From contig NC_087074.1 in the NCBI RefSeq assembly GCF_026151205.1, positions 12,381,182 to 12,445,181 on the forward strand: a stretch of 64,000 nucleotides of DNA, given 5' to 3'. Below the pieces are notes generated by a model that was not told the origin of the DNA, did not search any database, and saw only the letters and a list, made by a program, of their open reading frames with translations. Of the stretch, positions 1 through 64,000 are shown one piece after another. Positions within the stretch are counted from its first letter, which is position 1; the number at the start of each line of letters is the position of its first letter. The stretch comes from Bolinopsis microptera (Eukaryota; Ctenophora; Tentaculata; Lobata; Bolinopsidae). A program made the translations under genes and the position numbers.

Positions 1-3000
1 TGGTTTTGGTTCAACTGTAGTCATTGTTGTTGAACCTGTGATGATGGTTGTAGGTGAGATTCGTGTGAAAAATGAGAGAAATTGAGTGCCAACATTTTAA
101 AAGATTTTTCATCAAACTATGATCGTATTAATATTCGTATGTTATGGTGGTACTTGAAGCAATAAAAATCACGCTACCGTCACCAGGGAATATAGGTATG
201 GTTCTAGAAGGTTCTGGTGCATCAGTGGCGGGTTGGACAGTTGTTACTTGTTTCACTGTTGATACTTGTTTCACTGTTGTAACTTGTTTCACTGTTGGTC
301 CCTTTGTCGTAAGTTTTTCTGTCGGAATTTTAGTTGTGTGTTTTTTTGTTGCAATTGGCTTTTCAGTCGAGGTTTCTACAATGGGTTCATCTGAAGGGTT
401 TTCCTCGCAGTCATCTGTAAAAGTTTTCATTTTTTATTTTCTTAACCAAAGAGTGATTCATCATTAAATTTCCTTACAACATCATGATTTATACTCATGA
501 AGGTGGAACATATTTTGTAATAAGTTGTATAGGCAGTATTGTGATGAAATCTTCGTAGTTCTTCTACATCATGGAACATATTTGATTAGTCTCATGGAAA
601 AAAGGACCTGGGCACTAAGTGTCAGCTACTGGTGAACAACTCACCCCTCATACAAGTGCAGAATGTCTGGCCAGTCTCAGTTCCAGTGAATATGGGAGGA
701 CAAGCTTTGCAGAATGTTGCATTCTTCAAGTTTTGATAATATCCAGCAGGACAATCCGAGCATTGCAAGCTTGCTGAAGAAGTGTCCAGATATGTCCCTT
801 CTTTGCAGATGCGGTTATCTGAAAATATCAGGTGTAATCAATAGAGATGCTTGATTACGGTAAAGTGTAATTGCTGATATTATGTATCGAGTTCGATGAA
901 TGGTTATTGTTAGCCGCAAGTGCTTAAATGGTACCTCAATGCGAACATTCACCATTGCCTACTGCTAACAAGAATTTTCTGAGAATATAGAAAAATGACC
1001 CTGTCTCATTAAAATCATCCACTAACCATAATGGCAGTACTCATATTTACTCAATAAAATTAACTTTGAGCTACGCGGTAACATTTTTCCTCAAGTCATA
1101 TTTCTAGTTCACGAAAATTGGGTTTTTTTCAATCTTATGAAAAGCTATGATTGAAGGAATGAAGAATGTATTTTTTCTCTCATCCATTGATGAGAAAAAG
1201 TTTGAAATGTGATATTCATTACACGTCTGGACGAACAACTCCCCTGTTACCTGGTCCCGAGGTAACTTTCAATACCTTCCTAACCCACTCTGAAACGATG
1301 AATTTGGTATTTTCATAATTTGTAGTTCCTTGGAAAGAGTTCTGGTTGATCCTCTTGAGCCGTCTTCCTTTTTACTGGTCTTATTCTTGTCTGAATTTGC
1401 TGTTTTTGTTGTACTGATACTAGTGTCCTCTAATTTGGTATAGAGAAAGGTAGGTTCACATGATCCCAATCCTCCGTATTTGTATCAAATAACTTGTCAT
1501 ATACCCCATTAGCGCCTTATATGTGTCGTATTGGGACGAAATACTGCTCGATATGTACTTAAATCACCACTAATTACTCAAATCACCACTAATTGCGATA
1601 TATGAGCTATGATAAATCACAGCACGATCTAATAGTGAAACGTTTGGGGAAAGAAGAGGTTCGGTATATGAGGTACCCGCTATAGAGAGGCACGGTATAA
1701 AGCCTTATTCTTCAGGGCTTGAAGTATGCAGGCTTGAAGTATGCAGCCGGATTTCAGTTTTATGTAAATTTAAATTTACTAAATAAATTACCCATTATCT
1801 GTTCGTTCAGGACATGAGGTGAGCTGTATCTGAAAGGTCCATCCACGACCCAGTTCCTATTATCCCAGCTTATCAATGGCTCCGCAGTCGTATCTGTCGT
1901 TTCAAAAACATTGACATTGTAGAGGGTGCAATCTGTGGAAATATTGTTGGGTAGTTTTTTTTTGGAGGAGCATGTTACGCCGTAGAAGAGATGTGTGTGA
2001 TGACGGCCACTCCAACGACTAGGAGGAGACCTTTTCATGTAGCATGTATGTGTTATTTTGTTAGTACCGTGACATGTTGATGTCCTCCTTCTGATCAATT
2101 TTTTAAGAAATTTAAACATTGCTAAGTTTACGTTACAATTGGTGTTCAGCATAAAAGTGATCCCATCACCACTTATACAGTACAGCTTTAGTAAGTACGT
2201 AACAATTACAGTATATTATAGCTCTTTGTTTTATTTTCATGAATTATATGTCGTAAATTAAACCTAACGTCTTAGCAAAAAACGAATGTTTAGTTACCTG
2301 ATTCTGCTATGAATGATATAATAAACTTCGCGTCGATAGATATTGGGGTGAAAGATGTATAGTCCCCAGAAGAAACATCCATAAGTTTGATATCCTCAGC
2401 AGTTGCTATCAGTTTCCTTTCAATTAGTTCTACTGGTTCCCCTTCTCGTAGAAACAAATAAATTGTTATCTCGTTGTCAAAGATCTCCAGCTGCAAAGTT
2501 TTGGGGTCAATTACTGGAATGTGGTAGCTCTTCAAAATCACGTTACATAACTACAAATTACAAATTACACGTCATCCCACGTCTATTATAACTCATAATT
2601 GAAGGAAGATAACGTAATGACGTCATATGATAAGAATTAACGATTAAAAGTCCTGACTGAAATAGAAATGACGTGATAAGTTTCCAGATATCCACGTTTG
2701 TAATACATGCTAAATTGTAGCATATTACAAATGTGATTATCTGGATTTGAAAAATCGTTAATTACCTGGACCATAGTGCTAGAAGAAACGAAAAACGTAA
2801 CAGTTATTCCATTTGTTCCAACAATTGCATCAATGGTGTGCATGATGGTCGTACTCTTTAAAAGTACTTTGTATTCTCCTGCGTTCTCATCATCTAAAAA
2901 ATCGGTTAATACTAATTATTTGAAGCCAAATTCTTCCTAAAAGTACACAGTATTAGACGGCATAAAGTATAAACTATAAATCCTACAAAAACAAGGTTTG

Positions 3001-3594
3001 TTTACGTTAATCTGATAAGTTACCTTTTAGTTTTAAGTAATAATTACCTCTATTTTCACACAGCAGGACACGAGCAGCTTCGACAGAACACTTCCTTATA
3101 ATCCAGCCATTGAGTGAAAACTTAGCACATCTTGTGGAGGGTATTTTAACTTTCCAGTTGTTGTATAACAATGGATAGCCATCCAGCCACCGGCCCGCTT
3201 GGTAGTTCAACCAGGCATGTCTCCAATTTGCGTTTACTGAGGTTGACACAGTTTCAAAATCATCTATTGTGTAACAGAAGGGTGCTGTTAAATTCGGCAG
3301 GTTAAAAAGTCAAGACTTCAAAGTACGTAATTTAATTAAATTCTTAAATAAATACTTTACTAAATTCTTGCTAAGAAATTTACCTGAACATTCCTCCGAT
3401 CTGACTAGTGCTTTAAGCCCAGTCTCCTCCTGCTCATTTCTTATTGTGACCAGCTTCCTCCCGCCATCCTCGCACAGCTTTTGAGCTGTCGTGAAATCTA
3501 TCTTAGTCTTCAAGCACTTGAAGTAGAACTCAGTCGACTGGATGCAGGTGAAATATCCGAAAAGGAGTGATGTGAGGACCTTCAGATATGTCAT
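1..3594 (-). CDS. Secreted or membrane-anchored C-type lectin-like, Cys-rich modular protein (5' part, continues off the left edge)
   Basis: Multi-exon gene whose start codon is at 3592-3594. Exon 1 (3384-3594) begins with a hydrophobic signal peptide (MTYLKVLTSLLFGYFTCIQS) and the first half of a C-type lectin-like domain. Exon 2 (3048-3284) completes it, with the motif WLNYQAGRWLDGYPLLYNNW and conserved Cys (CAKF, CSVE, LLCENR). Exons at 2766-2893 and 2298-2529 follow in matching phase and look like a beta-rich extracellular region I do not recognise. A Cys-rich exon at 645-818 reads CSDCPAGYYQ and CKACPP, the spacing of GCC2/GCC3 (ephrin-receptor-like) repeats. A Thr-rich exon starts at 414, and another Thr-rich exon occupies about 1-38. 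Most junctions are phase 1, which suits domain shuffling. Seen: frames, splice sites and Cys pattern. Inferred: that all exons belong to one transcript and that the protein is extracellular. Exons between 818 and 2298 (open reading at 1760-2152 and 1269-1469) are uncertain, and their phase was not reconciled. Confidence 0.6.
1760..2152 (-). CDS. Possible further exon of the lectin-like gene
   Basis: An open frame of 130 codons on the same strand as the lectin-like gene, lying between its 2298-2529 exon and the Cys-rich 645-818 exon. It contains several Cys (STCHG, HTCYM, GVTCSS, STDCTL) and a Trp-rich segment (SWDNRNWVVDGPF), which looks like extracellular protein rather than random translation. 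A phase-1 acceptor that would join it to the upstream exon is only weakly supported, and a run of nine A/T bases inside it may hide an indel. It could be a chance ORF. Confidence 0.3.
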   Translation of the reverse strand: MLNTNCNVNLAMFKFLKKLIRRRTSTCHGTNKITHTCYMKRSPPSRWSGRHHTHLFYGVTCSSKKKLPNNISTDCTLYNVNVFETTDTTAEPLISWDNRNWVVDGPFRYSSPHVLNEQIMGNLFSKFKFT

Positions 3595-5783
3595 TCCATG
3601 GACAAGTTCTCTGTGTGTTGTCTATATTATGTTCATAGTATCTGGTATGATTTGGTAATTGGTTATGATGTACTCTGCGGGGCACCCCTCGACCTCAGAC
3701 TTTTCAACCAAACCATGTTCCAAACTTTGAAAATCTATTAAGTAATACCTTGCCTTTTCCCAAATCAAAGCCTAAATATAATGTATAGCGTTAATGCGAT
3801 GATTTGCATCCTCGTATTGTCAATCTAAAACAACAACAAACTTCGTAATCTACAAAGAACTATGCAAGAAAAACGACGTTATAACTTTCCAATAACTAAG
3901 TCTTGCCTTTCAAAGAACAATAGAGTCACATACATAAAGTTGTAGATACATATGTGACGTGGACCCACCAGAAGGTCTAACCTCATGAAAACAAGGTTAC
4001 ACTACCAAGTCTAGTTTGGAAACAAAGACATTGCGTTGTGAACTTCTTTGTGATCGTAAGCATTGGAGCATTGTATCGACAATGATTTGTCATGTTATTA
4101 TATCATTCAGGAGATCAATGACATAATATGAGAAAGCAAGTGTAGGATATCTAGTATTGGTCTCTATTTGTAAGCTACTGTTACTCCTTTATTTAAAGAG
4201 TCATGAACCTCTGAAAAGTGAAAACAGTAGTTAAGGTAACGGATCATACTGAGCGTACTGTCTAACGCACGGAGGTAACTATCAACAATTAAAGCAAATA
4301 GAAATAAACCCACATTTTTGGTACGAATAAAAGTCTATGCATATTACATATAAATGAAGAGATATTCTTAGCTATAAAGAAATTCAAATTATGTGAACTA
4401 TTACGGTGACATAGTACTCAATATAATTACATCAGTTGCTAGACGGTATCAGATTAGGTAACTAAAGCCCTGGTTGCTAGGTAACTAGGGATTCTTAGCT
4501 CAAGTTACTAAAATCAAATTTGTTTTTAATTAGAATCTCGAATGAAGTGTGATATAAGTAGACTTTTGGTGGTGCAATCTGTTGTTAGTTGTGTCACGTG
4601 TTAGTTGTGTCACGTGTTAGTTATGTCACGTGTTAGGTGTGTCACGTGTTAGTTGTGTCACGTGGATAAACCGTATGAGCGGATTAGAATCTGCAAAGTC
4701 TCTTTCCCTCCCAAAAGGACAGATTGAGTAACCACCTAAAGTAACCAATTACAACATGTCTATTGTCTATTTAAATTCTTTATTGACGACATGCGACAGG
4801 TACAGCGTGTAACGTGTTATTAAAGTGCATCAAAAGCACATTTTGGGCGTTAAAATCAAACCTTAAAAAGCATCTGTTAACAACTAAAGCTCTTACAAGC
4901 CTCAATGTCTAATATTTCGTCCGTTGTGTATTTAAAATCTACAAAAATACAGACGATATTTGACAGTAGGTATCGTGGCAAGCGGAAGAAAAATTTTAAA
5001 CAAAATTTGTAGATTGTCCACTCAGTGCTGATTATTATTATTATTCCATTTTAAATGATCGTAATAAGTGATGCGCACTATCCCTATACCGACACTGCAC
5101 AGTAGAACAAAATGACAGATTTTGACGACGAACTGACAGATTATTATGCTATTCGACCTGGTACCTACTTATTATAAGTATCCGCTGTTAAGTCGCCGAG
5201 ACGTGAACAGCAAGTGAAGAAGATCAATTATCTGACTAAAAGGTAATTTGAACAAAACTTTAATCTGCTTAAACGGGCTTCCTGTCTGGAGGACAATGCA
5301 ATAAGTTAATAATGTCTCAAATTATGTTTGTTAATTTTGCACGATGGATTGGACGAGCGTCATCCTCAACTAAGTTAATGACCTCTGAATTTCATTATCT
5401 GTCTATCCAGTTTAGGTCAAGTCAGTGGAAAACTACAATAATAGGATGAAAGTCCCCTGTTTTGTTTTTAATTAAATAGTTAAACTTTTCAACAGTGAAT
5501 GTTAACAATGGGGCTCTGTGTGTACTACCCTACATTTTAGATTTAATTTTAATCAAAAGCTCATCAAGTGCAAGCAGGGTTTATACCGATCTATTGTCTG
5601 ACACAAATATCAATGATAAATTGCTGTATAAAATTTGGCTTTACTTATTATACTTTTATTACTTATTTATATTTTATTGACGATAAATTGATATAATTAC
5701 ATTGGAGGTAGACGATTCTCCAGTTATTCAAAAACACAGAAATTAAAGCAACCTAACTTTAATAACATATTATTCAGCATAGA
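3595..5783. other. Intergenic region between the lectin-like gene and Tweety
   Basis: Divergent upstream region shared by the lectin-like gene (left, minus strand) and the Tweety gene (right, plus strand). No convincing coding exon is visible. It contains the five-copy E-box array at 4585-4664 and AT-rich DNA, and so should include both promoters. Confidence 0.5.
4585..4664. repeat. Five-unit 16-bp tandem repeat carrying CACGTG E-boxes
   Basis: Unit TTAGTTGTGTCACGTG repeats with exact 16-bp spacing. The palindrome CACGTG falls at 4595, 4611, 4627, 4643 and 4659. The few substitutions (for example in the third and fourth units) lie outside the CACGTG core. The array sits 1.1 kb upstream of the Tweety start codon and 1 kb upstream of the lectin-like gene. 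CACGTG is the binding site of bHLH factors of the MYC/USF/CLOCK type; use as an enhancer here is inference. Confidence 0.75.
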
Positions 5784-8700
5784 ATGAACTATGTAGAGCT
5801 AGGTAGTATGAACGATGAGCTGAGATCTGAGTATGGATTAGCAAATTCTCTTCACGAGCTACCCCACCTGAATCTGTCACTACAAGACATCGTCCACAAG
5901 AACTTCAACTTCTCTAATGATCAGTATATCCAGGTACTTATCTTAGTCATTTTATTTTTCTTAACTTCTGATGAAATCTTTAGACACAAAACAGACGAAA
6001 CATAAAAAGATAAAATAAGCTGTAGAAAATGTCAACTATGTTGTCACAAACGAGTTACTTCAGTGCTAATTGTTCACTAATTTCTAGTGAGCACCGTTTA
6101 TAATAGGTACATGGGTCTTAAACAGCACGTGCCATATCCTTGTACTCTATATATATATATTGTACATACACATGATATGTAGGCAATAATATATAATATC
6201 CTAACAAATTTAAATCTTTCGGAGCGGCCCTGTGAAATATATAAGTCTCCATATTATATAATATTGGATAACACATAGGTCAACATATTGGCAAACATAT
6301 TGGCAAACACAAATAGACGTCAAAGATAAATACTCTGTACTTGAATGTGTTGAGCTGTCACAATAGCAATCACAAAGTTAGGGCGTCCAATTTAAAACAA
6401 AAACATATTTCTTCTGCGAATTCCTCGAAGTTATGTAGAAAAAAGATTGCAAAATTGAAATAGCTCAGATTTTTCCCGATCTATGGCTTTTGAGGTGAAG
6501 TCTCAAATCGTTATTGTCGACTGTCGAGGTTGGGAAATCAGCGTTATTTTATGATACACCAGGTACCATGCGACTACGCATCAGTACGAGCGTACGAGTT
6601 CACATCCCAACATTTTAACCAATGCGCTCCTCGTTTCTGAGTTGCTATGGTAGTATAAATGTATTACGTCGCAAAGTTATTTTATGTAACTTCCAGGTTG
6701 AAATGCGGCCTTCCCCAATTATTGCATTGGATTTAAATAAGATTTAAAAATCAAATTGTGGCAAAAAAGGTAAGACCTAGAATGATTGAATAAACTTAAC
6801 ACATTAAGATAACAACGAAGCCCCGGTTTCTATAAGCACTGTGCTAGGCTTGACTATAAAAGCAAACAAAATTGTATCGAATATAACACCGATTTTAAGA
6901 TAAAACTTATACTCAGCAGTGTTTAAACTAGTCATCTCAGAAAATAACAAGAATACTAAGTTAAGAGAAGTTATACAAATCTATGATAGTTAAACTAGGT
7001 TCGACGCGGGGATTTTAACAAAGATTTAACCATATCATATGCATATATTAGGACGCAATGAAACTACCGGACCATGATGTATGGGGACTTGCCACCCCAC
7101 TGCAACATTAAAATATATCGACTCTGTTACATCGTTTCCTGTTAATATAAAACTCCGTTACAAAATGAATGGCAATACTACACCTTAGACTTTAGTTCGA
7201 TAAAATATTCAATAAAGTAATGTATAACTAGATTTAAGTAAAAGTCTGAAAGAATGTAGAAAACAAAATAATATGTCCATTGTTCAATCCCTAGTGAAGG
7301 AATCTTTAAGAGATATAATATTACAGGGTGAGTAAAAAACCTTCTCACTTTTTGGGGTACGGAGAAAAAAGTACATACACAAAGCAATTATCCTTTTGTA
7401 TAGTCACAGCTATATATCTCGGGATAGCTGATACAAAATATCAAGCTGAATGAAGGTTATGATCATGTCATTCTAGTGAGGTTCTGGGGCTGTGGCTCGG
7501 CTAAAAAGTGATATTTTTACCTATCCTTGCACACAGATGTAGCTCTGACACTCCTTGAACTGCTTAAAAAATATTAATCGGAGATATGTGATAATATATG
7601 GGACGGCCCGGACGCTCCTCATGCCCGGAAACGAGTGGTATCTGGCTAAAGCGCAGTTTTCCGTCATAAAACCTCAAAAATCACTTTTATCAATCTAAAT
7701 GGTAATGTTTCTAGATGTAAAATGTATCAAGGAACACAGTGGTGATATCCATTTGATTCTAAAATGTACTGTTTGTCCGCTACATCAATTTTCAAGGTCT
7801 GCATGCCCATAGTTGGGCATTATGCCAAACAATCGCCTCCTCGCGGAGCTGGAAAGATTTAATGGGCTCTGAAAACTTTAAAGAAATGTTCCCATTGGCT
7901 TTTCCAACATGAATTGACATCCAAAATTACCCCGCTGGTAATATGGCCCCAAATTATCTAGCTGATGGAGAATGTCAAATACGGAAACTTCGTGCAAAGA
8001 TTTTGTAACTGGTCTTCCGGGAATTTGCCTTTTGTGGAAAAAAGTCCAACGGATTCCAAAATACATTTCAAGTACTTTTAGAAAAAGGTTAAGACTAACT
8101 AGTTAAAGAGTTTCAGGAAGATCAGATGTTTTTTCTAATTGAAATTTTCTCTATAAAAAAGGTCATGTTTTTCTTGGAGCACTCTGTAGTATGGAATTTA
8201 TAGCGGAGGGTGAGTGTAGGTAATAATATTGCTACATTCGTGTATGCGATATAGACTATGGCAATACCCAAACGTGGCGATTTTAAGTTCAAATTATGTT
8301 TTACTTAACTTTGTCAATATTACGAAATTAGTAACTGATGGAAGTGCCATTTTGACCATTTATTCGAATCGCTATAGTTTCTTAAAACTAACTGTACAGT
8401 TAAAAACCTGATATACCGCGGACACTGATGTAACACAGCTTTTTACTTTCCCTTAAACTCAGCGGTAAATATAGGTTTTTTTCTTTACACAATTAGTATT
8501 GATTAGTATTATTGATTTATTAAGCATTAATGAATAATTACCGGACCTATTTCAGAGTTTAGAGGTTTACAGTTTATCGGGTGTGGTATTCGGCGTGGCT
8601 CTCTTCATTACTTTTGGATTTATACAGGTAATGTAACTGCGAAATGCGAATAAAGTTAGATGTATAATAATATCATTCTTAGATATATTAAATAACTAGT

Positions 8701-11700
8701 ATAATGCGGGCTACGGCCGGGATGAAAAAAAGCAAACTGCAGATATAAGACCAACCGATACAGATGTGAGTGGCCAAATGTCTCAAAACAAATTATATGA
8801 ACTAAGGTACTGTAGTGAACATTAATTACTGGTAGTTTGGATTATTATAGGTACTGTAGAGAATTGGGAGAGCCGTGTCCCGACAGTTTATGGTAAATGT
8901 AAACCCAGTCACGCTCACATTTGCAACAATTCCAACTGACACGAACAGTTGAAACTGGTTCAGCAGAGACGGTAACTTCTGAGTTAAGGTAGAAATTTAG
9001 AGCAACAGTTTAGATAAACGGGCCGGTCGAGGCACAAATATTAGGCACAAATATTCGCCCAATGCCATCCACGTGATTTGGTATGTGATATTTTCTCAGT
9101 CATAAATCATTTTATGATAATTTTATGATAAGTGCACGTTTAAAAACAGTCTCGTGGACAGCTAAAATCCTGAAATCATTGTTGCGAAGACCGGAAATAG
9201 ATCTTAAATAGGTAAAATGGGCGCCACTGAATGAACTTGCAACAACACGGTTAAATAATGCCTGGTTAGTTGTATTATTTGCCGGTCGGATAATATTTCG
9301 CCTCCGTTATAACAATACTGGTGGTGTTTATAAAATTAAAAACACGAACAACTCACTCAATTGCAATTGAAGCGTAGACACGTGCATGTCAAAAAATAGA
9401 TAAGTAGATATGAAATAGCAGATATTATAATTTATAATCCTACGGTTCAACAGTTAAAAAAAGTAAGCAAATCATCTGATAATTGACTTTGAAGTATGTC
9501 ACTGTCCGCCAATTTACCTTCGCAGGCCTATAGTAATATCTAATACACTGAATATAATACTTAAATCTCAGAGGACAAGAAAGGTTAGTTCAATAAGATA
9601 TTTGGGTACAGTATCTCTTATCGAGTTATAATTTAAAAACAAACAAATTTTGGCAGTTGGGTTTTATGTATCAATACACCATTCCCAGATATGAATCAAG
9701 AGTAATAACATCTCTTAAAGATTGGGATCTACGTATTAGAAAAAATATAAAATACAACAAATAGTGGGTAATTATGTTTGTAATATAAATGTAATATCCG
9801 TCTGAAGAATTACAGGTTCTTTTACAGGCTCTGTTTACATTATATTCAACAATTTGAAACGTGTTGACATCGGTTGTTATTTATGATAATTTAAGCATTA
9901 AAATGAACAAACAGCCCGACAGAAACTTTTACCAGATTGGAATGTGTTGCTGGCGATCATTTAATTGTTTGAGGCGCATTTGATGTAGCAGTGGTCGACA
10001 ATCACCTCAAGAAACTCAACAATTCTGTTACCAGAAATTACAGTAAATCTAGAGTTTGGATAAATAAACATGGAAGAGCAACTAGAGGAAAAAATGTAAA
10101 TATTTAGGTATCAATAGGAAGAAGAATTTAAAGTATTGGAGGTATTTGGAACTTTAGGAAATTGGATCGTATGATCTTGTCCGATCTAACACAAAGACTT
10201 GAGTTTGAAACGTCCTGTGATTGCATTAATTTTGTTATGGCACGAAAAATAAGAAATTCAATTAAGTCGTTAGCATTAAATGACCTAGCCTAGAGTTTGT
10301 AAAATGAGGAACAGTAAGATCAATGGCAAAATTAGTAGGAGGAATGAAATTAATTTTCTTTCGTCTGGCTTATTCAAGACTAATATCTACAACTAATTAC
10401 TATTACGAATATAAAACTTTCCCTCCTCGGTTGAGTTTTCACTGAGGTCCAGTGCACACTAACATTCTTACCTAAGAACGATCCACTCAAGCATAAGACC
10501 AACTGATCCTTGGTTTGGCTCTACAGTCTTGATCTGACAACAAACTAGACGATGGAGATCGCAGAGCGAGTCTCAAACTTGTATCTTTGGCAAGACGTCG
10601 GTTAGTATAGTGGTACAATGATATCATTCAGCGTGCATACTTTCGCAAATGCTAATATGACAGTCATGTTTAAATGCTAATATGACAGTCATATTTGAAA
10701 TTAATTTTTTTTGTTTCCTAAACAAGTTTAAAGAATGAGGGAAGAATGCGATTGTCACACTGGTATTTATGTTTAGGTATTTAGGTTTTTAGATTTAGGT
10801 ATCTAGGTTCAGGTTAAAATAAATCTAAACTCGTACTGGTATAACGTTATTATTAATGCAAGATCACCTGCGGCATAGCAATGCTACAATAACGTTTTAA
10901 ACCGGCTTTTAACCAAATCTAGTAAATGGTCACTTGAGCAAATTCGAACGGTAATAGTAAGTAGGGCGACTTTTAAAAATACTTAAATTTCACCTCAAGA
11001 AACATTTCTCACGATGCTACTAAATGGGCAAAGTTAGTTAATCTAAAGACACTGCTAGAATTATCTAACAAAGGTAGAATAACAACGTACTCCTTCATTC
11101 CTGGCACAATTACTAATGATCGCAGTGCCGCGCAGGGTTCCAGCAAAGTCACATACAAAAAAAATACTCAACTTTCACCCCGAGAAACATTTCTCACGAT
11201 ACTACTAAATGGGCAAAGTTAGTTAATCTCAAGACACTGCTAGAATTATCTAACAAAGGTAGAATAACAACGTACTGCTCCATTCCTGACACAATTACTA
11301 ATGATCGCAGAGTTCTAGAATAGTCACATACAGGGTGGCCCATAAGTGACTACCCACACGCAACCTCTTAATAACTCACGTAATTCGTCTCCAAATTGCA
11401 CCAAAATTCCAGAGATTATAGATATGGGTCAAACTTAGATTTCCTGAAAGTTTCGTAAGCCACGCCCAATTACAGTGGGCGTGGCGTGACACTCCCTCTT
11501 TTTCACTATTGTCTTCATAAAATGAAAACGCTTTAAGCTAAGAACTCAAAATTTTTTGCACACATTTGGCTTGATAATTGAAAACCTTTCCCAAAGTTTC
11601 AAGTTCATTGGTTAAAATATGGCTAAGTTATGACCATTTCAAAACTCATCGGATACGTGATCCGAGCACTCAGTCAGTGATCTCGTCACTTGGCTAATGG

Positions 11701-14700
11701 CCTGTTTGGCTCACATGCACCGCTTGATTGGTTGCAGCCTGCTTATGGGCCGGCCTATACAGCTGACTGCACCTAAAACGCTATCACACGAATTTATGGT
11801 GGTGTCACCATTTCAGGGCTTGTTAGCCCTGCTAGTCACAGGTTCCTTACAATCAATAAAAAGGAATGAACCATCCATTGAATCATCGAAAATGGTTCAC
11901 TATCCTCCCTTTACTGCAGAACAACGATTGTTCGTCTACCTGAAGAAAGAAAATGGGGAGTTCTACCCTCAGATTAAACGACAATTTCAGATGAAATTCA
12001 ACCGACCACCCCCTTGCCGGAAAAGCTGCTTTGACATTCATCACAAGATCAAGTTTTCTGCACACGATCGGCGAAGAGTCGGCAGAAGACGAACTGCGAG
12101 GACTGTAGAAAACATCACGATGGTTGTTGGTGACGTGATGGACACACCTAAGATTGGCACCCGGAAACGAGCTCCTGCCTTAGACATCAGCAGAACCCTT
12201 CAGCGAATCCTAAAGCAAGACCTTTCTAACCGGGCCTACCGAATCACAAAGAAACACAAACTTTTGGACCGTGATTTCCAATCGAGGATAGATTTCGCCA
12301 ACACATTCCTGTCCAAGCAGAATGTGGATCCCTACTTTGAGGACGAAATCTGGTACAGCGACAAGGCCATATAAACGGATATGTCAACTCCCAGAATGCA
12401 ATTCACTGGGGCTCTACTAGACCGGATGAAGTGGTGGAGAGAACGGCTTTTCCTGAAAAGGTCACGATCTGGTTTTTATCCTAAAAATTTGTGTTTCCCT
12501 TTCTAGCAAAGTCATCATCGGTATCCAATCAAAGCATAATGAACCTCATTAATACACGCTAACGCCTTACTCTTGATCAGATTGGGTGACGAGATCACTA
12601 ATTGAGTGCAAATATCACTGACTGAGTGCTCGGATCACATATCCGATGGATTTTAAAATGGTCATAACTCAGCCATATTTTAACCAATGAACTTGAAACT
12701 TTTGGAAAAGTTTTCAATTATCAAGCCAAATGTGTGCAAAAAATTTTGAGTTCTTAGCTTAAAGCGTTCTCATTTTATGAAGACAATAGTGAAAAAGAGG
12801 GAGTGTCACGCCACGCCCACTGTAATTGGGCGTGGCTTACGAAACTTTCAGGAAATCTAAGTTTGACCCATATCTATAATCTCTGAAATTTTGGTGCAAT
12901 TTGGAGACGAATTACGTGAGTTATTAAGTGGTTGCGTGTGGGTAGTCACTTATGGGCCACCCTACTAAATCTTCCGGATACACCGCCCAAGCAGCGAGTT
13001 TGAATTCTCATAACTCAAACTCGCTACTTTGCTGGAGGAATGACAGAAAGATCTCCTCTCTGTGGGGTGGTCACACAATGTGATGGCCCTGTTAAAGCTT
13101 AATGAATCTCAACATAGGTGACATAGGTAGGTACATCTGAATCTGGATCTGGATGGTTCAGCAATCAGCATGGTACTAACTGTTAGTTGAATGGTTTGTT
13201 TCTGAATAAATCATAGCTACATCCCCAGACGTGAGGTATTAGTCACAATAGCCAACAAACAACTGTCTCTCATTGGTTAGAGTGGTATAATAAGCAGGAG
13301 TCTGGGATCCAGACACACAGACTCTGGAGGGTGTGTGGTTTGTTTCTGAATAAATCATAGCTTCATCCTCAGACGTGAGGTATTAGTCACAATAGCTCAA
13401 TTGCTTGGAAGTTGGAGTGGTATGTTAAACAAGCGTGGGTATAGGACACTAGGGCGTAGGACACAAGGGTGGTAGACACAAGAGCGGAGGACACAAAGGC
13501 GTTACTTTCCTAAAAGGGTGGACACGAGGGCCAATCACATGATTCATTTTGGTATGGACACGAAGGCGGAACAAAAACCGTCCTAAATGATGGTCGTTTT
13601 CACTAAGAGGATTGATGGCTTGAAATTGAGTGAACACACCTCAGTGAAATTCGTCTACCCAAAGTAAATACCCGTTTTGGTACTTTATATATACGTACTA
13701 CCCCTGATATCAGCTGAGAGATGCTACTGAGCAACACTAAATTTATATAATGAGCTCATAGTAATGAGGATAAAATTTATTAAGACGAACTTGAAACGAA
13801 CTCTACAGTTTGGAATCATTGATAATTGGGGATTAATTTTACGAGCTTCAATTATACTCAGCACCAGCCATCCTGCCCATCTAATTGTAAAACCTTTGCT
13901 ACTTTACTAATCTTGAATATTCAGAAAACTCAATGTAAGTTAAACAGAACAATCATGTTAGGCAACGTTGTATACTACGATGTTGAATAATTCAACCTGA
14001 GACTACTGGCTGACAATTTAGCGAATTGTTCAGCTTAATTACCTTGTTTCTTACTCCAAATTTGCTCACATAAAAACTTTTTGGGCAGGAGCGGAATAGT
14101 ACTAATTACAAAATATCACCGCAACTACATTTCGCCTCTGTTGGATATCAGAATGAGGTCAACCTTGGAATTTGAATATTCAGCTAGCTTATGATACCAC
14201 ATTGGAAGTGCAACCATACTATACTATAACTGACAACTGTGCTAGACTTCTAATGCGTTAAGTCTTTCGATAACATCAATCGGAATTCAAACTATCCTAA
14301 TCACTAATCGTATAATATCAAAGAACCATCGCCAGACACTTGCTAAGCACATTCTAAAGTTCTAAGAGACTAACTCCCCTAGTGTTGTTTGGGGTGTAGA
14401 AGATGTGGTGGGTACAGTATCTCCTACAGGATGAAGCAATACGACCCCATCCTAACAACCTTTCTGTTCTGCTGCTCTCTCGCGGTCATGTGAGTTGTTG
14501 TTTAACAGTAAATTATCACGTGAACTTGGTTAAATATCACTGCTGCAGCAACATAACCGAGGTCATGTGGTACTCTTTGTTATTTGAGCAAACACTAAAC
14601 AGTCACGTTATCACGTCGGAACATTATAAAGTAATCTGTATTATTAACGGTTTATCAGGCTCTTTACTGAATACTTCATACAGGTCACCTGTAACAGGTA

Positions 14701-17700
14701 TTGTGCTGTTCCGCATCATAATAATATATGCTCACTCCCATGATTGTCCCCTGTTCGCTTGGCTGATATCCTTAGGTACAAAGGTTACCGACAACTTTTA
14801 TAAAATCGTCAAGTTTCCCAGCTGTACGTTCCTTATCAGATAGGAGCAAACTTAATAAACAAATGCCACCCAGGGCAACAACAACTGTGTCACTGTACTA
14901 TGGAGTGGGTAAAGTACAAGGAGATGTCAGTAGAATGTCGGTCTTTATCAAAGACATCTCACTTACTATTGATCAGTACGATAAAGTGGTAAGTGTTTAA
15001 GACTTATATTAAGACTTTTATAATATATATATTACGAGATTAGTTATCTCGGATATTACTGAACATTCCAAAAGTGGAAGCTATATCGGCATGTTTGGTG
15101 CTATTGTTATCATTAAAAGATAGTAACGATTGCTGATGGTCGTTGGAAGGTTTATCGTACGTATGACAGAAATGATATTATAGGGACGACACTATTTCAA
15201 TTCTGAGAGGAGTTGTCCCCAGGTTAATAATTCCATCTCAGATGTCGGATATGCAGAAGCACATAATATCACTGAAGAACAATACAAAAGACCTCCCGAG
15301 AAGTAGCTACATATCGGTAATTACCAAATTACAAGTAGAAAAGCAACATTACTCGCATGCCTATACTAAATTCTGGCCTCGAACACAGGCTGCTCATTTG
15401 CTCTAAAACATCGGGGAAAGACTATTCTTTGTTACAAAACTTGATTGAAATACCTCACAAAAATTTCACCATACTAAATAGACTCCTGCATCAATGAAAA
15501 GTTTATATTTTTTAAGACTTGAAAGATAGTATTGTTTCCTAAATGGTCCCTATTCAACAAAAAGCGTGGAGCCTATGTCTTTCATGCCACCGAATGGTGG
15601 GTTTTATTTGTTACTGCCTAAATAATTCTGGCATCGGGGAAAGACTCATCTTTGTTATAAAACTTGATAGAAATACCTCACAAAAATTTCATAATACTAA
15701 AAAGACTCCTGCATCAATGAACAGTTTATATTTTTAAAGACTTCAATTTATGTTTAAATTGGTGCTTTTCCTACAAAAAGCCTAAAAAAGTGGAACCTAG
15801 ATCCACTTTAGAATATTAAACAAGTACTAACATAATAATCTCTTTCTTCAGACCAAACTATTGGATATCGAGAAAGAGATAGAGCGGGATAAGATACCCG
15901 ACTTTGACGACGATATTAAACGACTTATTAAATATAACCGGGCCAGAGAATTGGTGGGTTCACAAACCAGTGTATTCTGTGCCAGGAATGTTGACTCAAA
16001 TTCGCTAGTTGTACTATGTTTGAAAAAAATTAGTTTTTTGAGTAATGAGATATCATATATTATAAATATGATGTATTTACATAACAACAGGAAACTTATA
16101 TACCCAGTTTTTATATATTTGTCCTGTAGGTACATATCGATTTTATTTCGAGACTATTTAAAGACGATAGGTTATAGAATTGCTTCTAAACATTTCCCTA
16201 CTAAAACTAAAACATAATACTTGTAGAGCAGATCACTGGCCTTACTTACAACTTAAAAAGGTTGAATTATATTAATAAATATATAAATAACACATTGCCA
16301 GGCCATTGTGCTGATGCAGAAGATCTACACAACTACTAACATTCCAATTACACATTCCAAACATTACTCCTAACCCAACAACTTCTCCCCCTGACACACC
16401 TCCCTCCAGGTTACACTAGCACTGTTAATGTTACAGATGTTCTGCTGTGCCACCCTGCTCATTGGTATATGTTACGGGAGAGTTTTCGTTCTTCACTGGT
16501 CAGTGGGACTTTCACTTCTTATAACTTATTAGTTCCACCATGTGACAGCTCTTATGACCTATGTGTATGTGACCTTTTCAAAACCTGAAATTTAATAAAT
16601 GTTCGCCAAATTAAGGTCGAGTTACGGTTGAGTGGGAGGTGTAAAGAAGTGGGAAGTGTAAAGAACTTAGGGCATAATCATACGATGTTTGTTTTTTGTA
16701 AAACTTGTACGGTATCCAAGAGTGAGGTGATTTAAAAATCACGTAATTTTTCAATTGGCAGCTAATTGATTATTCATTTGTGGACCAGTTCTGCAAAGTT
16801 ATTATCACGTGTATTATGTACGCTACCTGATAACACACACACACACATTGGGCTTGAATTAGAGGTATCTGTAACCCGAATCTACAACATCGACAAATGT
16901 AATCAACTGATAAAATACCTATGCTCTAAAAACAGCGCTTCTGTGTAAGAGTCAGACATTGATCCTGAACGAGATATTTACTGATAAAACTCAACATAGT
17001 ATTTGAGAGTGAGTATCTCAGGAAATTATATATTTTCATGATGTCCGGACATGACAATTGAACTAAGATACCTGTACCTTGGTTGTATAAATTCAAGTTT
17101 GTCATATCGCTGTGATATTATGTCCCATGACATCTGGCTATCTCGTTAATACATCAGTTGATAACCAAGTGCTTGACGTTCTGGTGCCAACCATAACATT
17201 AGAGTCCAGTTCACACTAAATAACTTACTTCAATTAGAAGGGGAAAATGTTTGTGAGGTACTGCTATTGCTTGTTGAGTGGTTATGAGAATAAAATCAGC
17301 ACTTGAATGTTATATATAGAATGTTATGACATCTCACTCCTTTTAATGCACCGTGAAGTCGCTGTATTTATTTATGTCTATATGTCTATATCTGCTTCCT
17401 ATATCCGCGAGTGTTCAAGCCCCAGCTGGGTGGTTTGAATTATTTCACTGTCTCAAAAGGGACTTTAATATTTTCAAAGCAAGACTAATTGTCCGTAGGA
17501 TGACTAATTGTCCGTAGGATGACTAATTGTCCGTAGGATGACTAATTGTCCGTAGGAAGACTAATTGTCCGTAGGATGACTAATTGTCCGTAGGATGGGC
17601 ACACCACTATAATACGTATGTGATGGGTTATGTTATTAGATTAAGGCAGTTCTAAACTTGTTAAACTAGTTTTCCGGCAACTTATTGATTGAGCAAAGCA

Positions 17701-20700
17701 ACATTGTCAATGTTCTCGTTAATATAATTTAAACAAGCTGTGTAAGTGCATGTAAAATAGATGAACATTGGAGTTAGTGATTGATCCTGAAACCATTTTA
17801 AAGAGGATTGATCTTTAAAGCCGAACCATCACTCTACTAAAACACATGGCAACATGAGAATCAGCTGACCAAAAATCAGATGCAACAATTTGATAATAAT
17901 AATATTACCACTATTAAAAAGACACGCCTGCCTACCAGTCTCTGTTATTTGCTACACTAGGATGTCAAACACTAAAGGGACGAGTGGGTAGACATAGGAC
18001 TAATTTGTATGATATTATTGTGAAAAAGGACCTATTTAAGAGACAAATTTATTTGAAAAATGAAGATGATTTTACCAACTTAGTGAACTTAGCAAGAGAT
18101 AGAGTAGGATGGAGGAGTTTATTTACTTTGAGACATATTGAACGAATGAGTCTTCGTAAGCGTAAATAGGCCAGCACTTTGCTGAGCCTCTTTAGGTGCT
18201 CTTTTGTTTATAGATGTTATTATATATATATTAAAAAGACGTACTGATTAGTTGGCACTTGCCAGTCGAGATGAGCTCACCAACTTGGTGAACCATTAAT
18301 CAAGAAGATTGGTGAGTCACAAACCTTCTTGATTAATGGTTCGATTGGCATCGCTTGAATCACGTTACCCTGCGAGCTATGGGTACAGTGTTGATACAAC
18401 CTTTAAAAACCAACAGAAATAAAATTCAGAAAAGTGGTATTTGATGACTTGGCCACACTGAAATAGTAAAACTACAGCGAAAACTACTACAGCTAACTTT
18501 AATCGAATTCAGAAAAGTGGTATTTGATGACCTGGCCACACCCATATAATGAGACTATACATAATGAGACTATAGATAATACTAAGACAGCTAACCTTAA
18601 TCGAATGCAAAGAGTTAAATTAAATTTCTAGGCCACACCGAAATAGTGAGAATTTTAACCTCGTACCCTATGTGATCCTAACTCACCGTGACCTTTTCTC
18701 ATGAGTGATATGAGAGGCTAAAACGATCGTAGAAATTTGAATAAAAACATTCCGTACCAACTTTACGTCTATTTTTAATGTTTTCACTAGTCATTACTTA
18801 AATCTTACTTATAATATGCTAATTAATATCTTTTCAGCTCATTGGTGATGCTAACCCTCTGTATGTTTTTCTTGTCTGCATCTATCGGCATTTATCTATC
18901 TGGGGCTGTGGTAGGTGTTTACTGTTTACTGTTATTTCTTCGCACTTTATCGTTAAACACAAACAAACCAGTCAATTCAACACGTTATTCTTAATGAGTT
19001 TGGTGAAAATCTATTTAATATCAAATAACAACAATTATTAAAGCAGTAAAAAGTTCATTCAATTAAGACACGAAAATGGGCCTCATCTGATCCAACATTT
19101 CTCTAGAGCAGTATCAAATTTTCTGAGTAGAAAATTCTCGTTTCCACAGATCAATCTCTCTTGAAATTAACCCACTGTGGTTTCTTAGAGCTGCCATCTC
19201 TGAGTCTGTAGGAGTCCTGTGAGAGAAGGTATTTAGGCTGGTAAGATCCTGTAGGTCTGATGTTGTATCTCTTTGCGTCCGCCATTACAGCAGTGAGAAG
19301 TTCATTAGTTCCGGCATTGTGGCCGAGTCTGGATACAGCTAGCTGCGCCAAACGTTCCGGGTAACCCAGTCTCTGAGTGTATTGAACGAAGGTGTCATTG
19401 GACATGGTAGTTGACATTTCCGGTGTAAGTTAGCAGGGGTGGAAGTGGGATGGAAGTGGGGATTAGCAGTTAGGAAGTGGAAGTGGTTTAGGGATTTAAG
19501 AAGGAGGCTAGGAACTTGTATTGAAGGTTGTTGTTGTTAGTTGATACTGAGTAACTGATTGAAAGAAGCTGTTTGATAATTTGGCAGTGGTTTGGTTGTT
19601 ATTTATACTAGTATACCTGCATTTGTTAAGGCTCCTGGCAGTGTCAAATGATTAGCAGTTAACGTGCAATGGTTTACTCCATATTTTCCTACTTTAGGCG
19701 ATGGCTCCCCTGCTTGCTAACTATCCTTGATGAGATCCCGCAGATCTAATGAGCGGTTTTCTAAATCTCAGACTCTCAGACTACTTGATGATGGCTCATG
19801 TGATCGCATGCACTTCTAAGAAATCATTATTTTTTACCAGGAACGCAAATATCAGAAGAATAGTATGAGATATACGTAGCGCGCGAACTTCGAATCAACT
19901 TTATGTAATGTAAGCTTAAATCGAAACGTGGCTAAATCCAATTAACCGCGCGGAGTGTGTACACAAACCGCCGACTGAACCACGCTGGATGGCATTTTGA
20001 TCATTGTTGCTATCAGTTTTCAAGAAAGATAATAAACTCTTATCTCAGGCATCTGCTGATATATGTGTTGAACACACAGAGTTTATGAGATACATTATTG
20101 ATGTGGAAGAATTGGCTGAGGATGTTGTGAAACTTTTCTTACGCTGCAAGGAGGTGAGCATATTCATAAAATCATGGATAAATATGCTTATTATGTAGTT
20201 AATGTGAAACATCTGACCATCAGTGGATGATTAGACCATTTTATTCCCTCTAAAGCTCACATATCTCTGTTATAAGCGGGGATTTCTACCAAAATGTGGT
20301 ACACGCTCCTGCTGCCTATAGTAAAGGTTTAACAGTATTATGCATGATTATGCAATACAGCGATGCTATCACGGTGTTAGGATGACTTTAAGTTTATTTC
20401 TTATTGCAGGATGGTAGCACGGGACTAAAATCGCTAGATCTCGTCAGTGGTCTCCTCAGTTTTCTCGACCACATTCCGGGGCCTGTTCAGTTGGTAATAT
20501 AACCTAATGGGTTTTCTTACAATTTAAAATCATTCAATTTCTACAAATCTAAAGATAATTTATACTGTAAATTGGGCCAAAATTATCCCTATGATAACGA
20601 TGTAAATGTTTCAATTCTCTCACAGGTTCCGCCTCAAGTAAAAGACACGTTGATAGATCTAACGAGCGATATGAACAATATTCAACACATCATGGCATGC

Positions 20701-23700
20701 CAGCAGCTAACCAAGGTACACATTTGTTTATAAGTTATCAGCCAATCAAATAGTTAATGTTCTTTAGACGCCCGAGTGGTAATCATGGTTAATCCAAGAA
20801 TTATGAATAATTTCATTTGTTCTATTGATGACATAGGGTCATGATAAAGTAGTGGATGACCTTGCTGTACGGCAAGTTAAACAAGGATCTGAAACTACTA
20901 GGTTCCGTACAGACTCAACTCTGCACCCGTGTCAATATGTTCATTATATGCAAGCCTCTTGATTTATGAGATGATTCTGTGCATTAGCGCGTTTTAAGAA
21001 CTTTATCGGCAAATATTTTAAACTTCATATTTTGATGATATCCTAACAAATACACATACCTTTGTATTATGATGGCGCTGCTGATTTGTAGGTACATATT
21101 TTAGGAAATCATTACTGTATATTGTGTGTGTTTCCAGAACGAAGAGGTGCTGGATCACATATTTTATATACTTTCATTTGTCGTTAGAACGAGATTGATT
21201 TTTAAGCACATTACTGCTTACTTCATGCATATGTATACATATAAATCCCCGTTAATCATTGATGATGAGTGATGATTGACAATAATGCAATTGCCGACCA
21301 TTTTGCTTTGGCAATGTAGATTGTCAAATTCATCTTCAATATAGAAATAACACCCCCTTTTTCATGCTGATACAGATTTTGAAAAGTTTTGTTCAGGATT
21401 ACAAAGGAATAACTGACATACTTTGCAAGCCGTTCCTGTAAGTACAGTGTCATGCTGAATGACGTGTCGAAATTTCATCAGAATCTTGAAATTACTGTCA
21501 GTTTGATAAATTCTGTTTGAAAAATGTTGAAAATCCAATCAGTTATGCTGTTTATGTGTGTTAATGTCATCCAACAAGAATTATTTTATCCATGTTCTCG
21601 TTCATAAAAATCAACTTCTCTTATGCTAATGATAACTTCTCAACCCACCCACCAATGTCCACGAGCATTATGTAGCTCAAGTTTCTCATTATTATTTCAT
21701 AAGTTACCCAGGCACACATTATCTATCACTGTCTTTGAGATATCATTCATTGTTTGAGAATCGGTAGAGGGGGAGCAGAACTATTGAGCGGTGGACTGTT
21801 GAGCGTAGGACTGTAGGTAGGTGAAGGTCGGAAGTAGGACTGTAGAGCGGTGTCAAATCGCCAGGGTAGGACTCTAGAGCGGCCGCCCTTATAGATCTCA
21901 CAACATGAGGACTTTAGAGCGGTACGATCCTATAATGAGGACTGTAGAGCGGTAGACTGTTGAGCGGTGGACTGTAGGCCGGTGAAGGTCGGAAGTAGGA
22001 CTGTAGAGCGGCCCTCCCTTATGATATAACATGAGGACTCTATAGCGGTTGAAAATTTGAAGATTGAAAATTTGAAGATTGAAAATTTGAAGATTGAACA
22101 CTCAACGAAGCATTGTAACTCGTGATTGATTATGGTCATGACATTCTAGGATGATAACTTTATTAAAGAGTCATGGAGTTAATGAACATTTTCATTATGA
22201 ATATCTCATTACTAATATTATAGTGTATCTTTATTTAAGATTATTGGTCGGTCTCAACGTCTTCCAAAAAATTTGAACATTGAATAAAATTATGGTTTTT
22301 AAACTCGTAATCAATAACACACGTGATATAAGGATGATAAAATCGATAAAACTTATTTATATTACAAACAATTACGAAAAATCAATACTATAGTTAACAA
22401 ATATCAAAATAACATTTCACTCCTCAGCCATCACATTTCGCAGCATGTCCAGGTGTGAGACGAGGTCCTGATCATCGTTTACTTCAACTAGGTGGGCTAG
22501 TCGTACACGAGCCTTGATTCTCCGTTGAGGGATTCGATGAAGATGGGCTTCTCAGGAGGAGAAAGACTGTTAACACTCTGCATATTGTAGGTAGTTGTAG
22601 AAGAGGAGTAGGAATCGAATTTGATATACGAAAACTGGATACTCCGTGATATTTATACCATACCTTCGAAATCCTAACAAGATATCGCACTGCGATGGGA
22701 TCTGATCTGAATCAGTCCCGTCACCAGATTGATGAACATGAGATATTCTTAGTAGGCGCTAAAGCGTCACGCGATGCGATCCTCATTCCTAAATGATCTG
22801 CACGAACTTGATCGGTACTCTGCTTAGCGAAATCACATTGATACGAACAGTTCACTAAAATAACGAAGACACGTTTTACATTTTTGAGTAGCAGGTGAAT
22901 ATTTCAATCAATCATTTGGAAGACGTTGAGACCGACCAATAATCTTAAATTAAGTTACACTATAATATTAGTAATGAAATATATATAATAAGTAAATGAA
23001 AATGTTCATTAACTCCATAGTCCATGACTCTTTAATAAAGTTATCATCCTAGAATGTCATGACCATAATCAATCACGAGTTACAATGTATAACTTAGCTT
23101 CGTTGAGTGTTCAATCTTCAAATTTTCAACCGCTATAGAGTCCTCATGTTATAGGAGGGTACCGCTCTAGAGTCCTCATGTTATGGGATCTATAAGGGAG
23201 GGCCGCTCTACAGTCCTACTTCCGACCTTCACCGGCCTACAGTCCACCGCTCAACAGTCCACCGCTCTACAGTCCTCATTTTAGGATCGTACCGCTCTAA
23301 AGTCCTCATGTTGTGAGATCTATAAGGGCGGCCGCTCTAGAGTCCTACCCTGGCGATTTGACACCGCTCTACAGTCCTACTTCCGACCTTCACCGACCTA
23401 CAGTCCTACGCTCAACAGTCCTCCGCTCAATAGTCCTACAGCCGGTAGAGGCTGTGATATTTATGCATTGGTCTGACTGCTTGTTTATGGAATGATTCTG
23501 TCGAGGAAATGAATATAAAACTTAAAGTAGACTCTAGCAGCATGTCGCATAATATTTTTTGAGTTTAATTCAATAAAAATTGATATGAGGCATGAGCTAT
23601 TATCATATTCTTTACACTTTTAATTTAACTAATTTCACTACAACAAATCAATGCAGAGAAATTTGCCGAAATGATCAATGATGTTCCATCACGTTTTGAT

Positions 23701-25664
23701 TAGAAGATAATCGCTGTAGATAACTGATTTTATTTCAAATAACTGCGGTAAATAATGACTGCTGAGTGCTGAGTGCTGCTCTTTGTGTATTTTGTTTTAC
23801 ATTTGCATCAATGTTGGCTCGTTTAAAACCGCTGTATTTCACCACATTACATCACTGTTTCACTGCAAGTTTTCACTAGAATAACATACGATACTCCCGT
23901 TCAATGTTCAAATGATGCGTCTACCTGAACCTGACTCTCCATTTAAACCCAGGTGGAACATGTCTATGTATTGCTTGGTAACATGTATAAGTGTATTTCT
24001 AGTGTGGATCGTTATCAACCAGCTCAAACCCTACGCTGATAGAGTCGAGGTTCGTTCTTTTACTTTTAGGTATTCATATTTCGTATGTAATAACGAATAG
24101 CCATGCCAATATCATAGTTGACTGCATTCTCAGCATTCTTGACAAAAACATAACGATAGCAACGCTTTAGGAGTGGTTGAAGGTCGAGTGTATACTTGAC
24201 AAGAACATAACGATGACTCCAGATGCAGATGAGAATGATCATCTCATAACAGACACCTCCTACCCACCTCCTTACAGACCAAATTATGTGAGTGTCTGTG
24301 TTGATTATATATTTTAGGTGCTCTCTTTTTCGAAACAGAAAAGAAAAAATTATATATTGTGACTATAATCGTAATCCTAAAACTGCTTTTCCTCTTTATC
24401 AAAATGCTCTCCATTTGTACCGAGACGAATAATGACCCAACTGGTATTAACCTCGCTAGGGCTCGTTAAGCTATAGTCCTGCAACAGGATATAGTAAAAG
24501 CTTCAGTAAAAGCGAAGATTTGGACCCTCTGCTACAATCCATGGAAAGCATTGCTAATAGGCGATATGTTCAAGAGTGTACGTTATAGTTTAGCATGTGT
24601 TGCATGTATTGGGTATTGTGTCCCCGCATGACCCGGAGCTTTCTCACTCCAACTTGAAAGCTGAAATGGCTTTAAATCTTCCTAAATCATACGGTCTATG
24701 CATGCTTAAGTTTAAGATATTAATGGGCATTTAGATTGGTTACTCGTTGAGTTGGCTTTATAATCCAAAGTAAGGATTAGCTGGGTTGGGATACTGCTCA
24801 AGCTTTTTAAATATCAATCTTATTTGTTGCTTTCTATGTTGGCATGAAACTCATAAAATTAAACAAAGGCTAAAACTTCAAGAGCCAGGAGGAATTTTGC
24901 TTATTTAAATGTTACGCAATTATGGGGGAATTAACTATTTAGGTACATATTTGTGCATCAAATAAATTGTCAACCTCCGATAAATCTATCGTCTATGCCC
25001 CCCAGGGTTCGGGAGTAGACTACACAGCTAGTAAGAGATGCGACCGAAAGTGTGATTAGTGTGATTAGTGTGATCAGTGTGAGTTGTGTGAGTTGTGTGT
25101 CAGTCGGGTTAAAAGCACCGTGGGTGTGGAGATGAATTGGAGAGTTTTTGATTTGAGGAGTAGAATTTTTTTAAACATTTAATTTATCTGTGAAACACGG
25201 CAAGAAGTTTACAAAGTGATAAAGTTCAACTTGTTATGAAATGGTTTCTGGTTAAAAATGTAACAGTCTGATGTATGTGGTGTGACAAGTGCTCACGTGA
25301 TGTTACAATGGCCATTCGTTTAAGTGGACTGTTTGTTAAGTTTAAAGTTGCGAAACGCCAAAACAGTTTCCAAATATGTATCTAGCATGCTGATCCATGA
25401 TTATACAAATATTTTCCGCTCAATTGATATCTATAATTAATTATAATTAAGCATAATTATCTATAATTAAGTATAATAAAAATGTGCATATTTCAGGGTT
25501 CCAGTACGGTTTGCTTAGCAGAGGCAAGCGTGCCGGTTGAGCGTATAGATTATATCCTGAGTAATGACCACTCCATTTACCAGTCACTGTTGAGCAGCCC
25601 CTCCCCTTTCTTGTCCCGACTCCATCAAAAGGATATGGAGGGTTACTCTATAGAGGGCTACTAA
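5784..25664 (+). CDS. Tweety-family (TTYH) membrane protein, spliced gene of at least 13 exons
   Basis: Exons that join in phase: 5784-5933, 8556-8627, 14383-14489, 14874-14988, 15852-15953, 16410-16464, 18838-18910, 20025-20153, 20410-20493, 20626-20715, 23953-24049, 24183-24287, 25497-25664 (stop). Recognition rests on the N-terminal LHELPHLNL, a first TM segment (SLSGVVFGVALFITFGFIQ), a Cys-rich loop (CCLGCRRCGG) leading into TM2, the YYGVGKVQGDVSRM segment after TM2, paired TM3/TM4 exons, the Cys loop SADICVEHTEF, a final TM (CLVTCISVFLVWIVINQL) and a C-terminal Pro-rich YPPPYRPNY like the PPPSY of vertebrate TTYH proteins. The family forms plasma-membrane proteins described as volume- or calcium-linked anion channels. 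The phase between 16464 (phase 1) and 18838 (phase 2) does not match, so a small intracellular-loop exon is probably missed, and one may be missed around 20.7-23.9 kb. Expected length is about 450 residues or more. Introns are unusually loaded with mobile DNA. Confidence 0.82.
5934..8555. other. First Tweety intron
   Basis: AT-rich, with no coding segment that I can support. A stretch at about 7324-8190 begins CAGGGTGAGT after TA and ends with a loosely complementary segment; it may be an old inverted-repeat element, but the ends are too diverged to call. Confidence 0.4.
8628..10985. other. Second Tweety intron, left part
   Basis: About 2.4 kb of AT-rich intron without recognised genes. A 29-bp-scale direct repeat (AATGCTAATATGACAGTCAT twice) lies near 10650-10700. 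Nothing else stands out. Confidence 0.4.
10990..11330. repeat. Two-copy tandem duplication, period about 187 bp
   Basis: A first copy from about 10990 and a second from about 11177 share long identical blocks, for example CTACTAAATGGGCAAAGTTA and ACACTGCTAGAATTATCTAA, with scattered substitutions and a small deletion in the second copy. The mariner-like element begins directly at the end of the second copy, at a TA. Confidence 0.8.
11331..12962 (+). mobile_element. Tc1/mariner-superfamily transposon with long (about 350 bp) terminal inverted repeats
   Basis: The left end reads CAGGGTGGCCCATAAGTGAC after a TA; the right end reads, in reverse complement, GGGTGGCCCATAAGTGACTA before a TA. The inverted repeats continue inward for about 350 bp to about 11690 and from about 12585, with few mismatches and one extra ~20-bp block in the right arm. 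TA target preference and the enclosed transposase fragment fit IS630-Tc1-mariner elements. The right end seems to have lost the terminal CA. The element lies in an intron of Tweety and its transposase is broken, so it is not autonomous. Confidence 0.82.
11892..12482 (+). pseudogene. Broken mariner-like transposase
   Basis: Reading from ATG 11892 (in an open frame that begins upstream at 11697) gives an N-terminal helix-turn-helix region (YPPFTAEQRLFVYLKKENGE), a basic middle part and the segment around the first catalytic Asp (EDEIWYSDKAI). A stop follows at 12372. Translation resumes in another frame with NGYVNSQNAIHWGS, a typical mariner motif, and continues to EKVTIW at about 12480. The part that should hold the second and third catalytic residues is missing: the sequence passes directly into the right terminal repeat. 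This is a frameshifted, internally deleted copy. Confidence 0.8.
13193..13403. repeat. Two direct repeats of about 65 bp, period about 146 bp
   Basis: GGTTTGTTTCTGAATAAATC and the following segment through GAGGTATTAGTCACAATAGC occur at about 13193 and 13339 with only two or three differences. The spacer carries an imperfect further repeat (GAGTGGTATAATAAGCAGG and GGAGTGGTATGTTAAACAAG). The block is intronic, with no coding potential seen. Confidence 0.7.
15409..15750. repeat. Intronic tandem duplication, period about 222 bp
   Basis: The segment starting CATCGGGGAAAGACTATTCT and running through CTCCTGCATCAATGAA is repeated from about 15632 with about ten differences. It lies in the Tweety intron just before the exon at 15852. 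Confidence 0.7.
17483..17596. repeat. Six-copy 19-bp minisatellite
   Basis: GACTAATTGTCCGTAGGAT is repeated head to tail six times with a single difference (GGAAGACT in place of GGATGACT at one junction). It is intronic. There are no spacers, so it is not a CRISPR array. Confidence 0.85.
17945..18169 (+). mobile_element. Remnant of an RTE-like non-LTR retrotransposon (C-terminal end of the polyprotein)
   Basis: An open frame ending at the TAG at 18167-18169 carries the C-terminal signature seen after the reverse transcriptase of RTE/BovB-like LINEs: KGRVGRHRTNLYD followed by a charged stretch and LARDRVGWRSL. No reverse transcriptase domain is present upstream, so this is a 5'-truncated copy. 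It lies in a Tweety intron in sense orientation. Family assignment is from the motif pattern only. Confidence 0.5.
18290..18342. repeat. Perfect 18-bp inverted repeat (hairpin)
   Basis: GAACCATTAATCAAGAAG at 18290-18307 is matched by its exact complement at 18325-18342, with a 17-base loop. It may be a short fold-back element relic in the Tweety intron. Confidence 0.75.
18423..18640. repeat. Diverged direct repeats, period about 85-100 bp
   Basis: AATTCAGAAAAGTGGTATTT followed by GATGACYTGGCCACAC occurs at about 18423 and 18506, and a weaker third copy (CTAGGCCACACCGAAATAGT) near 18626. GCTAACTTTAATCGAAT also recurs in each unit. Confidence 0.6.
19151..19417 (-). CDS. Single-exon 88-residue protein with a UBA-like motif, nested in a Tweety intron
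   Basis: The complete ORF lies antisense within the Tweety intron between the exons ending at 18910 and starting at 20025. Residues about 10-46 read YTQRLGYPERLAQLAVSRLG then NAGTNELLTAVM, the pattern of a three-helix UBA-like module, as in the N-terminal part of ZC3H12-type proteins. The tail is Tyr/Arg-rich and has no recognised domain. A TATA box lies 180-195 bases upstream of the ATG, and the leader is A/C-rich and without ATGs close to the start. Seen: intact ORF and promoter-like element. Inferred: ubiquitin binding, and that the gene is expressed. It could be a domesticated fragment of a larger gene. Confidence 0.55.
   Translation of the reverse strand: MSTTMSNDTFVQYTQRLGYPERLAQLAVSRLGHNAGTNELLTAVMADAKRYNIRPTGSYQPKYLLSQDSYRLRDGSSKKPQWVNFKRD
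19598..19612 (-). promoter_or_regulatory. TATA box of the nested UBA-like gene
   Basis: On the minus strand the sequence ACTAGTATAAATAAC lies about 185 bases upstream of the start codon at 19415-19417, with an A/C-rich leader following it, the layout of a compact TATA promoter. Confidence 0.5.
21779..23442. mobile_element. Fold-back-type element with about 500-bp inverted arms built of short subterminal repeats
   Basis: The left arm (about 21779-22270) and right arm (about 22915-23442) are inverted copies of each other. Each arm is largely made of degenerate repeats around GGACTGTAGAGCGGT, many copies in both arms, followed by TTGAAGATTGAACACTCAAC and a unique stretch ending GGTCGGTCTCAACGTCTTCC. 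The left arm has three copies of GAAAATTTGAAGATT where the right arm has one. A loop of about 650 bp carries a small TATA-led ORF. No transposase was seen. It lies within a Tweety intron. Confidence 0.75.
22497..22583 (-). CDS. Small TATA-led ORF in the loop of the fold-back element (tentative)
   Basis: Minus-strand ATG at 22581-22583 opens 28 codons (starting MQSVNSLSPPEKPIFIESL). A perfect TATAAATATC lies at 22649-22658, about 70 bases upstream. A second frame just downstream reads ARVRLAHLVEVNDDQ and ends MLRNVMAEE before a stop at about 22420, so a spliced or frameshifted short protein is possible. No family is recognised. Confidence 0.25.
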   Translation of the reverse strand: MQSVNSLSPPEKPIFIESLNGESRLVYD

Positions 25665-26632
25665 ACTTATCCAGACTTGACCAGAATCCATCTGAAGGAT
25701 ACAGAGGCATATTAAAATTTAGTGAAGATAAACTGTCCTGTTACATAGTAAAAGTAATCAAAACCATCGTTATTTAAACGGCTCAACGACTAAACTCAGA
25801 TATTTAACCTTTCTACGCAATCAATATTTTATTTACACAGGACCATATGGAACTGGTACTTGATTGTGCCTCGTGATAGTTTAATGTAAATTAATTATTT
25901 TAGTGTGTTTATAATTATATGTGGATGTGCTCCGCCCTCTGTAGGCTGTAAATTATTTTTACTTTCTTTCAACCAGTTTTATGTTTTATTTTTGTACAAA
26001 ATTGTTGTCGTAATTTTCATTTTTAAGTAAGGGACTCGTTCAGTGTTATCATCATTAATTGATAAACAGTTTATATAATCATTTCTGTACTCTTGTGTAG
26101 AAGTTTTTACCGATTTTTATCTCAACCAACTGATATCGTTTATAACTGTTTTAACTTCATTAAGATATCCATTCTATAAGAAGAAAAATTCTGTGAATCG
26201 TATAATTAGCTTCGAGTGGCCTGTAACACACGAAGTACTGTTCGCGACATCTGCGAATGCAATTCATCTTTATGGGTGGCCCGGTGGAATGAATAGCTCG
26301 CAAGAAAATATACAAATTCTTCATTTTACTCACCTTGGTTTATAGGCTACAAACATTTGTTATATACAACTATACTAAAATAATTAAAAATGTATTTTAA
26401 AAAGTAAATGCAAAACTATAAAATTCAAACAACTATAATAATAAACTCCACTCTAAAACTGTACGTTAAAAATATTGTCACCATCAATCATTTAATCAGT
26501 TCCCACACATTAAAATAGTAATATTTTACTGCATAGTATCTGGCGATGCACTGTTGATCTAAACACGTGACACGCACAAGTGATCTTCCACGTGACAAGT
26601 CCAGAAGAGGACAGACCCACAGTCTGACATAT
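25665..26632. other. Intergenic region between convergent Tweety and TRPA genes
   Basis: Both genes end here tail to tail, so this stretch should be mostly 3' untranslated sequence and polyadenylation sites. No further gene is seen. Confidence 0.5.
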
Positions 26633-29600
26633 TTAGTTGTCCTCATGTGTCTCTAGATCAACATCGTCTAATAAAATATGGTTAAGTTCCGAGGAAATAA
26701 CAGAATCAGTGTCGTCAGACCGTGTCCTCAGGAGCAGTCTTTTCATCAACATTAGCATCTGTTTGTTCTGTTTAGAAATCTGGGAGAATTTACGGTTATG
26801 GGACAAGTGACATTTTTTTTCAATGCAGCAAATACCCTTAACTTCATTACAATCGCGTTTAAGGATTGGTTCACGGGTCGCTTAATAAATGTTATTTTAT
26901 TAACAAAACATTATTAATCATATTATTAACAAACCTCATTTAGTTGAACTTTCATCTTCTTCATCCTAATCTGATCTCCTGCTCTTATAGAATCCACCCC
27001 TGATCCAGCTTGTACTCTTACACAAAGCTCCGGACCATTAAACGGTAATCTATGAGGTCCGAAATATTTAGCCAGCAACTTAGACCCGAGAACTCTTGCC
27101 CTTGAGTTGGGATAGAATGTAACTTTACTTTGGTTTGTCTTCTCTAGATAGGACGCAGGTAGCAGGGCCTCCACCTAGGGGGAACAGAACTGAGCTAATT
27201 TGTTAACACAAAACCGACATTGCTGTGCAATTTATGATTTAGGTGAATGGAGCTAAACTTATTTGGAACAAAAATCGGAATTTCTTTCATAATTAATCGA
27301 TTACCGTACCTGGAAATTAATAAATTGATTAATTAATTACCATACCTGGAAAATAAGCTGTATTTTCATGATAGCTCTTTGTAACTCAGCTTGGTCGTAG
27401 ACTGCTTTTATATCGTCAACAGCTAAACCAACCTTAATGATACAACTTATTCACCATATCCACGTGAATTTTATTACTTGTTGAAATGTTAGTTATTGAT
27501 CACGAATAAATTAGAAATTGAAATGGTCTCAGTAACACTATCCACTCCAACAAGCACGTATTAACGTTTACATCGTGACTTATCTAGAACAACCCCAGGT
27601 TTAAACTCACCAGTAAGTTCATGAAGACAATGGGGACCACAATCACGAACAGCACAAACATTATTATCGTAGATTCAGGATAGTAGAGAGGATTCTCTTC
27701 GTTTAGGCTCTGAGGTGCCATATAGTTGTCGTATTCCATCTCTCCGGTCATCATCACAAACGTTCGCATAATGGAGTAACCCGGGTTGCTGTATGAGGGA
27801 AACTGAAATATTTTGCATTATGACTTCAGAACTCGGCATGAGCCATGAATGGTGGATGTTTTATTTCAACATGATTAAGTTTTCTCCCTTCCTAGAGTTG
27901 GCTGAGTCAGTGAACTATGAGCACAGACCGTATCAAATGTCAGTGTTAGATAAGACCTCCGTAGCATATTCAAATTAATTAATTAATTAATCAGTTACCT
28001 GAACCATAACCATGTTGAAGGTAAGTCCAAATGCAACTATAAAGAGGATCAGAACGACCATGATCTTCAAGAAAGTCTGCAGCACTTCTACAAACATGAC
28101 AATGTATATTCCTATGCCTGGAACTGATAAAGGATCTGTTAGTTAGGGCCTAAGGATATAATGGATCCAGATTCCAAAGTACCATGGAATTGTCAGAGAT
28201 TATTTTATTAATTTTCGCATAATATGGATCCCACCCCAACAAAAGTTTCAAACCCTAAATCTCACCTTTCTTAGGAACATCATGAAGTTCATCCACGCGA
28301 CGAGCAAACAAAACACACCGATCTGCCATTCTGTTTCACTGATAATCTTCTCAGGATAAAACACATTAACAGTAAAAAAGATTGACAGCGCAAAGAGAGC
28401 CAACTCGACAAAGTTCTGAATAGAGATATATTTGTGCCTCTGATACACCAGCTGTAGAAATTCTATTATAAGTCTGATAACACTGCTGACTATGGTTATA
28501 AGTCCCGATATGAACACCCACACTGACTTCTTATTCGTCTCCGGAATCTCCGAATTTCCCGCGAAATAAACGTTGGCTGTCTTATCATATTTTGGGTCGG
28601 AACCCGAACCATCATCCTCTATAAGTTTGGGATAGTATGGAGGTATTTGAGTCAAGGTGTACACAGTTAGAAAAACAAGGTAGAGTGCGTAGAGGAAGAG
28701 GTTGCCATAGTAGAAGTGTCTGCCATAAGCAGTCCACTTACAGAACACTAGACTAGTGACAAGGGGGTGACTCAGGAGCTCGCTTCTTTTGTTTTTTATC
28801 TGAGAGAGAGATAGACTCATGTGAGGTATGTGAGGTACAGATAATCTAGAAAAGGTAACACTGTAAATACTTCTTAATTAGAGTTTTATCTAGAACGAAT
28901 CTGCATCACTTAGTCAAACAGACAAATAAATCCATCAAAAGTTGTACCTTGTTGTAATAAGGAAAGATTTATAAAAGTTCCTGTGAATATTAAAATTTCA
29001 ATAAAAAATAATGATAATTAATTTAATGATGAATGATTCACAAACCATGAGATTGAGAGGGTTTATATGGTAGGAGGTCGCATCTTGAGCATTAACGATT
29101 TTAGACTCCGCTTCTGACTCATCGTTAAGGTCCGATGAGGTGATACTTTTATTGTCTTCGGATCTTGTCATCTCTATTTCTTTGTCCGTGATGTACTTGT
29201 AGTTGAATTGCACCTTAGGTTACATAGTTACAAGTGTGTTTCTGAGGGGCCACATCAGAAATAAACGTACGCTGGAATCAGAATTTGAAGAAAGCATCTC
29301 TCAGTTTACAGTTAACTGTTTGTGTACCTCGTAGTTAACGTTGTCAGTAGTCATCTCCGACGGGTTATTGGTCATGTCGGTGCACTTATTCAGCACTAAC
29401 TCCGCAACCTCTGGCATGAACCTTATCAGTTTCTTCATTGGAGTGTCCCCGTTCATTTGGGCGTTTGTCAGCGCTTTTGGCCATGAGGGCCTTCCCCATT
29501 CATCTTGGTGACTGAAAGTTGAACGATTATCTCTTCATTAAAATGATTAATACAAGTCGAGTGGCTGACCTCAGATTAAAGATTGATAAAATGAGACAAA

Positions 29601-32600
29601 CAAAACTCAAATATATTTATGAAGATTAGAGACAAAATTGTCTATCTTACTTGATGATAGATTCAGCTACTTCTCTATTGTTTGCCAATATTGCCAGCTC
29701 TAGAGCATTCATATCGTTTACGTCTACCAGACCGATATTAGCATCGTTATTCAGGAGGAAAAGGACCGCATCAACATGACCTGAAAAATAAAAGTTTTTG
29801 ATTGATTTCAGTAACAAAATTGTGAAACATAAACTTCGTTATTTAAGTCATTGCATTGCATATCGTAAATATAATCATGATAGAGTAGAGCTCACTACAC
29901 CTTCTAAAACTAACCGTTCTTAGCTGCGAGATGAAGAGGGGTCAACTTTGCCTTGTCAATAGGATCAATCTCAGCATCAGCATCCAACAGAGCAGCCATG
30001 ACCTTGGAGTTACCCCTGGAGGCAGCACAATCCATGGGGGTCCACCCAAGTTGGTTGCGGGCCCCAACCTCAGCTCCCATGTCACAGAGGTAAATGGTCG
30101 TGTCCACGTGGCCGTTCAGAGCAGAGTAATGTAAGGGATGGTTCCCGTAGTCGTCCTTGTCTTCCAGCTGGGAAATATCAGCTTTAAAAGTTTTTTACTT
30201 GGGCATTGTGCGCCTAAACTGTAATAAGTATAGCACGATTTTTAGCTGCAATAGGCAGTACTGGTAAGTGGTACACTGTACAGCTGTTCCAGAAATCCAA
30301 CAATTTCAATAGCGTTCTTTTTTAAGAATACGAATCGACGCTAATTAACAGACGATAGTCATCATCACTCAAATTACCGTGGCCTTGTCCGCCTTGACAA
30401 GTTCCTGCACACATTTCAGCTTTCCTTTCTCAGCTGCGAGATGAAGCGGACACTTATCATCCTCGTTCTGAGCATTTATCTCGAACTTAAACTCCAGTAG
30501 CTCTCTCAGACATCCGAGGTGACCAAGCTCGGCGGCAAAATGTAGAGGGGTGTTTTGGAACCTGTATTAGACTTGGTTTTAGGACAGTCTAAAAATAATG
30601 AATTTAAAGTATACAGTAGCATATCAATTTCAAAGACATGTTATCTTGATTTCTAATAAGATATTCCTGTCAAAAAATGAAACATTAATTCCATGTTTTA
30701 ATGAAATCTCTAATTTCGAAAATGTATGTTTTACATTCTCACTCACTTGTCAAGCTCACTGTCTATCAGTCTCTCTCCGCCAGCTTCCAGAATGATCTTC
30801 AAAACGCTTGGCTGGTTCTCCCTAATCGAAGCAAACACTGCACTGTTTTCCCGTTTGTCCCGAGCAGTGGAATCAGCTCCTAGGTCCAGTAGGAGGGTTA
30901 TTGAGTTAGGATGACCCCAGGCCGCAGCAGTGATGAAGGGTGTCGAACCGTCCCTGTCTGCTGCGTTTATGTTCGCTCCTCTGAAGGGAATATTTGGTTA
31001 TCTTAATCTTTCAGAATGTGTAGTTTCCCGCAGAAGTTCGACAAAATATCTAAAATAAAGATTGTTCCCCGAGTTCAAACCTCCAGAACATATAGCATGT
31101 TGAAATACATTCAATACTTAGTTCAGATTTGTAGTAACAAATAACGCTCCAAACATCACTTACTTGTCAGACAGATATTGAATAACTTCAGTCTGATCAG
31201 CTTTAGCCGCCTCGTGCATAGCAGTTTCTCCAGCTATGTTCTTAGCCTCCAACGGACACCCAGCATCCACCAGCATCTTGACCACCTCTGTGTGACCCTT
31301 GTGTGCGGATATATGCAAAGCTGTCTCCCGCTCCATCGTCCTGAGATTCTGATCAGCTCTGTTGTTCAGAATGAACTCTACCACGTCAACCCTTCCGTCT
31401 TTACAAGCTAGATGAAGACATGTGAACTTCTCCTCTCCTGCTTTGTCAAGATGTCCCTTCATCTTTAGGTCAGTCTCTCCCATTGCTTTCTTGAACTTTC
31501 TTGTCAATTATCGTCTTGACAAACCTGTAGTTTAATGGATCCATTTCCTTGGCCTTCTTATGAAGTTGCTTCATCAAAGATGACACATGTTTAGGGTATG
31601 TGGACACAGTCTTTACACCGATCAACATACAGAGTGAATTGAACTGCCTGCTCTCGTCATTATCTCACTCATGATGCTGTCTATACTCTCTTTTAGCTCC
31701 AAAGATTTGATACGACTGTACACCAGCTCTACGATCTCCAGGTCGGCTTCTCTACAAGCCAGGTGAAGAGGGGACATGTTCTCCAAGGAGTAGACCCGGG
31801 GATTGCAAGGGTGCTCTTTGTTGAACATCAGTTTCTTGATACAGGGTATGTCTTCGTATAGAATTGCCATGTGTAGGGCTGTCTCACCTTGTTTGTCTGA
31901 GATGTAGCTATGTTTAACAAGTGTTTATCTTACGAGACGAGGACACAGGTCAATTCCCGTTCTGCTATCAAAACATCAAAAATAAGACCTAAGAAGGATC
32001 TGTATAATTCAGTTCTCGGATAATATCAGTTCAGAAAATACATACCTCTCAAATTGACTTGAACATTGTACATAAGTACATACCTCTAAGATTGACTTGA
32101 ACATTGTTTATCTTGAGCAGCTCCAGAACTGCGGGGTAGTTACCCCTATCAGCAGCACAGTGAAGAGCAGTCAGTCCGTAGTCATCTTGAGCATTAACAT
32201 CAGCTCCGTTCTCTGCCAGGGACCTAATAGGTGGACTTCCTTCTTCCTCTGCGATCTCTTCTTCCACTGAATTTGTTATTATTTTAGATAAGGGCTACAT
32301 ATATAATAGGAGGATACCACGTAGGTTTACATATTAGGTTGGAACTTGTTAGGAACCTTTAGAATTTTTCTTCATCCTTTGAAGCTTTTACCTTGAATTT
32401 AAACAATTATAACTAACCTGTCTTAATTATAACTAATTATAATAACCTGTCTTAATCCGCTGAGTGTCCTTCCTGTGGAGAAACTTCTTTATAGCAGAAA
32501 CTGCGGCATCCTCCGACGTTATCTTTTTGATGACTTCCTGTTGGACCGCCTCTATGTCCTGAAGTTCAATTGTTCTAGCTTCTAACTGTGAATGAACGTT

Positions 32601-35482
32601 AATTGTGAATCAGAGGGTTCAGCTGAGATTCAGATTAAGTACTCTCAATTCAAATTAAGATGCATAAGACCCACCGGATCTAATGGGGTGGAATAAACTA
32701 TAACTATGAATCATGAATATTCAACTCTCAATGATATCTTTAGACCTGCAAAATTTCTTCATCCCCATTTGCTATTTCCTCTGCCTCTTCTACGTCATCA
32801 TCCTTACTCGGCTCGTCATCATCATCTTCCTCTTCCCTCGTTTCATCTTTACGGTTAACATCAGGTCTCATAGGAACGTAAGCCATTTGAGCTGGGTTCA
32901 GTGCTGTACCCTTTGGGGCGTATCTAGTTGCGTGATGTAAAGGTGTCTGTCCATCCTCGTCCTTTACATTAACATCTGGAAGGACATTTTATAATATCTC
33001 TAGAAGTGAGATCAATCTGAAGATACCAAGCATACATAATATAATAGATTAGTACGTAGACGCCGGTACTCAAAGAGGCCAAAACTCACGATTCTAGGAC
33101 AAGTTTGCCGATCAGGAAAAGAGCTCCTAAAAGTAAAGATCTCACCTGCTCCATGCTCAATAAGCAGCTCCATAACATCAACGTTGTTGTACCTTGCTGC
33201 ATAGTGCAATGCAGTGAACCCCTCTCCATCAGGGGTATCTATGGGATTCTTCCCTCCTTTGGAGACTTTGTCTATCTTTCTCCGGAAGTGAACACTTGAT
33301 ATGTAACGTTTTATAACCTTGAGGTTACCCTCACGAGCTGCCTGGAATTTATGATTGATTTATTGCTAGAAGTACAATCTCTTGGCTTGCATATTAGAAT
33401 AAGTTTTGTCGTAAAGCTTAGAGAGAATTCGTTCAAAGATTTGGCTAGGCCTTAAGTAAGAAAGTAAGAAAATGTAAAATGAAAGGGAAAGTCAAACAAA
33501 TTCACTTGCAGTAAGCTCACTATACTACTATGAAAAAAATATTTCTCTGCTAGTTTATCATACCTGCTGAAAGTCGATACCCCCAGCATTGTCCTTGATC
33601 TGATGTATATCATCTAGTGTAAACTGCCTCCCGATCGCTGAAATAAGTTCAGTTCATTAGTTGTTGATAACATTCAGAGTTTTTAGACAGTATAATTGTA
33701 AAAAGAAGTAAAGTTCAGAGTTCAGTTCAGTATACTCAATATGAGTGGACCATTTTTATCAACTGAGGAACCACATCTCAGAAAATGTAACCAATAATAA
33801 TTCTTCAGACATATTTCCAGCAACTTTCCAGCAACTACCAATTTGATTTTTTTGTTTGTTCTAATAATATTGCACGCAGCACAACTATTATTGAACCCTA
33901 ATCCTGTTTACAAACGTTAAACTAGTGGTACCGGTTAAGGTACTGTCGTACGTGAGATGAAATGTGGCAAAATAGGCAGAGCCCCATCGATTTTATGTAC
34001 CTTCACGATTTAGAAATCTACGATACGCAGAGGCTGTTTCTGATTCCCGCAAGGATGAACTATCGTTACTCAAGTTACTATCAGATCGTACATACATAAC
34101 TCAAATTCTTCTCACGGTCCGTATTAATGCAGATTTGCAGAAGAATGTACGCTTAGCACTGTAATCAAGCACCAGCTTACTATCAAGCTATCACAAACGG
34201 TACTGCTGACTGCACAACAACAACAACGAAAAAGCTTAAGCTGATAAATGATATTATACTGTACTCTGATATGAGGTAACCTCACGGAGAATTAAAACAA
34301 AGAGAGGAATGCGCAAGGACGTTATATATACCAGAACATTGATATAACGTGCTTCGTGTGTGTATTGTGTATACATGTTGGCATGTACACTAATGAGTCT
34401 GCCTTAATTGGATGGCTCAAGTTACCTCCTGGCAGCTGACAGGAGCTAGATATAGCATCTCCTTGACGTTTCTAATGACCAGCAACACGATTACCCATTT
34501 AATATTTTCTTGTCGGTTCTATTAATATTGTAAAACTGCTGTTGAACCTTTCTCCTGTTTACATAATACAAATTATGTTAAACTATTGGTAACAGTTAGG
34601 GTAGGGATTGTGATCGAGGTTTTTGTGTGTTAATATTAACCGTTATACGCGAGTTGAAATAGCCTCGTAGACATTTAGACATTACCTTCATGTTTCAGAT
34701 ATCTACGATAGGCTGCTGCAGCTCCTGATTCCAGCAAGCATGAAGTTGAGCTGTCCGTGCTCCCACTGCTCAAGTTACTATCAGAACGGACGTACATTAC
34801 GGAAAGCGAATGTACGCTTTAGCACTTCTAAACTTACAATCAAGCAACGGTTTACTATCACTAAACTAAACTGGTCAACAATAAACAGGTTAAGCTGATA
34901 ATTGATACGCTGCTCTATAAGCTCATCTCACAGGATTTCGCAACACCTTCAAAAGAAAGAAAGAGCGAGCACCTTATACAGTATACACCAGATCACACAG
35001 TACACACAGAACATTTATACAAATTATAATACGATAATACCCTCGAAGTATCTGTTGTAACGTCCCTGCGGGTATTATAACATGGACATATAGTATATAC
35101 ATTATACATGCTGGTATAAGTACATGTACATTATTGTACATGTACTCTAATTAGTCTGTCTTCATTGGATGGCTCAAGTTACCCGCTGGGAGCTTACAGG
35201 AGAGATCTTTCATCTCCTTAACTTTTCTAATAACCGGTAAGTTACATTGTACTGAGTATTTGAGATGTAAATGAATCAAACATAATTAGTTGTGGGGGGC
35301 ACATACAGAAAATCCTGGCGTTAAGAATTACGGGTAATTTACAGAGGAGCGAACAAGTAAAAAAAGGGGGAATTTCATGGATTCAATTTACCTGAGAGAC
35401 CTGCAACTTTCGCAGAGTAACCGGATTTGAAACCGTGAACTGATGACAGTACCGAACTGTTGTATTTACCCCAGGACTTCAT
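26633..35482 (-). CDS. TRPA-type ankyrin-repeat cation channel with alternative first exons
   Basis: Exons joined by phase, in transcript order: one of three first exons (35392-35482, 34686-34797, 34001-34097), then 33564-33637, 33146-33341, 32746-32975, 32447-32585, 32084-32266, 31164-31896 (see frame anomaly), 30747-30980, 30378-30561, 29915-30167, 29651-29780, 29328-29511, 29046-29213, 28266-28799, 27999-28123, 27611-27802, 27346-27432, 26935-27174, 26633-26836 (stop). The product is about 1,400 residues. Many ankyrin repeats (LTALHCAADRGN, TPLHLAAKNG, NTPLHFAAELGH) precede the pre-S1 segment NKRSELLSHPLVTSLV, S1-S6, a pore with MMTGEMEYDNY, an S6 end VVPIVFMNLL and a TRP-like helix VGLAVDDIKAVYDQAELQR. 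A coiled-coil-like tail (SQISKQNKQMLMLMKRLL) ends the protein. TRPA channels are tetrameric calcium-permeable sensors of heat, chemicals or mechanical stimuli in the plasma membrane. The junction 28266/28123 does not match in phase by simple reading. Stimulus specificity cannot be told. Confidence 0.88.
34001..34097 (-). CDS. TRPA alternative first exon C (duplicate of B)
   Basis: ATG at 34095-34097; 32 codons plus one base; donor GTACAT. It begins MYVRSDSNLSND and ends YRRFLNRE, paralogous to exon B 685 bp upstream. The phase-1 end fits the exon at 33564-33637, whose first two bases complete an Ala codon. Confidence 0.75.
34407..34426 (-). promoter_or_regulatory. Conserved 20-bp block upstream of TRPA exon C
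   Basis: The plus-strand sequence ATTGGATGGCTCAAGTTACC is identical to the block at 35164-35183 although the surrounding duplicated DNA has diverged. It lies about 310 bases upstream of the exon C start codon. A role as a promoter-proximal control element is inference from its preservation. Confidence 0.4.
34686..34797 (-). CDS. TRPA alternative first exon B (duplicate of C)
   Basis: ATG at 34795-34797; 37 codons plus one base; donor GTAATG. It begins MYVRSDSNLSSG and ends YRRYLKHE. Exon C has the same start and end motifs with a diverged, Ser-rich middle. Flanking DNA is duplicated on both sides, so the exon was copied with its putative promoter. Confidence 0.75.
35164..35183 (-). promoter_or_regulatory. 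Conserved 20-bp block upstream of TRPA exon B
   Basis: Perfect copy of the 34407-34426 block, about 365 bases upstream of the exon B start codon. Neighbouring sequence (CTCCTTAACTTTTCTAATAA versus CTCCTTGACGTTTCTAATGA) is also kept. Confidence 0.4.
35392..35482 (-). CDS. TRPA alternative first exon A (distal, unrelated sequence)
   Basis: ATG at 35480-35482; 30 codons plus one base; donor GTAAAT. The peptide starts MKSWGKYNSSVLSSVHGF and is not related to exons B and C, but it ends in the same phase 1, so it can splice to the same exon 2. Whether it is used is inference from phase, strand and position. Confidence 0.6.
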
Positions 35483-37419
35483 TCACATTGGGCTCCCCGC
35501 CAAGATCAGATCAACTTATACTTTTACTTAAAACTTCCAAATGAATTAAAAATAGCTGTAATTTGCAATTCACTGCTATTTCAATTAAATAATATTTTAA
35601 ATCAAAACGACGTTTGCACAAATAATGAAATATAGTGTGCCTCCAGTAACACTGATAATAAAGCTTATCTCGCACATTTCAATTAGGGTAAATGTAATCA
35701 CTGTAATGGCGTTATGGACTCAGGCCAAAAGGCTCAAATGACAAACAACAATGACGTGGTTGCAATGAAACCTCTTGAATGTGACCAGCTGACAAATAAC
35801 CACGGGCATTATACATTATGGTCACCTAGCAATCATCATAAACAAAGATCTATTATAGAAAGTTTCCTAGTTGCATTATTGAATTGGGGCACTATTTAAA
35901 CATTCGATCGCGCACAAATGAAATCCAATTCAAGCCGCAAACCCTAACTAAGTGTCACAAAAGTTTAAAGTACAATTTTAAGTTTAATTGAAAGTAAATC
36001 GTTATTTCAGACCAATATTTACGATATTTTGCAGTGAGCTGCCCTTATTATATTATATATATATAATTACTAACCTGAAAGCCCAAAAATTGAAACCTCT
36101 CTCGAACGGTTGGCAAAAACTTTCGCCGCTTGCAGGGTACCATTATGTTTTCCTTTGGGCCTTGGCTTCATTTAAGTTTCCCCCGTAATCAAACGATCAC
36201 CACAAAAAGACTTGAGGAAAACGATAACGGATAATTTAATGAGGAGCAGGAACCTTAATTAAATGTAGATACTGATCAGTAACAGAACGACTGTAGTAAA
36301 ATTAATTACGCAAAATTTCAAACCAACGTTGTTATAACGGCTGTGTAACAAACATTTAATCCCCACATTTCTTTAGCACAGGGTGACACTCTTATTCAAG
36401 TCTCACGCGTGTGAGTGTATGAGCTCTGCAGTTAATTCAATTTGGAGACCAAGATTGCATTTTTATTCCTACCTTCTGTTCTTTATTCTCTGTACGGTTT
36501 AGGAGAAGTGTTTTTGTAAGTTTCGCCGGGAACCCGAAGAGTGATCCCATTTAACTCCCCTTCTTCATGCTCATCCATTTCAAATTTTTATCAGCTAATT
36601 ATGCCCTATACTACAATTACCTGTAACTTTTAAAATGTTTGGTCCAATATTAATATTCTTCAGACTATACTGATTATTAACGATGAAAGGGTGTGTGAAT
36701 ATAAGTTCCGATTGCCGAGCTGTTGAAATAAAATTATAGAGGCTGATTTTCAACAAACGAAAAACAGAAGACAATCTTTAAACTTTGCAGGAATTTGAAA
36801 AAGAGAATGTTAGGAGACAAGTTAAACAAGCACAATGCCGAGAGAAATTTCAGCTCAACCCTCAACTCATAGGAAGCACATATATCTGTACCGAATGTAA
36901 TATTGGATATAAAACTCATTAGTGAAGCACACAAGAGAATGATATCAGGACTAATGAACATGATCATCATCAGTGATCACGCACAGAATTAGCGGACAAC
37001 TATTTTGAGAGCAGAAACTAACGGTGTTGTTAGTATCTACTCGTGATTTCAGTGCTGGCTCGACTGCAGACTTTTACAAGCCGCATGCTATCAGATAACT
37101 ATCGTGAAGAAATCAAACCAATGACTCGTCGATAACGCATGTCAATATTGTTGATATATTTTGATGTTGTTGCATTCCGAAAGCTGTTGCCTGTTCGTCG
37201 AACGATTGACAATGTTGATTCTTGAAGAGCTCATTGGTGATGTGGTACGAAAATGAATATCGCAAAAATGGACGCCTGATTATAACGAAATCATTAGTTA
37301 GGGTCAATTAGTATTGGTTAAATGACCACAAAGCTCTCATTAGTCATTACGTGTTCGAAATCTGAGCTGTATACTGTATAGTGAATAGCCCCTAGAAAAT
37401 GTCTATCTCGAAATGTTAC

Positions 37420-37519
37420 CTTGCACTCTTGTACATCGTCGTCGTATTTGATGATCCGGTAGTTCCGGTGGAAGCGTTGTCCCTCCGTTGTACTGATTTC
37501 TTAAATCGGTCCAGGACAT
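37420..37519 (-). CDS. Candidate distal first exon (phase-1 donor), possibly TRPA
   Basis: ATG at 37517-37519 opens 33 codons (starting MSWTDLRNQYNGGTTLPPEL) plus one base, ending in a GTAACA donor. Upstream on the same strand, about 160 bases away, are TATATATA and TATAAAA elements. The phase is the same as that of the three TRPA first exons, and no other gene lies between on this strand. The exon is supported only by frame, donor and position. Confidence 0.35.
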
Positions 37520-39595
37520 ATTGTTTAAAACTCAACAAGCAAACTGTGGAACGAAATCACAACCTTTTCCTGTGAAGACTCAGACAATCAACTTCTAAAC
37601 GTACAATTATTTCAGAGTTACACAACAGAAGGCTCTCTGAAGTTCTTAATGGCATAAAAGGACAAATTTTATAAAAGAACGATTTAGTTCGGTATATATA
37701 CAGATTATAGAGTGCTCGTCTTTAGCTAAGCTTTACGAAAGTATAATGACTTGGACAGATGTTGTCCTCTTCACATGTTGTTCAGAGAGTTGAACAATGC
37801 GGGGTGCACCAACTTAGCACAATAGATCAACTTTTTCACTTAGTGTCGTGGCAATAAATTAATTGATCCACTTTTGTCCGAGCAGCGATTTTTGTTTCAA
37901 TAATATAAGAAATGATGAATGATAATCGACAGATCATTTGTGGTGCGCCATGAACTTTGTGTCAGCTACAGTTTTTGGCCGGCAAAAGTCTAGATTGCCA
38001 ACAATGCTTCTTTGGTCTAGAAGATTATTTGAATAAAAATCTGTCTCTATTCATCACTGTTCTACCTCGTGGAGATTTGTCAGTCTAGATCGTGATTCGT
38101 TACTGATAAAAAACGTCGTCATATCCATTCATAACTTAGTAACCTAAATCTATCACAATGCTGGCAAGCATTACCGTCGCCCTTATATTCACAATACTAT
38201 TTACCCCCTATACTATTATATCCCCTTTATTGTTTTCCAGGCATTAAGACTTTTTCGAAAGTAATTCAGCAGGTACATTTAAGTTCAAAACATTCTGATT
38301 CAATGTTAAAGATGACAGGAATAAGAAATAGTTATATGGAGGTTTTTAAGAAATTTGCGCAAAATACGCGCCAGCATGTTATACGAAATTAGGTAAAAAA
38401 CCCAAAATCGCCATATTCAGGTGCCTTAAAAACCATGTTAAAATTGAGTTAGAGATCTGAAACTTTGCAGGGCGTCTAGACCTTGTCCAAGTCGACAGTA
38501 AAAAAATTTCATGTTTCAGGAGTATCGGGAAGTGGGTTTTCTGGAACCCCTGTTTTACAACAGATTGTCGTGAAGATATATATGATATATAGACGCTTTT
38601 TGCAGTCAATTGTAGCCTACATTTAAGTGTCCGTAGATTCAAAAGTATAAAAGATAAAGTCATTTCGAACCACAGGTTTTAAAGATAATCGTTTATACTT
38701 TAGTTTACTTTATATTGAAAAATAATTTATCATCATCATCATCACTTGATGACGTCATCAATTTAAGTGTTTTTTAAACTTGATTTTTGACAAAACAACA
38801 ACTTTTCAAATCGATTTTACACCATTAAAGAGTAATTTTATTCAAAATCTGAGGACATTTTCACCTTAGATAATTGTTCAAGCATTCTAAAAATCTACCG
38901 GAAAAGTTTCCTACCTTACTCCTTCATAAAGATATTTGCTATTGAAGTTAGTGCTTTTTTGAAGAATAATTTTATAAAAACACAAAAGTTGTGAATTAGT
39001 ATTCTCTGGTGTTGGGCTATCCCTTGGGTTGTGGAGCTCAATTTTGCTTCTTAAAGGTGTAAATTGTGTTATAGGCTAGTTTTAAAGTTAAAAATCGAAA
39101 AGTTGCACACGTGGGGACACGCCCAAATTGATTTAAAATAGCTAAAATCACTAAAAATTTTGATTTTCACGATTTTTATCAACTTTGGAGTCCCGTTGTG
39201 ATCCAAGTTCTTTTTGAAATCTTCTGAAACTTTGCATGCTTATCAAACTATATATTAAATACCACTACGCAAAAATTTACGGTGATTCAATATTGTATGC
39301 GCACGCAACGTCCGCTCAAAGTTTGCACGTGCGAAAGGTGAGAATTTTGCTCATTCGTGATTTCGAATATATTCTGCTTTCCACGATATTTAAATGGCAT
39401 TATATATGAATTTAATGCCAACTTGAATGAGTAAAAAGTGCCATATTCAGTCGGTTATCGACAGATATACCTAACTAAACACAAGGAAACGTTTTCAAAG
39501 GCAGAATTTCGAAATCGTCGAAATTACCTCCTTGTTAATGAAGTTTCGACTAGCTGTGTAAATTATCCTGACATTATAATCAAAAAGAGATGATA

Positions 39596-39922
39596 TTTGA
39601 CCAAAACCCATAATCATGGGTAGAGTGTACCGCTGCCAGTGTCTCTCTTTTCCAAACAAAAGGAAATGATATTAATTTGAGGAACAGTCCGCTAATGCAA
39701 ATTGATACCGAGAATGAAATCGATCACTCGCTTTTTCCATTCGATCACGGCTCACGAATTGTAATAAAGCTTATTGATTTGAAAAAGCGAGCGACCGATT
39801 TCATTCTCGGTATCAATTTGCATTAGCGGACTGTTCCTCAAATTAATATCATTTCCTTTTGTTTGGAAAAGAGAGACACTGGCAGCGGTACACTCTACCC
39901 ATGATTATGGGTTTTGGTCAAA
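39596..39922. mobile_element. Near-perfect 327-bp fold-back MITE
   Basis: Left arm 39596-39738 begins TTTGACCAAAACCCATAATC; right arm 39780-39922 is its complement with about two mismatches over 143 bp, separated by a loop of about 40 bases. There is no coding capacity. The very high arm identity implies a recent insertion or ongoing arm correction. Transposon family is unknown, and target-site duplication is not clear. Confidence 0.85.
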
Positions 39923-39949
39923 TTGACAAGTTCAGTATAATGTTTAAGA

Positions 39950-40125
39950 TCGCGTAATGCGTAACGTGCCGTCTAGCTAGGATCAAAGACTAGATCACGT
40001 ACTGCGGTACAGTATGCCGTCTTGCTAGAACGATGACCGCATCAGTCATCACGTACTCAGAAAGTACCGTATAGCGAGAACAAAGACTCTTAATCAATTA
40101 CGTGCCGTCTGGCTGTGGTCTAAGT
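39950..40125. repeat. Degenerate tandem repeats of about 50-55 bp
   Basis: Four diverged units share ACGTGCCGTCTAGCTAGGAT-like and ACAAAGACT-like segments, e.g. ATGCCGTCTTGCTAGAACGA and ACGTGCCGTCTGGCTGTGGT. They follow the fold-back MITE directly. Confidence 0.5.
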
Positions 40126-40695
40126 GTGACCTACCTAGCAATCTAACCGCCTTCTCCTCTTCAGATCGTGTTAGAGTGTTCGTCAAGTAGGACATCCCTC
40201 CTTTATATCCCTCTTTTATATCCCTCCTTTATATAACAGAAACTTGTTCCAAATTCAGATCTTCAGTTTACAAAATACACAGGTTTGGTACAAAGCAAGA
40301 AAAAAAAACGTCACAACAACAGGACAACACATTTACTTGAACTATAGAAGTATATACTGTAGTTATACTAAGGTGCATTGTTTGTGTTAACGTATTTCCG
40401 GGTGTAATACGAGTGTATACAAATAACTAAGTCAATAATTAACTATTGGATGGGAGAACAAACTGATCGTGTGGATCTATGAACGTTAAATGAAGAAATA
40501 GAATCAGCAGAGCATTTCAAATTGGATCAGAACTATTATAGGTGTTCATAATCGGAGAGATTGTGATTTTGTTATCATGGTGATTTCAACCTGAGATATG
40601 GTGATGTTTGTTGTCATGGTGATGTCAACCTGAGAGATGCAGGTGATGTTTGTTGTCTGGACAGCATATTCTTGTTCTACCACTTCCTAGCCTAC

Positions 40696-40738
40696 CTCGT
40701 ACCCTCTGATAAGATCCTACCCGAGATATAGAGCTCAT
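40696..40738 (-). CDS. Very short candidate first exon (14 codons, phase-1 donor)
   Basis: ATG at 40736-40738, peptide MSSISRVGSYQRVR plus one base, donor GTAGGC. It has the same strand and phase as the TRPA first exons but is short enough to arise by chance. Confidence 0.15.
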
Positions 40739-42078
40739 CCTACAAACAATGGACACTGGACTGTGACAACCAAAAAAGGAGAACTAAACTCTCAGACGAG
40801 GGGCTTTATCTCGGAACTTGGAGGTTGTAGTTTGAAGCAGATGTCTGAGTCTGGTTAAGTTAGTACGATTGAATAATAATATAATTGCCAGCCAACCGCG
40901 TCTTATGTGAGAATTATTCGCTGCCAAGTGTTTCATATGTTTAGCAGCGTATAAGGTCTCGTATTACATGAACATATTATTCTGGAAGTTCGAATTTGTA
41001 ACTTTGTAAATTTCAGAGGATCTAAGTTTAACAAGCTACGCGATAGGGATGAAAGTTAGCTTGACTGTAAAATGGAACTAAACTTGTTTATACTTTATTT
41101 TGCGGTGCAGGGATCAATGGTCGTGAATATTATAAGCAAATTGTAAGGTATCATAAAAACGTGATTGCCTCAATAGTCAATACGAAACTCATTTTTAAAT
41201 GTAATTTTTTTAAAGAAGTAACCAACCTTTCAAATTCATTTTTGAAACCATATTTGAACTTGAAGAAGAAAACCAGAGGTATTTCTTGTTGTTACAGTTA
41301 CAAAGAAATAAAAACGATGTGATAACTAACAAACGACTGAAGCGAGTATCCAGCTGAAATGACACAGTGAACAGAAACTAAAACAGGTGCAGACTAATAA
41401 TCTATAATGAGTCTGGTAATGGTTATGAGGGCTAACACACGAACATTGAACCGTCCAACGAACCGCGCCACTTGCGATCAACTTTACAATCTTCTATATC
41501 GACGAGTCACGACTCACGAATACCTACACGCTCATAAAAAAGTAATCTGTATTACGGGTTATACAACTTGGATGGAGTGTAGAGTGTGGCATCATAACCC
41601 AAAAAGGGTAGTGTGCTTTAAATTTGATTGTCATTTGCATAATTATATAAAGCCGTCTGATGAGACTGAAATATAATGGGCTGTATATACATCGTTGTAG
41701 AGAGTTCTTTGTTACCGTTAAAGATAAGGTTAATTTAACAAACTTTCCTAACTATCTCGGCTTTCCATTGAAGCGAAGTATCTTCTGTGGTACTATAATG
41801 ACGGCCGGTACATTGGATAGTTGAAAAAGCCCAAGAGCCGATCTATCTAATTATTTTGGATTTACAATCTCAGAGTTTGGGCATGGTAATACTAATGGTG
41901 ATGTAGTTCAGTATTCTAAAACAGTAGGGTGAAATAACATTTTTAAGTTTAGGAATGAACCTTGAATTCAATGCCGATGAGGTTACTGTCATAAAATCAT
42001 TGTTATACTAACCATAAGCTTCCCATTAACTGTTAACTACAGAGAAAAGATTATCAACTTTCCTATCTAGCTTCTTAC

Positions 42079-42145
42079 CTTTCAGTTTCATCTTTGTTTT
42101 TGGCTTTTTAAACTTGACTGATGACAACGGGTGAATGGCTGTCAT
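42079..42145 (-). CDS. Candidate first exon, copy 1 of a duplicated pair
   Basis: ATG at 42143-42145, 22 codons (MTAIHPLSSVKFKKPKTKMK and two more) plus one base, donor GTAAGA. The copy at 42507-42573 keeps the start codon, reading frame, length and donor with three amino-acid changes. It may be a start exon of a gene further left on the minus strand; TRPA is the nearest that fits in phase. Confidence 0.35.
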
Positions 42146-42506
42146 TAAAATTTAAAATATCCAAACTACTATCAAGCAAAAAATTAATTATCATATTAGA
42201 GGAGTTCTAGTCAGTACAAGTTTCAAACATCATACATAAAATAAATAACTAGTTTTAGGAACGGTCACTTGGTGATCGTGTTGTAAAGTGACCTAAAAGC
42301 TTTGACATAATTCTTTTTAAAACGAAATATATTTATTTAACCTAGCAACCATAGCATAATCCTCCCTCGCTAATTCGTACCTGAAAATACCGCTCCTAAT
42401 ATTTTACTACCTATTGACACGGGACATATGATTTTATACTAACCATAAGATACACAGCTGTTCACCGCAAGGAAAAGATTATCAACTTTCCTATCTAGCT
42501 TCTTAC

Positions 42507-42573
42507 CTTTCAGTTTCATCTTTGTTTTTGGCTTGTTAAACTTGACTGATGACGACGGGTGAATGGTTGTCAT
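42507..42573 (-). CDS. Candidate first exon, copy 2 of a duplicated pair
   Basis: ATG at 42571-42573, 22 codons (MTTIHPSSSVKFNKPKTKMK and two more) plus one base, donor GTAAGA. Paralogue of 42079-42145, 428 bp away. Confidence 0.35.
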
Positions 42574-43659
42574 TAAAATTTAAAATATCCAAACTATTAT
42601 CAAGCAAGAAACCAATTATCATATTAGAGGAGTTCTAGTCAGTAACGTAATGCACAACTTTCGAACAGCATGCATAGATAATTAGTATTAGGAAAGGACC
42701 AAGGTCACTCGGTCATCGTGTACACGACTATAATTTCGCTAAATAATTCATATGTCCTGAAGTGCTTAACTTGGCAACGAAACAAACCGATTAGTTAGGT
42801 ACCTTTATCGAATTCAGAGGTCTCAGAACTCGGCCTTCTTTGAAATAATGGTTCCTTTGGTTTGTAATTGTATTGAAAGATGGCTGGATTTAATTATCTG
42901 ATATCTGATGACGCATTTAATCCAGACTATTACTAATGACTAGGTTTTAACGTCCCCAGCAGAAGTCTGAACTCTGAAGAATGAGAAGTGAGCCATCTTG
43001 TGCAACCCAATCCCATTATCCTTTTTGAAATTTTGATGATAGGAATTAAGAAAGAGTTTCATTTAGGTTAATAGTTTGACAGGTGGCTCATAAATAATAG
43101 GTGGTGGGTTTCACGGATCAGACGAGAATCGTGCTCTGTAAGGTTACAAATACCCATTTTTTATATTTGCGACTTATAATTATAATCATTAACTTGAATT
43201 AATAATTAGCTCTTACGCAAATTCACAGCAACTTTTCCTGATCTCTTCCATTTTGTAACTTTGCCGTAGAGTGACGCTGTTGATCCGATGTCACTCATTT
43301 TCTCTGGTGCCTCAGAGTAGATACTCGTTTATCTACTTTGAAGTAAAATTGGAGTGAACGAAAATAACTAGAATGCAAAAAGAAGTGAACGAAGCGAAAC
43401 GCATTCTGACAGTGAGTAGCAGTAATAATGTACACGAATACACGAAAAGTTCTCAACATACGTATAAAATATACATCTATGATGTAACGTGCATGTACAA
43501 TAGTCTGATATGCTTAGTTTTGTAGAGCAGACAGTTGGATAAGGATACAGTTTACACATTTAATGATCATGTCGTAGACTGCATGTTGTTTAAAGGGTAA
43601 TGTTTTGATGGTTTCAAACTAAATACCTTCAGGTGCACCGTTGCTAATACCACTCGATA

Positions 43660-45303
43660 TTATTCACCAAAGTAGTAAAGAACAGGCCTTATTTTGATCA
43701 TACTGCCCCAATACCAGGCCCGTTTTGAGGGTCCTGCAACTGGGAACTCCAGACTGTTGTCGTAAAAATAATGGGGCCCCCAACACCAGTAATGTTTGCT
43801 TCTATCACGACATGGCTTCCCAAACCATGTTACTGGGCACGCTTTATCGATAACATCTATTGTCTCATTTAAATCTGGATAGTGAAGTATACTTCTAATG
43901 TCAATAGCAAAGTGGATGTCCTCAGCAGGTGTTGAATCTACGAGGAGCTGTATGTTAAAGGATTCGTCTTGGGCACCTGAGGCAGCCGATACTCGTAGGA
44001 TGAAACCACAGTCACTTCCTTTGGTGCAGCTTTTGGTAAATCGTGGATCAAATTTGAACTTAATGTCGTGATTCCTACCGAACAGTTCGTCTGGAGTGTA
44101 CTCCCTGGTTGCTGATATAATATGGCACTCGTCCTGATAACCAACCAATAATTTGGGGTTCTGCAAAATCATTTCACTAAGTTCACCAGTCCAGCACCAT
44201 TTCTTCTCTTTGATGTATTTTGGAGCCAAGGGTTTCCATCCACTTTTCGATGCATGTTGTGCGAATACCTCAACAAACTCGTTTGTTATAGAGGCAAATG
44301 GGGAGAAGTCAGGGTTAGATTTATTAAATAACCAACTGTAGATAGCATCGTAGAAAATATAAGAATTCTTCACTTCGCTACAGTTTGTTAAGAACTTGGT
44401 TAGTTCATCAAGATTATCGATACACTTAAGATGTTTAAACTCATGATTGAACAAGTTTGGAAGAGGTGTGAACGAGACAAATCCCACTTCTTCCGTTACC
44501 ACTGAAGATCTGTAGAATTTTTGTATAATCTTCATTGTTAGTTTATAATCATCTTTTGTCGGATTTTTAACTTCTTCCAGGTATCTAAACAACCGTTCGT
44601 ATAATCCTCTGTGAGCTTGCTGACATGCTGCAAAGTTTAGTTTCTCAAGGATATATCTGCTGTTCGAATCTATTGAAGATTTGTTAGCTTCGAAAGTTTT
44701 ACAAAGGACTTCCACAAGAACTATTTCCTGTTTTGCGGTCATCTCGATGATCAAATTCAGATTCTCCATTGGGCATTTTGAAATATCATTCAGATAGTGC
44801 GTCACGAAGTGCTGTGTGCAAGATGTCAGGGATGTAAACTTTTTTATGACAGTGTCGATGTAGTTTCTATGTTTGAGTTTTTCTAGAATAAACATTGCCT
44901 CATCGAAAACGTATCGTTGACAGTCAAAGTCATTTACCGTAACCTCATCTGTAAGTGATTGGAAATAGCCTAAGCATCGTTCAATGAGCCATGTCACTTC
45001 AAATGCATTAGCCATTTTGTTAACACCCCGAAAATTTAGCTTGGAGATCTTTTTTATGTCTCCGCTATAGGACGCTTCGAGGAAGCATTGCACCGCATCT
45101 TTAGAGAATTCTTCAACTTCAATGGTGCTTTGGAAGAGATGCGTTGTCATTCTGTCAACGACTTGGCTGTTGTAAGAAACAATCATTGAGTTAGCAAGAA
45201 GTTCTTCTCCAGATTCAAGAAGAAACTTGAGGTTGCTGTGAGCGGGAGATCCTAGGTATTGTATCCCAAAATCCATCGGAACTTGTACTCGAGGAATCAT
45301 CAT
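43660..45303 (-). CDS. Intronless BTB-domain protein (547 residues), paralogue of the BTB-GYF gene
   Basis: A single uninterrupted ORF. Residues about 20-115 are a BTB/POZ fold (HSNLKFLLESGEELLANSMI, then a hydrophobic core and AVQCFLEASYSGD), residues about 116-265 an alpha-helical BACK-like region (AMFILEKLKHRN, YILEKLNFAA). Such proteins usually bind CUL3 or dimerise. The C-terminal half (about 268-547) contains an EKKWCWTGELSEMILQNPKL segment and a Trp/Cys-rich end (HYWCWGPHYFYD, RAWYWGS) that I do not recognise; it may be a substrate-binding beta domain. The first 267 residues are closely similar to the gene at 49682-51046; the C-terminal half is not. The ATG at 45298-45300 is an alternative start and matches the paralogue's start. 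Confidence 0.8.
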   Translation of the reverse strand: MMIPRVQVPMDFGIQYLGSPAHSNLKFLLESGEELLANSMIVSYNSQVVDRMTTHLFQSTIEVEEFSKDAVQCFLEASYSGDIKKISKLNFRGVNKMANAFEVTWLIERCLGYFQSLTDEVTVNDFDCQRYVFDEAMFILEKLKHRNYIDTVIKKFTSLTSCTQHFVTHYLNDISKCPMENLNLIIEMTAKQEIVLVEVLCKTFEANKSSIDSNSRYILEKLNFAACQQAHRGLYERLFRYLEEVKNPTKDDYKLTMKIIQKFYRSSVVTEEVGFVSFTPLPNLFNHEFKHLKCIDNLDELTKFLTNCSEVKNSYIFYDAIYSWLFNKSNPDFSPFASITNEFVEVFAQHASKSGWKPLAPKYIKEKKWCWTGELSEMILQNPKLLVGYQDECHIISATREYTPDELFGRNHDIKFKFDPRFTKSCTKGSDCGFILRVSAASGAQDESFNIQLLVDSTPAEDIHFAIDIRSILHYPDLNETIDVIDKACPVTWFGKPCRDRSKHYWCWGPHYFYDNSLEFPVAGPSKRAWYWGSMIKIRPVLYYFGE

Positions 45304-47100
45304 GTTTATCTGCTGTATTAAATATGAGATTACATGTTAATTAGAAATATTGAAATGGTTTATATGGAGCTATATATATCAAACGTACTCACTAAACAAA
45401 TGTGTCAGCTACTCGAATAAAACCTGCCAGTTACTTAAATAAAACCTGCCCACTATAACAAAGCTGTAAATCTCGACAACTACAGAATACAAAGAGTCAA
45501 AATGTTGAATCTCTCACAAGGAACTACAAAGCTACTAGATAATATTGCTGTAGCATTAGGTGTATAATAATGTGCACATAATACTCTGTACTCATGGGAA
45601 CTTGTACTGATGAATTATTGTGTCTATTTGTAGTTTTAGAATGTGACAACATTGTGATGCTTCTTTTGAACAAGATTATTAAAATAATTTCCTGCATTAT
45701 CAAATATAAACTCAGTGAGATAATTCTAGAGATGTTTCACTGAAGCCTACTCACAACGAAGCACTATTAAACAGCTGTAACTCGCAACACCAAGAGGATA
45801 CAGCTGTTTACCCTCTTCGAGTTCGAGAGACTAAGCACTATAAAAGAGTGTATACTACACACTACACAGTTACCTTACTTTTATTACGTGGACATTCAAG
45901 TTTTAAAGTCGAGCATTTCTTTGAACTTATGTTAACATTCTGACTGACTTTAATATGGGCGGAAATTAACCCCAGATTAAGTGGTGATTAAAGGGATGTC
46001 GGACATCACTTGAGCGGATAAATTGTAGTCAGATAATATATAAGGTATATATTAATATGTATAGTTGTGCACCAGTGACATAAAATGTACGATAGTACGA
46101 TATACCTCAAGTTTAGCATAACTACTATTACTATTAGTAGACAAAACAACTGGTAGCTCACCGTCCCCACTTATCTAATAAATATGCAAAAGTAATGGCT
46201 CTGACAAACATTCACATGTTCTTGCCAGCCATTCTTAAGGACAAATTATTCAGGTAAGGTATATCTTCCACCAGCAATTCAGGAGAGTATTATCATAATG
46301 ATGTACTCTCATCTCTATTATCTACGTTGCTTAGCAAGAAATAGTTCTATAAAACGTATTTGCAAAAATAATACAGATTTTACCAAGCCCGTCGAAAAAA
46401 CAAATAATACTTAAATAGAGGTTAAAATTTAAGAAAGGCAGAAATTGAACTCTGAAAAGTGAAAATACAGAAATGAACCATTACTTTATGCTTAGCTCAA
46501 AAACATTAAGCCCATTTAGTTTTAATTCAGGCACCAAACGTTTACAACTAATTATTTGAGAATTAAAATAAGTGTTGTTTCGTAGGTGCTGAAATGGCTA
46601 TATTTAGATTGACAAAATAGACAACTAAACGTTCGGAGCAAAGAAATAGAGTCAAATTCAGAATATAATATCATGGGAGTGCTTTGGTATCTCGCTCTGC
46701 ATATCATTATAACTTAAAGTTATAGAGCTAGAGATGTTAAGCGAATCACAGGGGCCAGCCTTTACTGATTGATGTATGTAACGTGAGAGCATAAACTGTA
46801 TTTTTGTTATCTATTTGTAGGCCACCTAGTAAATGATCAGGCCACAGATCTTATACAAAATTCCTGAATTAAGATGACTGGAGTCACATAGAGTTTGGGG
46901 CTTTAATAATAGAGCACATCACATATAATATGAGAAAAGAAAAACGATATCGTAGGACGCGAGGAGAGTTAGGACTCCTCGGACTACATTAAATCAAATC
47001 CTTCTGTAACGTCCTGAACAAATTTAATTACGAATTCAAAAATCACACAATATTCAAAAACATCACTGAAACCTATAGTATTACTTATGCAAAGAGAAAA
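45304..47100. other. Upstream region of the first BTB gene
   Basis: About 600 bp next to the gene resembles the DNA upstream of the BTB-GYF gene (for example GCCTACTCACAACGAAGCAC and GCCTATTCACAACGAACCAC, and repeated AGCTGTAACTCGCAAC-like motifs), so the promoter was duplicated with the gene. The rest is AT-rich, with no gene seen. Confidence 0.5.
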
Positions 47101-47245
47101 CGGTCATACATCAGTATTCCGACGGCAGTACGGCGGCAGTACGGCGGCAGTACAGCGGCAGTACGGCGGCAGTACAGCGGCAGTACGGCGCCGTACTGCC
47201 GCCGTACTGTCGCCGTACTGCCGTCGGAATACTGATGTATGACCG
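47101..47245. repeat. 145-bp palindrome with internal GTAC-rich repeats
   Basis: CGGTCATACATCAGTATTCC at 47101-47120 is matched by its exact complement at 47226-47245. Between them are repeated GGCGGCAGTAC units in one orientation, then the complementary CCGCCGTACTG units, so the whole folds into one long GC-rich hairpin in an otherwise AT-rich setting. Probably a small fold-back element. Confidence 0.8.
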
Positions 47246-47382
47246 AGAAAACAATTATATTATAGGATGGAATTTCAATTAAGTACACATTGAAGGATTT
47301 TATTCCTCTGATCATGTTACTTACAAGGAAATATTTCGGTAATTATAATATTTGACTGACTAATGAAGGCCTGTTTAACAGC

Positions 47383-47454
47383 TAGAGTCTCTGAGTTAGA
47401 GTATCTTAGTTAGAGTATCTTAGTTAGAGTCTCTGAGTTAGAGTATCTTAGTTG
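47383..47454. repeat. Short minisatellite of GAGTTAGAGTATCTTAGTTA type
   Basis: About five units of 15-16 bases (TAGAGTCTCTGAGT and TAGAGTATCTTAGT) alternate. Noncoding. Confidence 0.7.
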
Positions 47455-48479
47455 ATAAGTCTCATCTCCCTCCCCGACAAGAGTCATTAACCGGTTATCT
47501 AATTTCAAGTGTTGTGAACTGAAGCCATGGTAGAGTCAACGCTAGTGAATGACATACTTCTAGTAAAAAATAGTGAAAACTGACCTTAAAACCTATCAAG
47601 AAGTAAAAAGCAACCTCGATGTTTGTGACGCAGCATTCAATTGATGAGTCAGAATGGTAAATATTGAGTGATCCTAATGTTTTGGCAACTGCGGAAAATG
47701 GAATTTTTTATAAAAATCAATAATGATCGTAATTGATTCAAATTTGATCGATATATTATGTATATTTCAACAAGGCGATTATTTATATTACTTCAATACT
47801 GTTCATTGTTCAAGTATTGATGATATGTCAAATGGTCGTAATGGATCTAACATAATCAATATTTATTCCACAAAAACAGAAACAGATCTATCTTACCGAA
47901 CTTTATTTGAACGGACATTACGTGGACGCTGGCAACCGTAGCGTTCATATTTACGTACGTTCAAATAAAGTCAACATTACGCAACTCATTATAAAATATC
48001 ATTCTCCGTGATGATTTTAAGGCGAAGGTTTTCCTTCTAATGTTTCTCCGGTTTGTGCGCTTACTCGATCATTTTCTATCAACCATTTTTGTTTTGTTTT
48101 TTTCTTGACATGGTCATCAGTATGTTTTGTATGTTACGAACAGGATCTGTATTTGCCAATGTAGATTGTGGGTGCTTCAAGCTGTCTGGGTTGTGGGTAA
48201 CCCTAATTAGGTCTGGAATGTAAATGTTATAATTTAAATTATCGACTGTCAGTTTTTCAGGCTAACCCTAAGTAGAACTCGGAAATAGCCCTATAGGTGT
48301 TGGATGGTGTTGGACATGATCACAGATGACAAGTAATTACCAACTAACCAGTCAGCTTGCATTCAGCTTGTGTGTACCAGGATATCCTATATATTGGGAG
48401 TAAGAAACACTGCTAATAGTATAAAAAGGAAACAGATTTCCAGTTAAATCATCAGTTCGTTGTCACTTTCATTATGGCC

Positions 48480-48763
48480 TTTGTAAACTACGTCGGCCGG
48501 GTGGTGTAGTGGTAACACAATCGCCTCCCAAGCAGAAGACCCGGGTTCAAATCCGGTCGGATGCAAGTCGGCCAGTTACCAAGCTGTGATTTGGTACAGC
48601 TTCGGCTGGTGATACACACTCTCTGGCTCGTAGGACTAACCCCCCTACAGCTAGTATAGTGCCTCGGCACAGAGTGGCTTAGGGTTACTGAAAAGGAGAT
48701 AAGCACCTCAGGCCATCCCAACGTTCGGGAGAGACCTGCCTTTGTATTGTTTGTAAACTACGT
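48480..48763 (+). mobile_element. tRNA-derived SINE with 14-bp target-site duplication
   Basis: The body is 48494-48749. TTTGTAAACTACGT flanks it at 48480-48493 and 48750-48763, a perfect 14-bp target-site duplication. The head has an A box (TGGTGTAGTGG), a Gly-type anticodon loop (CTCCCAA) and a B box (GGTTCAAATCC); the T stem has mismatches and no acceptor pairing is found, so it is a SINE head and not a working tRNA gene. A tRNA-unrelated body of about 170 bp follows and ends CTGCCTTTGTATTG, perhaps the tail recognised by a partner LINE. The perfect duplication implies a fairly young insertion. The SINE family was not identified. Confidence 0.88.
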
Positions 48764-48790
48764 ATATGGAAAATCTTCATCTTTTAAAAG

Positions 48791-49147
48791 ATGTCGACCC
48801 GGATCATAGAGAACGAGAATTCCTATCGTCACTTTATATTCAATAAACCGGCTGATCTTGAGATGACTGCGCAAGACAAAAAGACGGAAAGTTTCGCAAA
48901 AAGAGTTCTTGGTGCTGCTGGAATAGACGACTTTGCTGCTGGTTCGCTCGACTATTACTCGCACATTGGAATTCTATATTCGCTGGCCAACTTTAGAATC
49001 TACTGTGCAGGACATGTAGCACACAAATTCTTGACCAATATCCTCCCTTATGCAGACATAATGAGACATTTACGTGTTACGACACCCAAGAGATACCAAC
49101 CCACACATTCCCAAAGCAACTGCAGCATGGTTGGGAATCTCCCATAA
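48791..49147 (+). CDS. Orphan 118-residue ORF downstream of the SINE
   Basis: ATG at 48791, stop at 49145-49147. The translation has mixed composition (MSTRIIENENSYRHFIFNKP, KRVLGAAGIDDFAAGSLDYY) and several aromatic residues. No domain, signal peptide or TM segment is recognised. It may be a real small gene, a remnant of a larger one, or chance; no partner exons were found. Confidence 0.3.
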   Translation: MSTRIIENENSYRHFIFNKPADLEMTAQDKKTESFAKRVLGAAGIDDFAAGSLDYYSHIGILYSLANFRIYCAGHVAHKFLTNILPYADIMRHLRVTTPKRYQPTHSQSNCSMVGNLP

Positions 49148-49460
49148 TCCGCGATACTGCAGCTTGCCGCTTGGCGCAATTATGGAATATTGTACACTTT
49201 GTGCATAACGTTCTGAGACACTTTAATTATGATATTTTTATTGGTTATTTTATGATATTGTTTATTGCTTTTCTTGTCACACAATAAAACAACGATGTCA
49301 GAAATTCACAATTAATAAAATGCCTTATGCACTTTAAAACTCAAATTAGTATTCTGAAATGATATACAAATTTATTAATTTATAAATAAAAATTTAAAAA
49401 AAGCAGAAACAATTAATTCCACGTGACAGTGCTGCACGCCGCCGCCGATGATTTTCCAGC

Positions 49461-49482
49461 CACGCCGTTTTCAAACGGCGTG
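49461..49482. repeat. Perfect GC-rich hairpin
   Basis: CACGCCGTTTTCAAACGGCG followed by TG is a perfect inverted repeat (10-bp stems, 2-base loop) in a local GC-rich patch with several CGCCG motifs. It lies about 200 bases beyond the stop codon of the BTB-GYF gene. Confidence 0.6.
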
Positions 49483-49681
49483 AACCTGTTTATACGCCGA
49501 ATGCGCCGTTTCGTAATTTTGGCAAGAATTTTTTGGTCGAACTCACAGATAATGATATTACGAGCCTCGTGTCAAAATTAAAAACTGTTAAAAATTGCTC
49601 TTCGCATGACATTATTCTAGAGGAAAATTTATTTTTTGAAGGTGTTGTTAAAATTAACGATTAAGATCAAAGCTGTTAAGA

Positions 49682-51046
49682 CTAAGAGTTCCTGCTGGAT
49701 TGTCCAAGATTCATCTGCTGCCACTGTTTCTCAAGGCTAGAAGTTGAGGAGTGGAAGTTTTCTGTCGTATTCCGGAGGTTGTCACTCTGGAAGTTGTAGC
49801 TACAAGGAGGTGGTCCAGCGCCAGACTGGAACGGAATACGACCACACTGCTGGATCAAAGTTTTTAATGGTATAAACTGTGAGTCAGCAGATAGCCCTAT
49901 CATGATATCCCTCCCAAAGTATCCTTCTTTGTACCAGCTGAACATTGTAACCGAGTTAAATGGACCTTGAGGGTTTCCTTGTTGATCAAGGTAGAACCAC
50001 ATCTCGTCTGCCCGATAAGACTGAGGTTTTGATTGAGGGGGGTTCTGCAGACGCCTCAGTAACTCGTCTCCTGCAGCATTACTTTTGATGGATTGTCCAA
50101 TTTCTGCATCAGTGTGTAAAGGCGATGATTCTATAGCAAAAGAGTTGGGGTTTGACGAGGTTTTGTATTGGGTCGGAGTTACAACTTGTGCCTGTGGAGA
50201 GGGCAATGTTATTTGATGCGAAGAACTGCCACTGTTCAGTTCACATCTTATTGAGGATCTGTAAAATGTTTGTATAATTTTCATTATAAGTCTGTAGTCA
50301 TCTTTTGTTGGATTTTCGATTTCCTCAAGTTGTCTGAACAGCTTTTCGTACAGTCCTTTGTGCATCTCTTGAGATGCCGCAAAGTTGAGTTTCTCAAGAA
50401 TATATCTGCTGTTCGAATCTATTGAAGATTTGTTTAATTCGAAGTTTTTACAAAGGACTTCCACAAGGACTTCCTGTTTTCCTGTCATCTTCATGATAAT
50501 ATCCAGACTCTTTAATGGGCACGAGGATAGATTAGTTAGATAGTGTGTTGCAAAGTACTGAGTGAAAGATTCGAGGGATGTAAACTTTTTGATGACAGCT
50601 TCAATGAAGTTTCTCTGCTTGAGCTTTTCCAGAATGAACATTGCCTCATCAAAGATATACCTTTGAGAGTCAATTTCATTTGCCGTTACTTCTTCTGTAA
50701 GCGATAGAAAATAGCCAAAGCATCTTTCAATGAGCCATGTCACTTCAAATGCATAAGCCATTTTGTTAACATCCCGAAAATTCAACTTGGATATTTTTTT
50801 GATGTTACCGGAGTAGGATGCTTCGAGGAAGCATTGCACCGCATCTTTAGAAAACTCTTCTACTTCAATGGTGCTTTGAAACAATTGCGTTGTCATTCTG
50901 TCAACGACTGGGCTGTTGTAAGAAACAATCATTGAGTTAGCGAGAAGTTCTTCTCCAGATCCAAGAAGAAACTTGAGGTTGCTGTGAGCGGGAGATCCTA
51001 GGTATTCTATCCCAAAATCCATCGGAACTTGTACTCGGGGAATCAT
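49682..51046 (-). CDS. Intronless BTB-GYF fusion protein (454 residues)
   Basis: Residues 1-265 repeat the BTB and BACK-like half of the 43660-45303 gene with few differences. At FYRSS (261-265; near 50250) the similarity stops. A Ser/Gln/Pro-rich linker (266-345) leads into a GYF domain at about 349-406: W350, Y352, QGPF (360-363), W371, GYF (375-377), and GRIPF (402-406) followed by PPP at 412-414. The GRxPF...PPP tail matches GYF domains of the GIGYF family, which bind PPG-phi motifs and act with 4EHP in translational repression. The protein ends with a polar coiled segment (EKQWQQMN). A BTB could bring dimerisation or CUL3 binding to proteins that hold the GYF ligand motif; that role is inference. 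Lack of introns across the join suggests capture of a reverse-transcribed GYF segment or fusion of exon-internal sequence. Confidence 0.82.
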   Translation of the reverse strand: MIPRVQVPMDFGIEYLGSPAHSNLKFLLGSGEELLANSMIVSYNSPVVDRMTTQLFQSTIEVEEFSKDAVQCFLEASYSGNIKKISKLNFRDVNKMAYAFEVTWLIERCFGYFLSLTEEVTANEIDSQRYIFDEAMFILEKLKQRNFIEAVIKKFTSLESFTQYFATHYLTNLSSCPLKSLDIIMKMTGKQEVLVEVLCKNFELNKSSIDSNSRYILEKLNFAASQEMHKGLYEKLFRQLEEIENPTKDDYRLIMKIIQTFYRSSIRCELNSGSSSHQITLPSPQAQVVTPTQYKTSSNPNSFAIESSPLHTDAEIGQSIKSNAAGDELLRRLQNPPQSKPQSYRADEMWFYLDQQGNPQGPFNSVTMFSWYKEGYFGRDIMIGLSADSQFIPLKTLIQQCGRIPFQSGAGPPPCSYNFQSDNLRNTTENFHSSTSSLEKQWQQMNLGQSSRNS

Positions 51047-52621
51047 CGTGTTAATCTGCTGTCTTAAAATGTGGGATTAATATTTATAACTGTTACTGAG
51101 TACTCTAGTTTTAACTTCTCAGCCACAAATAGTCAAACATCCACAATAACGTTAACGTAATCTAATCTCTTTTAAAAACAAATCATGTGTACTGCATTGT
51201 TGTACACAACTTGTTCGTTTGAAGGCCCAGGGAATCAGATACAACATTTTAATGGTTTCAACGTGAGTGTCATCAAATATTTAAATGTGTAGACGCTAAC
51301 AACTAAAGAACTCAACACGTGTCTGAATTAAGCCTATTCACAACGAACCACTACAATGTATTGCAAAGCTGTAACTCACGATAACAACGGCAGAGAACAG
51401 AGCATGCTTCAAGAGAGTAATCACTCTTAAGAGAGTGAAAATCTCTCTCTGCAACCTAGTATACAACAAGAATATGTTTAATATGACCACTAATAGTAGA
51501 CACATCTGTTCACTGTTACAAGATGTAACTCACGGCAACTAAAGACTACACTCTACAGCGTGCTATGAAGTAGTGAGTAAGAGTGTAGTTAGCTAGATTG
51601 CTAGAAGACATATTACTGAATACCTCTATTCGTGCTACTCGGCACCTAACAACACACCTGCAGACTGCAGTGTGTGTGGCTTACATACTGTATTCCGCGT
51701 TCAGATAGTAATATAATATGGACACTATTATTAGAGAAGAAAAACAGCTCACCGTCGCTCCTTTATCGTATTCAATTTCATATACAGACTATAGAATACA
51801 GAATATAGAATTGTAGCAAAAGAACTTTTAGAATTTTCTGAATTTACAATAGACAGAATTGAGAAATGTTGTTTTACTTTCGGTAACCTAGAATATGGGT
51901 GAACGTTATGATATAGATCTCGTAATACCGAGCGTGACCTTTTAACATTATGGTGTTTAGAAGGGAGCATCACAGCTCTCGACAGACTGACGAAAACCGT
52001 GATACTTTCTACTAAACACTGCAATAAATGTTATGAAGTAAAAATTGTTTTTGAGTAAGACGGTAGGAGAAAATTGACCGTAGACCATTAGGGCAGAGTC
52101 AGATACCTGGATTATGATAAGGTAGGAGCAGTTGCCAATGATCCCGTTTTAATTAGCTAATTAAACTTATTTTAGAGAGCCCAGGCAGAACTCAATCTAT
52201 AAAAACTTTCACACACCACATTCTGCATCCTTCTGAAATTTGAAGATCTATACTCTGTAGTTGGGGGACATGAAATTCTACAATACTTTCATTTTCTCTC
52301 ATGATTATTTATAGTACTATCAGTAACTACACCCCCTCCAACTAGCAACTCAAAGTAATAGTTTGCGTTTTAACGTGGAGTGAGCATCATTTCTTGATTT
52401 CCTTCCTCTTTTTGGTGTCTCGAATCAGGGAGATTTATTTGTTGATCAAGGCCGTTGTAGTTAACGGTTTTCCATTTCTATCCAGTTTAAGAGTTAGACC
52501 AGCAAACTTATATTTTGATTAACACCATGAACTAACATGAGTATTGGATAATTTGAGAAATGCTCAGTTAACAAGGTACGTTTTGACACTTAACAATTAA
52601 TAACATTATCTATGTACAAAG
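51047..52621. other. Divergent intergenic region between the BTB-GYF gene and the GPCR
   Basis: The first few hundred bases are related to the DNA upstream of the other BTB gene. Copies of a GTAACTCACGGCAACTA-like motif recur near 51370 and 51525. The ORF at 51749-52024 (minus) has no recognisable features. The GPCR promoter should lie here. Confidence 0.4.
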
Positions 52622-53674
52622 ATGAATCTATCAGCTGAACTACTCTACAAGAACAGTCCCCCAAGTTACGTAGAATGGATTCTGATGGCAACGTGGTCAA
52701 CCATCATCGTTATCATCTCCACAACAGGAAATATTGTCGTCCTGTTAGCAACAATCAAGTACAATGCCATCAAACTGGACGACATCTCCATGGTCCTGAT
52801 CAGAAACATAGCCATCGCCGACCTCGGAGTAGCCCTCTATATTGCATCCACCCTTCCTGGCATCATCACAAAACACAACCTCTACAGCGACCTCTTCTGC
52901 ATCTTCTCCAAAACCTGGTTCTACGCCTGTCTCTCTACGGAGGTTGTTCTATTGGCGGCTCTCAGCATTAGCAAACTGATGTGGATTTTGAGACCTCTTC
53001 AAGCGCTATCTCGTTCAAAGAAGAATGGAAGAATCATAGCATCATTGATATGGTTACTGATGATCTGCCTGACTGCTGGAACTACTATTTACAGGGAGTC
53101 CACTAAAGAGAACTGGACAGATTTCCATGAGGCGGTGTACCAGTGTTCCCGGGAGAACTACGACAAGAACTCGAACATTATGTTTAATGTTATGGTTATG
53201 GTATTTAACATAGTTCCCCAGTTAGTCATAACAGTCACAACAGTTTGGTTGTTATGCTTAGTAAGCAAGGCTGGTGCTGTACACAAACAGGGTTTAATCA
53301 CTATACTTTCAGTTTGTGCTCTGTTTTTTGTTTCTCATGCACCGTATGGTTTTATTTACCAAATACTAAAGAGATTTCTAGATGGAAGCTCTAGCAGTTG
53401 GTTTGGTGTACTTTACCGTTGGTCTTACTATATTGTTTATCTTAATTATGCTGCAAATCCTTTCATTTATTTTGCATCCATCGACAGTTTCAATAGGTTT
53501 GTTAAGCAACGACTTCTCAAGAGAGAGGCTCTTTCTTTGAGTGAGAGGAGCATTAGTCAGAGCTGCACGGTCTACAGAGTGGCCTCCATGCAGTCAAGAG
53601 AGACATTGTATTCAAGAAGAGGCACTTACAGTCAACGAATGGCAAGCATTAATTTAAACTCTGTTCAAGTATGA
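52622..53674 (+). CDS. Class A-like G-protein-coupled receptor, intronless (350 residues)
   Basis: Seven hydrophobic segments. TM1 has TGN (35-37), TM2 has IAIADL with the conserved Asp at 67, Cys93 and Cys175 can form the extracellular disulphide, TM6 has Pro241 in a SHAPY context, and TM7 has the intact NPFIY (279-283). The TM3 end, where DRY is expected, reads SISKLMWILRPL, so Asp-Arg-Tyr is replaced by Ser117-Lys118-Leu119; WxP in TM6 is also absent. A Ser-rich tail (SLSERSISQS, RGTYSQRMAS) offers phosphorylation sites. It is a plasma-membrane receptor; ligand and G protein are unknown. Single-exon receptors of this kind are common in cnidarian expansions. The start at 52622 gives a normal short N-terminus with one possible N-glycosylation site (Asn2). 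Confidence 0.85.
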   Translation: MNLSAELLYKNSPPSYVEWILMATWSTIIVIISTTGNIVVLLATIKYNAIKLDDISMVLIRNIAIADLGVALYIASTLPGIITKHNLYSDLFCIFSKTWFYACLSTEVVLLAALSISKLMWILRPLQALSRSKKNGRIIASLIWLLMICLTAGTTIYRESTKENWTDFHEAVYQCSRENYDKNSNIMFNVMVMVFNIVPQLVITVTTVWLLCLVSKAGAVHKQGLITILSVCALFFVSHAPYGFIYQILKRFLDGSSSSWFGVLYRWSYYIVYLNYAANPFIYFASIDSFNRFVKQRLLKREALSLSERSISQSCTVYRVASMQSRETLYSRRGTYSQRMASINLNSVQV

Positions 53675-55061
53675 GTGATTGATAATAATATTTGAGAAGG
53701 AAGTAATTCTAGGTTAAATACTTATACCAGTTTGCCATTTCTTCATTTGATTGTTTTTTATTTTCATCTTATTATCTGATTTCTTATAACTATTGCTGTG
53801 CTCTATTTTTGAATGTTATAAATTTGAAATTGTAATTATTGGTTTGATGTGCTTCTTTTATTTAGATTCAATTAAAAATGAAATATTAAAAAATTCCTTA
53901 ATCGAGATATCTGAAATTCGAGACCGACGCACACGGAGACTTTGGGGTTTCAAACAATTTGCATATTTTAGTTTTTGGGCTTCAGAATAACAGCACATCA
54001 TCACATCGCACATGTAGAATTTTTATATACACGGGCCAAGGTATATTATGCACACAGGGAGAAAGTCCTCTAGGCATATTATTGACAGTTGGAAAAATTT
54101 CAGTACGTAACTAAATGTTTTAATACTTACCACTAAACTTGACCTACCTATTAATGCTTTTCAAACAAAATTACAACGAATTCTTCATGTAGTGCTTCCT
54201 GGTTTGGACAGGATATGCCCGTTTAAAATATTTCCATCACGTTACATTACATAATTCTAAAACATATATTATGTTTACAATAAATTATGCAATATCACAA
54301 CATTACAATCAACAAAATAAATTAATCACAGAATCTCAGTTTCTATGTTGAGTTTCGTCAAAACTTGACGGGGCCATCACATCTTCTGAACGTGTTAAAC
54401 TTAAAGTCTCACCTCCGAACGAGAGTTGTTTGCCGGATACCCACTTTCCTGTGCCGTGAACTAAAGTACTGACAGGGTCGAGGCTAGGCAATGACATATC
54501 CCGAGTTAAAAACGGATTTCGATATGTATATTGTATGAAGGACGAGAAAGACAACGAAACTGTTAAGGTAACCGTAAATGAAGAAGTTGTATAATGAGGG
54601 CTAGGATAGGAGCGCAATTCTAAGTTTAGAGTACATTTAGAGTACATTTAGAGTACATTTAGATTACATTTAGTGTTCAATTGTTTTAATTGAGCAGCGT
54701 TACTCGATACTCATGAGACATCATATTATAATTCTCTCTACTCAAGAAAGAATTATGACAAAAGTTACCTCACCTTCCGCGAAACAAGCTACCAGTAACA
54801 AGTAACCAGGGATGTATTTCAAATGGAGCAGCAGCTAGAGTCTGGACTCCGAAAAGACGACAATTCTTATTATATCTTAACTGAAACTCTGAGCCCATCT
54901 CGGGTACCAAACACCAACAATTAATAAGCTAAGTCAAGGAATTTTACTTTCGCTTCACGCTTTGAAATTTGATGTATTCGGAGCGAATGTATGTAATTAA
55001 AGGGATGCTTCCGAAAAACATAAAATCGTACATTTCCATATTTTTACATGGATACATTTAA
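53675..55061. other. Region between the GPCR and the LINE
   Basis: Contains the 3' flank of the GPCR, AT-rich DNA, the exon-like segment 54413-54625 (listed separately) and a small repeat of AGTACATTTAG at about 54627-54672. No other gene is seen. Confidence 0.4.
54413..54625 (-). pseudogene. Exon-like segment, paralogous to 58481-58680
   Basis: A minus-strand open segment with a hydrophobic stretch (FTVTLTVSLSFSSFIQYTY) and STLVHGTGKWVSGKQLSFG just before a GTGAGA donor at 54412. The segment at 58481-58680 is related along its length (ending DKQLSFGKGG before the same donor). DNA further upstream of both is also related. Probably exons, or broken exons, of a duplicated gene that I do not recognise. 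Confidence 0.35.
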
Positions 55062-57746
55062 ATCTTACTATATAGAGAAGATATTCTAATTTCAAAACTG
55101 ACAAAGTTCCCCAAAGATATGTCTCCAAATGATGCTGTCGTCCTTTACAACACCGTACTCACTCAGTTAATGGATAAACATTGTCCCTACATAAAAAAGA
55201 AGATTACTAAGAAGCCAATGCCCTGGTTAGATCTAGAACTTCGTATTCTCAGGCGAAAAAGAAGAACTGCGGAACGTGCCTGGAGAAAAGATAAAGTAGA
55301 TTATATAGACAGTGAAAGATCTGAGTACTTGAGATCTGATTATGTTAAGCTAAGAGATGAGTTTTCCCGAGTAGAGTTTGTTAAAAGATGTGCTCACCAC
55401 AAAACCTCTCTTAGGTCCTCTTCAGGGGATACTAAAGCATTGTACAAAAAAGTCAACAGACTTTTAGGAAATGACACCCAAAACCTTCCAAACTACAAGG
55501 ATCCTGTTAAACTATCAGAAGATTTTAAAGATTTTTTCGCTGAAAAGGTTGCTACCATCAGACGAGCCATTGAGAAGGAAGGAAAAGATTCTGTTAAAGA
55601 CAAAGACAAAGACAAAGACAAAGACAAAGACAAAGACAAAGACAAAGACAAAGACAAAGACAAAGACAAAGACAAAGACAAAGACAAAGACAAAGACAAA
55701 GACAAAGACAAAGACAAAGACAAAGACTAAGACTAAGACTAAGACTAAGACTAAGACTAAGACTAAGACTAAGACTAAGACTAAGACTAAGACAAAGATA
55801 TAAACAAAGACAAAGACAAAGACAAAGATATAAACAAAGACAAAGACAAAGACAAAGACAAAGACAAAGACAAAGACAAAGACAAAGACAAAGACAAAGA
55901 CAAAGACAAAGACAAAGACAAAGACAAAGACAAAGACAAAGACAAAGACAAAGACAAAGACAAAGACAAAGACAAAGACAAAGACGAAGACAAAGATATA
56001 AACAAAGACAAAGACAAAGACAAAGATATAAACAGAGACAAAGACAAAGACAAAGACAAAGACAAAGACAAAGACAAAGACAAAGACAAATACAAAGATC
56101 CTGTTCTTGATAAAGACTTCATCTTTGATAATTTCTCTGAGATAACAGCTGATGAACTCAAAGACCTGGTATCGAAGATGTCCAACAAGTTCTGCTGCTT
56201 GGATCCGATCCCAGCATTTCTCTTAAAAAACTGTGTCGCTGAACTGACACCTATTTTACTCCACGTCTTGAACTCATCCTTAAAGACTGGAATCTTTCCC
56301 TCAGATATGAAGAAAGCAGTCATCAAGCCGACTTTGAAGAAGGAAAATGCTGATGTTGATATTCTCAGTAACTATCGACCAGTCTCTAACCTCTCCGCCT
56401 TCTCCAAGATCCTAGAGAGAACTGTACTTAACCAGCTCAATGTCCATCTCACGACACATAGCCTTTACTCGGACGTCCAATCTGGATACCGCCCTAACCA
56501 CAGCTGTGAAACATTACTTGTAAGAATGTGTGATGATATTAACAAAGAAATTGAAGCTGGGAATGTTGTTATTGTTGTACTTCTCGACTTAAGTGCAGCG
56601 TTTGATACCATTGACCACACAGTCCTATTGGAAAAGCTTATGAAAGACTATGGAATTACTGGAAGTGCACTGCAATGGATAAAGTCCTACCTTGAGAAGA
56701 GACACTTCTGTGTGAAGATTGACAATACTCTTTCTACTTTCTTGGAGCTTTTGTTTGGAGTTCCCCAGGGATCACTCTTGGGGCCTATTCTTTTTATCCT
56801 CTATATCAAAGCTCCCCAGAAAATCGCGGCCAAATATGGTCTTGATATACAGCTATATGCAGATGATTCCCAACTGTGCATCTCTTTTCAACCAAACCGT
56901 GTGGTACAGTTCACTGATGTCCAAGACAGGACAAACAAATGTCTTGCAGAGATCAAAACATGGATGGTGAACAATTACATGAAACTGAATGAAACAAAGA
57001 CAGAACTACTGGTGTTAGGAAAGAGCCATGTTCTAAAAAAGTGTGAACTCAGTGTCAGACTACAATTCGGAAGCACTGAAATTCTACCTACGGAGTGCAA
57101 AGGAGACAGCTGGAAGAGTCTAGGTGTCAAATTTGATGAAACTTTAAACATGGAAAGACAAATAAATAATGTGAAAAGGAAATGTAGCTGGACAATGATG
57201 AACTTAAGAACTATTGGTCGTTACCTGGATGAAGGCATTAAATTAATGTTGGTGAAACAACTGGTTATATCTAAATTAGATTACTGTAATTCTCTGTACA
57301 TGAATCTACCCAAGACCAGATTAAACAAACTTAGATCCACCCTTAATGGGGCAGTTCGTTTCATCTATAACATAGAAGACAGAACCACGGACTCGGTTCC
57401 CTTCTATAAGAAGGCCCACATACTCCCTATAGACCAACGAATCTTCTTTAAGGTTTGTTTTCTAACCCACAAATCAGTCCACGGTACTGCACCTGATTAC
57501 CTAAAAGCATTACTAGATGTGGCTGTAGTGGATACAGAACTTTCAAACACCATGACCAGGTCGAAAAGATCTGGTGACCATCTCATGTTAAAGGTACCAA
57601 AGAATAAAAGGTCAAAAGTTGATGACAGACGTTTCTCAAGCCATGCACCGATTGCATGGAACTCTCTTCCAATGATGTTGAGATGTATTACTGATACCAA
57701 CTGCTTCAAGCGAATGTTAAAGAACCATTTATATAATCAGTTTTGA
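55062..57746 (+). pseudogene. LINE polyprotein (linker plus reverse transcriptase), interrupted by a repeat-derived stop array
   Basis: One reading frame runs from 55062 to the TGA at 57744-57746, broken only by eleven TAA codons at 55728-55790 inside the hexamer repeat. The reverse transcriptase looks intact: NYRPVSNLSAFSKILER, LLDLSAAFDTIDH (catalytic Asp), GVPQGSLLGPILF, QLYADDSQL (YADD), then the thumb and C-terminal domain (NKLRSTLNGAVRFIYN, SHAPIAWNSLP). The downstream part alone is open from ATG 56178 (522 residues). A mobile protein that lacks the endonuclease would not be autonomous. Confidence 0.82.
55596..56099 (+). repeat. Hexamer repeat (AAAGAC)n coding for Lys-Asp, with GACTAA and GATATAAAC variants
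   Basis: About 500 bp of AAAGAC units sit exactly in the spacer between the LINE linker and reverse transcriptase. Most units encode Lys-Asp in the LINE frame. A homogeneous block of eleven GACTAA units at 55725-55790 turns each Lys codon into TAA. Interspersed GATATAAACAAAGAC units occur near 55797, 55827, 55995 and 56025. Confidence 0.92.
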
Positions 57747-58246
57747 TGTTTTTTCTTCCCATTTGTCTTCACTTTGCAAGACACATTGGCTTTTATTTTT
57801 TACTGCACTCCATTTTATGTCTTGATCTCTACCTTTCTAGGATCTGTCTCTCTTTTTTGTTGATCATGTCACTGTATTATCATTTATAATACCTACACGT
57901 ATTGTATGGTTTCTGCTTCCTTTTAGTTTAGTGTGGTGTTTACAATAAAAGATGTTTTAATTTTGTCTTAAGCCTTTTTGAGTTATACTTTTGTTCATTT
58001 TACACATTTGCTCACATTACTCACAGTCAGCCGCTCTGACATGGTTAACCTCTTCCTTGTGTTGTTGGTTAATCATATGAGCGGGGTATAAATACCTCAT
58101 TTCATTTCATATAAAGCGAGACGATATATATCGATCCGTACCATTTTACTGACTCCACGGCATCAACTTTAACGCGACTTTCCGCAAAAACCTTAAAATA
58201 TATACAACTGACACTTTTTTGAAAGTGCTTTAATGGCCTCCAAATC

Positions 58247-58401
58247 AGCATGAAAAAATAAAAATTGGCCAAGAAATAGGAGTCTTAGAGCCCAAAATTT
58301 GGACCCCCAAGTGGTGTCAAAAACGCGAATTAAATAGGTAATAATTATTTTAGTCTCTTGAGTCTTGACACCATTTTAGGGTTATACGGGTTCCTGCTAG
58401 T
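58247..58401 (+). repeat. Dispersed repeat, left copy of an inverted pair
   Basis: AGCATGAAAAAATAAAAATT to GGGTTCCTGCTAGT. A second copy lies at 62667-62821 in the opposite orientation with about ten differences over 155 bp, so the two could be long terminal inverted repeats of a 4.6-kb element or two independent insertions. Confidence 0.75.
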
Positions 58402-58480
58402 TAGTATAATGAATCAAGAAAACAACCAATAAAATATCAGGACTACTGGACCTGCTTAATAATAATAGCAAGTCTCTCAC

Positions 58481-58680
58481 CTCCCTTCCCGAATGAGAGT
58501 TGTTTGTCTGCCGGAAACCCATTCTCGAAACTACCGACCGAATAGATACTGTTCGACGACATGCCCGATGATAAGAAATTAGGCTTTAATACGTGCCAAG
58601 AAGAAGAAAACAACCTTCCCAGGCAGCAGTAAAACAAGAAGTTTTATAATGAGAGCCAGTATGAAAGCGTAGCTCTAAAT
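58481..58680 (-). pseudogene. Exon-like segment, paralogous to 54413-54625
   Basis: An open minus-strand segment ending in FPADKQLSFGKGG before a GTGAGA donor at 58480. The flank to about 58900 also resembles the DNA upstream of the other copy (TTCACGGAACACTTCAGAAC versus TTCGCGGAAGGTGAGG). It is separated from its paralogue by the LINE. Function unknown. Confidence 0.35.
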
Positions 58681-58952
58681 TTTGCATATAATTGTTTTTA
58701 TTGGGTGTAATCACATTCTTTGTACACATCACATTTTTGTACACCAGGAAGAATTTCTACAAAAGTTGCCCCAGCGTTCTGAAGTGTTCCGTGAACCAGC
58801 GTACTACATATATAACTATATAACTTAGCCCCATCTCTACATGATACGTAATACCTCTTCAAATAATTAACAGTCGAGCTTATTTTGCAGGTTAACATTA
58901 TTTGAAATATAAACTACAGTGCAATTGTTACAGAGCATTTGTTAATGATTTT

Positions 58953-59515
58953 CTAAGCAACCTCGACTATATCGCTAGTACTATCAAAAATGGACAAAAT
59001 CTTGCTTCTGTATTCTATAGGCGCAATTGCCAAAACTTTTGTTGGCGTATTTTGATTAGTTTTACCGCAGAAAGAAGATGAGGCAACCACAACAACTTCT
59101 ACAAAATCTTCGGACAATTTCCGGCCTTCTGAAGTTAAAGTTAGGTGAGCGAGAGCCATTTTCAATTTCATTAGGCAACGAGTTTTTAGTGGATGTATAT
59201 CTATAGGTGTACTATCAAAAAGCAATAGTTCTTATTGCATTATTTCAATTAATCGTATAGTTAGTCCTTTTGTGGGCTTTGATGCTTTAATCCACACAAA
59301 TTTGGATCTACAGTCCTCACAACTATTCTGCAATAACCCAATTGTTTCATCATTGCTGGAGTAAGGAAAATGGTTACTGTACTCAGAGAATTATGACAGT
59401 TACACTTACTAGGTCGTCGATAGGAGGAGTCTATACTGGATAAAGACTTGCTGGTAGGGAGTCTGGGTAACTGACGAGGGAACCTTATACTTACAGTAGT
59501 TATATTCTGGGACAT
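58953..59515 (-). CDS. Two-exon orphan gene (about 127 residues)
   Basis: Exon 1 is 59410-59515 (ATG at 59513-59515; starts MSQNITTVSIRFPRQLPRLP, ends phase 1 at a GTAAGTG donor). Exon 2 is 58953-59230 (acceptor CAATAAG, phase 1; ends VEVA and TAG). The 179-bp intron has canonical GT-AG ends and the frames fit exactly. Exon 2 reads LLFDSTPIDIHPLKTRCLMK, ALAHLTLTSEGRKLSEDFVE and VVVVASSSFCG, a plausible globular alpha/beta composition. No family is recognised. Confidence 0.45.
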
Positions 59516-61995
59516 AATTACTTAGTAGATCGTTTCTTCTGATCACCAGTCACTCTTCCTTCAGGATCAGGAGATCTTGTGATTAAGTGTCACCGAATTA
59601 ATAGTCCATTTCTAGTTCCCGCTTCAAGATGATTTTAGGGCCTGGTGGTGTGCAATTCTCTGATCCTGCAAATGCTTCTGCAACAAATACACAAAACAAA
59701 CCAAAGATCGGACAAGTCTAAGAAGTATTATGTTAGCTCAGTATGTTTACAAGGCTGGGATGTCAGCCAGATACTTAGACAGTTAGTACAAATGAGTAAG
59801 AGAATTATCTGGAAAAGGAAAGCTTCTCCAGTGGGTTTCCTATAAGGAGGAACTCTACTGAGAGGTATCCCTCTAAATGGGGATAGATTCTCAGAATTGT
59901 TTTCTTTTAAGAGCGGAGTAACTACCTCGACAGGGACTTCTGGCTTCTGACCCTCTGGAGTCTAAGATATTCTGAGACTTGAGAGGGGATTCTTAGGAGG
60001 TAGGAGCTTTATAGGTAGGTGACTCATTTTGAAAGGAGCAGCTCTTTTAAGAATAAATAATGTACAAATTTGTATCTCTCAAGCTATTAAAAGACAATAA
60101 AAGATAAATTGTAATCTATATTACCCAGTCTGAAACAGTAACTCATAAGATCTCATCTCAGAACTAGCCCAACGGATTCCTCATTTTCTCAAGTCAGAGA
60201 CTCAAAATATTTGACGATTTGATTAGTCATCGTTTGTATACTAGAAATTTCGGGAAAGTATGCAACCGAACAATAAAAATGCTTATAAATTATGCGGAAA
60301 TTGCCAGATCATGTGAAGTTTTCTGGTGCATGCTAAATTATGGGAAATGTTGCGCAACTGAAACACGTGATTCTTCCACCGCCGCAATTAGTCCCTTAGA
60401 TCTGCTATGGTCGTAATACTTCCAGCGGTACCGTTGTGGTTTGTCAACGCTGAATATAGTGCCAGAGGCATATGATCTGATATTGCTACTGAGTTGTGCC
60501 AATGGATCCTTCTAGATCACAACATTGGCAATGAGCCATCCCGGATCTGTCCTCACCATTTCACTGCCCATTGGTACATTACTACTATTACTTGTTCAAC
60601 AGTTTTATCTTCTGTTTGTCCATTACATAGTTTCTGTTGCGTGAAGAAGAGAATGCATGTACATGTTGCATTATTTTTTATACATAAGACCCCTGATAGC
60701 CTTTTTTCATTTTTTCGTCACTAATGCATATTCATAATCGGTCCCTAGATCCTACTATACATCTGAAGCCGTAGCTACTGAACAAAACACCAAGATGTCC
60801 AAAATTTTTGGTTAATTTTATGAGAAAATCAGATATCATGCAGATTGTGCCCAAATTTTGCGAAACATGCGGTAATGGTAAGTTATAGGATTCCACCACA
60901 TCGAAATGTTGCCTCTTCCCTGCCTCAATTAGCCAGTACATACGTTGTGTGTGTTGTAACTTACATAATATGTTAGAGAGCTGAAGTGGACCAATTACGT
61001 CGATAATGAGACTAATTACCTCATATAATTTGACTAATTACCTCGGAAAATCAGCCTTCATCGTATCATCTAATGTAAGTGTAATGCACTTGTATACGAC
61101 TGTGTGTATCTGTTATAGTTGTGTATTTCGCACTAACGTCAGATTCTACGAACTTGTATAGTACTCTTATCTTCCGTTTATCCGTTTCTCTGTTTCTCTT
61201 TAGTTGTACAAGACATTAATTATTGAATAAGGATGGAATTTCCTCGTTCATAATAGGAATATTTGGTCATAATACACCTACCCATCAGTTGGAAATAGGA
61301 CCCGGTCGAAAGTACATGTTTCTTCTGAAATAACACCATTATTGACATGATTAAACCGGTTATGATTTCAGGTTTATGTCATCCCTGGTCAATTAATAAT
61401 ATGATTAGACGCTTATTGTCAACTTTGGGCAATACAGTCGCCAGCTCAGAACATCGTATAAATTATTTTACCGACATGAGTTCTTTGGTTAATTGGTACG
61501 TCTTCGATAACATTTTTGAGGTTTTCGTTAAATTATTTCAGAATTTCTTTTTTAAATTTGAAAATTCAATCGTTTTCTGTACTGGTATAGTCTGCTATAC
61601 TGGTCTGCTATACAGTATACAGTGCGAACTGTTTCTCAGCTTTAAGTTTTTTTTCTTCAATACCCACACAGAATATTTTCTGCTTATTATGAACCTTTAC
61701 ATCTAGATTTCGGAGAAATTGTAGTCGGTCCTGCCATCACAATAAGAATATGTTTAATTATACGCTACAGGGCAACCCAGTCAGTTATATTGTTTGCAAC
61801 TTTTACTCGGTTCATTGTACAGCTTGAAAGTTAGAGTAAAACATTCATAATGGAAATGGTGTTGACAATACAAATACAATTGACACTCTGCTAAACAAAA
61901 AGCCAGCACTGGGTGGGGCTGCCCACTGTAGGACTTTTACAAAAGATACAATTGTTGTCCTGCGTGCACTGTGCTAGAAATATCCTGCGCGTTCG
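59516..61995. other. Region without recognised genes
   Basis: AT-rich DNA; short frames at 59645-59845, 60219-60416, 60494-60724 and 61347-61706 show no domain, and their composition does not suggest coding. I see no repeat that stands out. Confidence 0.4.
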
Positions 61996-62105
61996 TCTTC
62001 CCGAACTTTCTACTCCACCAGCTGCTCATTTTCCCGTTTTACCTACCCTCTAGCATCCGAAAGTTCAAGAATGTTTTTAAACGAGCTGTAGAAAGTTCGG
62101 GAAGA
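61996..62105. repeat. Perfect 18-bp inverted repeat with 74-base loop
   Basis: TCTTCCCGAACTTTCTAC at 61996-62013 is complementary without mismatch to 62088-62105. It may be the remains of a small fold-back element or a structured RNA. Confidence 0.7.
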
Positions 62106-62666
62106 AGCAGGCAACCTGATGAAGTATACATCACCAGCTAGTACTCGCCTAACAAATGCAGCCAGCAGCGTGTACATTACTTTAACACTTCTAATTAACG
62201 CTATGTTCCTGTTGCTGCTGCTCGCTGTGCAATGCTATAACTCTCCCGTGTGGGTTGCGTTTCTTATATCCGTCTACTTTTATACAAGCAAATAATACTT
62301 AGTTTGGACGTTGGTTGTTTGACTGAAGTGGCGTTGTACCACATTGCCCTTGGCACACACATTATTCGCAAATTACCCACAATTACCTTTCAATTCACGT
62401 TAACAGTATATTATTATAATTATCAGCAGCCCTTATCAATAGACAGTTAACAGTATTGACGTCTTGAATTCTTGATTGACATCTTGATCAATCAATACAA
62501 CATCTTTAATATAATATGTATATTGTATAATTGTATAAAGGTACCGATAGTCATGTATGTAATTGCTTATCGATTGCCTCAGATGTTTGACTGAATTGAC
62601 ACAGTTCCATCAGGAGTAGTTTACGAACAGCAGTAACCCTCGTCCCTCTATTATATATACATTATA

Positions 62667-62821
62667 CTAGCAGGAACCCGTCTAACCCTAAAATGGTGTC
62701 AAGACTCAAGAGACTAAAACAATTATTACCTATTTAATTCGCGTTTTTGACACCACTTGGGGTACCAATTTTTGGGCTCTAAAACTCCTATTTCTTGGCC
62801 AATTTTTTATTTTTTCATGCT
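62667..62821 (-). repeat. Dispersed repeat, right copy of the inverted pair
   Basis: CTAGCAGGAACCCGTCTAAC to TTTTTTCATGCT. Inverted relative to 58247-58401. Confidence 0.75.
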
Positions 62822-62850
62822 ACTAGCTTTATCAATATACTCTATAATAC

Positions 62851-62875
62851 CTTATCTTATCTTATCTTATCTTAT
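62851..62875. repeat. (CTTAT)5 microsatellite
   Basis: Five perfect CTTAT units directly after the dispersed repeat, possibly a retroposon tail. Confidence 0.85.
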
Positions 62876-63726
62876 GAGGATTCGTTGCGACGCAACAAGG
62901 CCATCGAATGAGTCGACCACCTTTGTTATTTTACTTCGGCATTACCTGCATTACAATGTAAACCAGCACTTTCAAGGAAGAGCTTTACAAGAAGCCGAAG
63001 GATCGTTCCTAAGGCCAGCAACGGTTACCGCATAATACTATTTCCGATAGAGGCTATAAACGACTATAATTACGTAGTCTTTGACCAGTATGTAATTCGA
63101 GAAGGTAATATATATAGAAATAAAATATATACCTACTATATTATAGCTTTATAGGTATATTTCTTTCTATAGCCTGCCTTACATTCTTATAACCATGCAT
63201 CATACCCTTTTTTAGATAAGATATGACGTAGTTTTGCATTTTTATGAAATTAGAAAACTGGCAACAACAGAATAGGAGTTTAAATATATTGTATGACAGT
63301 TTTCTACATAGCCTTGTCCCTCGTTTGTGTGACAACATATTTTGAATAGTCGATTTAGCCTATTAACTTATTTTCAAAGAAATGTTGTTCTGAAATTTAC
63401 ATAATCAAGAGTGGGGCTAAGTGTCAGTACGAGATCTGCGATATGAGAATCACAGTCTTGGTGTGTGAATTCCGCGTTTAAGAGATGCTTCCAAATTTTG
63501 AATAGTTAAAATTGCTATACAGTTTCGTTAACTTGGTAGAATTTATCCTGTTCGATTTTGAAGCGTATTCGTCGGAATTAGTGGGATTGTGAGCAGAACA
63601 GATTTGATGGAATTTTCGTGAACTAATCATGAAAAAGTCAAAATCTTACCTTACAATTCATATCTCCTCTGCAGCTTATCGTTTTAGCGCCGGTTTTAAA
63701 GCCGTGCATTTTAAGATGGAATTTTA

Positions 63727-63782
63727 CTGTGTAAAATGTGTAAAATGTGTAAAATGTGTAAAATGTGTAAAATGTGTAAATG
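63727..63782. repeat. 9-bp minisatellite, about six units
   Basis: TGTGTAAAA is repeated head to tail about six times. Confidence 0.85.
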
Positions 63783-64000
63783 TCTCATTCAATAAAGAAT
63801 AAACCTAATATGAACTGTTGGAATTTCGGGCTGCAGAATGTACGTATAAATCAATTTTATTATAAGTAGATGCAACTTGCGCATTGCGCTCCATGACATG
63901 ATCAGGCATTTATCTGTGTGTTCAATGATTCGGCATTTTTCTATGATTGCATTGATCATTGAGTTTTCCGGCAAATATCCTAACACAAATGGACTATGAT

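Follow-up and report, generated by a model that had tools for sequence, protein, structure and literature searches.

How many alternative first exons does a single TRPA channel gene of a ctenophore possess, and do these provide the channel with different N-termini under separate promoters? This question is raised by a locus of Bolinopsis microptera on contig NC_087074.1, located within the window analyzed here, i.e., the whole stretch of 64,000 nucleotides. A first-pass annotation had described three short ATG exons on the minus strand in front of a common downstream exon, had regarded two of them as a tandem duplicate and had proposed that N-termini and promoters were multiplied in this way in a lineage other than insects.

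The TRPA Channel Gene

The gene occupies ~34.8–26.6 kb on the minus strand and its stop codon ends at 26633. The common exon 2 (33564–33637; IGRQFTLDDIHQIKDNAGGIDFQQ) is defined by its translation, carries a phase-1 acceptor and continues in frame into the ankyrin-repeat exons. These represent exons 3 to 12 of the model (29651–33341), assigned by translation as well as ankyrin matches. Within the N-terminal part of the gene ankyrin Pfam models lie above their cut-offs, and ankyrin matches were found in both parts searched. Further downstream, a TRPA1-like exon covers the S1–S4 region (28266–28799), followed by the exons of the pore and the C-terminus (26633–28117).

The family was assigned by comparison with the sequences of solved structures. 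Here, the S1–S4 part matched TRPA1 with an E-value of 2.2e-13 vs. 0.002 for TRPV6, and the pore and C-terminal part matched TRPA1 (7ykr) with 4.9e-30, the best other family being TRPV3 with 3.4e-4. TRPN (5vkq) appeared solely in searches in which the ankyrin repeats were included. Judged by these comparisons, in which TRPA1 is ahead of TRPV by many orders of magnitude, the gene belongs to the TRPA family. Elsewhere in the genome, a glutamate-receptor locus has ML032222a, a protein with a Mnemiopsis name, as its best match among all solved chains, in agreement with a ctenophore that is probably lobate.

Start Exons Upstream of Exon 2

Translation confirmed that there are three ATG exons on the minus strand, each with a GT donor and a codon remainder of one base, and all three fit the phase-1 exon 33564–33637 in acceptor phase as well as in downstream frame. 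The proximal start exon (34001–34097; MYVRSDSNLSNDSSSLRESETASAYRRFLNRE; MYVRSDSNLS...AYRRFLNRE) consists of 32 codons plus one base and ends at the donor AAG/GTACAT, and the second-copy start exon (34686–34797; MYVRSDSNLSSGSTDSSTSCLLESGAAAAYRRYLKHE; MYVRSDSNLS...AYRRYLKHE) consists of 37 codons plus one base and ends at AAG/GTAATG. Within this pair, a cysteine is present in the second copy only. The third candidate (35392–35482; MKSWGKYNSSVLSSVHGFKSGYSAKVAGLS) fits in phase and has a donor score of 9.9. In-frame stops are located 6, 24, and 3 nt before the ATG of 34001–34097, 34686–34797, and 35392–35482, respectively, which makes each of the three ATGs a plausible start, provided that its exon is used.

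General scores speak rather against the pair. Both donors score just 5.6, compared to leave-one-out scores between −3.0 and 11.1 for all 17 donors of the gene. The codon-usage score, which is weak for short serine-rich stretches, misses both exons (−5.3 and −1.0). Pfam gave no match in any of the four start peptides, the pair included, which is uninformative either way, and RNA folding of the exons was without signal (z of 0.06).

A Tandem Duplication Under Selection

The view that 34001–34097 and 34686–34797 are a tandem duplicate including their upstream DNA was borne out by local alignment. The two units align with a score of 171, compared to a mean of 23.8 and a maximum of 33 in 60 shuffles. 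The alignment places the proximal copy, consisting of an upstream block, leader, start exon, and the 5′ part of intron 1, at 33826–34490 and the second copy at 34500–35245, both on the minus strand and with approximate ends. The pair is arranged in tandem with a spacing of ~700 bp, and the duplicated DNA takes in upstream as well as intron sequence. A DNA search of the whole genome with the proximal unit, which passes over very common words, recovered, apart from the query, just two fragments of the second copy; a dispersed repeat was rejected, since no third copy was found in this search. An artificial join of two haplotypes in the assembly is unlikely as well, because the copies diverge by 22% in the exon and by 33–42% across most of the flanking DNA, which far exceeds allelic variation, for example the 3.2% given for Hormiphora in passages of PMC8527503.

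Over the 32 codon pairs of a protein-level codon alignment, dS amounts to ~1.0 and dN to ~0.14. The duplication of the start exon is old and its synonymous sites are nearly saturated. Nine amino-acid differences are seen, compared to a neutral mean of 14.0 (P = 0.0048), and only 0.48% of 5000 simulated runs with an equal number of random substitutions had differences as few as 9. At the DNA level, 97 of 97 aligned exon bases hold the codon phase and of the 21 exon mismatches, 2 fall on first, 7 on second, and 12 on third codon positions, the last with P = 0.019. The exon contains a single indel of 15 nt, and none of the 15 gaps in the flanking DNA, the last of which sits at a loosely aligned end, is divisible by three. 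dN/dS, phase keeping, and the pattern of mismatches and gaps show that both exons were maintained as coding sequence after a duplication so old that most of the flanking DNA is scrambled. Thus, both tails have been under purifying selection since they were duplicated, which speaks for a long use of the start exons and not for the present state of the gene.

Integrity of the Reading Frame

As assembled, the reading frame of the full channel is not intact, since it is broken before the pore exons. The exon 28117–27999 and those after it form one open frame among themselves up to the stop, but this frame is shifted by one base relative to the exon before it. A paralogous TRPA gene, located ~0.84 Mb away on the same contig and sharing 43% identity over the S1–S4 exon, is in frame at this point. 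Furthermore, one stop-free frame with a codon score near zero spans 31.63–31.49 kb, a segment that may represent either an exon disturbed by frame errors or an intron whose acceptor is poor. Everywhere else in the gene, each exon reads open in its own frame and each intron is of the GT-AG type. The frame break and the odd junction represent either assembly errors or a recently broken gene, and here the locus is classed as a TRPA gene and not as a proven working channel.

One could argue from the one-base break after the S1–S4 exon, which is not seen in the paralogue, and from the junction at 31.63–31.49 kb that the model does not fit, that the break is real and the whole gene recently dead, or that one of the two start exons alone is in practical use. 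This we consider unlikely. The purifying selection that acted on both start exons since the old duplication stands against it, as do the open exons and GT-AG introns elsewhere in the gene. In addition, the assembly was built with wtdbg and polished with pilon, as passages of PMC10232365 describe, and leftover indel errors are plausible because of this procedure.

The Conserved Upstream Block and Two Probable Cassettes

Each unit carries an upstream block, which is probably a promoter element. On the minus strand the proximal copy of the block lies at 34382–34485, that is 285–388 nt before the ATG, and the second copy at 35139–35240, 342–443 nt before the ATG. The two copies differ at 16 of 102 aligned positions and are thus 84% identical. 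The stretch between block and exon contains 100 mismatches in 238 positions (58% identity) and the intron side 50 in 151 (67% identity), so that the block exceeds the remaining non-coding parts of the unit in conservation (Fisher P = 6.8e-6). It is also better kept than the synonymous sites of the exon, of which ~13 of 23 have changed (P = 1.2e-4). An identity of 84% vs. 58–67% is as expected if each copy retains a promoter element. In its simplest reading the block would be a regulatory element needed by each unit, which favors two promoters; its conservation could instead serve an enhancer or a non-coding leader.

Taken together, it is probable that two promoter/first-exon cassettes feed the common TRPA body and result in two tails. 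A segment of ~700 bp comprising upstream block, leader, start exon, and donor would have been duplicated in tandem, and each copy would act as its own promoter and first exon. Splicing would then connect the donor after 34001 or the one after 34686 to the phase-1 acceptor at 33637, which both share. The product would be one ankyrin-repeat channel whose inner N-terminal tail comprises either 32 or 37 codons, to which the junction codon common to both is added. In this reading, we infer a promoter role of the block, transcription of both units, a choice between them that varies with cell or stage, and an effect of the tails on gating or regulation of the channel. The proposal that the start-exon duplication multiplied N-termini and promoters is thereby strengthened for two tails, which are under selection and accompanied by a conserved block each; for a third start it gained no support.

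The choice of the start exon might also be made on the RNA level. Here, a single upstream promoter would suffice, and the start exon would be set by the choice of a spliced-leader acceptor or by the way in which a non-coding exon further upstream is spliced. Spliced-leader trans-splicing is common in ctenophores, and passages of PMC8527503 report the leader on 56% of the Iso-Seq reads of Hormiphora as well as 491 occurrences of its motif in Mnemiopsis. A pattern derived from the motif of PMC8527503 has 55 matches with at most two mismatches in the genome of B. microptera compared to 27 for the reversed control, although 12 of the 55 belong to one tandem array and are not leader-like. Six loci with the pattern were examined; L013 was left out since it has the motif on the other strand, and three of the five compared, L012, L016, and L017, share AATTTGAG followed directly by GT as well as similar downstream sequence, which the other two do not. 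These three candidate SL RNA genes comprise four copies on contig 13 at 12.81–12.90 Mb. According to their folds, L016 and the first copy of L017 have two downstream hairpins, and in L012 and the second copy of L017 the last of these is partly retained. Based on the leader motif, the similarity downstream of it, and the hairpins, the genome contains candidate spliced-leader RNA genes.

At the TRPA locus itself, however, no strong acceptor is common to both copies. The best acceptor before the proximal exon lies at 34435 with a score of 7.4 and its counterpart before the second copy scores 0.3, whereas the best acceptor of the second copy scores 4.1 at 35041. This result has to be read with the low power of an acceptor matrix built from 17 introns only, and acceptors with a score of at least 6 occur anyway at 1.7–1.8 per kb. 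We consider an RNA-level choice behind a single promoter to be improbable, although it is the main rival and one to be taken seriously in a ctenophore, and continue with two cassettes as the preferred reading.

Third and Further Start Candidates

For 35392–35482, the claim of a third start exon did not gain support. It rests on an open reading frame with a good donor, at chance level and without similarity to the pair. Local alignment against shuffles gave no DNA similarity to either copy of the pair, and the exon sits just outside the duplicated unit. That it is a third start, unrelated to the pair, is doubtful.

Two further minus-strand candidates have the same phase, namely 36075–36171 with a donor score of 12.1 and 37420–37519 with a donor score of 6.8, both likewise not beyond chance. 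The ATGs at 34097, 34797, 35482, and 36171 are spaced almost regularly by ~690 bp, and an array of four units was considered and rejected, as no DNA similarity extends past the first pair.

Nevertheless, an array of at least three starts could consist of related and unrelated first exons, with 35392–35482, 36075–36171, and 37420–37519 used in addition to the pair. To assess this, a candidate was defined as an ATG with a frame of no fewer than 25 codons that ends at a phase-1 donor scoring 5.5 or higher. Both strands of the window contain 26 such candidates, which corresponds to 0.89 per 4.36 kb of strand, or 0.7 without this region. Upstream of exon 2, within 4.36 kb, the scan gave six rows, which amount to five distinct starts, namely the two of the pair, 35392–35482 with two donors, 36075–36171, and 37420–37519. 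Five distinct candidates in place of the expected ~0.7–0.9 would speak for the array, but two of them stem from one duplication event. With the pair counted once the excess is modest, and three more starts vs. 0.7–0.9 expected give a Poisson probability of 0.03–0.06, which is weak. Three loci around the paralogue contain 10 candidates in 47 kb of strand.

Strong donors are present at 35392–35482 and 36075–36171, and acceptors with scores of 6.7 and 6.3 are found 73 and 119 nt upstream of their respective ATGs. The codon score of 35392–35482 is +3.2, the top of the four scored; this says little, however, because the same score misses the pair that is marked by selection. Furthermore, the extra units resemble neither each other nor the pair, as none of the 14 other unit pairs scored above the best of its own 60 shuffles. 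We regard the use of three or more starts as rather doubtful and retain the duplicated pair as the probable start exons of this gene.

The Paralogue on the Same Contig

The paralogue contains an exon resembling exon 2, which was matched by eye and also possesses a phase-1 acceptor. Within the 16.5 kb of the paralogue that were compared, neither the start exons nor the upstream DNA of the window gene had a match above chance. Over 12.6 kb in front of the exon 2 of the paralogue, an ATG frame of at least 12 codons is closed by a donor with a score of at least 5.5 in four cases, none of which resembles the pair. The nearest of these four (L009:347–473) is a candidate start of the paralogue, two more resemble exons of a neighboring gene, which we take to be a D-aminoacyl-tRNA deacylase, and one of the four lies in a local repeat. 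Two-copy direct repeats are present at ~5353–6575 of locus L011, where six ATG frames of at least 20 codons start, none with a donor score of at least 5.5. Hence, a pair of start exons was not seen in the 12.6 kb before exon 2 of the paralogue.

Comparison With Known Systems

A close parallel is TrpA1 of insects. Passages of PMC11471635 describe that an alternative exon 1 leads to a different N-terminus and to different chemical and temperature gating. As in TRPA1(A) and TRPA1(B) of Drosophila, a member of the same channel family would have its N-terminus varied by exon 1 on a common body, and this in a ctenophore, which as a lineage is indeed far from insects. The ctenophore exons differ, as far as is known, in that they stem from a tandem duplication that included upstream DNA. 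The plan itself is known, from variable first exons as well as from the N-terminal TRPA isoforms of insects (PMC11471635).

In their arrangement, the exons resemble the clusters of the UGT1 type, in which, according to PMC3325998 and PMC1885805, tandem first exons with their own promoter each precede common downstream exons. Of this plan, the TRPA locus shows the tandem array of homologous first exons, both of which fit the shared exon 2 in phase. Unlike in the UGT1-type clusters, there are two supported members, the exons are very short and encode a tail only, the gene encodes an ion channel, and the promoter role is putatively assigned to the block.

A different way to vary 5′ ends is the choice of a leader acceptor, as described in PMC4637868 and PMC2904332 for a proline/alanine transporter of Leishmania and for sma-9 of C. 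elegans. Unlike in these cases of trans-splicing, no conserved acceptor pair was found upstream of the two TRPA copies with the matrix of 17 introns.

To our knowledge, the alternative first exons of fly TrpA1 are not tandem duplicates of this kind. Passages of PMC12132172 on the fly isoforms contained no information about promoters of the first exons, and in the open-access literature we found no earlier report of a duplicated TRPA start exon. One could go further and speculate that ctenophores evolved N-terminal TRPA isoforms independently of insects via cassette duplication, perhaps together with unrelated starts and the choice of spliced-leader acceptors, and that the choice of the tail could switch the sensing of reactive chemicals, since one tail only contains a cysteine. 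In this full form the scenario is quite improbable. If both tails of the pair are used, the choice between N-terminal isoforms of TRPA arose at least twice. Here, the duplication of a cassette would have left a clear record in the form of two tails and two putative regulatory blocks that can be compared and swapped.

The TRPA gene and its paralogue

A second TRPA gene is present at 13.236-13.2525 Mb of contig C3 of the whole genome assembly G000 (L009, L010), on the same contig as the TRPA gene of the window. It contains an exon resembling exon 2, together with a candidate start exon which is different from those of the window gene. Furthermore, direct repeats in two copies, with spacings of 513-782 bp, lie 0.8-2 kb 5' of this candidate start (L011:5353-6575). 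Judged against this paralogue, the window gene displays a one-base frame break at 28117 (-), 5' of the pore exons, which may be real or an assembly error. The stretch at 31489-31631 (-) can be read in two ways, as an intron whose acceptor is poor or as coding sequence that contains frame errors.

Other features of the window

Here, two BTB-domain ORFs are present on the minus strand, at 43660-45303 and 49682-51046. The latter also contains a GYF domain, a pairing within one ORF for which we know of no precedent. On the plus strand, a single ORF encodes a rhodopsin-family receptor of 350 aa (52622-53674) and a further ORF carries a reverse-transcriptase domain (56178-57746). Irregular repeats, the unit of which resembles GGACTGTAGAGCGGT, are found at about 23140-23480.

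Spliced leaders and the start exons

Spliced-leader trans-splicing would be a rival account of start-exon choice. The ctenophore leader end motif AATTTGAG is present at 34100-34107 (-), two bases 5' of the ATG in the proximal copy of the start exon. Across the window this motif occurs 9 times in comparison to 5.3 expected, and its position beside this ATG is probably due to chance. AAACTATTTAATTTGAGGT, a motif like this leader end, was found repeatedly on several contigs besides contig 13.

On contig 13 of the assembly, candidate spliced-leader RNA genes are located at about 12.79-12.90 Mb (L012, L016, L017), in which a leader ending in AATTTGAG is followed by a GT donor and a common hairpin-bearing sequence. 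A tandem array of 12 matches to the spliced-leader-derived pattern, 513-518 bp apart, lies at C8:7889749-7895419 of the assembly.

Within the duplicated units themselves, TGTAAACAGGA is retained in the intron-1 part of both copies (33902-33912 and 34553-34563, both on the minus strand), and this element resembles a forkhead site.
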